A stretch of DNA of 44,704 nucleotides, from contig JAGQOU010000043.1 of assembly GCA_020427145.1 (NCBI GenBank), positions 1-44,704 of the forward strand, given 5' to 3'. Shown here piece by piece: positions 1-44,704 of the stretch (its first letter is position 1; each line of letters begins with the position of its first letter). A program made the translations under genes and the position numbers. A model generated the notes under the pieces. It was not told the origin of the DNA and ran no database searches. It saw nothing but the letters and a program-made list of their open reading frames with translations. Source of the DNA: Planctomycetales bacterium (lineage in GTDB: Bacteria; Planctomycetota; Planctomycetia; Pirellulales; Lacipirellulaceae).

Positions 1-1677
1 CAGGGCATCACGATCGACGTCGCCTACCGCTATTTCACGACCCCGCGGCGGAAGTTCATCATCGCCGACGCACCGGGACACGAGCAATTCACCCGCAACA
101 TGGCCACGGGCGCCTCGAACTCAGATCTGGCCGTGATCGTCGTCGACGCCTCCAAAGGCGTTCTCACGCAGACGCGGCGGCATGCGTTCATCGTCTCTCT
201 GCTGGGGATCAAGCAAGTGATTCTTGCGGTGAACAAGATGGATCTGGTCGACTTCAGCGAGGCTAGGTTCCAGCAGATTCGCAACGAGTTTTGCGCGATC
301 GCCGACACGCTAGAGATCTCGGCCATCCGCTGCGTGCCTGTCTCCGCCCTCCGCGGCGATAACGTTGCCCGCCCGAGTGAACACACGCCGTGGTACGCCG
401 ATGGTCCCCTGCTCGAGTTGTTGGAATCGGCGCCTGTCGTGCTCGATCCGGGCGCCGAACGGTTGCGGTTTCCCGTCCAGTGGGTGAATCGGCCGCATGC
501 CGACTTCCGCGGGTTTTGCGGGACGATTGCGGCCGGCGAAGTTCAAGTTGGCGACGAAGTCGTTGTCCTCCCGTCGGGTCAAAAGTCGCGCGTGCGGAGC
601 ATTGTCACGATGGACGGCGAATTGCCCGCTGCAGCCGCCCCGGCGGCCGTGACGATCACGCTTGCCGATGAGATTGACGTCGCCCGCGGCGACATGATCG
701 CTCGGCCGGAGAGCGCTCCCAGGGTCGTGCGCGAAGCGGAAGCCGCGCTGGTGTGGATGTCGGAACAGCCGCTGACCGTTGGCAAGCAGTACTGGTGCAA
801 GCACACGTCTCGAAAGACTGCGTGCGAGGTGAGCGCCCTCCGCTTTGCAATCGACGTCAACACGCAGCGCGAAACTGCGGCGGCTGCCTTAAAGCTTAAT
901 GATCTGGGAGTGTGCCGCGTCGCATTCCACGATCCGTTGGTCGTCGATGATTTCGCTCAGAATCGCGCCACGGGGTCCTTTATCCTGGTCGACCGGGTCA
1001 CGCACGAGACGGTGGCGGCGGGAATGATCCATCGCTCCGCGACGACTGGCGCCGCCGACCACTGGGACGACGAGCCCCCGAGTCGGCGACTCGAACGGGC
1101 GACGAGCCTTGTGAACGCCGAACAGCGCGTGGCGCACTTCGGCCATCGCCCTTGTACCGTGTTGATCACCGGACTCAGCGGCGCCGGCAAGACCTCGGTC
1201 GCGCTGGCGCTGGAGCAACAACTGTTTCGTCGCGGGTGCGCCGGCGTGATGCTGGACGGGCAGATGATGCGGTTCGGAATCAGTCGCGATTTGGGATTCT
1301 CGGCCGCGGAGCGCTCTGAGAACGTACGTCGCGCCGCCGAGATTGCCAAAATCGTCAACGATGCCGGCCAGATTTGCATCGCGGCGTTCGTAGCGCCGGA
1401 AGACGCGGTGCGGCGCCGATTGCGGACGCTCATTGGCACGGAGCGGCTCGTCCATGTTCACCTGGCAACGCCGCTGGAGGTTTGCCGAAATCGCGATCAA
1501 TCGGGACGGTACGCGGCCGCGGACTCGGGGGAGATCGCCAGTTTTCCCGGCGTGACTCATCAGTACGAAGAGCCGACGGACGCCGATCTCGTTGATTCGA
1601 CGGTCGATCGACCGGCCGATGCGGTGGCCGGCGATATTGTCTCATTTTTGGTCGCGCGCGGGATTCTCGCAGGATAA
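1..1677 (+). CDS. cysNC: CysN/CysC fusion: sulfate adenylyltransferase subunit 1 and adenylylsulfate kinase (5' end missing)
   Basis: Partial gene: frame 1 is open from the first base and stops at 1677, giving 558 visible residues. The N-terminal part is an EF-Tu-like GTPase of the CysN type. The switch region GITIDVAYRYF starts at visible residue 2, followed by the DAPGHEQFTRNMATGAS G3 region and NKMD at about residues 78-81; the G1 P-loop lies upstream of the window. After the beta-barrel domains, residues about 385-555 form an APS kinase (CysC) domain with P-loop GLSGAGKT at 391-398 and RDLGFS. In known CysNC proteins the GTPase half drives ATP sulfurylase (CysD) to make APS, and the kinase half phosphorylates APS to PAPS. 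A cysD gene just upstream is expected but not visible. One oddity is DGQMMRFG where CysC proteins usually read DGDNVRHG. The family is certain; only the start is unknown. Confidence 0.95.
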   Translation, partial: QGITIDVAYRYFTTPRRKFIIADAPGHEQFTRNMATGASNSDLAVIVVDASKGVLTQTRRHAFIVSLLGIKQVILAVNKMDLVDFSEARFQQIRNEFCAIADTLEISAIRCVPVSALRGDNVARPSEHTPWYADGPLLELLESAPVVLDPGAERLRFPVQWVNRPHADFRGFCGTIAAGEVQVGDEVVVLPSGQKSRVRSIVTMDGELPAAAAPAAVTITLADEIDVARGDMIARPESAPRVVREAEAALVWMSEQPLTVGKQYWCKHTSRKTACEVSALRFAIDVNTQRETAAAALKLNDLGVCRVAFHDPLVVDDFAQNRATGSFILVDRVTHETVAAGMIHRSATTGAADHWDDEPPSRRLERATSLVNAEQRVAHFGHRPCTVLITGLSGAGKTSVALALEQQLFRRGCAGVMLDGQMMRFGISRDLGFSAAERSENVRRAAEIAKIVNDAGQICIAAFVAPEDAVRRRLRTLIGTERLVHVHLATPLEVCRNRDQSGRYAAADSGEIASFPGVTHQYEEPTDADLVDSTVDRPADAVAGDIVSFLVARGILAG

Positions 1678-1709
1678 CGCCCCGGAGGTCGCCGGTACGC
1701 GCGAAACAG

Positions 1710-1751
1710 CAAGCCGCGACCAGCCCGCCTACCGAGGCTTGCCCGTTTTTT
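1710..1751 (+). terminator. Possible weak terminator after cysNC
   Basis: A 6-bp stem (CAAGCC at 1710-1715, GGCTTG at 1736-1741) is followed by a run of six T at 1746-1751. The loop is long, about 20 bases, so the call rests mainly on the T-run and the position between two genes. Confidence 0.3.
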
Positions 1752-1775
1752 CATCGCTTTGATGGGAGTACTTGC

Positions 1776-2051
1776 ATGCAAACTGAATTGATTGCCCGCG
1801 GTCGGCAGTTGACGGCTGGCGCCCGGCTCGCCATCGAACGGCGTATTCGCCGCGAATTTGCCCGCTTTTCCCGGAGGATTCACAAAGTCACGGTGCGTCT
1901 GACCGATGAAAATGGTCCGCGGGGGGGTGTTGACGCAGGATGCCTGGTGACGGTTCACATGGAGCCCGGCGGACCGATCGTCGCCCGCGCGCTCGCCAGG
2001 CGCCTCGATCGCGCGCAGTCGCGGCGGAAAAGGCCCGACGAGCAGCCTTGA
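1776..2051 (+). CDS. HPF/RaiA-like ribosome-associated protein
   Basis: 91-residue protein resembling the compact planctomycete HPF/RaiA (sigma-54 modulation, S30AE) type. The centre reads FSRRIHKVTVRLTDENGPRGG, then a V-x-V-H-M strand, which matches the beta-alpha-beta core of hibernation-promoting factors that bind the 30S subunit and silence ribosomes in stationary phase. The C-terminal helix is arginine-rich (ARRLDRAQSRRKR), suiting RNA binding. The ATG at 1776 has GGGAG at 1764-1768, seven bases upstream. At 91 residues it is near the size of short HPF and lacks the long-HPF dimerisation tail. There is no sign of co-transcription with the ABC operon 120 bases downstream. Assignment is by pattern only, so a small basic protein of other function remains possible. 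Confidence 0.6.
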   Translation: MQTELIARGRQLTAGARLAIERRIRREFARFSRRIHKVTVRLTDENGPRGGVDAGCLVTVHMEPGGPIVARALARRLDRAQSRRKRPDEQP

Positions 2052-2171
2052 TTCATATTTCGCGCCGCGCCTTGAGCCTGTATCGTGCTGGTCTAGCGTC
2101 GCCGCAGTGCTAGCAGCAGCGCTCGCGGTTACTTGTCCCCCCAACCGATTCAGTGCGCCCACAGAATATAT

Positions 2172-4382
2172 ATGTCGCATGAAAGCGATTCCGCCGCTCC
2201 TGATGTAACTGCCGGCGTGGCCGACAGTTTAGTGGAGATGTTGGACTTGGCGTGCCGGGGCATGGGGCAGCCGTTCGACCGGGGCGCTGCGCGGCGCCAA
2301 CTCGCCACGTCGTTGGCCGCGGAGCAGACCACATCGGCCAGCGGCGCCGGCGAATCGTTGGTTGGTCTCGCTGCGTGCTGGAATCTTCGCGCCGACCTCG
2401 TGGTCGTTGAACCTGCCGCTGCCGCCAGCTTGTTTCGCCCCGGGGCTCCCATGGCCTTGTTGCGGGACAATCCCGAGGGCGGCGTCGACTGGCTGCTGCT
2501 GTCCGATTATCGCGCCAACAAAGTCGCCATCAGCACATCCGGCGACCCCGGCTCGGTCCGCTGGGTCACGCCCGCCGAACTCGCGACTCTGGTCGGTTCG
2601 AACGGCGCCACGGCGTCGTGGCTGTCGCTGGAACGGATGCTTCCGTGCGAGTCGAATCACGCGGAGGGCGGGAAGCCGCTCACGCCGTTGTCGCGTTTGT
2701 TGCAGCTGCTCAAGCCCGAGCGAAGCGACATCGCGGTTGTTGTTGTGTTTGCCATCGTTGTGGGGTTGCTCACCCTCTCGACCCCGATTGCCGTGGAAGC
2801 CCTGGTCAATACCGTGGCCTTCGGTCGAATGCTGCAGCCAGTGGTCGTGCTGGCGTCGCTGCTGTTCGTGTTTCTTGGTTTCTCCGCGGCACTGCGCGGA
2901 TTGCAGACCTACATTGCGGAAATCGTACAGCAACGACTGTTCGTACGCGTCAGTTCCGACTTGGCTCATCGCCTGCCTCTGGTCCGCACCGAGTTCTGGG
3001 ACGGTCACTACGGCCCCGAGTTGGTCAATCGATTCTTCGACGTCGTCACCGTGCAGAAGGTCATCTCGCAGTTGCTTTTGGACGGAGTGTCGCTGGTACT
3101 GCAAACCCTCGTTGGCATGACCGTGATTGCTTTTTATCACCCGGTCCTGCTGGGGTTCGATGCGTTTCTGCTTGTCCTGGTCATCGCGATCGTCTTCGTG
3201 CTGGGGCGAGGCTCGGTGAGTAGCGCCATCGACGAATCGCTATGGAAATACCGCACTGCTGCGTGGCTTGAGGAACTGGCGCGGCATCCCACCTCGTTCC
3301 GCGCGACAAACGAATTCCGCTTCGCGCTCGACGTCGCCGATCGGCAGGTGACCGGTTATTTGCAGGCTCGACGACGGCACTTTCGCATCCTCATGCGACA
3401 GATTGTCGCCGCGTTGGGGCTGCAGGCGCTCGCCAGTACGGTGCTGCTAGGACTCGGCGGCTGGTTGGTGATCCGGGGCGAATTGACCCTGGGGCAGCTG
3501 GTCGCCGCGGAACTTATTGTCACTGTCATCGTCGGCTCCTTCGCCAAGATCGGCAAACATGTGGAGAGCTACTACGACTTGATGGCGGCGATGGACAAGC
3601 TGGGACACCTGTTCGACATGCCGATCCATCGCACCGAAGGCGTCGAGTTGCCATTGAGAAAAGAGGGATTGTCCGTCGCGGTGAATGATCTCTCCGGGAG
3701 TTCCCCTGGCGGCATCGGCCTGAAATCTGCCAGCCTGCGCCTGTTGCCGGGCGAGCAGGCGGCCTTGGCGGGAGGAACAGCCCAAAGCCGCAGCGGACTC
3801 TTGGAGATGCTCGCGGGATTGCGTCCTCCCGAGTCGGGGCACGTTGAACTCGACGGCTACGACATCCGCCGAATTCGCCTTGAATCCGTCCTGGAACAGG
3901 TTGCCTTAGTTCGCGGCATTGAGGTGTTCGCCGGCACAATCGCCGAGAATTTGCACCTCGGCCGCGCCAACGTGACGGAGGAACAAATCCGATTCGCGCT
4001 GGCGGATATGGACTTGCTCGACGAGTTGCTGAGTCTGCCAGAAGGTCTCGCGACGCCAATCGACACCGACGGACGAATGCTCTCCCACGATCAACTGGTG
4101 CGGTTGATGCTCGCCCGCGCCGTCGCCGGCCAACCCCGCCTGCTGTTGGTGGATGGCGTGCTCGACGGCTTGCCGGACGATCAACTCGCGATCGTGCTGT
4201 CCAACCTGCTCGCGCCGACGTCGCGCCGAACCTGCCTCATCGCCACCGGCCGAAAAACGGTGATCGAGGCGTGTGCACGATGCGTTGACGTCTCGGGGGC
4301 AAGCGATGAAGCCGCCAAACAACATCGTGGGTCCGATGCCATGCAATCCCAGGTCGAGTCGTCGAAGAAAGATCGATCATGA
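2172..4382 (+). CDS. ABC exporter protein with fused membrane domain and degenerate (probably inactive) ATPase domain
   Basis: 736 residues from the ATG at 2172; an in-frame TTG at 2133 would add 13. Residues 1-160 resemble a C39-peptidase-like accessory domain without an evident catalytic Cys/His pair. Residues about 175-480 are an ABC type I exporter membrane domain with the usual hydrophobic segments (for example VVVVFAIVVGLLTL). Residues about 505-715 align to an ABC ATPase domain, but each key motif is changed: the Walker A region GGTAQSRSG (534-542) has Arg540 for Lys, the Q-loop Gln is Arg, LSGGQ is LSHDQ (637-641), Walker B is LLLVDG with Gly662 for the catalytic Glu, and the H-loop His is Gly693. 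It overlaps the HlyD gene by ATGA and is first in an ABC-HlyD-TolC set like a type I secretion or tripartite efflux system. ATP hydrolysis by this domain looks unlikely. It may act in a heterodimer or as a non-hydrolysing channel; both are inferences. Confidence 0.88.
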   Translation: MSHESDSAAPDVTAGVADSLVEMLDLACRGMGQPFDRGAARRQLATSLAAEQTTSASGAGESLVGLAACWNLRADLVVVEPAAAASLFRPGAPMALLRDNPEGGVDWLLLSDYRANKVAISTSGDPGSVRWVTPAELATLVGSNGATASWLSLERMLPCESNHAEGGKPLTPLSRLLQLLKPERSDIAVVVVFAIVVGLLTLSTPIAVEALVNTVAFGRMLQPVVVLASLLFVFLGFSAALRGLQTYIAEIVQQRLFVRVSSDLAHRLPLVRTEFWDGHYGPELVNRFFDVVTVQKVISQLLLDGVSLVLQTLVGMTVIAFYHPVLLGFDAFLLVLVIAIVFVLGRGSVSSAIDESLWKYRTAAWLEELARHPTSFRATNEFRFALDVADRQVTGYLQARRRHFRILMRQIVAALGLQALASTVLLGLGGWLVIRGELTLGQLVAAELIVTVIVGSFAKIGKHVESYYDLMAAMDKLGHLFDMPIHRTEGVELPLRKEGLSVAVNDLSGSSPGGIGLKSASLRLLPGEQAALAGGTAQSRSGLLEMLAGLRPPESGHVELDGYDIRRIRLESVLEQVALVRGIEVFAGTIAENLHLGRANVTEEQIRFALADMDLLDELLSLPEGLATPIDTDGRMLSHDQLVRLMLARAVAGQPRLLLVDGVLDGLPDDQLAIVLSNLLAPTSRRTCLIATGRKTVIEACARCVDVSGASDEAAKQHRGSDAMQSQVESSKKDRS

Positions 4383-5737
4383 GCGCAATTCCGGCCAATG
4401 CCCCCACGACCACTCCCTCGCCCGGCATTCCCGCGTTGCGACTCGTGACGTCTCCGCGCATTCCGCGGCGGATTGCGAAGGGGCTGGTCGTGATGCTCAT
4501 CTTGGCGGCGGCGGCGATGCTGTTGGCCCCCTGGCAGCAGTCGGTCAAAGGGGTCGGGCAAGTGGTCGCGTATGCTCCGCTCGAACGGCAACAAACGATT
4601 CAGGCGAACATTTCGGGCCGCGTCTACCAGTGGGAGGAAGGCATTCGCGAAGGCGCCCGCGTCGTCAAGGGACAGCCGATCGTCGAGCTGCGCGATCTTG
4701 ACCCCGAAGCGATTGCACGACTGGAGGCCCAGCAGGAAGCCTCCCAGACGAAGTTGGCCGCTGCCGAGCAAGTCGCCGCGGCCTACCTGGAGAAACTCGC
4801 AGCGGTCACCGACGCGCAGGTCATGGCGATCGCTGCAGCGGAGCAGGAAATCATGATGGCGCAGCAGAAGGTCGAGGCGGAGAACCAGGGCCTCAACGCC
4901 GCGGTTGCAGCGGAGATTCAGGCCCTGACCTACTACGAACGGCAGAAACAATCCCTCGCCGCGCAGCTCGCGTCGCAACAGGACGTGGAGATTGCCGAAC
5001 GCAAATACAAGGAGAGTCTCGCGAAGCTGAAACAAGCCGAAGCCTACGTCGAATCGGCCAAGAGCGGGCTGGAGGCCAAGAAGTCGCAATTCGAACAGAA
5101 ACGGCGCGAGGCGACCGGTTACATCCAGGCGGCGCGCGCCGAGCAGCAGAAGGCCGCCGGCGAGGTGGCGCTGGCTCGCAAGGAGCTGAGCGAATTGGAC
5201 GGCAAGCTGGCCAAGCAACGCAGCCAGATTATCACGGCGCCGCGAGACGGAACAATCGTGCGACTCCTGGCCAACGAGGGGGGCGAGATCGTCAAGCAGG
5301 GCGATCCGCTGTTCGTTCTGGTGCCCGAGAGCGCGCAGCGGGCGGTCGAGATCTGGGTGTCCGGCAACGATGCGCCATTGGTCTCGCCGGGGCGGCATGT
5401 ACGCCTGCAGTTCGAGGGGTGGCCGGCGGTGCAGTTTGCCGGCTGGCCTTCGGTGGCCGTCGGCACGTTCGGCGGAACGGTGGTCAACGTCGATGCGACC
5501 AGCAATGCGAAGGGACAGTTTCGACTGCTCGTGCTTCCCGACACGCAGGACGGACAGGAATGGCCGCAGGAGCGCTACCTCCGCCAGGGGGTTCGGGCAA
5601 ACGGGTGGGTCCTGCTAAACCAGGTAAGACTCGGCTACGAGCTTTGGCGGCAGATGAATGGATTCCCGCCAGTGGTCTCGCCCGACGCGCCGAAAGAAGA
5701 AGGAAAGGACGTGAAGAAACCCAAGGTCAAGATTTGA
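4379..5737 (+). CDS. HlyD-family membrane fusion (periplasmic adaptor) protein
   Basis: 452 residues. A short cytoplasmic N-terminus is followed by one membrane helix at about 34-50 (KGLVVMLILAAAAMLLA). Then come the first half of a biotinyl-lipoyl domain (about 65-108), a long Ala/Glu/Lys/Gln-rich coiled coil (about 110-280), the second lipoyl half beginning ITAPRDGTIVRLLANEGG, and a beta-barrel region (about 310-420). This is the standard adaptor layout that bridges an inner-membrane ABC exporter to an outer-membrane TolC channel. The start codon overlaps the stop of the ABC gene (ATGA) and its own stop overlaps the start of the TolC gene (TGATG), so the three are probably translationally coupled. 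The C-terminus is lysine-rich (KEEGKDVKKPKVK). Substrate unknown. Confidence 0.92.
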   Translation: MSAIPANAPTTTPSPGIPALRLVTSPRIPRRIAKGLVVMLILAAAAMLLAPWQQSVKGVGQVVAYAPLERQQTIQANISGRVYQWEEGIREGARVVKGQPIVELRDLDPEAIARLEAQQEASQTKLAAAEQVAAAYLEKLAAVTDAQVMAIAAAEQEIMMAQQKVEAENQGLNAAVAAEIQALTYYERQKQSLAAQLASQQDVEIAERKYKESLAKLKQAEAYVESAKSGLEAKKSQFEQKRREATGYIQAARAEQQKAAGEVALARKELSELDGKLAKQRSQIITAPRDGTIVRLLANEGGEIVKQGDPLFVLVPESAQRAVEIWVSGNDAPLVSPGRHVRLQFEGWPAVQFAGWPSVAVGTFGGTVVNVDATSNAKGQFRLLVLPDTQDGQEWPQERYLRQGVRANGWVLLNQVRLGYELWRQMNGFPPVVSPDAPKEEGKDVKKPKVKI

Positions 5738-7512
5738 TGCGGCTTTACCGAGGACTGCTATCTGTGCCGCTATTGCTGGCAGTCCTGCTTGGGTGCCGGT
5801 CTGGCGTCAATCCGCAGAAACACGCTGAGACTTCGGCCCGGAGAGATGGCGCCGAGCGCTCTTTGCCGTCGCCGCTCGCTTCCAAAGATTTTGCTCCGGA
5901 CGCGGCGCCCGTGACGGCAGACGCCGTGACGGATCCCGCCGTGGAGACGGCCGCGTACCAGGAAGTCGCCTTGGATGTCGAGGGCGTGGCGGGGACGCCG
6001 GTCGCGCCGAGCGGAGCGGAGGCGGCGCTCGTGAACCCGGCGGCGCAACAGGTCGAGCCGCTTCCGCCTGTCGCCGTCCCTACGGACGCTGAGCAGGGCG
6101 AGCCCATTTCAACGCCGCCAGCGGCTGTTCAGCTCGACGATATCGTGGCGGCGATCTACGCCAACTATCCAGGGCTGGAAGCGGCGACCCGCGAGCGGCA
6201 GATCGCGGCGGGCGACGCCCTCGCTGCGATCGGCGCCTTTGACACGCAACTCGTTGGCGAGACTCTGACGAAGCCGCTCGGGTATTACGAGAACTACCGC
6301 TACGGCCTCGGCGCCAAGCAATACACCTGGGGCGGCGGGCAGGTCTTCAGCGGATACCGTTTAGGGCGCGGCACTTTCGAGCCGTGGTACCTTGAACGCG
6401 AGACGAACAAAGGAGGCGAGTTCAAAGCGGGCTTCACCCTGCCATTCCTCCGCGACCGCGACATCGACAAACGACGCGCCGCCGTCTACAAAGCCCGCAT
6501 TCAGCAGTCTGCGGCCGAGCCGATTATTCAGCTGGAGATTATCAACGCGGTGCAAGCCGGTTCGGCGGCGTACTGGGACTGGGTCGCCTCCGGTCGTCAG
6601 TTGGAGATTGCCCGGGAACAACTCGAAATCGCCGCCACGCGACAAGAGAAGATCGCGCGAGCGGTTGAGTTGGGCTCCATGAAGGGAATCGAGCTGGTCG
6701 ACAACGAACGGCTCATCGTCTCCCGGCGCGGCAAGCTTGTTGCCGCCGAGCGGAAGCTCCAACAGTCGGCTCTCAAGCTGTCGATCTACCTGCGGTCGTT
6801 CGATGGCACGCCGCTGCTGCCGACGCCGGAGCAGTTGCCTGCCGATTTCCCGCCGATCGTCGAACCGGCCGTCGACTTGTTGCCGCAACAAATCGCCCAA
6901 GCCCTGGCGATGCGGCCTGAACCTCGGCTGCTGAGCCTCGCCGCCGAGCAAGCGCGAGTCGACATCCAACAAGCAAACAACCAATTGCTGCCCGCAATTG
7001 ACGGGGCCATGGTCGCCTCCCAAGACGTCGGCGCTCCGACGAGCAGCAAACGCGACAAGTCGCAACTGGAGCTTGAGGCAGGGCTGATGCTCGACGTCCC
7101 TCTGCAGCGTCGCGAGGCGCGCGGAAAGCTGCAAGCGACTCAAGGCAAGCTCGCTCAGATCGCAGCCAAGCGGCGGCTCACCGAGCAAAAAATCGCCATC
7201 GAGGTTCGCCACGCCGTGACGGCAATTGCCGCCGACTTCCTGCAGTTCCAGCAGGCGCGCCGCACGGCCGAGCTGGCGAAACGAATGGAGGACGCCGAGC
7301 GCACGAAGTTCGAACAAGGAAACAGCAACATTCTGGTCATCAACCTGCGCGAACAGGCGACCGCCGAAGCTCAGCTGTTGGTCGTCGCGGCGGAAGCGGA
7401 TTACTTCCGCTCTTTGGCCGAGTTGCATGCGGCAGTTGCCGGCGAGCTGGTCCGGGACGGGGCGAGTCAACCTATCGATATGCAAACCACGGACGAGGGG
7501 GGCCCGCCCTGA
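5737..7512 (+). CDS. TolC-family outer-membrane efflux lipoprotein
   Basis: 591 residues from the ATG at 5737, which shares one base with the upstream HlyD stop. The open frame extends back to 5419, but that part only overlaps the HlyD gene. The N-terminus is a lipoprotein signal with lipobox LLGC (Cys20). A low-complexity Ala/Pro/Val/Glu linker of about 100 residues follows, then the outer-membrane efflux protein fold with long helices (for example IARAVELGSMKGIELVDNE and the second-repeat segment TELAKRMEDAERTKFEQGN). It is expected to form the trimeric outer-membrane duct of the tripartite exporter. No clear terminator lies in the 165 bases to the convergent sulfatase gene. Confidence 0.9.
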   Translation: MRLYRGLLSVPLLLAVLLGCRSGVNPQKHAETSARRDGAERSLPSPLASKDFAPDAAPVTADAVTDPAVETAAYQEVALDVEGVAGTPVAPSGAEAALVNPAAQQVEPLPPVAVPTDAEQGEPISTPPAAVQLDDIVAAIYANYPGLEAATRERQIAAGDALAAIGAFDTQLVGETLTKPLGYYENYRYGLGAKQYTWGGGQVFSGYRLGRGTFEPWYLERETNKGGEFKAGFTLPFLRDRDIDKRRAAVYKARIQQSAAEPIIQLEIINAVQAGSAAYWDWVASGRQLEIAREQLEIAATRQEKIARAVELGSMKGIELVDNERLIVSRRGKLVAAERKLQQSALKLSIYLRSFDGTPLLPTPEQLPADFPPIVEPAVDLLPQQIAQALAMRPEPRLLSLAAEQARVDIQQANNQLLPAIDGAMVASQDVGAPTSSKRDKSQLELEAGLMLDVPLQRREARGKLQATQGKLAQIAAKRRLTEQKIAIEVRHAVTAIAADFLQFQQARRTAELAKRMEDAERTKFEQGNSNILVINLREQATAEAQLLVVAAEADYFRSLAELHAAVAGELVRDGASQPIDMQTTDEGGPP

Positions 7513-7677
7513 ACTCATCTGTATTTGCCATGATTTGACGCGACCCGTCGAGTTGGCGGCTACCGATTGGCTCTCCGTGCCTTGGCTTTTTGCGTCGTGG
7601 CGCCCTTGTCAGGTTCCCGCGACCAGTGGAAGAGTGGAGCTGTGCGTGTGATCGCGGCGACTCTCCGCCCGCCATGA

Positions 7678-9087
7678 CTAATTCGCAGTTGGCATTTGGG
7701 CGTTCACGTCGGCTCGCCATTCTTGCAGTTGCTCTAGCAATTGCGTCGCCATCGCCGCGTTTTCGGCAGCGAGGTTGCGCTGCTCATGCGGATCGTCGGC
7801 AAGATTGAAAAGCATCAACTTCCCATCCTCGTAGAACTCGATCAGCTTCCAGTCGCCGCGGCGGATCGCACCATACGGCGAGGTGCGGTGGTAGTGCGGA
7901 TAGTGCCAAAAAAGAGCGTCGCGCTTCAGACCGCCGCTTTGGCGCAGCAGCGGCACGAGGCTTTCGCCATCGCAGTGTTGACCGGGCAGGCTCGGCAATC
8001 CGGCCATCTCGAGAATGGTCGGATAGAAGTCGTTGCCGATGATCGGTTCGTCGCTTTGCGTGTCGGGCGCGACAGTTCCGGGCCAGACAATGCAGGTTGG
8101 TTCGCGAACGCCCCCCTCGAACGCCGTCGCTTTCCGCCCGCGCAGACCGCCGCACGCGCTGTGACGATCGCCGCCGTTGTCGCCAGTGAAGAAAATGATC
8201 GTATTGTCTTGTTTGCCGATCTTCGCGAGGTGATCCACGATGCGGCCGACGCTGTCGTCGAGACTCGCGTGCATGGCTGCGTAGACGGCCGCGTCCTTCT
8301 CTGGCGGCGTGGGCAAACCCGCGGCCTTGCGGGCCTGTCGTTTGGCCTCGAACCGCTCGACATCGGCTTGTTTCGCCATGACGGGCGTGTGCACCGTGTA
8401 ATACGACATGTACAGCAGGAAGGGCTGGTCATCGGTCCCGTCAAGCCAGCGAATCGCCTCCTCGGTCAATCGATCCGTGAGATAGTCTCCGTCGCGCCCC
8501 TGGTGCAGTCCGGGCATATCAAACGGGTAGAAATACTTGCCGCGACCATTGGGCTGGCCCCACTCGCGGCCGCCGACGTTGACGTCGAACCCGTGCTGGT
8601 CGGGGCTGTGCGCGGCCCGCCCCTGGGCAATTTGCTCGGCGCTCCACTGTTTGTATTGAGGAATGAGATGCCACTTGCCAAAAAAGGCCGTGCGGTAGCC
8701 ATGTTCGCGCAGGGCTTCCGGGAGAGTTGTCTCGGTATGGTCGATTTGCTGCGACCAATCTGGGATGCGCAGCTTTGCGTCCGGACGCTCGTGGCCCGCT
8801 ATCCAGTCGGTGAGGTGGAGCCGGGCGGGGTAGCGGCCCGTCAGAATTGCCGCTCGGCTCGGCGAGCAGACCGTGCATGCCGAGTAGGCGTTCGAAAACC
8901 GCATCCCGCGGCGACAGAGAGCGTCGATGTGCGGCGTTTCATGAAACTCGTTGCCGTAAGCGCCAATGGCGCCCCAGCCGAGGTCGTCGACGAGGAAAAC
9001 GACCACGTTGGGGCGCGCCGGGGAGTCGGCCGCGGCCGTGATTGCCAGAACCCAGCCAACGCACGTCAGGAAAGTTGTTTTTAACAT
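7678..9087 (-). CDS. Secreted sulfatase (arylsulfatase A-like)
   Basis: 469 residues with a signal peptide at 1 to about 21. The family S1 landmarks are present: metal ligands in LVDDLGWG (Asp34/Asp35), formylglycine site CSPSR at 74-78 (Cys74 would be oxidised by a formylglycine-generating enzyme), GKWH at 137-140 and the TGDNGG block. It hydrolyses a sulfate ester on a sugar or aryl substrate in the periplasm or outside; the substrate cannot be told from sequence. Length is typical of compact family members with the C-terminal subdomain complete (HEQRNLA). It is convergent to the TolC gene, and its start lies 162 bases downstream of the end of the next sulfatase gene, so co-transcription with it is possible but not shown. 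Confidence 0.93.
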   Translation of the reverse strand: MLKTTFLTCVGWVLAITAAADSPARPNVVVFLVDDLGWGAIGAYGNEFHETPHIDALCRRGMRFSNAYSACTVCSPSRAAILTGRYPARLHLTDWIAGHERPDAKLRIPDWSQQIDHTETTLPEALREHGYRTAFFGKWHLIPQYKQWSAEQIAQGRAAHSPDQHGFDVNVGGREWGQPNGRGKYFYPFDMPGLHQGRDGDYLTDRLTEEAIRWLDGTDDQPFLLYMSYYTVHTPVMAKQADVERFEAKRQARKAAGLPTPPEKDAAVYAAMHASLDDSVGRIVDHLAKIGKQDNTIIFFTGDNGGDRHSACGGLRGRKATAFEGGVREPTCIVWPGTVAPDTQSDEPIIGNDFYPTILEMAGLPSLPGQHCDGESLVPLLRQSGGLKRDALFWHYPHYHRTSPYGAIRRGDWKLIEFYEDGKLMLFNLADDPHEQRNLAAENAAMATQLLEQLQEWRADVNAQMPTAN

Positions 9088-9249
9088 GGTTGCCGACTCG
9101 CTTCCGCGGGTGCGAGTGTTCCGAAGTGATAGGCTTGATTGGGCGCGTGCTGGCGGCCTGGATGGCGCTTGGCGTTGAGACGAACTCCCAACCCAACTCG
9201 CGCGGGACGTGTCGTCACGGGGCGGCGCTTGAACTGCAAAGGGTCAACC

Positions 9250-11016
9250 TTAATCTGAACTCACAGGTTGCCGACGTTGAGCACTGGGAACCCGATACTC
9301 AGTTCGCACCGGCTTGAAACCGATGCGGTGGGCCAGGACCTGCAACCGCTGCCCAGGGTCCGCTTTGACGGGCCCGTCGTAGACTTGCCACGCCTTGTCG
9401 CCCGTGTTTCGGTAGCCAAGGGAAGCGCCTTCCATTTCGCAAGAGACTGCCAAGCGGCCGTTGCGATACTCGCAGCGCGGCGGCGAAGTCGTGGGCTGAG
9501 CGTCCGCGCCGTTCCACAAACGCTCGCGAATCATCTTCGACTCAGGCGTGATGAGTCCCAGATCGCCGGTTTGCTCGATCCACTGATCGAGTTTGCTCCG
9601 CAAGTCGGCAAGCATCGCCTGATGATCGGCGTCGTCGGCCAGGTTTCGGACTTCCCAGGGATCGCTGGCCGAGTCGTAAAGCTCTTCGGCAACCCGGGTC
9701 TGCGCCGCGATCTGCCACTGCGCGGGACGCTCAGCTCCGCCTTCCGCGAGAGCATACAGGTCGGCCGTCATGGGTAGGTTCTCGCGGTAGGCGTTCCGGA
9801 GCAGATAGGGCATGTCCACGTCATAGTTGCGGACGTATCGATAGCGGCCGTTGGTCACGCTGCGAGCCCGATCGTAAACTTCGTCAAAGCGGTCGGCGTG
9901 GGCGAAGGCCAATCCGGTTCCGGGGCGTTCGAACGGCCCCAGAAACGGGACGCCGTTGAGCCGCTGATCCGGTTCGATGCGGGCGAGTGACAGAACGGTC
10001 GGGGCAAAGTCGATGAAACTAACGACCCGAGTGTCGGTTTCGCCCGCCCGATCCGAATCGGGGATGCGAATGAGCAGCGGCACGCGCGTTCCGGTGTCGT
10101 AGAGCGATCGCTTGCCCCGAGGCAGGCCGACGCCGTGATCGCTGAAGAAGAACACGATCGTGTTGTCCAACAAGCCGCTTTCCTGCAACTCCTCAAGACG
10201 CTCGCCGACCCAGGCGTCCATCGCGGCAATGTTGTTGTAAGTCCGCGCCATTCCGTCACGCACAGCGGGCGTGTCGGGGTAGAACGGGGGCAAGGGGACG
10301 TCACTCGCTGCAATGACTTCCGGGCGTCGCTTCGCCCGGGGAAAGGCTTGACTCTCGTGCGTGCCCTCGTAGTTGAAGACGGCAAAGAACGGTGCGCCGG
10401 CCGGTCGATTCTTCCAGTGTGCGCGGGGACTTGATTCGTTCCAAACGGTCGCCGGGGCTTTGAACTGGTAGTCCGTCTTGCTGTTGTTGGTGCAGTAGTA
10501 GCCTGCGCGGCGGAGAAGTTCGGGAAAACAACGCACAAACGGCGGCGGCACGGCTTCGTACTTCGGCCGTACGTCCGCACCGGAAGACAACCTGGCTCGA
10601 CCGCTCCCCACCCGATGGTGCATGGAACCGATTGCCGTCGCATACATCCCTGTGATGAGCGACGAGCGCGCCGGCGCGCAGACCGGGCTGGTCGCGAAGG
10701 CGTTGGCGTATCGCACGGACGATTTCGCCAAGCGGTCGATGTTGGGGGTGGCGACTGTCGAATCGCCGTAGCAGGGCAGCCAGGGGCTCATGTCTTCGAC
10801 GCTGAGCCAGACAAGGTTCGGCAAGGGGGCGTCGCCCTCGGCTGCGATCGGCTCAGCGGCCCCGCTGGCGGTCACGGCCATGCCTGTCAGCAGAGCGCCA
10901 ACGCACCGAATCAACCAGGCTGCCACACGGCGCGGCGACCTTGGCAGGGCTTCGTCTTGAGGGACTCGTCCTCGGCCGGCTCGGCGGCGATTCACGCAAC
11001 TTCGATTCGTTTTCAT
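9250..11016 (-). CDS. Secreted sulfatase of heparan N-sulfatase type with a chitobiase-like C-terminal domain
   Basis: 588 residues. The N-terminus is long and basic (RSPRR) before a hydrophobic stretch, then SGAAEP near residue 51. The first metal-binding motif is SVEDMSPWLPCYGD rather than the usual DDLG, and the formylglycine site is CAPAR (113-117, Cys113). This combination is typical of N-sulphoglucosamine sulphohydrolase-like enzymes. The motif SDHGVGLPRGK is also typical of that group. The last 60 residues (MEGASLGYRNTGDKAWQVY, then HRIGFKPVRTEY) resemble the beta-sandwich domain found at the C-terminus of chitobiases and often appended to such sulfatases. The ATG at 11016 has an AAAGGCGAG stretch upstream. 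Sulfamidase versus sulfate-ester specificity is inference. Confidence 0.92.
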   Translation of the reverse strand: MKTNRSCVNRRRAGRGRVPQDEALPRSPRRVAAWLIRCVGALLTGMAVTASGAAEPIAAEGDAPLPNLVWLSVEDMSPWLPCYGDSTVATPNIDRLAKSSVRYANAFATSPVCAPARSSLITGMYATAIGSMHHRVGSGRARLSSGADVRPKYEAVPPPFVRCFPELLRRAGYYCTNNSKTDYQFKAPATVWNESSPRAHWKNRPAGAPFFAVFNYEGTHESQAFPRAKRRPEVIAASDVPLPPFYPDTPAVRDGMARTYNNIAAMDAWVGERLEELQESGLLDNTIVFFFSDHGVGLPRGKRSLYDTGTRVPLLIRIPDSDRAGETDTRVVSFIDFAPTVLSLARIEPDQRLNGVPFLGPFERPGTGLAFAHADRFDEVYDRARSVTNGRYRYVRNYDVDMPYLLRNAYRENLPMTADLYALAEGGAERPAQWQIAAQTRVAEELYDSASDPWEVRNLADDADHQAMLADLRSKLDQWIEQTGDLGLITPESKMIRERLWNGADAQPTTSPPRCEYRNGRLAVSCEMEGASLGYRNTGDKAWQVYDGPVKADPGQRLQVLAHRIGFKPVRTEYRVPSAQRRQPVSSD

Positions 11017-11040
11017 CGTCGAAGACTCGCCTTTGCCGGA

Positions 11041-11056
11041 GCGATCGCGTGATCGC
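11041..11056. other. Short perfect hairpin between sulfatase genes
   Basis: GCGATC at 11041-11046 and GATCGC at 11051-11056 form a 6-bp stem with a 4-base loop, in the leader of the sulfatase starting at 11016. No T-run follows. Function unknown. Confidence 0.3.
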
Positions 11057-11075
11057 CAGTCTGCTGTCGAAATCT

Positions 11076-11106
11076 ACAGCGCTAAGCGGACGCCAGTCCG
11101 CGCTGT
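11076..11106 (-). terminator. Strong bulged hairpin after sulfatase gene
   Basis: ACAGC (11076-11080) plus GCGGAC (11086-11091) pair with GTCCGC (11096-11101) plus GCTGT (11102-11106). This is 11 bp in total with a 5-base bulge and a 4-base loop. It lies just past the stop of the minus-strand gene ending at 11137 and 60 bases before the next start. There is no clear T-tract, so it may be a Rho-independent-like terminator, an RNA end-protecting structure or an attenuator. Confidence 0.4.
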
Positions 11107-11136
11107 GCAATGTCACAAGTCCTCTCGATCCCACGG

Positions 11137-12672
11137 TCATGGCGAAACTGAAGCTGATCCGCGCCTCGCGGAGTCCAGCAGTGATCGCAGTTCGTCGAGT
11201 ACGACCGGCTGCTGCTCGCTGAGGTTTGTCGTTTCCCCCGGGTCGTCATTGAGATTGTACAGTTGCGGCGTTTGGCTGTTGGCCAACTCCATGTGCGTAT
11301 CCCAGTTGATGGCCTGTCCGCGGGCGGGTTCGATGTATTTCCACGGCCCTTTTCGAATCGCGAGTTTCTGCGAAAGGCCGGAATGCTCGATGACGAAGTC
11401 GCGCCCGGTCTGTGTTTCGCCGAGGAGCGCTGGCAACAGGTTGAGACTATCGGGCGCCGCATCGGCAGACGTTGGCTCGGCGCCCGCTAGCGCAGCCAGC
11501 GTTCGAGGCAGGTCAATTTGGCTGATCATCGCGTCCGAGACGCCGGGCTGCACGCGCCCCTTCCAATAAACGACCCAGGGGACGTGAGTTCCCCCCTCGA
11601 AGCGGCTGTACTTGCCGCCGCGGTAGGGTCCGGCGGGGCGATGATTGCCGAGTCGTTTGACCGCCTGGTCCCGGTACCCGTCGTCAATCACGGGGCCATT
11701 GTCGCTCGTGATGATGACCAGCGTGTTGTCAGCGACGCCCAGTTCTTCCAGTGCCGCGACGATTTGCCCGACGCACCAGTCGAATTCGACGACCGAATCG
11801 CCGCGCGGTCCATGCGGGGTGCGACCAACGAATCTCGGGTGAGGAACTCGGGGCACATGAATTTGTTGCGCCGAGTAGAAGAGAAAGAACGGCTTGTCAT
11901 GGTTCCGCACGAGAAAGTCGCGGGCTTCGTTGACGAACACCTCGCCCATCGTTTCGTCATTCCAGCGCGCTGAGCGGCCGCCGGTCATGAAGCCAATCCG
12001 GCCGATGCCGTTGACGATCGAATCGTTGTGGCCGTGGGTCCAATCCATCTTCAGGTCGTCGCGGTGCGTGACGCCAGTCGGCTGGCCGTCTGGGTTCTTC
12101 TCGAAGACATCGACCGGATCGGCCGGGTCGAGGTCGACGACACGGTGGCCGCGAACGTAGACGCACGGCACGCGATCATTGGTCGTCGGCATGATAAAGC
12201 TCTCGTCGAAGCCAATCTCCAGCGGTCCCGGGTTGATCTCGCCCGACCATTCTGGCTTGGGAGGTTCCCCCAGCCCCAAATGCCATTTGCCGACGATGCC
12301 CGTGCGATAACCAGCGTCTTTCATCATAGAAGGCAGCGTCGGAGTCCCCGGCTTGATGAGTGCGGGGCTGTTTGGCGGGGCAATTCCTGTATCGCGTCGA
12401 CGCCAAGCGTAGACGCCAGTCAGCAGGCTGTAGCGGCTGGGAGTGCAGGTCGCCGACGTGCAATAGCCGGACGTAAAACGCTGTCCCTCGGCCGCGAGCC
12501 GGTCGATGTTCGGCGTGGGAATCGTCTTCGCCCCGTAGCACCCAAGGTCGCCGTACCCGACGTCATCGCCGTAGAGGAGCACGATGTTCGGCCGGTCGGC
12601 CGCTGGGGCCGGGCTTGCGGCCAGGGGGAGCAATGCGAGGGAAATCGTCGCAATGACAGTTATGCGAATCAT
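11137..12672 (-). CDS. Secreted arylsulfatase
   Basis: 511 residues from the ATG at 12672; an in-frame TTG at 12678 adds two. The signal peptide is about residues 1-26 (MIRITVIATISLALLPLAAS, then PAPAADRP). Sulfatase S1 hallmarks are YGDDVGYGDLGCYG, the formylglycine site CTPSR at 76-80 (Cys76), GKWHLGLGEP, SDNGPVIDDGY and a substrate-site-like YRGGKYSRFEGG block. The layout is that of the arylsulfatase A / N-acetylgalactosamine-6-sulfatase group. It is the third consecutive minus-strand sulfatase. Its formylglycine core differs from those of its neighbours (CTPSR against CAPAR and CSPSR), so these are not recent tandem copies and probably act on different positions or sugars. Confidence 0.93.
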   Translation of the reverse strand: MIRITVIATISLALLPLAASPAPAADRPNIVLLYGDDVGYGDLGCYGAKTIPTPNIDRLAAEGQRFTSGYCTSATCTPSRYSLLTGVYAWRRRDTGIAPPNSPALIKPGTPTLPSMMKDAGYRTGIVGKWHLGLGEPPKPEWSGEINPGPLEIGFDESFIMPTTNDRVPCVYVRGHRVVDLDPADPVDVFEKNPDGQPTGVTHRDDLKMDWTHGHNDSIVNGIGRIGFMTGGRSARWNDETMGEVFVNEARDFLVRNHDKPFFLFYSAQQIHVPRVPHPRFVGRTPHGPRGDSVVEFDWCVGQIVAALEELGVADNTLVIITSDNGPVIDDGYRDQAVKRLGNHRPAGPYRGGKYSRFEGGTHVPWVVYWKGRVQPGVSDAMISQIDLPRTLAALAGAEPTSADAAPDSLNLLPALLGETQTGRDFVIEHSGLSQKLAIRKGPWKYIEPARGQAINWDTHMELANSQTPQLYNLNDDPGETTNLSEQQPVVLDELRSLLDSARRGSASVSP

Positions 12673-12747
12673 GCTCAACGTCGGTGGATTGATGTTGGTA
12701 AATGCGGGAACGTGAAGAATTGAAATGCGACTTGCAGCGGCATCTCG

Positions 12748-15700
12748 CTAGGCAATCTCCGTCGCGCGACAGCGTGCGTGTCGGAAGCGCCGGGCCCCCG
12801 GCCGTCGCCTGGCGAAGCCGACGACGTACGACGAAGCGGCTGCGCACATGGCAAGGGCGAGCGAGACCGGCTCAGGCGTCGTCAGCAACGATTGCGAAGC
12901 GGACGAAGCCGCATACTGGCGTTGCCAGAGGAGGAAGTCGTTGCCGTCGGTCGTGCCGTTGAGATCCACGTCGCCGCCATCGCCGCCGCCGTAGCTGCTG
13001 CTCCAGATCGCAAGATCTTGAGGGCCGACGACGCCGTCAAAATCCAAGTCGGCCTCGGAGCCGGCGAAGAACAGCGTCAACTCGTTTCCCGCGTACCGAG
13101 GAACAAGCACGCCGCCGGCGATTGCGGGGGTCGTGATCGAATCGAACCGACCGTTGAGGCCGCCGGCGGCGGTTAGGACGGTGAAGGCGTCGCCAAATTG
13201 CGGAGCGAACCCGGCAATCGAGCCTATCTCGAGAGTTCCAGCCAACGCCGCGTTGCCGTCAACGACTAACATGTCATGATCCTCGGGGCTGAGCAGGTCC
13301 ATCTGCAGCGTGCTGCCGGCGTCCTGCACATAGTCCCCCTGGACATGAAATGCGGTTGGCAACGGGTCGCTTACGCTGACGATCGCATCGTAGTTTTGCG
13401 CGACCTGAGCGGCGTCGAACGCGACGTTCCGATAGTAACGAACCGCCGCAATCTGGCCGTGATAGTCGATCGGCGTTCCGCCGGCGCCAAGCGAGTCGGC
13501 CGACGCGCCAATTCCCGACGTGTTGCCCCCCGCCCAGTCGTCGATCAGCACGTTGTCGACCGTTCCCGCCAGCGCGTTGTCGACGTACAGCGAGATCGAA
13601 TCATTCGCCAAGTCGTCGTTCGTCCCCTCGATGTCGACGACTCCGACGGCATGCCGCCACCCCGGCGCGACGGCGGTCGTAACAGAAATTGTGGGGCCGG
13701 AGCCGTCGCCGTTGACGTTGAAGCTGAGCATCGCGTCGTTGAGTTGCAGCGACAGTCCGCGGCCCGCGCCGCCCGCCTCGAAAATGACCTGATCACCGCC
13801 GGCGCCGGTGCTGTCGACGTAGAACCAGGCCTCAAACGTTGCGTCCTGAACGCTTCGCGGTCCGTTCAATTCGAAGTAATTGTTCAATCCCCCTGCCCCG
13901 CCCGCCGCCGCGACGTCGTACGCGGCCGAGAGTTGCGGAACAGCGGCGTCCGTGATCGAAACAGTCGCAGCAGCGCCGGCGAAGCTCAGGCTTTGTCCGG
14001 ATTGGGCGTCAATCCAGACGGCATCGCCCCCCAGGTCGAGCGCCGCATCGAAATTCAGATCGAGCCCTGCCGAGACGATCGGCGCAGCTAGAGCGGTTTC
14101 ATTGAACCCGACGCCGCCCACGGTAGCCGTCGAATTGACGAGCTGCAGATTGCCGGAGATCGTCGCCGCGCTATTTAGCACGGTGACTTGCGAGTTCGCG
14201 GCGGCGACCAGCGATCCCAGCACCTGCCCTCGCAGCGTTAGCGACCGCCCGGCGATCGTATATCCCATGGCGTGCGCGGCGACGTCCAAGACTCCGTCGT
14301 TGTCGACGACAATGTTCGACGCGGGACTCAGGGCGCCGCTGCCAGTGACCTGCAGTTTACCCTGGCGTACGACTGTATCGCCCTGATAGGTATTTGCCGC
14401 GGATGAGATGATGAGCGTTCCGGCGTCGATCTTCTCGATGCCGCCCCCTCCTCCGCCGCCGGGCGCCACGATGGCGCCGCTGACGACAAGCGAGCCGTCG
14501 CCGCCAAACTTCGACGTGGCGTGCAGCGTGGAGATTCCGGAGATGACGTGCGTGCCGTCGATCGTCTGCTTGGCGTCGATCGTGCCGCCGTAGAGTTCCA
14601 GCGATTGCGTGAAGCTGGCGCCGGAGCGATCGGGCGCGTCGCCCAGGGCCAGGACCGCCCCGCCATCGACGCGGGTCGCGCCGCTGCCGGCCAGCACGCC
14701 CCCGCCGGATAGATTCAAGACCCCGGCGGAAACTTGCAACAGCCCGCGGTTATTGACGGACGTGCCGCGCATCGTGACGGTATTTGACGAAAGTTTCTGT
14801 AGCGAGGCGCCGGCGTCGATTTCGACCCACCCGCCGCCGACGCCCCAGTTGGCCGACCCGGTCAGTTCGCTCTCGCCCTCGATGGCGTAGACATAGGTCA
14901 CCGCATTGTCGACTGCCGCACCCGTGTTGCGGATCTCGCCACCTCGGAGGTAGATCGTGTCCTCCCCGTGCGAGGCTCCTGCCACGTCGAACGCTTCCCC
15001 GGCCAGGTAGCTCGGTATGTATTGGTCGCCGATCACGGTCGGGCGCCACAACCCGCCGATCTCTTCAACGAGTCTTGAATCGTCCTGCTCGCCATTGTCC
15101 GACTGGCCGTATTGCCACCACGAGTAGCGATTGACGTAGGAACGGCTCTCCAAGCCGGGGATCACGACGTTGAGAAACGCTGCATTCGCGGCGATTAGGT
15201 CGGGACTGGTCACGTCGTCGTCCCCGAAGTCGAGGCCGGCGAATTCGGTGATCCAAATCGGTTTTTGGTACTGATTCCAATATTGGTCGACGGTCGACAG
15301 GAAGCTGTTCGCGGATTGCACCGGATTGGTCGTGCTCACGTTGCCGTACCAGTGGAAGGCAATCTCATCGACCTGCAGATCGTTGTCGGGGTCGCCGTCG
15401 CTGTTGCGGGCGTCGACGATCGACATGAATTCTTCCAGCCACACTTTGCCCTCGTTGCCGGAGCCCGCCGGGCTGACGAGCTTGAGTCCTGAACCAGCGA
15501 AGCCGTCGGTCATAACGTCCCACACGTCGATCGCCTGAGCGACCGTCATGTTGGCCTGCGACGATCGTTCGGGTTCGTTGAACCCGAGGACGTACTGCAC
15601 ATTCAAGTCGTTTTGATAGCCCAGGATCTGGTTGACCTTGGGGATCACGTTGGACGTGTTAGAGCTCCAGATCATGGGGACGTATTCGCCGTTGAATTCG

Positions 15701-15879
15701 TCGATGGCGGCGTTCGGCGTGCTGCCCCACTGATAATACCACCGCGAATTGAGCGCGTTGGCATTGTCGATCGAGCCGCCGGCGATGCCGCGCTTGGCGT
15801 CCTGCCCGTGACACGGAGCAGCAAGCGCCACGGCGGCCGCCAGACAATGGAGCGCGACTCGAGTTGCGTTCAAGGGCAT
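12748..15879 (-). CDS. GH128 (Asl1-like) endo-beta-1,3-glucanase with LamG-like, dockerin-like and PEP-CTERM display module
   Basis: 1043 residues. Signal peptide at 1-26 (ALAAPCHGQ). Residues 30-270 form a GH128 / Asl1-like TIM barrel: NSRWYYQWG, the likely acid/base Glu102 in GFNEPE and nucleophile Glu212 in WITEFAG. This family cleaves beta-1,3-glucans. Residues about 280-600 are repeat-rich beta strands of autotransporter-associated type. From about 600 the protein carries a module also present in the 16007 and 21049 genes: LNFDAALDLGGDAVW, a LamG-like lectin fold (YHGQIAAVRYYRN), a conserved beta domain, a dockerin-like pair (DFDGVVGPQDLAIW and DGNDFLLWQRQY), and a PEP-CTERM signal (TPEPVSLALAMC, a hydrophobic helix, then FARRRPG). 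The tail after the RRR is unusually long, about 20 residues. It is likely exosortase-processed and surface-associated. Confidence 0.9.
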   Translation of the reverse strand: MPLNATRVALHCLAAAVALAAPCHGQDAKRGIAGGSIDNANALNSRWYYQWGSTPNAAIDEFNGEYVPMIWSSNTSNVIPKVNQILGYQNDLNVQYVLGFNEPERSSQANMTVAQAIDVWDVMTDGFAGSGLKLVSPAGSGNEGKVWLEEFMSIVDARNSDGDPDNDLQVDEIAFHWYGNVSTTNPVQSANSFLSTVDQYWNQYQKPIWITEFAGLDFGDDDVTSPDLIAANAAFLNVVIPGLESRSYVNRYSWWQYGQSDNGEQDDSRLVEEIGGLWRPTVIGDQYIPSYLAGEAFDVAGASHGEDTIYLRGGEIRNTGAAVDNAVTYVYAIEGESELTGSANWGVGGGWVEIDAGASLQKLSSNTVTMRGTSVNNRGLLQVSAGVLNLSGGGVLAGSGATRVDGGAVLALGDAPDRSGASFTQSLELYGGTIDAKQTIDGTHVISGISTLHATSKFGGDGSLVVSGAIVAPGGGGGGGIEKIDAGTLIISSAANTYQGDTVVRQGKLQVTGSGALSPASNIVVDNDGVLDVAAHAMGYTIAGRSLTLRGQVLGSLVAAANSQVTVLNSAATISGNLQLVNSTATVGGVGFNETALAAPIVSAGLDLNFDAALDLGGDAVWIDAQSGQSLSFAGAAATVSITDAAVPQLSAAYDVAAAGGAGGLNNYFELNGPRSVQDATFEAWFYVDSTGAGGDQVIFEAGGAGRGLSLQLNDAMLSFNVNGDGSGPTISVTTAVAPGWRHAVGVVDIEGTNDDLANDSISLYVDNALAGTVDNVLIDDWAGGNTSGIGASADSLGAGGTPIDYHGQIAAVRYYRNVAFDAAQVAQNYDAIVSVSDPLPTAFHVQGDYVQDAGSTLQMDLLSPEDHDMLVVDGNAALAGTLEIGSIAGFAPQFGDAFTVLTAAGGLNGRFDSITTPAIAGGVLVPRYAGNELTLFFAGSEADLDFDGVVGPQDLAIWSSSYGGGDGGDVDLNGTTDGNDFLLWQRQYAASSASQSLLTTPEPVSLALAMCAAASSYVVGFARRRPGARRFRHARCRATEIA

Positions 15880-15952
15880 TCGATTGATTCACTCAACAAT
15901 TGGGATCGAGCGCCAGGCGAGTGCGACCTTCTCGTCGCTCCAGGGGCAGCGG

Positions 15953-15966
15953 CGTCGGGTCCGACG
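15953..15966. other. Small perfect hairpin between large genes
   Basis: CGTCGG (15953-15958) and CCGACG (15961-15966) form an inverted repeat with a minimal loop, in the 124-base gap between two minus-strand genes. There is no T-run. It could mark a transcript end. Confidence 0.25.
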
Positions 15967-16003
15967 GCGAGTCGCTGGTGATTGCGGGCCGCACGCTCGG
16001 GCT

Positions 16004-19000
16004 TCAATGCAAACGTTTCCGCCGGGAGGCGACGAGGCAACCGGCGCTCAGCGCCGCCAGCAGCAGCGCCGCCGGCTCGGGCACGCCCGCCGAGGCGCCA
16101 ATCGCCGGCGCGCCGACGCCGAAGTTCGACTCCCAGTCGGTCAGGTCGCTCGCCCCGTACGTCCCCGGATAGCCGCGTTGCCAAGCGAGGAAATCGGCGC
16201 CATTCACTTTGTTGTCGCCGTTGAAGTCGCCCGGCGTGCTGCCGCCGGAGATGACGCTCAGAACGCCGGTCGACAGCAGGCTCGACTGATCCCAGGCCAG
16301 TCCGCCGCTGAGCAAGGGGAGATTCACTGCCCCGAAACTTCCGCTAAGCGATGCGAAGTCGAGGATGTCGAACGAGTCGCCCAGGCCGACCGTGCCGACC
16401 AGGCTTACGTCGAGCGTGCCCGCCGCGGCGAGGTTGCCCGACACCGACAACAGGTCGTTACCGACCGTCGCGTCGAAGATGTCAATCTGCACGGTCGACG
16501 TGGCGTCGAGCGTGAGATTGCCGTCCACGGTGAACGTGTCGACCCCGACGAACGGCGCGGCTTGCAACGCGAGGAAGTTCGTATTGACGTCGCTGGCCGT
16601 TAAGGCCGCCTGGTAGTAGCGGGCGACGGCGATTTGACCGTGGTAATCGTTTGGCGACACGATTGTCGCGGGGCCGGCGTTGGTCTGCGTCCCGTCCAGC
16701 ACCACGCTGTTCGGACCGCCAAAGCCCCAGCCGTTGCCGCCGGACCAATCGTCGATTTGGTTGGTGTTGGCGGGTGAGCCGACCACAGCGTTGTCGACGT
16801 ACAGCGTGAATTCGTCCGTGGCGCCCGCGCCGGCGCCGATGACGACCACCGCGTGATGCCAGCCGGTGCTCAGAGCCCCGGTTGAGTAAGCGATCGTATC
16901 GGCGGTCACCGTATCCACTCCGTTCACGCCGGCGGTGAGTACCGCGCCGTTGAGCAGCAGCGATACGCCCGTGCCGCCGCCGATGTCCATCAGCACCTGG
17001 TCGTTCCCTCCGGCTGCGTTGGTGACGTTGAACACCACTTCAAAGGTCCCGGCGTTGAGCGCGCGGGAGTCGAAGTAGGCGTTATCTGCGCCTGGCGACA
17101 GGGCCGCGCCGCTCGTGGGGATATCATACGCCTTGGTCAGCGCGGTGAACGTCGGGTCGCTCACGGCGACGGGGGTCGCCTGGCCGTTGCCAAAATCAAG
17201 ATCGACGACGCCGGCGTTCGGTTCGGAGTCGCTCCAGACGTCGTCGCCCTCGATGTCGAGGGCCGCATCGTAGTTGAGTTGCCGACCGGTTGTGACGCTC
17301 GCCAAGCCCGCCGCGACGCCGCCGACGCGCAGCGTGGAGTTCGCCGTGGTCGTCACGTTGCCGACGACCGTCCCGGCCCCCCTGAGCATCTGGCTGGATA
17401 GGGCCAGGGCGCCGCTGCCGGTGGTTGTCACGTCGAGCGTCGCTCCTGCTTTCAGTTCAATCGACGGCGAGTTGGTGATGGCCGCCGTGCCTTGAAGAAC
17501 CGTCCGGCCGGCGCCGCTGACGGTCGTGTCGCCGGTATGCGCCAGGTTGCTGCTGACCGCCAGTATGCGATTGGCGGCGGGCGCGAGGTCCAGGGCTCCC
17601 GAGCCAGAGACGCCGCCGGCGATCGTCATACCGGGCACGATCCCGTCGCCGGCGTCCGTACCGACGCGGCCGCCAGTCCCCGACACCACGATCGGAGCCG
17701 TCCAGGTGACTTGTCCGCTATTGGCCGGCGTCGCAAAGTTATCGGTAGGATAGGTCGCATTGAGCGCTCCCCCGGCGGTCAGCGTCACATGCTCATTGAC
17801 CGACGCGTTGGCAAAGTAGCCGACGTCCAGACTGCCGCCGTTGACGACGGTTCCCGTAGCGACCGTGCCGTCGGCGGATCCCATAGCCATGGATTGGCGC
17901 GCCCGCAACGTGCCGTCGTTGATAGTCGTGACGCCGCTGTAGGTATTGTCGCGGGCCATGTCGATGTAGCCCGAGTTGACGACCACTCCCCCGGTTCCAG
18001 AGATTGTCTGGGTATTGAACGAGTAACCGACCCGGTCGTAGATCAGCGTGCCGTTGTCAACGACGCTGCTGTTGGCGGCCAATTGCCCCGTGTTGCTGGC
18101 GCCGTCGCCCAGAGTCAGCGTGGCGCCGTTTGCGATTGTCACGCCGCCGATGAAACTGTTAGCCGAGTTGGCCAGCACCGCCTTGGCGTTGGCATTGAGC
18201 GTCATGGCCCCCGAGCCTTCGATGCCGACGCCGGTGAACGTGTAGGTCGATGTCGTATTGGTGAAGTTCATGCTGCCGGGGGTCACCGGAGCCGCGATGT
18301 CGATCGTCGTGTTGGTCGGCCCATTGCCGAACGTGACGGCGTCGAGGTCGAAGAACAGGTTGTCGCCGGCAGACCAGTTGGCGGTCGAACCGACGTTCCA
18401 AACGCCGTTGACTGCTCCGGTCCACGTGCGGGCCGCGGCGGCAGCGAAGCTGACGGTCACGGCGGAGCCAGTGACGTTGACCACCGACGCGTTGTCCTGA
18501 CGGGAATTGAGCAACGTGCCCTGGGGGTTGAACAGCGAAAGATTGAAATCACCGCTGGCGGCTCCGCCGGCAATGCTGCCGCCAGTCATCAAGGTATAGG
18601 TTCCCGCTGCCAGCGATCCGGCCGCAGGCGTCACGCGCAGGTTGAATTTGTTGCCGGAGGGCGCGAGCGTGAGCGTGTTGCTCACGGCCAACAGGTCGTT
18701 GACCCCGCCGCCGATGGTGGTGGCGTTGCCCAGATCGAACTCGAATCCGCCGCTGGGATTGGCGGCAAAGAGGCCGACATTCAAATTGCCCGTGACTTGC
18801 AGCGTCCCGACGCCGTCGCCGGGGGCAATCCGCGAATCTTCGAACGCTCTGATCGTGTTGCCGCCGGTGTTGATCGTGCCGCCGCCGGTCAGCAATTGAC
18901 CGATTTCGTCGCCGTTGCCCGGCGTGGCGTCGGGGTCGCTGACGACCTGCAGCGAGTAGGTCGTGAAGTTCGAAACGTCGAACGTGGCGCCTGCTCGCAC

Positions 19001-20917
19001 GTCAATCGACGAGGAGGCCAATTCGCCGGCGTTCAACCCGTCCTGCAGCACCGCCAGCGTTCCCGACTCGATCGTGGTCGACCCGCCCCAGTAGCTGCCG
19101 GTGGCGTTTGTGGTGTCGGTGCTGGCCACGGCCGTGGCGATCGTGACGCGATCCGTAGGATCGGTCAGGGCGACGATCACGTCGACGTTCGGTCCGACAA
19201 TCTTGCCGGTGCCGGGCGTGTTTTCGTTGCCGATTTTGAAGTTGCCCGTGCCTTGGAAGCGAATGTTCACGTCGCCGTCGTTGCTGTCAAACACCTTCGC
19301 CGCGCCCGCGGCGTTGTTGATCGTGAGCGTCGTGCCATTCGCGGCGTTTTCGAAGTTGCCGTAGGTCGTCGCGGCGCCGCCGACGTCGATTGCGCCCGTC
19401 AACTGATTGTTGCCGGCCGTGTTGCGAATATGGGCCGTCGGGTTGTTGACGTTACGGGCCAAGATGCGATTGAAGTTTTCGGCGATCGTCAGGTTGCCGC
19501 CGGAGCCGTCGAGCTCGACCGTTCCGGCCGCCGAGGCGACTTGCGTGCCCCCCACGGTCGTGCCGAGCCCCGTATTGCTGCGCACGACCAGCGTGCCGCC
19601 GTTCACGTTGATGTTGCCGTCCAAGGCGGCGGCATTGGCCAAGGCCAGACTGCCGTCGCCCGTCTTGGTCAGCGCTCCCGCGCCGCTCACGGCGCCGGTG
19701 ACGTTCAGGTTGTTGGCAGCGTCGGCCACGTTGACCGTGCCGGCGCCGGTCATGGTGACGCTGCGCGAGAGCGCAGTGAAGGTCGTGCCGTTGATCTGCA
19801 AGCCGCCGCCGTTGAAATCCAAGCCGTTGGCGGCATTGCCCAGATTGCCGTTGCTGCTTACCGCGAGCGTGCCGGCGTTAAGCGAGGTGAAGCCCGTGTA
19901 GGCGTTGGCGCCCGAAAGGGTGACGGTCCCGGCGCCAGTCTTTTTCAGGCCGGCCGAGCCCAAGATGGGAGCGCCGATCACGTGCTCTCCACTGGTGGCT
20001 TGAATCGTCGCGGCGCCGGACAGGGTGAGCGAGTTGCCGCCGCCGTTGGCGATGGTGTAAGCGTTGGCGTTGTCGAACACGATCGTGTCGACGACCGGGT
20101 TGACGTTGAGCGTGACTGTGGCGGGGGCGGTGATGGCGCCCAGGAAGCGCGCCTGACTGTCGACCAATCCGCCGACGCCCGGAACCTGTGGGTCGCTCGT
20201 CCAGTTGCTGGCCGTGTTCCACAACCCCGAACCGGCAATGTTCCACTCCGGCGGCGGACCGCCAGCGGGGACGAAACTACCGCCGACGCTCAGCGGTATT
20301 CCGCCCTGCCCCGAGGGCGATTCACCGACAGGCCGACTCTTGAACCGAAGATCAAGCGGATTGCCAGCGCCATCCGACCCGCTGATTTCAAACCTAAAGT
20401 TCGTCGCCAATCCGTCCCAATCGAAGGACAAGGGGGTGTCAAATTCCCAGACGTATTCAGACGTGACGGAAAAACTCAATTCGTTCGACACGGTCCCCAC
20501 GACGACATCGTCAATCCCTCCCAAAACGCCATCGGCGCCGAGGTAACTGATCGTCAGGTCCATCGTGGTTGCCGTGGTGCCGCCGCGCAACGGAAATCCG
20601 AGTCCCGTAAAGGTGACGGCGCCAGCGAGGCCCGGAGACAGTCCTGTCGCCCAATTGTTGTTGACGCCGCTCACCCCATCGAGAATTCGAGCTGGGCTGA
20701 AGGCCGCAGCGGCCGCGGTATCGCCGCCGCCGGTTCTTGCCTCGTCAAACAGCAGGCCGGCAGCGTCGCCGGCGTCCGGCGCCGCGTTCTGGTTGCCGAA
20801 GTAATCGGTCACGTCGCCGGGAACGATCGTCGCTGCTACCGCTCCAGGGCCGTGCGACCAGGTCGCCAGAGAAAATGCCAGGGCCGCCGTTAGGGCGATG
20901 TGTCGTCGCGTGGTCAT
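16004..20917 (-). CDS. Giant autotransporter-associated beta-strand repeat protein with LamG-like, dockerin-like and PEP-CTERM C-terminus
   Basis: 1637 residues with a signal peptide (ALTAALAFSLATWSHG, then VAA). Residues about 29-255 form a distinct domain (AGLLFDEARTGGGD, GLGFPLRGGTTAT, LSFDWDGLATNFRFEISG) that recurs as a free-standing protein at 24878. Then WNTASNWTSD opens about 950 residues of autotransporter-associated beta-strand repeats (LKKTGAGTVTLSGANAYTG, LTKTGDGSLALANAAAL, YSGVTTINDGTLRARQ). These are expected to form a long beta-helix. From about residue 1210 comes the same C-terminal module as in the 12748 and 21046 genes: LNYDAALDIEGDDVW, LamG-like (GQIAVARYYQ), beta domain, dockerin-like GDFNGDNKVNGADFLAWQRG and PEP-CTERM (VPEPAALLLAALSAG ending SRRKRLH). 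No catalytic motif is visible, so it may be an adhesin, matrix or glycan-binding scaffold. A long open frame on the opposite strand is a composition artefact. Confidence 0.9.
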   Translation of the reverse strand: MTTRRHIALTAALAFSLATWSHGPGAVAATIVPGDVTDYFGNQNAAPDAGDAAGLLFDEARTGGGDTAAAAAFSPARILDGVSGVNNNWATGLSPGLAGAVTFTGLGFPLRGGTTATTMDLTISYLGADGVLGGIDDVVVGTVSNELSFSVTSEYVWEFDTPLSFDWDGLATNFRFEISGSDGAGNPLDLRFKSRPVGESPSGQGGIPLSVGGSFVPAGGPPPEWNIAGSGLWNTASNWTSDPQVPGVGGLVDSQARFLGAITAPATVTLNVNPVVDTIVFDNANAYTIANGGGNSLTLSGAATIQATSGEHVIGAPILGSAGLKKTGAGTVTLSGANAYTGFTSLNAGTLAVSSNGNLGNAANGLDFNGGGLQINGTTFTALSRSVTMTGAGTVNVADAANNLNVTGAVSGAGALTKTGDGSLALANAAALDGNINVNGGTLVVRSNTGLGTTVGGTQVASAAGTVELDGSGGNLTIAENFNRILARNVNNPTAHIRNTAGNNQLTGAIDVGGAATTYGNFENAANGTTLTINNAAGAAKVFDSNDGDVNIRFQGTGNFKIGNENTPGTGKIVGPNVDVIVALTDPTDRVTIATAVASTDTTNATGSYWGGSTTIESGTLAVLQDGLNAGELASSSIDVRAGATFDVSNFTTYSLQVVSDPDATPGNGDEIGQLLTGGGTINTGGNTIRAFEDSRIAPGDGVGTLQVTGNLNVGLFAANPSGGFEFDLGNATTIGGGVNDLLAVSNTLTLAPSGNKFNLRVTPAAGSLAAGTYTLMTGGSIAGGAASGDFNLSLFNPQGTLLNSRQDNASVVNVTGSAVTVSFAAAAARTWTGAVNGVWNVGSTANWSAGDNLFFDLDAVTFGNGPTNTTIDIAAPVTPGSMNFTNTTSTYTFTGVGIEGSGAMTLNANAKAVLANSANSFIGGVTIANGATLTLGDGASNTGQLAANSSVVDNGTLIYDRVGYSFNTQTISGTGGVVVNSGYIDMARDNTYSGVTTINDGTLRARQSMAMGSADGTVATGTVVNGGSLDVGYFANASVNEHVTLTAGGALNATYPTDNFATPANSGQVTWTAPIVVSGTGGRVGTDAGDGIVPGMTIAGGVSGSGALDLAPAANRILAVSSNLAHTGDTTVSGAGRTVLQGTAAITNSPSIELKAGATLDVTTTGSGALALSSQMLRGAGTVVGNVTTTANSTLRVGGVAAGLASVTTGRQLNYDAALDIEGDDVWSDSEPNAGVVDLDFGNGQATPVAVSDPTFTALTKAYDIPTSGAALSPGADNAYFDSRALNAGTFEVVFNVTNAAGGNDQVLMDIGGGTGVSLLLNGAVLTAGVNGVDTVTADTIAYSTGALSTGWHHAVVVIGAGAGATDEFTLYVDNAVVGSPANTNQIDDWSGGNGWGFGGPNSVVLDGTQTNAGPATIVSPNDYHGQIAVARYYQAALTASDVNTNFLALQAAPFVGVDTFTVDGNLTLDATSTVQIDIFDATVGNDLLSVSGNLAAAGTLDVSLVGTVGLGDSFDILDFASLSGSFGAVNLPLLSGGLAWDQSSLLSTGVLSVISGGSTPGDFNGDNKVNGADFLAWQRGYPGTYGASDLTDWESNFGVGAPAIGASAGVPEPAALLLAALSAGCLVASRRKRLH
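20270..20834 (-). repeat. Duplicated segment, copy A (N-terminal domain of the 1637-residue protein)
   Basis: This segment encodes the roughly 225-residue N-terminal domain and matches 24976-25527 closely at DNA level. Long stretches are identical, for example CCAGACGTATTCAGACGT at 20447-20464 and 25136-25153. The copies differ by small in-frame indels, such as a GNPL insertion here. The close match suggests a fairly recent duplication or gene conversion. Confidence 0.85.
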
Positions 20918-21045
20918 TGCGAACCGCCTTTAAAGAGAATACTTAGTAGGTGCTTCGAGGGAAGTGGTTTGCGAGTTGATCTTTTTTTTGTGCGATATGT
21001 CTGACGTGGTTTCGAGAGACGGCTGTCGCTCCAACCTCGCTCGTG

Positions 21046-24000
21046 CTACAGGCCGGCGGCAATGCCGGCCCCCTTACAGACCAGCAGCGCCACGCCGCCG
21101 CAGAGGGCGACCAGCCGGCTGGATGGTTCCGGTACGGCGCCGAGCGTGGTGACGCCCGCGACGGGAGTCGTACCGTACTGCGAACTCCAAATCCGCAGGT
21201 CGTTCTGGTCGACGACGCCATTGCCGTCGGCATCGCCGTTGGCGTTGCTGGTTTGCCCCGTTTGACCGAGTCCGCGCTGCCAAATCAGGAAGTCGGCCCC
21301 GTTGACGGCGCCGTCGTCGTTGAAGTCGGCGCCCAGAATCAGCGTGGCGTTGACGGCGTTCGCTTCATACTCGACAAGCCATTCGAACTGGCCCGCGTCA
21401 GGCAATGCAATCGAATCAAACCGCCCCGACACGCCCGCCGATGCGAACAGCAAATCGTACGAATCGCCGACGGCGGGAGCGAAGCCGCTTTCTGCGGACA
21501 CGACCAAATTGCCGCCCAGCGTCGCGAGTCCTGTGGCCACGACGCTGTCGTGAGTCGCGGGGTCTCGCAAATCAAGCTCCAACGTCGCGTTGGCCTGCAT
21601 GAGAAAGTTGCCGTCGATGTTCAACACCGACGCGACCGTTTCCACTGTCGCCGTGTCGCCGGCCAGCAGCGACTGATAGTTTTGCGTCACGTCGGCAGCG
21701 CTGAACGCCAGGTTGTGGTAGTATCGCCACAACGCCACGTCGCCCTGGAACGCCTGGGCGCCCGCCACCGTGGCGGTCGACCCCGTGGGGTCCAAAGCGC
21801 CTCCCGACTCCTGGCCAATTCCCCAGGCGTTGCCGCCGGCCCAATCGCCGATGACGACCCCCGTCTGCGTTGAAACGAGGCTGTTGTCGAGGTAGAGCGA
21901 CCAGCTGTCCTTCGGGGCGCTGCTGCCGTCCAAGTCAATCACCACAACGGCTTGATGCCAGCCGGGAGTCAGCGTTGCCGTTTGCAGCAACGTGCCGGCA
22001 TCGCCATCGACGCCCGCTTCCAGCTGAGCCCCGTCGAGCACAAGCGACACGCCCCGAGTGGCGCCGACGTCCAGCAGCACTTGGTTGTCGCCCGCGCTGA
22101 CGTCATTGACGCGAAATACGACTTCAAACGTTGCGTCCGACCGGCTGCGCGTCGGGCTGCCCGCTTCGAAGTACGTGTTTGAGCTGCTCGGCGAAGAGGC
22201 GCCGCCAACCGTCCCCGTGGAGTACGCCGCGGTCAGCCGCTGAAGGGTCGGATCGATAACCGAAATCGCGGAAGCCGCCCCGCCGAAATCTAGCCCGATC
22301 TGTTCGCTGCGTGCGGTGGCGTTCCACACCGCGTCGCCCGAACCGTCGGCCGCCGCGTCGTACTCCAACGCCAGGTGGGACGTCACCGGCTGCGGTCCGG
22401 GCGTCACCGTGATTTGCGATTCGCCGAACCCGCCGCCGCCGACGCGGATTGTCGTGCCCGCCTGGGCGATGACGTTGTTGGCTTTGACGGTCGCGCTGGC
22501 GAACTCGACGGTCCCGCCCTGGACGGTCAGATTGCCCGTCAGGTCCGTCCCGCCGCCGATCCACGCTGTGCTATTGCCCGACTTGACGACGTTGCGTTCG
22601 GGGCGGAATTCGCGAATCCGCCCATTGATTCGGAATTCTTGGTTGCCGTCGCCTTGAATCGTCAGGTCGTCGTAAACCTCGACGTCGGCGTCGAGGTTGA
22701 ACGTAAACAGTCCGGGCGCCGCGTCGGTCGCATCAAGATTGATCTCGGGCCCGTCGCCCTTGCGATTCTTGACCAGCAGCAGCGCGTCGCCGTTGATTGT
22801 TCCGGAGTGCGGCGCAGCCAACGCCGCGGGTTGACTTGTGAAATTGATCGTGTTCGTCATGTAGGCGAACCCGCCAACAGACGTCAGATTGTTCGTGACG
22901 ACGTAATCGCCGCTCGGCTTTGTGCGAAACGTCAATTGGTTGTCGGCATAGCCGTCGCGCCAGGATGCGGTGTAGCTGCCGGTTCCCGTGTCGCCGTTCG
23001 TCCAGGCGTCCGCAGAGGTGAACGTGGCGGCCGTGAACGCGGCCTCGCGGAATTGAAAGTGATCGAACTGGTTAGTTTCGGGCGCCTGATTGTCGTGCCG
23101 GGGTTTGTCCAGCTGCACATGGTAGCTGGCTAGCAACTGATGCAATTCTTCCACCACCGCCGCATTGGCCGGTGCGTCGACCACGTTGTTCGACTCGTCA
23201 ATGTCGTCGTCCAGATTGTAAAGTTGGTAGCCCGTGCCGTTCTGATACATGTACTTCCACGGTCCCCTCCGCACGGCCGACTGCTGATTGTTGAACCGGG
23301 GGATGAAGAGATTTTCGTGCGGAACGCCGGCCGCGGTTCCGTTGACGTACGGCAAGAGGTTGACCCCGTCGATGACGTCGTTGGCGCCAAAGGAGCCGCC
23401 CGCGGCGCCGAGCAGCGCAGTCGGGACAATGTCGATCGAGTGAACAAGGTCGGTCGACACGGTGCCGCGGGCGGCCGAGTTGACGCCCGCGCCGGCGATG
23501 ATCATCGGCACGCGCAGGCCGCCCTCAAACTGACTTCCTTTGCCGTTGCGCAGATCGCCGTTGTCGCTGGCGTTGGGGTCGCCGTCGCAGCAATCGCCGC
23601 CGTTGTCGTTGATGAAGATTACCAGCGTGTCGTCGAGGATGCTGTCAGCATCCTTGCCCGGCCCGACGCCGTCGCCGGCCGGGTCGGCCAATGCCGCCAT
23701 GACTTTGCCGACGTTGCGGTCCATTGCGTACTGCATCGCCGCGTAGGTTCGCCGAGTGCCCGTGAAGCCTGGCTCGCCAAGCGAGTCGATGTAAGCCAGA
23801 TCCGCGGCGGTGGCCTGCAGCGGCGTGTGCGGCGCCGTGAAGGACGTGTAAAGAAAGAACGGCTCGGCGCCCCCCGCATTGTTGCGGATGTAGTCGGCCG
23901 ATTGGTTGCCAAACACGTCGGTCACGTACTGGCCGCTGTAGTTGCCTTCGATGACGACATTGGACGTCACCCCGCCGGCGCCGTCGGAAATCGTCTCGCG

Positions 24001-24648
24001 CAGGGCGCCGGCGCCCGTCGTGCTGCCAACGGTGTAGCTCCGCGAACCTTCCCACAGGCCCTGGAAAAACTCGATGCCCTGATTCTCCGGCCGATTTCCC
24101 AGCTGCCCGCCGCCGTCGGCGTGCTCGCCCAAATGCCACTTGCCGACCGCCGCCGTGGCGTAACCGGCCCCCTGCATCCGTTCCCACACCGTGGTGATTT
24201 CCGTGGGCAGGCCCTGCACGGTTGACGCGTTGTTGATGGCGGTCGTACTGGATTGGATGTTCGAGCCGTAGCCGAACCGCGTGCCGTACTGCCCGGTGAC
24301 GATCATCGCCCGCGACGGGCTGCACACCGCCCCTGTGTAAGCGTTGGTGAACGCGACGCCCTGGGCGGCCAACGCATCCAAGTTGGGCGTCGGCACGGCG
24401 CCACGATTGCCAGGGTCGGCCGCCGAGTCGATGTTGCGCATGAAGCCGTAGTCGGCCCAGCCGGCATCGTCGGAGATGATGACCACGACATTGGATTGGG
24501 CGTTTGCCGCAGGCAGCGGGTTCAGCAGCGTCGTCACGATGGCGAGAACCGTAGCCCATGGGGGCAGACGCCTAAGCGTCGATCGAGTTGGATTCGTGCT
24601 ATTCACGGATGTCGATTCTGTGGTGGTGGTCGCCTCGATGCGCGACAC
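21046..24648 (-). CDS. Sulfatase fused to LamG-like, dockerin-like and PEP-CTERM surface-display module
   Basis: 1200 residues from a GTG at 24648. A GTG at 24606 would trim 14 residues and leave a more standard signal peptide (RRLPPWATVLAIVTTLL ending AANAQ). Residues about 52-520 are a full S1 sulfatase: VVIISDDAGWADYG, formylglycine site CSPSR at 109-113 (Cys109), GKWHLGEH, INDNGGDCCDGD. Next come beta-strand repeats (DGNQEFRINGRIREFRPERN, GGTDLTGNLTVQGGTVEF). From about 760 is the shared module: LEYDAAADGSGDAVW, LamG-like (FEVVFRVNDVSAGDNQVLLD), beta domain, two dockerin-like repeats (GADFNDDGAVNGADFLIWQRG and DADGNGVVDQNDLRIW) and PEP-CTERM (AVPEPSSRLVALCGGVALL). Most sulfatases are soluble and half this size; this one appears built for cell-surface retention. 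Its basic C-terminal tail is weak (CKGAGIAAGL), with only one Lys after the helix. Confidence 0.9.
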   Translation of the reverse strand: MSRIEATTTTESTSVNSTNPTRSTLRRLPPWATVLAIVTTLLNPLPAANAQSNVVVIISDDAGWADYGFMRNIDSAADPGNRGAVPTPNLDALAAQGVAFTNAYTGAVCSPSRAMIVTGQYGTRFGYGSNIQSSTTAINNASTVQGLPTEITTVWERMQGAGYATAAVGKWHLGEHADGGGQLGNRPENQGIEFFQGLWEGSRSYTVGSTTGAGALRETISDGAGGVTSNVVIEGNYSGQYVTDVFGNQSADYIRNNAGGAEPFFLYTSFTAPHTPLQATAADLAYIDSLGEPGFTGTRRTYAAMQYAMDRNVGKVMAALADPAGDGVGPGKDADSILDDTLVIFINDNGGDCCDGDPNASDNGDLRNGKGSQFEGGLRVPMIIAGAGVNSAARGTVSTDLVHSIDIVPTALLGAAGGSFGANDVIDGVNLLPYVNGTAAGVPHENLFIPRFNNQQSAVRRGPWKYMYQNGTGYQLYNLDDDIDESNNVVDAPANAAVVEELHQLLASYHVQLDKPRHDNQAPETNQFDHFQFREAAFTAATFTSADAWTNGDTGTGSYTASWRDGYADNQLTFRTKPSGDYVVTNNLTSVGGFAYMTNTINFTSQPAALAAPHSGTINGDALLLVKNRKGDGPEINLDATDAAPGLFTFNLDADVEVYDDLTIQGDGNQEFRINGRIREFRPERNVVKSGNSTAWIGGGTDLTGNLTVQGGTVEFASATVKANNVIAQAGTTIRVGGGGFGESQITVTPGPQPVTSHLALEYDAAADGSGDAVWNATARSEQIGLDFGGAASAISVIDPTLQRLTAAYSTGTVGGASSPSSSNTYFEAGSPTRSRSDATFEVVFRVNDVSAGDNQVLLDVGATRGVSLVLDGAQLEAGVDGDAGTLLQTATLTPGWHQAVVVIDLDGSSAPKDSWSLYLDNSLVSTQTGVVIGDWAGGNAWGIGQESGGALDPTGSTATVAGAQAFQGDVALWRYYHNLAFSAADVTQNYQSLLAGDTATVETVASVLNIDGNFLMQANATLELDLRDPATHDSVVATGLATLGGNLVVSAESGFAPAVGDSYDLLFASAGVSGRFDSIALPDAGQFEWLVEYEANAVNATLILGADFNDDGAVNGADFLIWQRGLGQTGQTSNANGDADGNGVVDQNDLRIWSSQYGTTPVAGVTTLGAVPEPSSRLVALCGGVALLVCKGAGIAAGL

Positions 24649-24877
24649 GTGCGCATCCGGACCGCGATCGCGATCACTGGCTCTGACTTCTTCTGACTTG
24701 CGTCATGAAAAGCCGACCCGTTAGCTTTGCCCCGCGGCGGCGCGGCCATCTGCCCCCAGCGGTCGATGCCGTCGCAGGACAAAGCTTTCAGGTCAGTTGT
24801 TTGCGCATTCCTTCGAGACCGCTCGCGGCAGTTGGCCCGACGCCTCGTCCGCAGCGAATCTGAGGAGACGCCATCTG

Positions 24878-25591
24878 TTAGCGAGAACGCCGCTTTCGCA
24901 GCGCGACGATCCCAACGCCAGCGACGGAAAACGCCGCCAACGCGAGGCTGCAGGGTTCCGGGACTCCTGTCCGCGTGAAGCTACCGCCGACGCTGAGCGG
25001 CAAACCGCCAGCGCCCGATGGCGATTCACTGGCAGGCCGGCTTTTGAATCGAAGGTCGCCATCCAACCCGCTGATTTCAAACCTAAAGTTCGTTGCCAAA
25101 CCGTCCCAGTCAAAGGACAACGGCGCGTCGAATTTCCAGACGTATTCAGACGTCGGTGAAAAGTTCAAATCGTCCGAAACCGATCCCACGACTTCATCGT
25201 CAGTTCCGCCAAAAACTCCGTCGGCGCCTAAGTATTTGATCGTGAGGCCGATTCTGGTTGCCGTTGTGCCGCCGCGCAACGGAAATCCGAGTCCCGTGAA
25301 CGTGACGCTGCCAGCGGCGCCCGGCGACAGGCCGTCCGCCCAATTGTCGTTCGTACCGCTCACTGCATCGAGACTTCGAACTGGGTTGAATACCGCAGCG
25401 GCAGCGGTATCGCCGCCGCCCGTTCTCGCCTCGTCAAACAGCAAGCCCGCCGCGTCGCCGGCATCCGGCATCATGTTCTCGTTGCCGAAGGAATCGGTCA
25501 CGTCGCCGGCGACAATCGTCGCGGCGGGCGCCCGGCACGCCAACGCGGCAACGACTATGGGAAGCAAAAGCAAAGGTCGAGTGAATTTCAT
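24878..25591 (-). CDS. Small PEP-CTERM protein homologous to the N-terminal domain of the 1637-residue repeat protein
   Basis: 237 residues from the ATG at 25591, with GGAG eight bases upstream; an in-frame alternative start at 25609 adds six. The signal peptide is MKFTRPLLLLPIVVAALACRAPA. The mature part (TIVAGDVTDSFGNENMMPD, GLLFDEARTGGGDTAAAA, GLGFPLRGGTTAT, DWDGLATNFRFEISG, SESPSGAGGLPLSVGGSF) is nearly the same as residues 29-255 of the protein encoded at 16004-20917. It ends directly in a PEP-CTERM signal (GVPEPCSLALAAFSVAG, then ALRKRRSR) with no repeats, LamG or dockerin. It therefore shows that the N-terminal region is an independently folding exported domain. Function unknown; I see no catalytic motif. 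Confidence 0.88.
   Translation of the reverse strand: MKFTRPLLLLPIVVAALACRAPAATIVAGDVTDSFGNENMMPDAGDAAGLLFDEARTGGGDTAAAAVFNPVRSLDAVSGTNDNWADGLSPGAAGSVTFTGLGFPLRGGTTATRIGLTIKYLGADGVFGGTDDEVVGSVSDDLNFSPTSEYVWKFDAPLSFDWDGLATNFRFEISGLDGDLRFKSRPASESPSGAGGLPLSVGGSFTRTGVPEPCSLALAAFSVAGVGIVALRKRRSR
24976..25527 (-). repeat. Duplicated segment, copy B
   Basis: Partner of 20270-20834, in the same orientation about 4.7 kb away and separated by the sulfatase-fusion gene. See copy A for the matching stretches. Confidence 0.85.
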
Positions 25592-25702
25592 GAGTCGCGT
25601 CTCCGTCAAAGGTGAAAAGATAAGATGTGCCGATGAGTGCGAGTCTTAGTGAAGAGTCCGTCCGTCCCAACGTGATTCACGCCGCCTTGTCGCGAGATCG
25701 TC

Positions 25703-25727
25703 AAAAGCGCCTTTTGCCCGGAGGCGC
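25703..25727 (-). terminator. Rho-independent terminator of the sigma/FecR/DUF1559 operon
   Basis: Read on the minus strand, GCGCCT, a 9-base loop and AGGCGC (25722-25727 with 25707-25712) are followed directly by TTTT (25703-25706). It starts six bases past the stop codon of the lipoprotein gene at 25733. Confidence 0.7.
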
Positions 25728-25732
25728 AATCG

Positions 25733-26203
25733 TTAGCGCCGCCCCTTTCGAGGCGGGGCGCCGGTGAGTTCGAAATCGGCCTGATCGGTCCCCCCGGTCG
25801 CGACGGTCGCGACCAACTCCGTAGATCGGTTGTATCGCCAGGGGACGCGTTCTTCCGACACGACTTCGACCGCGTCGGAATTCTTAATGTCCTTGAACTG
25901 CGACTTGAATGTCGAAATGCGCACCGTATGTTGCCCAACAACCGCCCCAGGCTCGTCTTTGAATGTCGATAACGTGTAGCGACCCTCGGCGTCGGTCGTA
26001 CCAACCGAGCCGGGCCCCACGATGCTTCTCTCCGGACCGCCGCGCGGTTCGTAACTCACCGTGGCGTTGGCCAACGGCTCGCCATTGAGCGTCACGGCGC
26101 CGGAAACCGGGGCAAGTTCGTACGGCGAATCCGCGCAGCCTGCGCACGCCGCGATCATGACGAACGCGGCCAGGCCATGTGTGGTAATGCTTCTGGGGGT
26201 CAT
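25733..26203 (-). CDS. Lipoprotein with carboxypeptidase-regulatory-like (transthyretin-type) domain
   Basis: 156 residues from the ATG at 26203; the open frame continues upstream but overlaps the DUF1559 gene out of frame. The N-terminus is a lipoprotein signal with two candidate lipobox cysteines in MIAACAGCADS (Cys20 or Cys23). The rest is one Ig-like domain of the carboxypeptidase regulatory-like type: VSGAVTLNGEPLANATVSYE, TTDAEGRYTLSTFKDEPGAVVGQHTVRIST, then PWRYNRSTELVATV. In planctomycetes such small lipoproteins very often follow DUF1559 prepilin-like genes, as here (26 bases apart). The terminator at 25703-25727 closes the operon. Its biochemical role is unknown; a periplasmic structural or binding role is plausible. 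Confidence 0.85.
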   Translation of the reverse strand: MTPRSITTHGLAAFVMIAACAGCADSPYELAPVSGAVTLNGEPLANATVSYEPRGGPERSIVGPGSVGTTDAEGRYTLSTFKDEPGAVVGQHTVRISTFKSQFKDIKNSDAVEVVSEERVPWRYNRSTELVATVATGGTDQADFELTGAPPRKGRR

Positions 26204-26229
26204 CCGATCGCTCTCATGCAACTCTCGGG

Positions 26230-27270
26230 TTAGCGGGGCGGGGGAGGCGGCGCCGAACCGCCGCCGGTCGGACCGTTGTTCATACCGCCGGCAATGGACC
26301 CGTAGAGCAAGTACACATCGTCGTCGATGTCTTCGCTGAGCGAAGTCACGGAGCCGTCGCACAGGGCGAAATTGATGATCCCGCCGGCGTGCAGACTGGC
26401 GAAGCTGCGAAAGCAGAAGAATTGACCCTCGGCGCCGTAAACCTGCGACGCCAGATTGATGCACTGCTGCAAGTCGGGCGTGCGAAACAGCGAACCGCGA
26501 ACCATGTGCCCTTTGCTGTGGTATCGCCACGGCGCCCCGTAGACGCTCTTGCGCACATCCGCGAGAGTGGTCGTATGATATTCGCCAACGAGCGTCGTGT
26601 TTGAAGTGCCGTCGGTGATCTGCGAGATCTTCGTCGGATGCAGGACAAAGCCTTCCCCGGTTGCCGGCAGGGCCCCGCGCAGTAGTTCGAAGTCTGACAA
26701 CTTCTCTTGAAATGTCGCGTTGCCGTAGTAGCGATCCCAATACACTGGACTGCCGCCCGTGCGCGTCAAGTCAATGACCCCCGAGACGGCCTTGTAGGTC
26801 GATGGAGCAAATTCCCGATTCGGTTCGCCTTGCGGCGCGACCAACTCGCTGGCGAATTCGTCGGTCGGGCAGATATATGTCGTAAGAAATGTCTGCGACG
26901 TCGAGACGTTATTGGCCGTGCGATAGCTCTTCTTGCCTTCGAAGTCGTAGCGTTCGTACAGCGCGCCCTGCTCCATGTAGGGGAGCATTTCAATCGCCCA
27001 CCCCGTACCGACGTTGTCGCGATTCTCATCGTCGGCGTATGCGACGCAACCCGGCGGCAGGGCTCCGCGGGCGCTCTCGTGATTGAGGGCCGCCAGGGCG
27101 ATCTGCTTGAGATTGTTCTGGCACTGCATTCGGCGTGCGGCTTCACGCGCCGCTTGCACGGCAGGCAGCAGCAATGCGACCAGTACGCCAATAATGGCAA
27201 TCACCACCAACAACTCAACGAGCGTAAAAGCGCGAGGGCCGTGGTTCTGTCGTTGCATTCTGAGAAGCAT
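26230..27270 (-). CDS. DUF1559 prepilin-like protein (type II pseudopilin N-terminus)
   Basis: 346 residues from the ATG at 27270, with GAGGAT eight bases upstream; an ATG four codons later is also possible. The N-terminus is a classic prepilin cleavage/methylation signal (RAFTLVELLVVIAIIGVLVA) followed by the DUF1559 hallmarks LLPAVQAAREAARRMQC and NNLKQIALAALNHES, then GALPPGC and a C-terminal G-x-x-N-x-A-L-C-D-G-S-V block (FALCDGSVTSLSED). This family is greatly expanded in planctomycetes, and its members are thought to be exported by a type II secretion or pilus-like machine. It sits between the FecR-like gene and the lipoprotein gene in the sigma-factor operon. The C-terminus ends in a Gly/Pro tail (GGGSAPPPPPR). 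Confidence 0.93.
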   Translation of the reverse strand: MLLRMQRQNHGPRAFTLVELLVVIAIIGVLVALLLPAVQAAREAARRMQCQNNLKQIALAALNHESARGALPPGCVAYADDENRDNVGTGWAIEMLPYMEQGALYERYDFEGKKSYRTANNVSTSQTFLTTYICPTDEFASELVAPQGEPNREFAPSTYKAVSGVIDLTRTGGSPVYWDRYYGNATFQEKLSDFELLRGALPATGEGFVLHPTKISQITDGTSNTTLVGEYHTTTLADVRKSVYGAPWRYHSKGHMVRGSLFRTPDLQQCINLASQVYGAEGQFFCFRSFASLHAGGIINFALCDGSVTSLSEDIDDDVYLLYGSIAGGMNNGPTGGGSAPPPPPR

Positions 27271-27342
27271 TTGGACGGATCCTCAGATCGGGGAGATTGA
27301 GAGATGAGGAGTTATATGGAGGAGTCGCAGGATCGTAGGCGC

Positions 27343-28872
27343 CTAAAGCCGTTCGGGCGATTCGATTTCTCTGACGATTGCAAAGTCCCACTCAAAACGG
27401 TCGTTGTAGGATATGCCGCGGGGCCCCACGGCCACGTAGATCCAGTCGCCCTCGTGCAAACTCCCGAGGTCGCCTTGGAATCGCAGCAAACCGTCGCGAT
27501 TGCACGTCTCGTGAATGCGGTCGCGCTGTTGATTGACCCGCACGCGGAGGTCGACGGCTTGGTTCGCAATGTCGTCCCGCGATTCGGCGCGCACGAGCCA
27601 GCCGGACTCCAGTCGATAATGCCCCGGCGAGTCCACCTGGTACGCGGCGATCACATAGTGGTCGAGATCGTCTTTCGTTTGGTCACGGCCCTGTCCGGGA
27701 TGTCCGCCCCGGTAGGATAGATTCGCGGCGCCAAGGCGGCTGCCTGCCAGCCTGCTGCGGTTACCACTGGGATCGTACAGGCCGCGCTCCGTGTCCCATT
27801 TCAACTCAACATAACCTTCGTTGTCGTCGACCGGCATCCACTGATTGGCGTAGTATCGCCACGCCCCGTCGCGGCGCGGCTGGTCCGATTTGCTGGGGAC
27901 GAAGTCGCGCCGGTACCTTGCGACGACCTCGACTTCACTGTGGTCCGGGCGGGCGGGGAGTTGGCTCGTGAGCACCCGCCAGTCGGAATCAAATGCGACG
28001 TCGCTGATTTCGCTGTCAGCGGCGCGCACCGCGGCGCCCGTTGCCAGCTGCCGCGGAGTCGACTCAACGGCTTGACCCGTGTCGCCGCCGCTCTGGTCGA
28101 CCAATTCGACCGCCCCTTTGGCAACGCCCACGTTGACGTCGCGATCGAGCGTGACCTCGACGATGAATTGAGTTCCGCGGTCAATGACCCCCAGCGACGG
28201 GGTGTCGATTTGAAATCCTTCCGCCCACGGGGGAACGACTGCCGCCAGCTTTCCCGAGTCGAGCAGCCCGAGCGAGGTCGATTTGGCGACAAAGCGGGCC
28301 GGGCCTTCAAGGAGCACGACGGCGCCCTGACCAAACTCGATCTCAGCGACGCCCGCGTCAATTTCGATTGGGTGACTGCTTCGTAGCAGGTCGCCGACGG
28401 CGGCAGGGCGAGCGCCTTGGGACCAGACAACGCCGTCAAGGCGATTGACGATCGCCATGCCGTCAATCGGCGGAAGCGAGCGACCGTCGCGGTCGGCCGG
28501 CGCCGCGGCGACCTGCTCGTCTTCATGCTGCTGGTTTATCGCGACGCCGACGAAAAGGACGATGCTGGCAGCGAGCGACAACATGATCCAAGTCGTCCAA
28601 CCGCGCTTGCCGCGGCCGCCTTTAATAGCTGGCTGCTGGGGCGTGGGCGATTCGTCGTCGATCCGGAACGTCGCTTGGGCTCGGGACCGAGCCGCGCTGG
28701 TTACGCTCAGCAGGTCCGCGTGCAGCGCCGACCAATTGAGAAAGATCTCTCGCGCCGCAGGATCGGCGGTCATCAGTCGCTCAAGCTCGGCGACCTCGTT
28801 CTCATCCGCCGTGACCGCACAGACCCGGTCGCATAGTTGCAGCAGGCGATTGTCTTGGCGTTTGGCGCTCAT
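27343..28872 (-). CDS. FecR-like membrane anti-sigma factor
   Basis: 509 residues from the ATG at 28872, which overlaps the stop of the sigma gene (ATGA). Residues 1-88 are a cytoplasmic, probably sigma-binding region (DRVCAVTADENEVAELERL and NWSALHADLL, as in planctomycete FecR proteins). One membrane helix lies at about 91-112 (WTTWIMLSLAASIVLFVGVA). Outside it is a FecR domain at about 145-260 (VGDLLRSSHPIEIDAGVAEI, VVLLEGPARFVAKS, PSLGVIDRGTQFIVEVT). The last 220 residues form an additional beta-rich domain (RYYANQWMPVDD, DHYVIAAYQVDSPGHYRLESG, GDWIYVAVGPRG) in the place where related proteins often have a LamG or carbohydrate-sensing module. It probably senses an external or envelope ligand and releases the adjacent ECF sigma. 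The ligand is unknown. Confidence 0.88.
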   Translation of the reverse strand: MSAKRQDNRLLQLCDRVCAVTADENEVAELERLMTADPAAREIFLNWSALHADLLSVTSAARSRAQATFRIDDESPTPQQPAIKGGRGKRGWTTWIMLSLAASIVLFVGVAINQQHEDEQVAAAPADRDGRSLPPIDGMAIVNRLDGVVWSQGARPAAVGDLLRSSHPIEIDAGVAEIEFGQGAVVLLEGPARFVAKSTSLGLLDSGKLAAVVPPWAEGFQIDTPSLGVIDRGTQFIVEVTLDRDVNVGVAKGAVELVDQSGGDTGQAVESTPRQLATGAAVRAADSEISDVAFDSDWRVLTSQLPARPDHSEVEVVARYRRDFVPSKSDQPRRDGAWRYYANQWMPVDDNEGYVELKWDTERGLYDPSGNRSRLAGSRLGAANLSYRGGHPGQGRDQTKDDLDHYVIAAYQVDSPGHYRLESGWLVRAESRDDIANQAVDLRVRVNQQRDRIHETCNRDGLLRFQGDLGSLHEGDWIYVAVGPRGISYNDRFEWDFAIVREIESPERL

Positions 28873-29399
28873 AATGCATGCTCCCCGCGAGCCAGCGTTG
28901 CTTCGATGCAACGGTACAAGGCGCGGCGGATGCGACTGAGAGAATTCGAGACGCCAGCGGCCGGCCGATTGATGCGTTCGGCGACCTTCTTCACCGTGGC
29001 GTCGGGCTCGTAGCATTCGACCACCAGCGAACGATCCTCCGGGCTGAGCTTGTCCAAGCAAGCGCTCAGCGCTTGCCGACGGCGCAGACGCATGTCGTTT
29101 TCCTGAGCGGCCTGCGAGTCAGCAAGGAGTTCAATCATTGTTGCCGAGAATACTTTTCGTCGTCGGCGCGTTTGGAAATGATTCAGAGCGCAGTTCTTGG
29201 CGATTTGAGAGGCCCAGGCGCCGAAATTCGTACCCACTTCGAACCGATCAAAGTGGCGCCACATCGTCACCGTCGCTTGTTGCATCAAATCCTCAGCGTC
29301 TTCGCGGTGACAGACCAGGGCGTAGATGAAGCCGAAGATCTGAGCCTCGTGCGCGGCCAGCAGTTCCAGGAACTGCTCGTTTCGTAACTCGTCCTCCAT
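28869..29399 (-). CDS. ECF RNA polymerase sigma factor (Rhodopirellula/Verrucomicrobium family)
   Basis: 176 residues from the ATG at 29399. A GTG/ATG-type start further up at 29513 would add 38 residues that look unlike the family. Region 2 is at about 9-82 (FLELLAAHEAQIFGFIYALV, REDAEDLMQQATVTMWRHFD, FGAWASQIAKNCALNHF) and region 4 at about 115-168 (LDKLSPEDRSLVVECYE, VAERINRPAAGVSNSLSRIR). There is no extension typical of other ECF groups. It is co-directional and overlapping with the FecR-like gene, so the pair is an ECF sigma with its membrane anti-sigma. In this phylum such pairs are found beside sulfatase and glycosidase genes. The divergent GH128-sulfatase genes at 29733-32010 are candidate targets. 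Confidence 0.93.
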   Translation of the reverse strand: MEDELRNEQFLELLAAHEAQIFGFIYALVCHREDAEDLMQQATVTMWRHFDRFEVGTNFGAWASQIAKNCALNHFQTRRRRKVFSATMIELLADSQAAQENDMRLRRRQALSACLDKLSPEDRSLVVECYEPDATVKKVAERINRPAAGVSNSLSRIRRALYRCIEATLARGEHAL

Positions 29400-29732
29400 G
29401 GTCCTGCTCACTAACGGCCTGGCTTGTTCGCGGCGAAATCTTGCCGAGACTCTCAAAGCGCACGGGTTACCCAATTGCAGCCAGAACCGCGAACGAAAAA
29501 ACTTCTTCACCAACCAGTTAAGTTGGCGCGGCGGCCCGATCTAACGCAAGAAATCAGAAGAATCTCAACAAAAAAATGTTGCTGACTTTTGCCTCAAATA
29601 ACTCTGGAAACGGGGGGAAATCAAGCTACTCTCGGTTTCGAGGACCGCCGCGGAGCATGACGATTTCGTTCCGACTTGGCGGATGCTCGACCCCCCCTCA
29701 TCCAACGATCACCCCCAACGAGAGCGGGCGCG
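29400..29732. other. 333-base divergent intergenic region between sigma operon and GH128-sulfatase operon
   Basis: No gene is seen here. The stretch 29540-29620 is markedly more AT-rich than its surroundings. It contains a small hairpin CAACA/TGTTG around six A (29566-29581) and a CCAAC/GTTGG inverted repeat (29510-29526). It should hold the promoters of both flanking operons. A GGAAAC ... CTACTCT arrangement at about 29611-29635 on the plus strand loosely resembles an ECF promoter but is unproven. Confidence 0.5.
29539..29568 (-). promoter_or_regulatory. Candidate promoter for the ECF sigma operon
   Basis: On the minus strand TTGAGA (29568-29563) and TTAGAT (29544-29539) are separated by 18 bases. 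The -35 is a good match to the housekeeping consensus and the -10 is poor. It lies about 140 bases upstream of the chosen sigma start, implying a long leader. Confidence 0.3.
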
Positions 29733-30563
29733 ATGCCAACAAATCGAATCTGGAAATCCTGTCTCTTGACGCTTATGGCGGCGGCGATGTGCGCCCCCGC
29801 GATGTCGCAAGCCAAGGAACCCAGTCGCAAGAAAGGTTGCTGCGTCGTGGTGGGCAAGAACGGCAAGTGGGCTCGCCACACCGCCGCCCTCAATGCCAAG
29901 TGGTTCTATTCCTGGGGAGCGGACGTTCCGAAGGGACTCGACGCGGATCTGGAATTTGTGCCAATGATCTGGGGCCCTCACAAAGCGCAAGAGTCGAGCG
30001 CACTTACGCTTCTCGCGCAACAAGCTAAGCAGGGCCAGGTCAAATCGCTCATGGGTTTCAACGAACCGGACCAGGCGAATCAAAGCAATATGACGGTCGA
30101 GGAAGCGATTCGCTTGTGGCCCAAGTTGATGGAAACGGGATTGCCGCTGGCGAGCCCCGGCTGCGTACACCCCGACCGCCAATGGATGCAGGAATTCATG
30201 AAAGCGGCTGACGAACGCGGGCTGCGAGTCGACTACGTGTGCGTTCATTCCTACGGCGGACCCAACGCCAAGGCGCTGGTCGAGCGGCTGCGTCGCGTTC
30301 ACGAAATGTATGGCCGGCCAATCTGGATCACCGAGTTTGCCGTCGGCGATTGGCAGGCCAAGACCGCCGCAGAAAACAAACACAGTCCGCAGAAGGTGGC
30401 CGAGTTCATGAGGGAATTGCTGCCGATGTTAGAGGAACTGGACTTCGTGGATCGGTACGCCTGGTTCTCTGCGAGCACCAAGAGCGCTGCGCTTGGTACG
30501 TCGGCCCTCTTTAACGAGGACGGCTCACTCACGGAACTTGGGCAAATCTACAGCGAATTCTAG
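29733..30563 (+). CDS. Secreted GH128 (Asl1-like) endo-beta-1,3-glucanase
   Basis: 276 residues from the ATG at 29733; an upstream in-frame TTG at 29676 is unlikely. The signal peptide is CLLTLMAAAMCAPAMSQA. The rest is a single GH128 catalytic domain: NAKWFYSWG, FVPMIWG, Glu111 in GFNEPDQANQSN as probable acid/base, VHSYGG, and Glu201 in WITEFAVGDW as probable nucleophile, ending at YAWFSAST. It parallels the catalytic module of the 12748-15879 protein (NEP and ITEF motifs, QxNMTVxxAI) but has no display module, so it is probably periplasmic or freely secreted. Its stop is one base before the start of a sulfatase gene, a strong sign of one operon. GH128 enzymes act on beta-1,3-glucans; whether this substrate is sulfated is inferred only from the partner. 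Confidence 0.9.
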   Translation: MPTNRIWKSCLLTLMAAAMCAPAMSQAKEPSRKKGCCVVVGKNGKWARHTAALNAKWFYSWGADVPKGLDADLEFVPMIWGPHKAQESSALTLLAQQAKQGQVKSLMGFNEPDQANQSNMTVEEAIRLWPKLMETGLPLASPGCVHPDRQWMQEFMKAADERGLRVDYVCVHSYGGPNAKALVERLRRVHEMYGRPIWITEFAVGDWQAKTAAENKHSPQKVAEFMRELLPMLEELDFVDRYAWFSASTKSAALGTSALFNEDGSLTELGQIYSEF

Positions 30564-30564
30564 G

Positions 30565-32010
30565 ATGGCGGCGATGTCTCTCGTCTTGGCGATGCGGCGG
30601 CGCGTCTTGCACAACGGCTCCCTGTCCGCGCGGCTTGCGTTCGTCGTCGTCGCGTTGGTTTGCCAACTTGACGTCGCCGGGGCCCGTGAAGCGGGGCGTC
30701 CCAACGTGATTGTCATCGTGGCCGACGATCTTGGCTACGCCGACGTCGGCTTCAACGGTTGTCGCGACATTCCGACGCCGCATCTCGATGCATTGGCCGC
30801 CGAGGGCGTGCGGTTCACGAACGGATACGTCACGTTTCCCGTGTGCTCGCCGAGTCGCGCCGGGCTGATTACCGGCCGCTATCAACAGCGGTTCGGTCAC
30901 GAGCGAAACCCCATCTACAATCCTGCCGACGACCAGATGGGGTTGCCGTTGACGGAAACCACTCTTGCCGACGTCCTGGGCTCGGCAGGATACGTCTCGG
31001 GGGCGATCGGCAAGTGGCATCTCGGCGCTCACGACGTGTTTCATCCGCTGAATCGCGGCTTCAACGAGTTTTTCGGATTCCTCACCGGCGGACACGAATA
31101 CTTCCCCGATCGCTGGACGCTCCGCGGCGGCGGCTTCCACTGGGAGGGGTATCGCACCCTGCTTCAGCGCGACTGGGAATTTGTTGAGGAGAAGGAGTAT
31201 CTCACCGACGCACTGTCGCGCGAGGCGGTTGCGTTCGTCCGCCGTCATCGCGATGAGCCGTTTTTTCTCTATCTGTGCTACAACGCGCCTCACACGCCGC
31301 TGCAGGCTCCGCAGGAAACGCTGGAGAAGTTCCGGCACATTCGCAACGAGAAGCGGCGCACCTACGCCGCGATGGTGAGCGTAATGGACGATGGCGTGGG
31401 GCGGTTGCTGGCGGAACTCGACGCACTCGATCTTGATGAACAGACCCTGGTCTTCTTCCTGTCAGACAACGGCGGACCGGAGAATGCCAACGCATCCGAC
31501 AATGGCCCTTTACGAGGGCAGAAGGGAGATGTTTTTGAAGGCGGCATTCGCGTGCCGTTCGTCGTTCGATGGCGGGGCGTCGTCCCCGCGCGAGACAGCT
31601 ACGAGGAGCCTGTCAGTGCGTTGGATATCTTTGCCACGGCGGCGACGCAGGCTGGCGCCCTTGCGTCGATTCCGATAGAGAGGCCGATTGACGGCGTGGA
31701 TCTGACGCCGTTTCTTACCGGTCGCCAAGCGGGACCGCCGCATGACAGCTTGTATTGGCGATCCTTTGATCGCGGCGCGTGGGCGATCCGCACCGGAGCT
31801 GAGAAACTGCTTCGCCCCCGCCGGGACGAAGAGCAACTGCTCTTCAATCTCGAGCAGGACTTGAGCGAGTCGACGAATCAATCGAGTGAGCGCCCCGGGG
31901 ATGCCCGGCAACTCGAATCGTCTTGGAGAGAGTGGGAGCAACAGATGATTGATCCGGCGTTCCTCGGCTTGGAATCGATCAAGCAATACCGCAAACAATG
32001 GCAGCGCTGA
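30565..32010 (+). CDS. Secreted sulfatase, operon partner of GH128
   Basis: 481 residues from the ATG at 30565, one base after the GH128 stop; a second ATG lies three codons on. The signal peptide is SARLAFVVVALVCQLDVAGA. Sulfatase S1 landmarks: VIVADDLGYADVG, formylglycine site CSPSR at 94-98 (Cys94), GKWHLGAHDVFHP, DNGGPENANASDNGPLRG and KGDVFEGGIRVPF. The layout is that of the arylsulfatase / N-acetylgalactosamine-sulfatase group. Direct linkage to a GH128 gene suggests that it removes sulfate from the same glycan before or after chain cleavage. It converges with the Gfo/Idh gene with 59 bases between them and no evident hairpin terminator. Confidence 0.93.
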   Translation: MAAMSLVLAMRRRVLHNGSLSARLAFVVVALVCQLDVAGAREAGRPNVIVIVADDLGYADVGFNGCRDIPTPHLDALAAEGVRFTNGYVTFPVCSPSRAGLITGRYQQRFGHERNPIYNPADDQMGLPLTETTLADVLGSAGYVSGAIGKWHLGAHDVFHPLNRGFNEFFGFLTGGHEYFPDRWTLRGGGFHWEGYRTLLQRDWEFVEEKEYLTDALSREAVAFVRRHRDEPFFLYLCYNAPHTPLQAPQETLEKFRHIRNEKRRTYAAMVSVMDDGVGRLLAELDALDLDEQTLVFFLSDNGGPENANASDNGPLRGQKGDVFEGGIRVPFVVRWRGVVPARDSYEEPVSALDIFATAATQAGALASIPIERPIDGVDLTPFLTGRQAGPPHDSLYWRSFDRGAWAIRTGAEKLLRPRRDEEQLLFNLEQDLSESTNQSSERPGDARQLESSWREWEQQMIDPAFLGLESIKQYRKQWQR

Positions 32011-32069
32011 GTTCGTTCAGCAAGCCACGACCGGAAGACTGACGAAAGCTGCGAAACGCTGGCCCAAAG

Positions 32070-33113
32070 TCACGCCGGGATCATTGCGCCCTGATAGATC
32101 TGCTCGACAATGGACTGAACGATCTCGCCTTGTACGCCCGTTGCGCCGGAATTCGACCTGGTCGTCACGCCATCGAGAAACACTCTCAGCTGATCCTGAT
32201 AGAAATCGGGTTCGGCGGCGTCAATTCTCTGGTCGACAATCTTGCCTTCTTGCTCGGCGGCAAGATTAACGTGATCGCCGAATAATTCGAATGACATGCC
32301 GCCGCGGTCGCCCAAGAAGACCATCGAGGAGACCGGCGTCGACGGCTGGGGAAAATTTCCGGCCCAGGCGACGTCAAGTTGCAGCGTCGAACCGTTGCGA
32401 AAGCGCACCAAGGCGTGCGCCGCGTCCTCGACGTTGAAGACGCCTTCGTAGTCCGGCGGGCCGGACCACATCGAGTCGTAGTCGTATTCTTTCATGCGGC
32501 AGCCGAACGTGGCGTACGTTTGGCCGCAGACGTCGCTGAGTTGCGGGTAGTCCATGACATGCAGGGCGAGGTCGATGAGGTGGACTCCCACGTCGATCAG
32601 CGCGCCGCCCCCGGAAATCTCTTTCGTGGTGAACCACTTGCCGAGGCCCGGCACGCCGCGCCGAAGCGAGAGCTGCGCCCGCGCATGATAGATTCGCCCG
32701 CAGCGTCCCTCGTCGGCGAGCGACTTGGCAAGTCGTCCGACTGCGGTGAAACGGTGAACAAAGCCGACCTGCAGGACGCGCCCGTTCGCCAGGGCCGCCT
32801 GGTTGATGGCCTGGCACTCGGCAACGGTGCAGGCCATCGGCTTTTCCAGCAACACGTCTTTGCCGGCGTCGAGCGCCGCGATGGCGACGTCGGCGTGCCA
32901 CTTATTCGGCACGGCGACGATCACCGCGGACGTCGCACGATCAGCCCACAAGGCGTCGGCGGAATCAGCGGCCTCGGCGCCGTGTTCTTTCGCAAGCTCT
33001 TGAGCCTGTGCGAGGTCGACGTCGACGACCCACCGCACGTTCGCTCCGGATTGGCCCGCTGCGGCTGCGTGCTTGCGTCCAATGGCGCCTGCCCCGATGA
33101 TCCCGATATTCAT
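32070..33113 (-). CDS. Gfo/Idh/MocA-family NAD(P)-dependent sugar oxidoreductase
   Basis: 347 residues. The N-terminal Rossmann fold carries GIIGAGAIGRKHA (4-16), an acidic residue at the end of strand 2 (VVDVDLA) and the family signature LLEKPMA with Glu90-Lys91-Pro92. The C-terminal domain has GGGALIDVGVHLIDLALHV with Asp174 and His178, the usual catalytic pair region. Such enzymes oxidise, reduce or epimerise sugars and cyclitols. It has no signal peptide and is therefore cytoplasmic. It is 45 bases from the second oxidoreductase upstream, and both are 3' of the AnmK-like gene, so these three probably form one catabolic unit under the divergent XylR-like regulator. The substrate is not predictable. 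Confidence 0.93.
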   Translation of the reverse strand: MNIGIIGAGAIGRKHAAAAGQSGANVRWVVDVDLAQAQELAKEHGAEAADSADALWADRATSAVIVAVPNKWHADVAIAALDAGKDVLLEKPMACTVAECQAINQAALANGRVLQVGFVHRFTAVGRLAKSLADEGRCGRIYHARAQLSLRRGVPGLGKWFTTKEISGGGALIDVGVHLIDLALHVMDYPQLSDVCGQTYATFGCRMKEYDYDSMWSGPPDYEGVFNVEDAAHALVRFRNGSTLQLDVAWAGNFPQPSTPVSSMVFLGDRGGMSFELFGDHVNLAAEQEGKIVDQRIDAAEPDFYQDQLRVFLDGVTTRSNSGATGVQGEIVQSIVEQIYQGAMIPA

Positions 33114-33158
33114 GGCTCGCGTGCTCTCGATGCAAGGGCCGGCGTGCGGCCGACGGAA

Positions 33159-34025
33159 TCAAACGACGTGCGAAGCGTCGACCGCGTCGCTGAATTCGAC
33201 AAACTCGCCCCACGGTGCGCCGGCGATGGCGTCCAGCACGCGCCGGACGGCCAGTGTTTCGCGGCGGTCGATTGTTGGTTGCCGCGACTCGAAAAAGTCG
33301 AGGATGCTGGCGGCGGCGTCAATGAAGAGCCGCGCGCCGTCGATCGGCAGAAACTCGTTGCCGTGATCCGTGGTGGCGACCGCGGCGAACGGCGCCTCGG
33401 AGACGAGATTGAGGTCAATCAGCGCCGTGCGCTTATCGGAAAAGACCATCAGAAACTGCGGATGGTTGTCCGGCCCCAGTCGCACCAGGCGTTTGATCTC
33501 GGGGCCCAAGCAACTGACCGCGAGCTCGACCGGATGAATCGCGTACTCTGCCTCGGAACTGCCAGACGCATAGATCACTAGATTTCTCAGCGTGTCGGCA
33601 AGGTCGGCGGCATACTGCTGTACGCGCGTTGTTCGCAGGGCCGAGGTGCTTTGCACCGCTACGCCCTGCGCGTCCGCCAGCGCGAAGATCTCACGGGCCA
33701 CGGCCTCGCTGGGGGCGAACGTTTTGTCGACGAACGTCGGCTTACCCAGCGCGAACGCGCTGCGGCACATCTCCAGATGCAATTCGGGATTCGCCGGGGC
33801 CAGCACCATGAGGAAGTCGACTCGATCGGCCATGTCTGCAAGCGTTGCAAAGTAGGGCACGGAGCGCTCCGTCGCCCAATCGCGGCTCGGTTCGTGATCG
33901 AGCGCCGTGGCAGCGGCTATTTCAAAGCCGCGACTTGCAAGCGGGCCGCGCAGCGCCTTGAGATAAACCTCCGCATGGAAATTATCGAGACGATAGTCGA
34001 AATAGCCGATTCGCTTGGTGGTCAT
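33159..34025 (-). CDS. Divergent Gfo/Idh/MocA-like oxidoreductase lacking the usual dinucleotide-binding signature
   Basis: 288 residues, shorter than the usual 330-400. The N-terminus KRIGYFDYRLDNFHAEVYLK takes the place of the Rossmann first strand but has no GxGxxG motif. The later landmarks are recognisable: FLMVLAPANPELHLEMCRSA, then PTFVDKTFA (Val99-Asp100-Lys101) in place of EKP, and a C-terminal alpha/beta domain (EYAIHPVELAVSCLG, FFESRQPTIDRRETLAVRR). The Lys is kept while the Glu is Asp. It could use a cofactor in an altered pocket, or be a non-catalytic partner of the neighbouring oxidoreductase. It is cytoplasmic and lies between the full-length Gfo/Idh gene (45 bases downstream) and the AnmK-like gene (50 bases upstream). 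Confidence 0.8.
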   Translation of the reverse strand: MTTKRIGYFDYRLDNFHAEVYLKALRGPLASRGFEIAAATALDHEPSRDWATERSVPYFATLADMADRVDFLMVLAPANPELHLEMCRSAFALGKPTFVDKTFAPSEAVAREIFALADAQGVAVQSTSALRTTRVQQYAADLADTLRNLVIYASGSSEAEYAIHPVELAVSCLGPEIKRLVRLGPDNHPQFLMVFSDKRTALIDLNLVSEAPFAAVATTDHGNEFLPIDGARLFIDAAASILDFFESRQPTIDRRETLAVRRVLDAIAGAPWGEFVEFSDAVDASHVV

Positions 34026-34075
34026 GAGTTGTCGCGTTGCATTTCACGCATTGAAGAGGAGGTCAATTGGTTGGG

Positions 34076-35161
34076 TTATTTCGGTACGGCAATAAAGCCG
34101 GCGCAATCCGCCGAACGGCAGCCGGTCGTTTCCGGCGTTGTAATCGGCAAGCCGCGAACGTGACGGACGGCCATCCAAGCGAAACACTCGGCGGCCATGG
34201 TGCGGGGATTGAGGCCGCGTTGCGACACGTTCTTGACTTCGGCGAAATGGGCCTTGAGGTGTTTGACGATGACCGGCTGCTCGCTGCCCGCCCCGGTCAC
34301 CCACAACAGGCGCGGAACGTCGGGCAACCGCTTCGCAGCGGCCGCAAACGCCTCAGCGCAGATAGCGCACAGCGTGGCCGCCCCGTCCTCGACGCTGAGC
34401 CCGGAAACGTCGACGTGGTCAAATTCGTGCCTCCCTGCCGCCTTAGGCAGAGGGCGCGCAAAGAATGGAGCATCGAGCGCCGCAGCGACAAGTTGCTCGT
34501 CGGCGGCTCCGGCCTGCGATACGGCGCCGTCAAGGTCGTGGGGCCGGCCGGCCATTTCTTGCACCCACTCGTTCAGCAAACCGATCCCGGGGCCGGTGTC
34601 GCCGGCAATGATTTCGTTTTCCTTGCTGAGCCAGGTGACGCTGGCTACCGACGAGATGTTGAGCATCATCGCCGGGCGAGGTTCCTTCGCCATCAGCGCC
34701 CAATGAAACATGGCCGGCAGCGGCCCCCCCTGCCCCCCGGTCGCCATGTCGTGTCGACGAAAATCGCTGACCACCGGAACCCGAGTCGCTTCTGCCAATT
34801 GCCAGGGATTGCCGATCTGCAGCGTCAGGCCCTCGCTGGGAATATGCCGTAGAGTCGGTCCGTGGAAACCGATGAGTTCGACGTCTCGCGTCTCCTTGGG
34901 GAAGGTCGCGATCAACGCCTTGTAGGCCTGGGCGTGGTGCGCGGTGAGTTGCCTTTCAAGACGCAGGATTTCCGTCGTCGGCAGGTCGTTTTGGGTTGCC
35001 TCGAGAATGCGCCAGCGGAGCCGCTCGTCGTAGGGAATCGATAAGCCGCCCAGCGGGATGACGTTATCCCGACCATCGGTGTCGATGACCGCAGCCTCAA
35101 CTGTGTCGCTCGCCGAGGAGCTGATTAAACCGACGGCTCTCATTAAGGTACGGCGACTCAC
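34076..35161 (-). CDS. AnmK-like anhydro-N-acetylmuramic acid kinase with altered nucleotide-binding motif
   Basis: 361 residues from a GTG at 35161, chosen because GAGAGG lies nine bases upstream; an ATG at 35143 lacks such a site. AnmK converts 1,6-anhydro-MurNAc to MurNAc-6-phosphate in peptidoglycan recycling. Family landmarks seen: HGPTLRH, DFRRHDMATGGQGGPLPAMFH, GDTGPGIGLLNEW with the catalytic-type Asp188, KAAGRHEFD, WVTGAGSEQP and MAAECFAWMA. The N-terminal ATP motif, usually MSGTSxDGVD, reads ISSSASDTVE (13-22), and NIGGIANVT reads NISSVASVT. So the fold and probable catalytic Asp are kept, but glycines of the nucleotide site are lost. It may phosphorylate another sugar, bind the nucleotide differently, or be regulatory. 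It leads a minus-strand unit with two Gfo/Idh genes. Confidence 0.85.
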   Translation of the reverse strand: MSRRTLMRAVGLISSSASDTVEAAVIDTDGRDNVIPLGGLSIPYDERLRWRILEATQNDLPTTEILRLERQLTAHHAQAYKALIATFPKETRDVELIGFHGPTLRHIPSEGLTLQIGNPWQLAEATRVPVVSDFRRHDMATGGQGGPLPAMFHWALMAKEPRPAMMLNISSVASVTWLSKENEIIAGDTGPGIGLLNEWVQEMAGRPHDLDGAVSQAGAADEQLVAAALDAPFFARPLPKAAGRHEFDHVDVSGLSVEDGAATLCAICAEAFAAAAKRLPDVPRLLWVTGAGSEQPVIVKHLKAHFAEVKNVSQRGLNPRTMAAECFAWMAVRHVRGLPITTPETTGCRSADCAGFIAVPK

Positions 35162-35379
35162 CAGGGGATTCCTCTCATGCGCACAGCGTAGCCGGGCATC
35201 GAAGCGGTCAGTCTACCAACGGCCCAGCCCGGCCAATACGAGAGGAAGCGATTAATTTTCCACAATTCGCGCACGCCGCATGGTATCATCGGCCGTATTC
35301 GGACAGATTGAGGATGCCGACGCGTCGCCGTCGGCGGCCGCTCGTTCACCCTATTCCGCAGCGACGTCGCGGAGCATTC
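35162..35379. promoter_or_regulatory. Divergent promoter/operator region between anmK-like and xylR-like genes
   Basis: This 218-base region serves both directions. A plus-strand -10-like TATCAT is at 35284-35289 without a convincing -35. An inverted repeat GCCGGGC (35191-35197) / GCCCGGC (35227-35233) lies in the minus-strand leader. An AT-rich patch (35249-35267) is a likely place for the XylR-type protein to bind. No gene is seen. Confidence 0.4.
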
Positions 35380-36588
35380 ATGACCGACGCTTCCCGCACT
35401 AATCGCATCTTGCAGATCGTCGTGCTGGTCGAGTTGGACAACAGTTGGGGCCGCAACGTTGTTCAAGGCGTGGGCGATTTCGCGACCAATTTTGGACCGT
35501 GGAATCTCTTGATCGATCCGCGCGACTACAGCGAGGGCCGGTCTCTTCCGGAATCGTGGCAGGGCGACGGCGTGATCGCACGGATCAGCACGCCGATTCA
35601 CCTTGAAAAGCTGACCAGCACGGGACTGCCCGTGGTCAACGTCGACGATCTCTTTCCCGACGCCCCCGGCATGGGTTACGTGCTGACGGATGAAGCAGCC
35701 CGGGCGGAGATGGCCTTGGGACATTTCCAGCAGCGCGGGTTTCAGCACTTTGCGTTTTTCGCGCCGCCCAGCCACGACTACTCGCGGACGCGGGAACACG
35801 CCTTCGTTGCGGCGGTGGAATCCACGGGCGGCAAATGTCATGTCTATCGTCCCGGCTATCGAGTCGGCCGCCGCATTCGACGCGAGGAAGAGCACAATCG
35901 CACGTTGCGCTGGCTGAGGAGTTTGCCGCGACCTACGGCGATCATGGCTGTCGACGCGCGCCGGGCGCGACAACTGTCGGAAATCTGCTCCGTCGAAGAA
36001 ATCCGCGTGCCGGATGAGTTTGCGATTCTGGCGGGCGACAACGACGACCTGCTGTGCAATCTCAGCATGCCGCCGCTTTCGAGCATCAAGGTGGCGAGTC
36101 GGCGGATCGGCTACGACGCTGCGGCCATGTTGCTGCAGATGATTCGGTCGAATGAAGCGCCCGCAGAGCCAGTGCAACTGCCGCCCATCTGCGTGATTGG
36201 CAAACAGTCGACCGACGTGCTGGCGATCGACGATGAAATGATCATTCGCGCGGTGCGATTCATTCAGGCGCACGCCTTTCAAGGAATTGTCGTCGACGAC
36301 GTCCTCAAGGAGGTGCCCGTCTCGCGGCGCTACTTGGAGCTGCAGTTTCGGCGATACTTCGGGCGGTTGCCGGCCGAGGAGATTCGCCGCTTGCGGCTCG
36401 ACCGGGGCAAGGAACTGCTGGCTCAAACCGACATGTCGGTCGACGCAGTGGCCGAGGCCTGCGGCTACGCCGGCGCGACCCAGTTTGGCGTCGCGTTTCG
36501 CAAACGGTTTGGCGCCACGCCGCTTAGTTTTCGCAAGCATCTGCGACAAGGGGACGCCACAGGAGCATCGGCCGGGAGCAACGCGTGA
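35380..36588 (+). CDS. XylR-type transcription regulator (periplasmic-binding-like sensor plus AraC HTH)
   Basis: 402 residues from the ATG at 35380, with GGAG at 35371-35374; the frame is open upstream to 35308 without a better start. Residues about 12-280 have the LacI/periplasmic-binding-like ligand fold seen in XylR (ILQIVVLVELDNSWGRNVVQ, GDGVIARI, PVVNVDDLFPD, FQHFAFFAPP, ILAGDNDDLLCNLSMPPLSS). Residues about 295-392 hold two AraC helix-turn-helix motifs (DVLKEVPVSRRYLELQFRRY and MSVDAVAEACGYAGATQFGV) with the closing F-x-K-x-F-G-x-T-P motif. In this family, sugar binding turns on nearby catabolic genes. It is divergent from the AnmK-like/Gfo/Idh set and overlaps the symporter start (GTGA), so it probably controls both in response to an imported sugar. 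Confidence 0.93.
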   Translation: MTDASRTNRILQIVVLVELDNSWGRNVVQGVGDFATNFGPWNLLIDPRDYSEGRSLPESWQGDGVIARISTPIHLEKLTSTGLPVVNVDDLFPDAPGMGYVLTDEAARAEMALGHFQQRGFQHFAFFAPPSHDYSRTREHAFVAAVESTGGKCHVYRPGYRVGRRIRREEEHNRTLRWLRSLPRPTAIMAVDARRARQLSEICSVEEIRVPDEFAILAGDNDDLLCNLSMPPLSSIKVASRRIGYDAAAMLLQMIRSNEAPAEPVQLPPICVIGKQSTDVLAIDDEMIIRAVRFIQAHAFQGIVVDDVLKEVPVSRRYLELQFRRYFGRLPAEEIRRLRLDRGKELLAQTDMSVDAVAEACGYAGATQFGVAFRKRFGATPLSFRKHLRQGDATGASAGSNA

Positions 36589-38522
36589 CGCCTGCCCAGC
36601 GAGTTCTCGATACGTTCGCCGCGGCCCCCGGCTGGTCGCAGCTGTTCGCGGACGCGTTGACGGGCGCGCTGCCCCGCGGCTGGCTCGACTCGTTGGTGGT
36701 CGTCGCGTATCTGGCGGCGACGGTCTTCATCGGGCTCAAGGGAGCCAAGTGGCTTGCACCGCGCCGCGCATCAGCCAGTCAGGAACAGGAGGACGACTAC
36801 TTCCTCGCCGGGCGCAACGTTCCGGGGTGGCTGAACGGAGTCTCTTATGCGGTGACGCTCGTGAATGCCGACGTCGCTCCCGCGTACTGCGGCGTCGCGG
36901 TGGTGGTGGGCTTGCCGGTCGCTTGGTTTTACATCTCGCGATTTGGATTGGCGCTCATGTTGGCGGCATTGCTGTTCGCGGTGCGATGGCGCCAGTTGGG
37001 AATACGCACGGGTCCTGAGTTCTTCTCGCTGCGTTTTGGCAATCGCTCGGCGCGCTGGGTGCGCACCTACACGTCGGCCTACAGCGTCGTCATCGGCACC
37101 ATTCCCTGGATTGGCGCCGGCCTGCTGGGCGTTCACATGATCTTCGCGCCAATTGTGGGCATCGATTCCAAGACGGTCACGTTGCTGATCATTCTGCCGG
37201 TCATGGTGAGTTACGTCTGGTTTTCCGGATTCGCCGGCGTCCTGGCGACGGACTTCATGCAGACGATCGTCATCTTGGGAGCCAACCTGTGCGTGCTGGT
37301 CGCCGTGTTCGCCAAGTTCGGCGGACCCGCGGGCGTTGCTGCGGCAATCGAGAGCGCGCTGCCCGAGAAGGCGCACGAGATCTTGTCGCTCACGCCCGTC
37401 CCCGGACATCACCTCATGGGTCCGCTGGCCGTGGCGGCGTGGCTTGTCGTTTCCACAGTGGGGGTCGGGGGCAACGTGGCTTTCGAGGGGCAAAGGCTGT
37501 TTTCTTGCCGTTCGCCGCGCTCAGCGGCGTCGGTCGGCGTGTGGTGCCAGATTGCGCTGTTTGCGATGCTCGCCTTGCTGACGCTGCCCATGCTGGGCGT
37601 CCTCGCCAATCACCCCGAGATGTATTCGGCCACGCCCCAGGTTCGCGAGACGGCGTACGGGCTGCTGCTCGCGGATTTTCTGCCGCCAGGCGCCTTGGGA
37701 TTGGCCCTGGCTGCGCTGTTGGCGGCCGTCATGTCGACCGTCGCCGGGCATATCAACTACGGTTCGCAAACGTTGCTCAACGACGTGTGCCGGCCTTTCG
37801 TACCGCAGATGACCGAACACCGTGCGCTGCTCACGGGACGGTTGCTCATGCTGCTGGTGCTCGGGCTGGCGATCGTCGTCATGGCGTTCGCCGATTCGCT
37901 GGTCGGCATTGCCGTGGTCGTCGTCGGGTTGTTCGGATCGACGCTCACCTTCGGATGGGGGCAGTGGTGGTGGTGGCGGGCGAATTTTCCCGCGTGGTGC
38001 GCGGCCACCTTCGGGGGGCCGATCCTCTACGCCGTGCTCATGCAGGCTCTCCCCTACTGGCCATGGTGGCGCGAACAAGCGGCGCTCAGTCCATCGGCCC
38101 AGCAAACGATGGCGATGCTTCAGGCGGCGATCACCATGGCTGCGACGACGGTGCTCTGGATCGCGGTGGCGCTGGCCACGACTCCCGAAGACATGGCGAC
38201 TCTCCGGCAGTTTTATCTCCGGGCGCGCCCCATGGGTTTGTGGGGGCCCGTCCGCAAGGCCCTTCTTGCCGACGGGGTCGCAAGCACGCGTGTGGTGCAA
38301 CCTCGCGGCGCGCTGCTGGCCGGCGCGGCAATCGCGGTTCTGGGAGCGACGTGGACGGCGCTGGCAACGATGGCCCTGTCGGCCGCAGTCGGCGGAATGA
38401 CCGGCAAAGCGATCGCGCTGGCGCTTACAGCCGCCGGGTTGGCGTATCTGTTTCTGCTAGCGTTTCGCTGGCATGTGGCACGGCTGACGGGCGACCGACC
38501 GACCGACCGACTGACGCTCTGA
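36585..38522 (+). CDS. Sodium:solute symporter (SSS family)
   Basis: 645 residues starting at GTG 36585, whose TGA overlaps the regulator stop; GGGAG lies just upstream and no ATG fits. The protein has about 13-14 hydrophobic helices, beginning SLVVVAYLAATVFIGL after a 35-residue amphipathic N-terminus. Family features are the DDYFLAGRNVPGW segment after helix 1, the VNADVAP stretch in the unwound-helix position, FSGFAGVLATDFMQ, and GLALAALLAAVMSTVAGHINYGS near the second sodium-site helix. It should import a sugar or related solute with Na+. A WGQWWWWRANFPAW patch is notable for aromatic density. Coupling to the XylR-type regulator and opposition to the oxidoreductase/kinase genes point to a sugar or sugar-acid substrate; identity unknown. 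Confidence 0.92.
   Translation: MTPAQRVLDTFAAAPGWSQLFADALTGALPRGWLDSLVVVAYLAATVFIGLKGAKWLAPRRASASQEQEDDYFLAGRNVPGWLNGVSYAVTLVNADVAPAYCGVAVVVGLPVAWFYISRFGLALMLAALLFAVRWRQLGIRTGPEFFSLRFGNRSARWVRTYTSAYSVVIGTIPWIGAGLLGVHMIFAPIVGIDSKTVTLLIILPVMVSYVWFSGFAGVLATDFMQTIVILGANLCVLVAVFAKFGGPAGVAAAIESALPEKAHEILSLTPVPGHHLMGPLAVAAWLVVSTVGVGGNVAFEGQRLFSCRSPRSAASVGVWCQIALFAMLALLTLPMLGVLANHPEMYSATPQVRETAYGLLLADFLPPGALGLALAALLAAVMSTVAGHINYGSQTLLNDVCRPFVPQMTEHRALLTGRLLMLLVLGLAIVVMAFADSLVGIAVVVVGLFGSTLTFGWGQWWWWRANFPAWCAATFGGPILYAVLMQALPYWPWWREQAALSPSAQQTMAMLQAAITMAATTVLWIAVALATTPEDMATLRQFYLRARPMGLWGPVRKALLADGVASTRVVQPRGALLAGAAIAVLGATWTALATMALSAAVGGMTGKAIALALTAAGLAYLFLLAFRWHVARLTGDRPTDRLTL
38493..38508 (+). repeat. 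GACC tetranucleotide repeat at the 3' end of the symporter gene
   Basis: Four perfect GACC units followed by GACT, encoding a DRPTDRLT-type tail. Slippage here would change only the last few residues of the symporter. Confidence 0.7.
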
Positions 38523-38551
38523 CCGAAATCACGCGGCTTGGCTTGCAATGG

Positions 38552-40246
38552 TCATTGTCGATCAAGGCCGCGAACAAAGAACGTGACCGAGGCGGCGATC
38601 GCAACTATGCCGGCCAGCCGAGTCGACGAGGGCTCGGCAACGGCGTACGGAATCGCCGACGGAGGCGATACGATGAGCCCCAGATTCAGGCGCCAGTAGG
38701 GGAGATCAGCTCCGTCGACCCTTGAGTCGTGGTTGAAGTCGCCGTGCGTGCCCGCCGTCACGGTCGAACCGAAACCGCGTTGCCAGCCGAGAAAGTCCGC
38801 GCCGTCGATCTGGCCGTTACCGTCGAAGTCGCCGAAAAAGGTCGTCTCGCTGCGGTGATCGACGAGCAGTTCGACCTCTGAGGCGCCGGGCACGCTAAGT
38901 TGCCGCTCGCCTTCGGCAAGTTGGACAACCGCATACTCGCGCCAGATTGGGGAGGAGCCACTGCGGACAACCACGCGAAAACGTCCTGGCGTGGCGACTT
39001 CCACGGTCCACTCACCCGGCGCATCGACGACGGCCACGGCCGGCGGAGGTCTATGATCGGCGACGAATCGCGGGTTGGCCGCCTGTCCGTTCTCTGGTAC
39101 GTCATAGAATTCGGAAAGCTCCGTTGCGTAGTTCGCGAGCAACCCGCCGCTGTACCACAAGGAGTGGCCGCCCGCGCCAACGCTGCGAGAGCGTTCGATC
39201 ATCTGCCGCAGATCCGACCAAGGCGTCGTTGTTAAACCATTGATGCTCAGACCGAACACCAGCTTTTCAATGTCATCGGGTTCAAAAGGACTGACCTGAG
39301 CATTCACGATGGAATTGAACGAAGAAATATTGCTGCGGTAGAGTTGCACCGCGAACTCGTCGAACAGGCCCGCCGACTCCCACTGCGGCCAGTTCGCGTT
39401 GTAGTTTGTTGTGGAAAAAGGCGTGATTGACGGGCTGACCGAGAATTCAAGATCTGGGCGGGCTGTCTTAACTGCCGAGTAGAGTTGGGCGGCAAAGTCG
39501 GTTACCTGCTGCTGGCGCCACTGGCTGAATTGGGCGTCGCCGGACGAGGTCGGCGCGCGGTTGCCAGTTTGCGCTGTGTAAAGCGAAATGGTGGTGGCGT
39601 CAAAACCAAAGTTCACCGGCCACGTCATATGGTCGTCGAACTGGACGCCATCGAGGTCGTATCGAGACACGGCTTCGAGCGTCAGATCGACCAAGAACTG
39701 ACGAACCTCTGGAACGGCGATGTTCATGTACGCGAACCCGCCGTTCGTGCCGTCTGCGTACTGGCCCGCTTGGTTCTGCAGCAACCACCCGCGATTCTTC
39801 ATGTAGACCGCGAGTGGATTGCTCGGCGAGCCGCCCGCGCCTATGTACTGAGCGATTGCTCCGTACTCGAACCATGCGTAATAGGACATTCCGTTGCGGT
39901 GGGCCTGGGTCAGCGTTTCCTGAACCAAGTCGCGCGACCCGCCGAGGAGCGGATTTCGATCGGCCGCGCCGATCAGCGCCTGCAGCGTTTGCGAGGGAAA
40001 GTTCGTATAGCCGTTCTTCCACGCTTCGACATAGACCGTGTTGAGACCGATGTTCCGCAATTGCGTTACGACCGCCGCTGTGTTGACCCCCGTACGGATG
40101 TGGTCTTCGTTGGTGGTCGTGAGCCAGACGCCCCTCACCTCCGGCGTTGCCCCGCGGCAGGCAAGGCCAGCGAACAGTTGGCAGCTCGCAACCGTCAGGG
40201 CAATAACAGGCAAGACGCTCCCGGCGCCGGACAGTCGGCGGAACAT
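38552..40246 (-). CDS. GHL10/DUF187-type glycosidase with dockerin-like repeats and PEP-CTERM-like anchor
   Basis: 564 residues from the ATG at 40246, supported by AGGAAA about seven bases upstream. The signal peptide covers residues 1-32 (VIALTVASCQLFAGLACRGA). Residues about 35-390 are a glycosyl-hydrolase-like 10 TIM barrel: VRGVWLTTT, GLNTVYVEAWKNGYTNFPS, MSYYAWFEYGA, YDLDGVQFDDHMTWP, FDEFAVQLYR. The family includes E. coli DigH (YddW), which cuts denuded peptidoglycan glycans, but many members have unknown substrates. A beta domain (GEWTVEVATPGRFRVVVRSG) follows. Then come dockerin-like repeats (FGDFDGNGQIDGADFLGWQRG and FNHDSRVDGADLPYW) and a C-terminal anchor reading AEPSSTRLAGIVAIAASVTFFV then RGLDRQ. 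AEPS replaces the usual PEP, so exosortase recognition is less certain. It is downstream of and probably co-transcribed with the FAD oxidoreductase gene. Confidence 0.88.
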   Translation of the reverse strand: MFRRLSGAGSVLPVIALTVASCQLFAGLACRGATPEVRGVWLTTTNEDHIRTGVNTAAVVTQLRNIGLNTVYVEAWKNGYTNFPSQTLQALIGAADRNPLLGGSRDLVQETLTQAHRNGMSYYAWFEYGAIAQYIGAGGSPSNPLAVYMKNRGWLLQNQAGQYADGTNGGFAYMNIAVPEVRQFLVDLTLEAVSRYDLDGVQFDDHMTWPVNFGFDATTISLYTAQTGNRAPTSSGDAQFSQWRQQQVTDFAAQLYSAVKTARPDLEFSVSPSITPFSTTNYNANWPQWESAGLFDEFAVQLYRSNISSFNSIVNAQVSPFEPDDIEKLVFGLSINGLTTTPWSDLRQMIERSRSVGAGGHSLWYSGGLLANYATELSEFYDVPENGQAANPRFVADHRPPPAVAVVDAPGEWTVEVATPGRFRVVVRSGSSPIWREYAVVQLAEGERQLSVPGASEVELLVDHRSETTFFGDFDGNGQIDGADFLGWQRGFGSTVTAGTHGDFNHDSRVDGADLPYWRLNLGLIVSPPSAIPYAVAEPSSTRLAGIVAIAASVTFFVRGLDRQ

Positions 40247-40269
40247 CGAACGATTTCCTGTAGAGCAAA

Positions 40270-42006
40270 TCACTGCGGGTTAGGCGGAGCGAAAGTCCAA
40301 TCGACGGGGGTCTTTTCGGCGACCAGCGGACGCAGTTCGCTGATTGAATCGTAAGCTTGCGCAGCGGACTTGCCCGTGTGGGCCATGTAGGCGGCGGCGA
40401 CGCCCGCAGCGGCGCCCGTCGACCACTCGATGGGATGCAGCCGCGTTGCCGAGTTGGCGGCGAAACTCTGCGCCATTGTCTTGCCTGCAACCAGGAAGTT
40501 CTCCAAATGCTTGTTCGTCAATGCACGGAAGGGAATGTAAAAGGGAAGCGTGTCGTGCGCGGCCGACAAATATTCGGGCATTTGTTCGCATTGCGTCGGG
40601 TGAATGTCAGCAGGATAGGCGCCCAACGCAATCCGGTCGGCAAAGCGAGTTCCGGTTTGTTGTTCCGCCGGCCCCGTGAGATCGGCCAGTCTCAGGATGA
40701 ATCCGTCGAGCCCGATCGACCGGCGCGTGTCGCGGATATAAGGTAGCTTGGCGAGACCGTGCGTCGTGCCGAGCACCGTCGAATCGAGCGTGATCTGCCG
40801 CGGATCGATCCCCGTCGGTGCGTGCTCCTTAAACCACTGGTGCCAGGCGAAGGCGCGCTGCTCGGCGGCCGCGAGCACGTTAAGGTTGATGCCGCCCTGC
40901 CATTCGGCGCGCTCGGCTCGCGTTGCTTCATATCCTTTGAACAGATAGCCAAACGGATAATCATTGCCGCCCTCGCCGAGCGAGAACGAATAGCCCCAAT
41001 TCTGCAGACAAAGGTCGCCAGGCCCCGGCGGGCCGCTGCCGCGGATGCGGCGATAGGTCCAGATTTTCTCCCAGGCGTCGTCGCGTTCGCGATAACTGCC
41101 GTAACCGAGACGCTCGGCGTGCACCGGGGGTGCGGGATCAGCGGCTGGCTCGCGATGAAATCGCTCGACAAAGCAGCACACCGTCGCCTGGCCGCAGGTG
41201 TCGTCGCCTTGCGTCCCGCCATCGCTCGACTCCACGCCGATCAGATAGGGCGCATCCGCCAACGCGAGGACTTCTCCCCACTCGGTTGCGTCGATGAAAA
41301 TAGTCGTTCCGTCGGTTGGGGACGCCTCGATGCGGCGAACTTGCTTGGTGAATCGAGCCGAGTCGGCCGCCGAGTACCAATCCGCAAGGTCCTGCGATGG
41401 CAGGACGTCGTATCCCTGGGCGGCTACGTCCGGACGCGGCGTGCGCGTGATCGTCGTGAGCGCGACGATGCGGCGACCGGTCTCGTCAACTTCGACGTCC
41501 TTGACCACCGTGTCGAGCAGCACCACCAGTCGATCGCCGACCCGATCTTGCAAGGTTTGCAGTTGGTTGACGACGAACTGGTCGGGACAGAAACAGAACC
41601 GACTCACCCAGCATTCGCCCGGGTCGGAGATCGACGTCAGCGCCTCGTTGAAATTGGGCGTGATGTTTTGCGGCATCCGCGCCACGGCGGCGACGTTGAG
41701 CAGCGGGCGTTCGGTCCCCGGTTCCCGAATCGTGTGCCAGGCCTCGTCCACGGCCGGCACGCCGCTGGCGGTCAACTGACCGCCGACCCAATTGGTGGGC
41801 TCGATCAGCAGCGTGCGGGCCCCGCTTTCCGCCGCGGCGATTGCCGAGGCAAATGCGGCGGTCGACCCGCCGGCCACGATGACGTCGAAAGACTGCCGCG
41901 AGTGCGCGTCGTGTTCACTAGCGTGGCACGCGACGACCGCCGTGATCCAGGCGAGCAAGGACAGACCGAGCGAGCCGATTCTTCCAAATTTTTCGCGATG
42001 TGCCAC
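40270..42006 (-). CDS. Secreted FAD-dependent oxidoreductase (FAD_oxidored family)
   Basis: 578 residues from the GTG at 42006. The open frame reaches an ATG at 42150, but those extra 48 codons have weaker third-position GC and precede what looks like a proper signal peptide (MAHREKFGRIGSLGLSLLAW, then ITAVVACHA). The FAD-binding fold is FDVIVAGGSTAAFASAIAAA (about 40-59), LLIEPTNWVGGQLT, then conserved FIDATEWGEVLALADAPYL and a C-terminal NFLVAGKTMAQSF...ATRLHPIEWSTGAAAG block typical of the FAD_oxidored family. Several Cys residues cluster in DDTCGQATVCCF. The substrate is unknown; in planctomycetes and Bacteroidetes these proteins often accompany family-10-like glycosidases, as here (about 23 bases to the GHL10 gene). 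Export of an FAD enzyme of this size implies either folding outside or Tat-independent flavinylation. Confidence 0.88.
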   Translation of the reverse strand: MAHREKFGRIGSLGLSLLAWITAVVACHASEHDAHSRQSFDVIVAGGSTAAFASAIAAAESGARTLLIEPTNWVGGQLTASGVPAVDEAWHTIREPGTERPLLNVAAVARMPQNITPNFNEALTSISDPGECWVSRFCFCPDQFVVNQLQTLQDRVGDRLVVLLDTVVKDVEVDETGRRIVALTTITRTPRPDVAAQGYDVLPSQDLADWYSAADSARFTKQVRRIEASPTDGTTIFIDATEWGEVLALADAPYLIGVESSDGGTQGDDTCGQATVCCFVERFHREPAADPAPPVHAERLGYGSYRERDDAWEKIWTYRRIRGSGPPGPGDLCLQNWGYSFSLGEGGNDYPFGYLFKGYEATRAERAEWQGGINLNVLAAAEQRAFAWHQWFKEHAPTGIDPRQITLDSTVLGTTHGLAKLPYIRDTRRSIGLDGFILRLADLTGPAEQQTGTRFADRIALGAYPADIHPTQCEQMPEYLSAAHDTLPFYIPFRALTNKHLENFLVAGKTMAQSFAANSATRLHPIEWSTGAAAGVAAAYMAHTGKSAAQAYDSISELRPLVAEKTPVDWTFAPPNPQ

Positions 42007-42453
42007 GGACGTTACCGAATCGAGGACTTCAATTGCCGCGTCTGTCGTCACGCAGATTTGCGCGCGGAAACGTAAGCGATGCGTAATGAGTTCGTTGACT
42101 TTAAGCGCAGTCGTGGCGCTGAGCCAACGAAATCGCGTGTATTTTTCCATTGAATGCGCACCGGCAGCTGGTTCGGCGGCAGCGGGCCGGCCTTCTCGAC
42201 TGTGTTGTGCAGCTCCAGGGGCTCACGCAAACTCGACGAGAATCCGGCGGGTCTGATCATATCGTTGACGACCAAGGCAACTCGGGCGTGCGCATTCTGT
42301 GGATTTTTTTACGCCAAATGTGTTGGTTGGAGGTATGGCACGCAGTTATGCTCAGCCTCTGACGTTGCGGCGTTGAACGCGGGGGCGGCTCAACGAGCGC
42401 AGCGGACCCAGCTCTTTTCTCAACATTGCCTTACTACGTCGGAGGTCGAGCTA
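42007..42453. other. Divergent intergenic region upstream of the FAD oxidoreductase and the propeller-like gene
   Basis: 447 bases, or 303 if the FAD gene begins at 42150. No gene is convincing here: the plus-strand frame open from 42154 joins the next gene but has no protein-like content and no start signal. Visible elements are a T7 run at 42304-42310 and a TGGCACG...TATGCT sequence at 42336-42352 that resembles a sigma-54 promoter with one extra base in the spacer. Confidence 0.45.
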
Positions 42454-43575
42454 ATGAAGATTCTCAAGACGCTATCAGCAATCACCACAGTCGCTGTGCT
42501 GGTGATTGCAGGCCCCTCGTTTGCCGCGACACTAAGTCCCTTAACGAGTTTTGGCGGAGGCGACGGCTGGCTCGCGCCTGGCGAAGATCCTAATCTTACG
42601 ACCGACAACACCCAGCGCGGCATGACCTACAACGCCGCCAACGATCACATTTACGTGGTCGACCGCAATGGCGGCACGACGGTCGAGATTTACAACGGAA
42701 CGACCGGCGCCTCAGTTGGTTCTCTCGATATGACCGGTCTCAGCGGCGGGGTGTTTCTGCTGAACTCCATCGACGTCGCCGATGATGGCGCCATCTACGC
42801 CGCTAACTTGCGGACCAATACCGACCCGGCCAATAGCGCCACGACGTTGAAGATCTATCGCTGGGCCAACGAAGCCGCGGCGCCGACGCTCGCCTACAAT
42901 GCACAGCCTGGTCCCGGCTTGCGGCTTGGCGACACCTTGGCGGCGACCGGTGCGGGAGCCAACACGTTGTTGTTGGCCGGCATCAACGACGGCAACGGCT
43001 CGTCGGCCGACCCGAACGTGAATTCCTATGCGGTGTTCTCGACCGCCGATGGTTTGAATTTCTCCTCCACCGTACCGGCATTCCCGTCCGACCCGCCGCC
43101 GACGGGCGCGCATCGCTTAGGAATTGATTTCATCGACGCCAATAGCGTGCTTGGCAGCCAAACCGGCGCGAGCGCCTACCTGTCGACCTTCGACCTCGGC
43201 GCGGCGACCGCGGCACTCGATAACGAGGCGACCAAGACGAGCAGCGGCCAAGCCCCGCTGGCTTATTACGCCCCGCTCGGATTGGCAGCGTTCGTTGATA
43301 TCAATTCGAGCGTCGTCAGCCTCTACGAAGTCGACGGCCTGGGGAACCTCGTTCTGAACGACAGCGCCACCACGCTCACGCTTCCGTCGGTCGGCAACGT
43401 CAACGGATCCGGCGACTTGAAGTTTGGCGTCGGGCCCGGCGGCGATCTGCGGTTGTACGTCCTAAACACCAACAACGGCATTCAGGCCTTCAACGTCGTC
43501 GTGCCCGAGCCGTCGACGGTGGCGCTCATTGCAGCGGGGCTCGCCGCGGCGGTGATTCGCCGGCGCTGCGCCTGA
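42454..43575 (+). CDS. Secreted propeller-like PEP-CTERM protein
   Basis: 373 residues from the ATG at 42454, with GGAGG at 42441-42445. Signal peptide ITTVAVLVIAGPSFA. The mature part has repeated beta-strand blades (RGMTYNAANDHIYVVDRN, NSIDVADDGAIYAANLRTN, RLGDTLAATGAGANTLLLAG, KFGVGPGGDLRLYVLNTNNG) resembling the DUF4623-type propeller seen in PEP-CTERM proteins; the family name is tentative. The end is a textbook PEP-CTERM signal, VVPEPSTVALIAAGLAAA then VIRRRCA. There is no enzyme motif. It is followed by a strong hairpin and by a paralog in tandem (RGMAYN, VADDGAIYMANL), so the pair arose by duplication but is now well diverged. Role unknown; binding or structural surface protein is plausible. 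Confidence 0.88.
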   Translation: MKILKTLSAITTVAVLVIAGPSFAATLSPLTSFGGGDGWLAPGEDPNLTTDNTQRGMTYNAANDHIYVVDRNGGTTVEIYNGTTGASVGSLDMTGLSGGVFLLNSIDVADDGAIYAANLRTNTDPANSATTLKIYRWANEAAAPTLAYNAQPGPGLRLGDTLAATGAGANTLLLAGINDGNGSSADPNVNSYAVFSTADGLNFSSTVPAFPSDPPPTGAHRLGIDFIDANSVLGSQTGASAYLSTFDLGAATAALDNEATKTSSGQAPLAYYAPLGLAAFVDINSSVVSLYEVDGLGNLVLNDSATTLTLPSVGNVNGSGDLKFGVGPGGDLRLYVLNTNNGIQAFNVVVPEPSTVALIAAGLAAAVIRRRCA

Positions 43576-43593
43576 ATCGAGACGGAACGACCA

Positions 43594-43627
43594 TATCGCG
43601 CGGGCGAGCCGCCTCGCCCGCGCGATA
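43594..43627 (+). terminator. Perfect 15-bp hairpin terminator after the first propeller-like gene
   Basis: The arm at 43594-43608 (TATCGCGCGGGCGAG) pairs perfectly with 43613-43627 around a 4-base CCGC loop, 18 bases past the stop codon. Only CTT follows instead of a T-run, so it may need Rho or serve as a bidirectional or RNA-stabilising structure. Confidence 0.7.
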
Positions 43628-43634
43628 CTTAGCA

Positions 43635-43676
43635 AATTGAGTCCGCCGCTTTGCACAGACCCCCGATGACTCAATT
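43635..43676. promoter_or_regulatory. Inverted repeat upstream of the second propeller-like gene
   Basis: AATTGAGT (43635-43642) and ACTCAATT (43669-43676) are exact inverted copies 26 bases apart, extended by GC on the outer side with one mismatch. They sit 110-150 bases before the next start and could be an operator. Function is inferred from position only. Confidence 0.3.
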
Positions 43677-43787
43677 GCCATCCGCGCTCGGTTCCCGACT
43701 GCGCGGAAATATATGATTGGCGTCGGCATCGTGATCCCTTGACGCGTCGCGCCCCGATTGGCCGCCGCAACCTGGAGTGAATTTCCC

Positions 43788-44704
43788 ATGCGTTTGCCTA
43801 TTCTGACTCGCTTCCGCTCGGCAGGCTGCCTTGCCCTTGCGGCGATCATTCTGCCTGCTCCGCTGTACGCAGCCACTTTCAACCCGCTGGTCGGGTTTGG
43901 TTTGAGTTCCGTGGATCCGACCGGCAACGGCGAACGTTATCCCGGCGAAGTGGTCATCGGCGACTTGGCCGGTACGACCGATGGCCTCGGCAACTATAAG
44001 TACCTTGGGACCAGCAACCTGGAACGAGGCATGGCCTACAATCCGACCACGGGTAATCTGCTCGTGCTTAGCCGACTCGGTGATCCGAACGTCGAGAAGA
44101 GCTTTCGCATTCTGGACGGCATGACCGGAGCCGATAAGGGCTTCGTCGACTTCAACGGCACCAACGTTACCGGCGGCACGTTCACGCGCAACATGGTCGG
44201 CGTGGCCGACGACGGCGCCATCTACATGGCCAACCTGACCACCGACGCCAGTTCGTCTCCGTTTAAGATCTACCGGTGGGACAGCGAAACCGACCCCGAA
44301 CCGTCGTTGGTCTACAGCGGCGCCCCGCTGGCCGGCGCTCGCTTGGGCGACTCGTTCGACGTGATCGGCAGCGGATCCGATACCCGGCTCGTGGCTGGCT
44401 ACGGCAACAGTCCCAGCGTACCAGGCAACAATGGCTTCGCGATTTTTGATACGACCGACGGGGGCCTGAGCTTTACCGCGACGAACGTCAGCATTCCCAG
44501 CACCGACACCAATGCCGGCGACTTCCGCCTCGGCATCACCTTCACGGACAGCGACACGATACTGGGGCGCGGCGACGGCTCCGTGTCCGGAGACGCGACG
44601 CGGGTCGTGGACGTGTCGGGGGGTATGGGAACTCTGATTGATAGTTTTCTTACGGACGGCACAACGCTTCGCTTGCTAGATTATGCCCTCATCGACGGAC
44701 GCCC
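43788..44704 (+). CDS. Secreted propeller-like protein, paralog of the preceding gene (3' end beyond the window)
   Basis: The frame is open from the ATG at 43788 to the window edge, giving 305 complete codons. GGAG lies at 43774-43777, and the signal peptide is RSAGCLALAAIILPAPLYAA. The mature start (TFNPLVGFG) and the blades (NLERGMAYNPTTGNLLVLSR, VGVADDGAIYMANLTTD, FKIYRWDSETDPEP, GARLGDSFDVIGSGSDTRL, FRLGITFTDSDTILGRGDG) match the 42454 product in order, so it belongs to the same propeller-like family. A C-terminal PEP-CTERM signal is expected but lies outside the window. It has an insert near the N-terminus (GEVVIGDLAGTTDGLGNYKY) that the first paralog lacks. Function unknown. Confidence 0.88.
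   Translation, partial: MRLPILTRFRSAGCLALAAIILPAPLYAATFNPLVGFGLSSVDPTGNGERYPGEVVIGDLAGTTDGLGNYKYLGTSNLERGMAYNPTTGNLLVLSRLGDPNVEKSFRILDGMTGADKGFVDFNGTNVTGGTFTRNMVGVADDGAIYMANLTTDASSSPFKIYRWDSETDPEPSLVYSGAPLAGARLGDSFDVIGSGSDTRLVAGYGNSPSVPGNNGFAIFDTTDGGLSFTATNVSIPSTDTNAGDFRLGITFTDSDTILGRGDGSVSGDATRVVDVSGGMGTLIDSFLTDGTTLRLLDYALIDGR

What the first reader, a model, noticed from the sequence alone, without database searches (positions are those of the whole stretch)
12751..22375. One ~430-residue C-terminal cassette attached to three unrelated N-terminal modules
The proteins at 12748 (GH128), 16004 (beta-helix repeats) and 21046 (sulfatase) end in the same order of parts: an opening strand motif (LNFDAALDLGGDAVW, LNYDAALDIEGDDVW, LEYDAAADGSGDAVW), a LamG-like lectin domain ending in an RYY motif, a beta domain (LQMDLLSPEDHDMLVVDGN and relatives), dockerin-like repeats and a PEP-CTERM signal. 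The opening motif plus LamG plus beta domain behaves as one mobile unit (about 14075-12751, 17285-16007 and 22375-21049). It looks like a standard display-and-bind tail for extracellular enzymes.
Basis: seen in the sequence. Interest (0 to 1): 0.72.

Follow-up and report, generated by a model that had tools for sequence, protein, structure and literature searches.

The report
Neighbour enzymes sharing a lectin-solenoid tail
Three neighbouring genes of a planctomycete (a sulfate-removing enzyme, a glucan-cutting enzyme and a long repeat protein) end in the same tail of stalk, sugar-binding-like domain, stalk cap and surface-sorting signal; the tail is not a free-roaming unit, because its pieces assort separately in the genome, but the genes of this conserved cluster have swapped tails with one another.

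Summary
The shared tail is real: the three C-termini align at 33-38% identity (E 6e-47 to 6e-71). The reading as one general mobile cassette is not supported. In this genome the LamG variant occurs strongly only in these three adjacent genes, whereas the 'beta domain' occurs at 36 places; none of 31 other ORFs carrying it has the LamG variant, though they include a GH128, two sulfatases, a BNR_4 protein and a protease. The opening motif is the first part of the LamG (ConA-like) fold. The beta domain is a 105-residue solenoid cap whose predicted fold matches autotransporter autochaperone regions (IcsA 3ML3: Z 10.5, 2.0 A, 101 residues), yet the proteins have no barrel and end in dockerin-like repeats plus PEP-CTERM. 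The three genes form a conserved sigma/FecR-linked locus found in a few Pirellulales and one Phycisphaeraceae MAG. Within that locus tails were exchanged between neighbours: sulfatase tails are not one clade (AU p 1e-51), identity switches near residue 700, and different gene pairs are alike in different genomes. Best reading: surface-displayed sulfated-glycan enzymes on a solenoid scaffold with a swappable lectin slot.

The parts
28869..29513 (-). ECF-type sigma factor at the head of the locus
   Evidence: Pfam Sigma70_r2 5e-15 and region 4
27343..28872 (-). FecR-type protein, likely sigma regulator (ATG at 28872 read in the sequence)
   Evidence: PF04773 3.9e-5; orthologue heads the locus in L032/L034, L112/L113, L118 and (partly fetched) L108, L109
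26230..27270 (-). DUF1559 pilin-like protein
   Evidence: PF07596 2e-47; syntenic orthologues
25733..26203 (-). small lipoprotein-like gene
   Evidence: orthologues 49-59% identical at the same position in other loci; start read
24878..25591 (-). short PEP-CTERM protein whose N-terminal domain (24953-25531) is a near copy of the N-terminal domain of the 16004 gene
   Evidence: 77% aa over 198, 80% nt over 564 nt; only 33-37% to the counterparts in other genomes
21046..24648 (-). S1 sulfatase + solenoid + shared tail (SULF)
   Evidence: PF00884; C109-S-P-S-R motif; nearest solved chain 6PRM, exo-4S-kappa-carrageenan S1 sulfatase, E 2e-59
21655..22386 (-). LamG variant of SULF, including the opening motif
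   Evidence: profile A2/A4 hit; ConA-like fold
21331..21654 (-). beta domain of SULF: autochaperone-like solenoid cap
   Evidence: profile A3/A6; homologous to the folded W_GH copy
21049..21330 (-). dockerin-like repeats and PEP-CTERM-like tail of SULF
   Evidence: PF00404 25.1 bits; VPEPSS plus hydrophobic stretch, no model hit
16004..20917 (-). long PATR beta-solenoid protein with shared tail (BH)
   Evidence: PF12951 6e-13, TIGR02601 3e-13
20249..20842 (-). N-terminal domain of BH, shared with the gene at 24878
16541..17296 (-). LamG variant of BH
16232..16540 (-). beta domain of BH
   Evidence: 76% identical to the Bythopirellula BH copy
16007..16231 (-). dockerin-like repeat and PEP-CTERM of BH
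   Evidence: TIGR02595 17.1 bits
12748..15879 (-). GH128 + PATR + shared tail (GH)
   Evidence: PF11790 2e-44; E102 (NEP) and E212 (TEF) present; nearest solved 6UAQ E 3e-24
13363..14076 (-). LamG variant of GH
   Evidence: PF13385 47.1 bits, cut-off 27.6
13054..13362 (-). beta domain of GH
   Evidence: model of 13054-13368 pLDDT 95.5; fold matches
12751..13053 (-). dockerin-like repeats and PEP-CTERM-like tail of GH (extended end)
   Evidence: sequence; no model hit
11137..12678 (-). downstream S1 sulfatase of the locus
   Evidence: PF00884 2e-54; 64-66% identical orthologues in L109, L112 and L118

Best explanation
The three genes are the core of a conserved, sigma/FecR-linked surface-enzyme locus. 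Each protein is Sec-exported, carries its active part at the N-terminus, then a PATR-type right-handed beta-solenoid stalk, then a ConA-like lectin domain in a slot, then a 105-residue C-terminal solenoid cap with the autochaperone-like fold, then dockerin-like repeats and a PEP-CTERM signal for exosortase sorting. The cap probably closes the solenoid and may help it fold, the LamG domain probably binds the glycan that the sulfatase and GH128 act on, and PEP-CTERM places the protein at the surface. The tails stay alike because neighbours in the locus exchange them by recombination, not because the tail roams the genome. Shown: domain order, homology, distribution, conserved locus, incongruent trees, intact catalytic motifs, exosortases in the genome. 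Inferred: export, glycan binding, folding role, display, substrate, and the recombination mechanism.
For: Restricted LamG variant: 3 strong hits in the genome, all here; one further weak hit of 35 bits at C363 with a wider profile. All 17 hits of 200 bits or more in the two profile surveys lie in SULF, GH or BH genes. Conserved order of the locus in L031, L032/L034, L033/L112, L108, L109, L118. Tail exchange: SULF N-parts of window and Bythopirellula 73% identical but LamG only 47%, while Byt SULF and Byt GH tails share 66/64/67% in LamG/beta/end; the LamG tree puts SULF tails in three places, AU p 1e-51 for one SULF clade and 2e-5 for one GH clade; window SULF switches near residue 700 from Byt-like (mostly 70-88%) to Phycisphaeraceae-like (73%) and back near 1050; Byt SULF-GH 70% nt over 1113 nt, Phy SULF-BH 71% nt over 1242 nt. 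Widespread cap: 36 places in this genome, 27 of 199 phylum genomes. Cap fold: 3ML3 (IcsA autochaperone) Z 10.5, rmsd 2.0, 101 aligned; IgA1 protease, pertactin, Ssp, Hap, EspP matched at their C-terminal passenger ends, close to the autochaperone ranges listed in PMC5767081. LamG fold: AbnA domain 4 with arabinotriose (5HON) Z 19.7, 2.6 A, 190 aligned. Three exosortases. All 16 complete SULF/GH/BH proteins end in a PEP-like motif.
Against: No binding, localisation or folding data. Pfam AC_1 has no sequence match to the cap, and CBM89 (7JVI), not an autotransporter, matches equally well (Z 10.6), so the cap may be a generic beta-helix end. SULF and GH C-termini are not recognised by PEP-CTERM models. 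Only 17 tails in the core tree, some branches weak. The exchange could also involve lost paralogues or other genomes.
Confidence: 0.68

Rival explanations
1. One reading: opening motif + LamG + beta domain is one mobile display-and-bind cassette attached to many enzymes.
For: Three copies with the same order; in Bythopirellula the whole tail from LamG to PEP-CTERM looks replaced together.
Against: Only three strong LamG-variant copies in the genome, all adjacent; 31 other cap-bearing ORFs lack it; other domains fill the slot; LamG variant found at an N-terminus.
Confidence: 0.1
2. Plain ancient duplication: one tail duplicated once into three genes, then vertical descent without exchange.
For: The BH tails form one clade (97/94); locus order is conserved.
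Against: SULF and GH tails are not clades (AU p 1e-51 and 2e-5) while N-part identities follow gene type; abrupt identity switches.
Confidence: 0.1
3. The beta domain is a generic C-terminal rung-and-hairpin cap of any beta-helix, with no autochaperone role.
For: 7JVI (CBM89) matches as well as IcsA; no AC_1 sequence match.
Against: Autotransporter passengers matched near their published autochaperone ranges; PATR repeats, typical of autotransporter passengers, precede it.
Confidence: 0.45
4. The dockerin-like repeats dock the enzymes on a cohesin scaffold, as in a cellulosome.
For: Dockerin_1 match in SULF; a cohesin/dockerin complex has been proposed in other planctomycetes (PMC6461901).
Against: No cohesin PF00963 in this genome, though 72% complete; repeats are degenerate in BH.
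Confidence: 0.06

Closest known systems
Classical (type Va) autotransporter passengers with autochaperone, e.g. IcsA, pertactin, Ssp (PMC5767081, PMC9977779)
   Same: Catalytic or adhesive domain, PATR beta-solenoid, ~110-residue autochaperone-fold end piece
   Different: No C-terminal barrel (no PF03797 in the genome); a lectin domain sits between stalk and cap; dockerin-like and PEP-CTERM end; no AC_1 sequence match
PEP-CTERM/exosortase-sorted extracellular proteins (PMC1569441)
   Same: C-terminal PEP motif and hydrophobic segment, exosortases in the genome
   Different: Dockerin-like repeats, solenoid cap and lectin slot in front of the signal; two of three tails are below model detection
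Laminin_G_3 / ConA-like carbohydrate-binding domains (PF13385; AbnA domain 4, 5HON)
   Same: Fold, position as accessory domain of enzymes
   Different: A subfamily with a conserved L-x-[YF]-D-A-A-x-D opening; no PDB sequence match; ligand unknown
S1 sulfatases near S1_19 carrageenan sulfatases and GH128 endo-beta-1,3-glucanases
   Same: Catalytic domains with intact motifs
   Different: Combined in one locus with a shared tail; subfamily and substrate not established here
Multi-domain planctomycete sulfatases, some with laminin G (PMC4807772)
   Same: Sulfatase fused to LamG and other domains, gene fusion noted as a driver
   Different: The passage read does not describe a shared tail, a conserved locus or tail exchange

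Membership tests
Laminin_G_3 / ConA-like lectin | PF13385 above curated cut-off | tested here: met
   GH copy 47.1 bits vs 27.6; SULF and BH copies reach it only through homology to the GH copy
Laminin_G_3 / ConA-like lectin | ConA-like jelly roll | tested here: met
   Model residues 253-499: Z 19-20 to ConA-like domains such as AbnA domain 4
Laminin_G_3 / ConA-like lectin | carbohydrate binding | not testable with these tools
   needs a binding assay
Type Va autotransporter | PATR beta-helical passenger | tested here: met
   PF12951/TIGR02601 in GH and BH; SULF region only solenoid-like
Type Va autotransporter | C-terminal translocator barrel (PF03797) | tested here: not met
   Proteins end in PEP-CTERM-like tails; no PF03797 hit in the 72%-complete genome
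Autochaperone domain type 1 | fold of the IcsA autochaperone | tested here: met
   Z 10.5, rmsd 2.0, 101 of 105 residues to 3ML3
Autochaperone domain type 1 | PF18883 sequence model | tested here: not met
   No hit for 12 members or in the genome at E 1
Autochaperone domain type 1 | required for passenger folding | not testable with these tools
   needs deletion and trans-rescue
PEP-CTERM | TIGR02595 / PF07589 match | tested here: inconclusive
   BH 17.1 vs 16 bits (TIGR02595); SULF and GH no hit; motif visible in all 16 complete locus proteins
PEP-CTERM | exosortase in the genome | tested here: met
   3 PF09721 genes over cut-off
Cellulosome-type dockerin | dockerin repeats (PF00404) | tested here: inconclusive
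   SULF 25.1 vs 22.9 bits; GH and BH no hit
Cellulosome-type dockerin | cohesin partner | tested here: not met
   no PF00963 in the 72%-complete genome
GH128 | family profile and two catalytic glutamates | tested here: met
   PF11790 2e-44; E102 and E212 present, aligned with 6UAQ
S1 sulfatase | PF00884 and C-x-P-x-R motif | tested here: met
   6e-40; C109SPSR

The most novel reading that the evidence does not exclude
Planctomycetes have turned the autotransporter passenger (PATR stalk plus autochaperone cap) into a barrel-less scaffold, sorted by exosortase, with a lectin slot between stalk and cap; neighbouring enzymes of one locus trade these tails, so that the enzymes acting on one polysaccharide keep the same binding and anchoring end.
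Probability: 0.4. Interest if true: 0.66.

Novelty: new variant of a known kind. Interest (0 to 1): 0.5.

Why it matters
The autochaperone has been described as exclusive to beta-helical autotransporter passengers (PMC5767081, whose survey covered autotransporters only). An autochaperone-like cap on barrel-less, PEP-CTERM-ending enzymes in planctomycetes makes it testable whether the cap is a general beta-solenoid folding nucleus independent of outer-membrane translocation. The locus also offers a natural series of tail exchanges between neighbouring enzymes, which may help in predicting which planctomycete sulfatases and glycosidases work on the same substrate.

Tried and rejected
Pattern scan of 84,980 species found only 6 loci; the pattern route is narrow and misses divergent copies. 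In searches over many genomes only about 6 candidates per genome were scored, so weak copies are undercounted. No PDB sequence matches the LamG variant. Pfam AC_1 and Autotransporter barrel not found. Cohesin not found. Many of the LamG fold matches are clostridial neurotoxin binding lobes; this is the shared ConA-like fold and no sign of a toxin. Literature: no paper held at least three of Planctomycetes/PEP-CTERM/dockerin/LamG, and none joined PEP-CTERM with 'autotransporter-associated beta strand'. The 100% DNA matches between Botrimarina SULF and GH ORFs are an artefact of overlapping stop-to-stop frames. Cellulosome-like docking and simple vertical duplication were considered and set aside.
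Full report
What was checked. Pfam gives GH128-type Glyco_hydro_cc, PATR repeats and Sulfatase. The tails align pairwise at 33-38% identity with E 6e-47 to 6e-71 and score 557-722 against shuffle maxima of 97-108. Homology begins somewhat before the opening motif, in PATR-like solenoid, and the opening motif itself belongs to the LamG fold: the structural matches start at model residues 253-258, which are residues 752-757 of the sulfatase, just before LEYDAAAD at 761.

The pieces assort. With the whole sulfatase tail as query the genome gives 143 places (cut at 150 scored candidates), most covering only the dockerin/PEP end. A LamG-only profile gives three places, all in this window; with a wider profile one further weak place at C363 (35 bits) appears. 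A profile of the beta domain gives 36 places. Of 31 other ORFs with the beta domain, none has the LamG variant and most end in PEP-CTERM; they include a GH128, two sulfatases, a BNR_4 protein and an aspartyl-protease domain. In the GH128 paralogue (L124) a different domain that looks ConA-like fills the place between solenoid and beta domain, in a paralogue of the repeat protein (L126) a CBM-like domain does, and in one sulfatase (L142) the solenoid runs straight into the beta domain (the two domain names are read from sequence and untested). In the Phycisphaeraceae homologue one LamG variant sits before the solenoid and one after it. In standalone LamG proteins next to the locus in other genomes, sequence reading suggests dockerin-like repeats inserted inside the LamG domain, seen directly in two.

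The genes are a conserved locus. Relatives of the LamG variant in other genomes are not scattered enzymes but the same three genes in the same surroundings: FecR, DUF1559 pilin, lipoprotein, short PEP protein, SULF, BH (or a standalone LamG protein), GH128, sulfatases. In the window an ECF sigma factor precedes FecR. Strong copies were found in 7 genomes of the same family out of at least 30 listed, in one Pirellulales MAG and in one Phycisphaeraceae MAG; the only other genome held of the same genus, 95% complete, has none. The distribution is patchy, so loss or horizontal transfer is likely.

Tails were exchanged between neighbours. The sulfatase N-parts of the window and Bythopirellula are 73% identical, but their LamG domains only 47%; the Bythopirellula sulfatase tail is instead closest to the GH128 tail two genes away, in LamG (66%), beta domain (64%) and end (67%). 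The LamG tree places sulfatase tails in three separate places, and one sulfatase clade or one GH clade is rejected (AU p 1e-51 and 2e-5). The groups were chosen by gene type, not from the tree. Sliding identity shows the window sulfatase switching near residue 700 (about window 22550) from Bythopirellula-like to Phycisphaeraceae-like and back near residue 1050 (about 21500), inside the beta domain. At DNA level Byt SULF-GH tails are 70% identical over 1113 nt and Phy SULF-BH tails 71% over 1242 nt, while the window's three tails hardly align. The window has a recent exchange or duplication of its own, but at the other end: the N-terminal domain of the BH gene and that of the short PEP protein at 24878 are 77% identical in protein and 80% in DNA, against 33-37% for the counterparts in other genomes.

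What the parts are. The LamG variant is ConA-like, near AbnA domain 4, which was solved with arabinotriose; glycan binding is inferred. The beta domain folds with high confidence (pLDDT 95.5) and matches the IcsA autochaperone region (Z 10.5, 2.0 A, 101 residues) and the C-terminal passenger ends of pertactin, IgA1 protease, Ssp, Hap and EspP, near the ranges that PMC5767081 lists as autochaperone (residue numbers differ by up to about 25). CBM89, a beta-helix xylan-binding module, matches as well (Z 10.6), and the AC_1 sequence model does not match, so membership in the autochaperone family is not claimed, only the likeness of fold and position. There is no autotransporter barrel in the genome, but three exosortases and no cohesin; the genome is 72% complete.

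Catalytic parts. The GH128 keeps both glutamates and is nearest to 6UAQ. The sulfatase keeps the C-x-P-x-R motif and is nearest to an exo-4S-kappa-carrageenan S1 sulfatase. With further sulfatases downstream this points to a sulfated polysaccharide, but the substrate is unknown.

Verdict. A real shared tail, misread as a free cassette. It is a scaffold of stalk, lectin slot, cap and sorting end, whose parts assort in the genome and whose tails are traded within one conserved enzyme locus. The least expected point is the autochaperone-like cap on barrel-less, PEP-CTERM-ending enzymes. In the 5.39 million papers searched, one paper mentions both autochaperone and planctomycetes, once each.

Noticed in passing
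window 24953-25531 and 20249-20842: N-terminal domain of the short PEP protein and of the BH gene are 77% aa / 80% nt identical, far above their counterparts in other genomes: a recent exchange or duplication inside the locus.
   Followed up: yes
L032:3950-5680 and L035:3982-5703: Standalone LamG proteins of the locus appear to carry dockerin-like repeats inserted within the LamG domain, between its opening strand and the rest.
   Followed up: partly
L116:4738-6621 and L116:9171-11999: In another sulfatase locus a 'GNGDFE...GSEGINFTN...' module is shared between a LamG protein and a neighbouring sulfatase, a second case of module sharing between neighbours.
   Followed up: no
L036 (Roseiconus nitratireducens), residues 1374-1600 and beyond: A giant protein (over 4000 aa) holds several LamG domains with the same LNYDxALD opening motif.
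   Followed up: no
L111:9349-12358: The GH128 homologue of genome G412 is split over two reading frames.
   Followed up: no
window 38552-40273: GHL10 glycosidase-like protein that also ends in dockerin-like repeats and a hydrophobic tail, without the LamG.
   Followed up: partly
window 32070-42150: Neighbouring sugar-metabolism genes: two Gfo/Idh/MocA oxidoreductase-like ORFs, AnmK kinase, sodium:solute symporter, FAD-dependent oxidoreductase.
   Followed up: no
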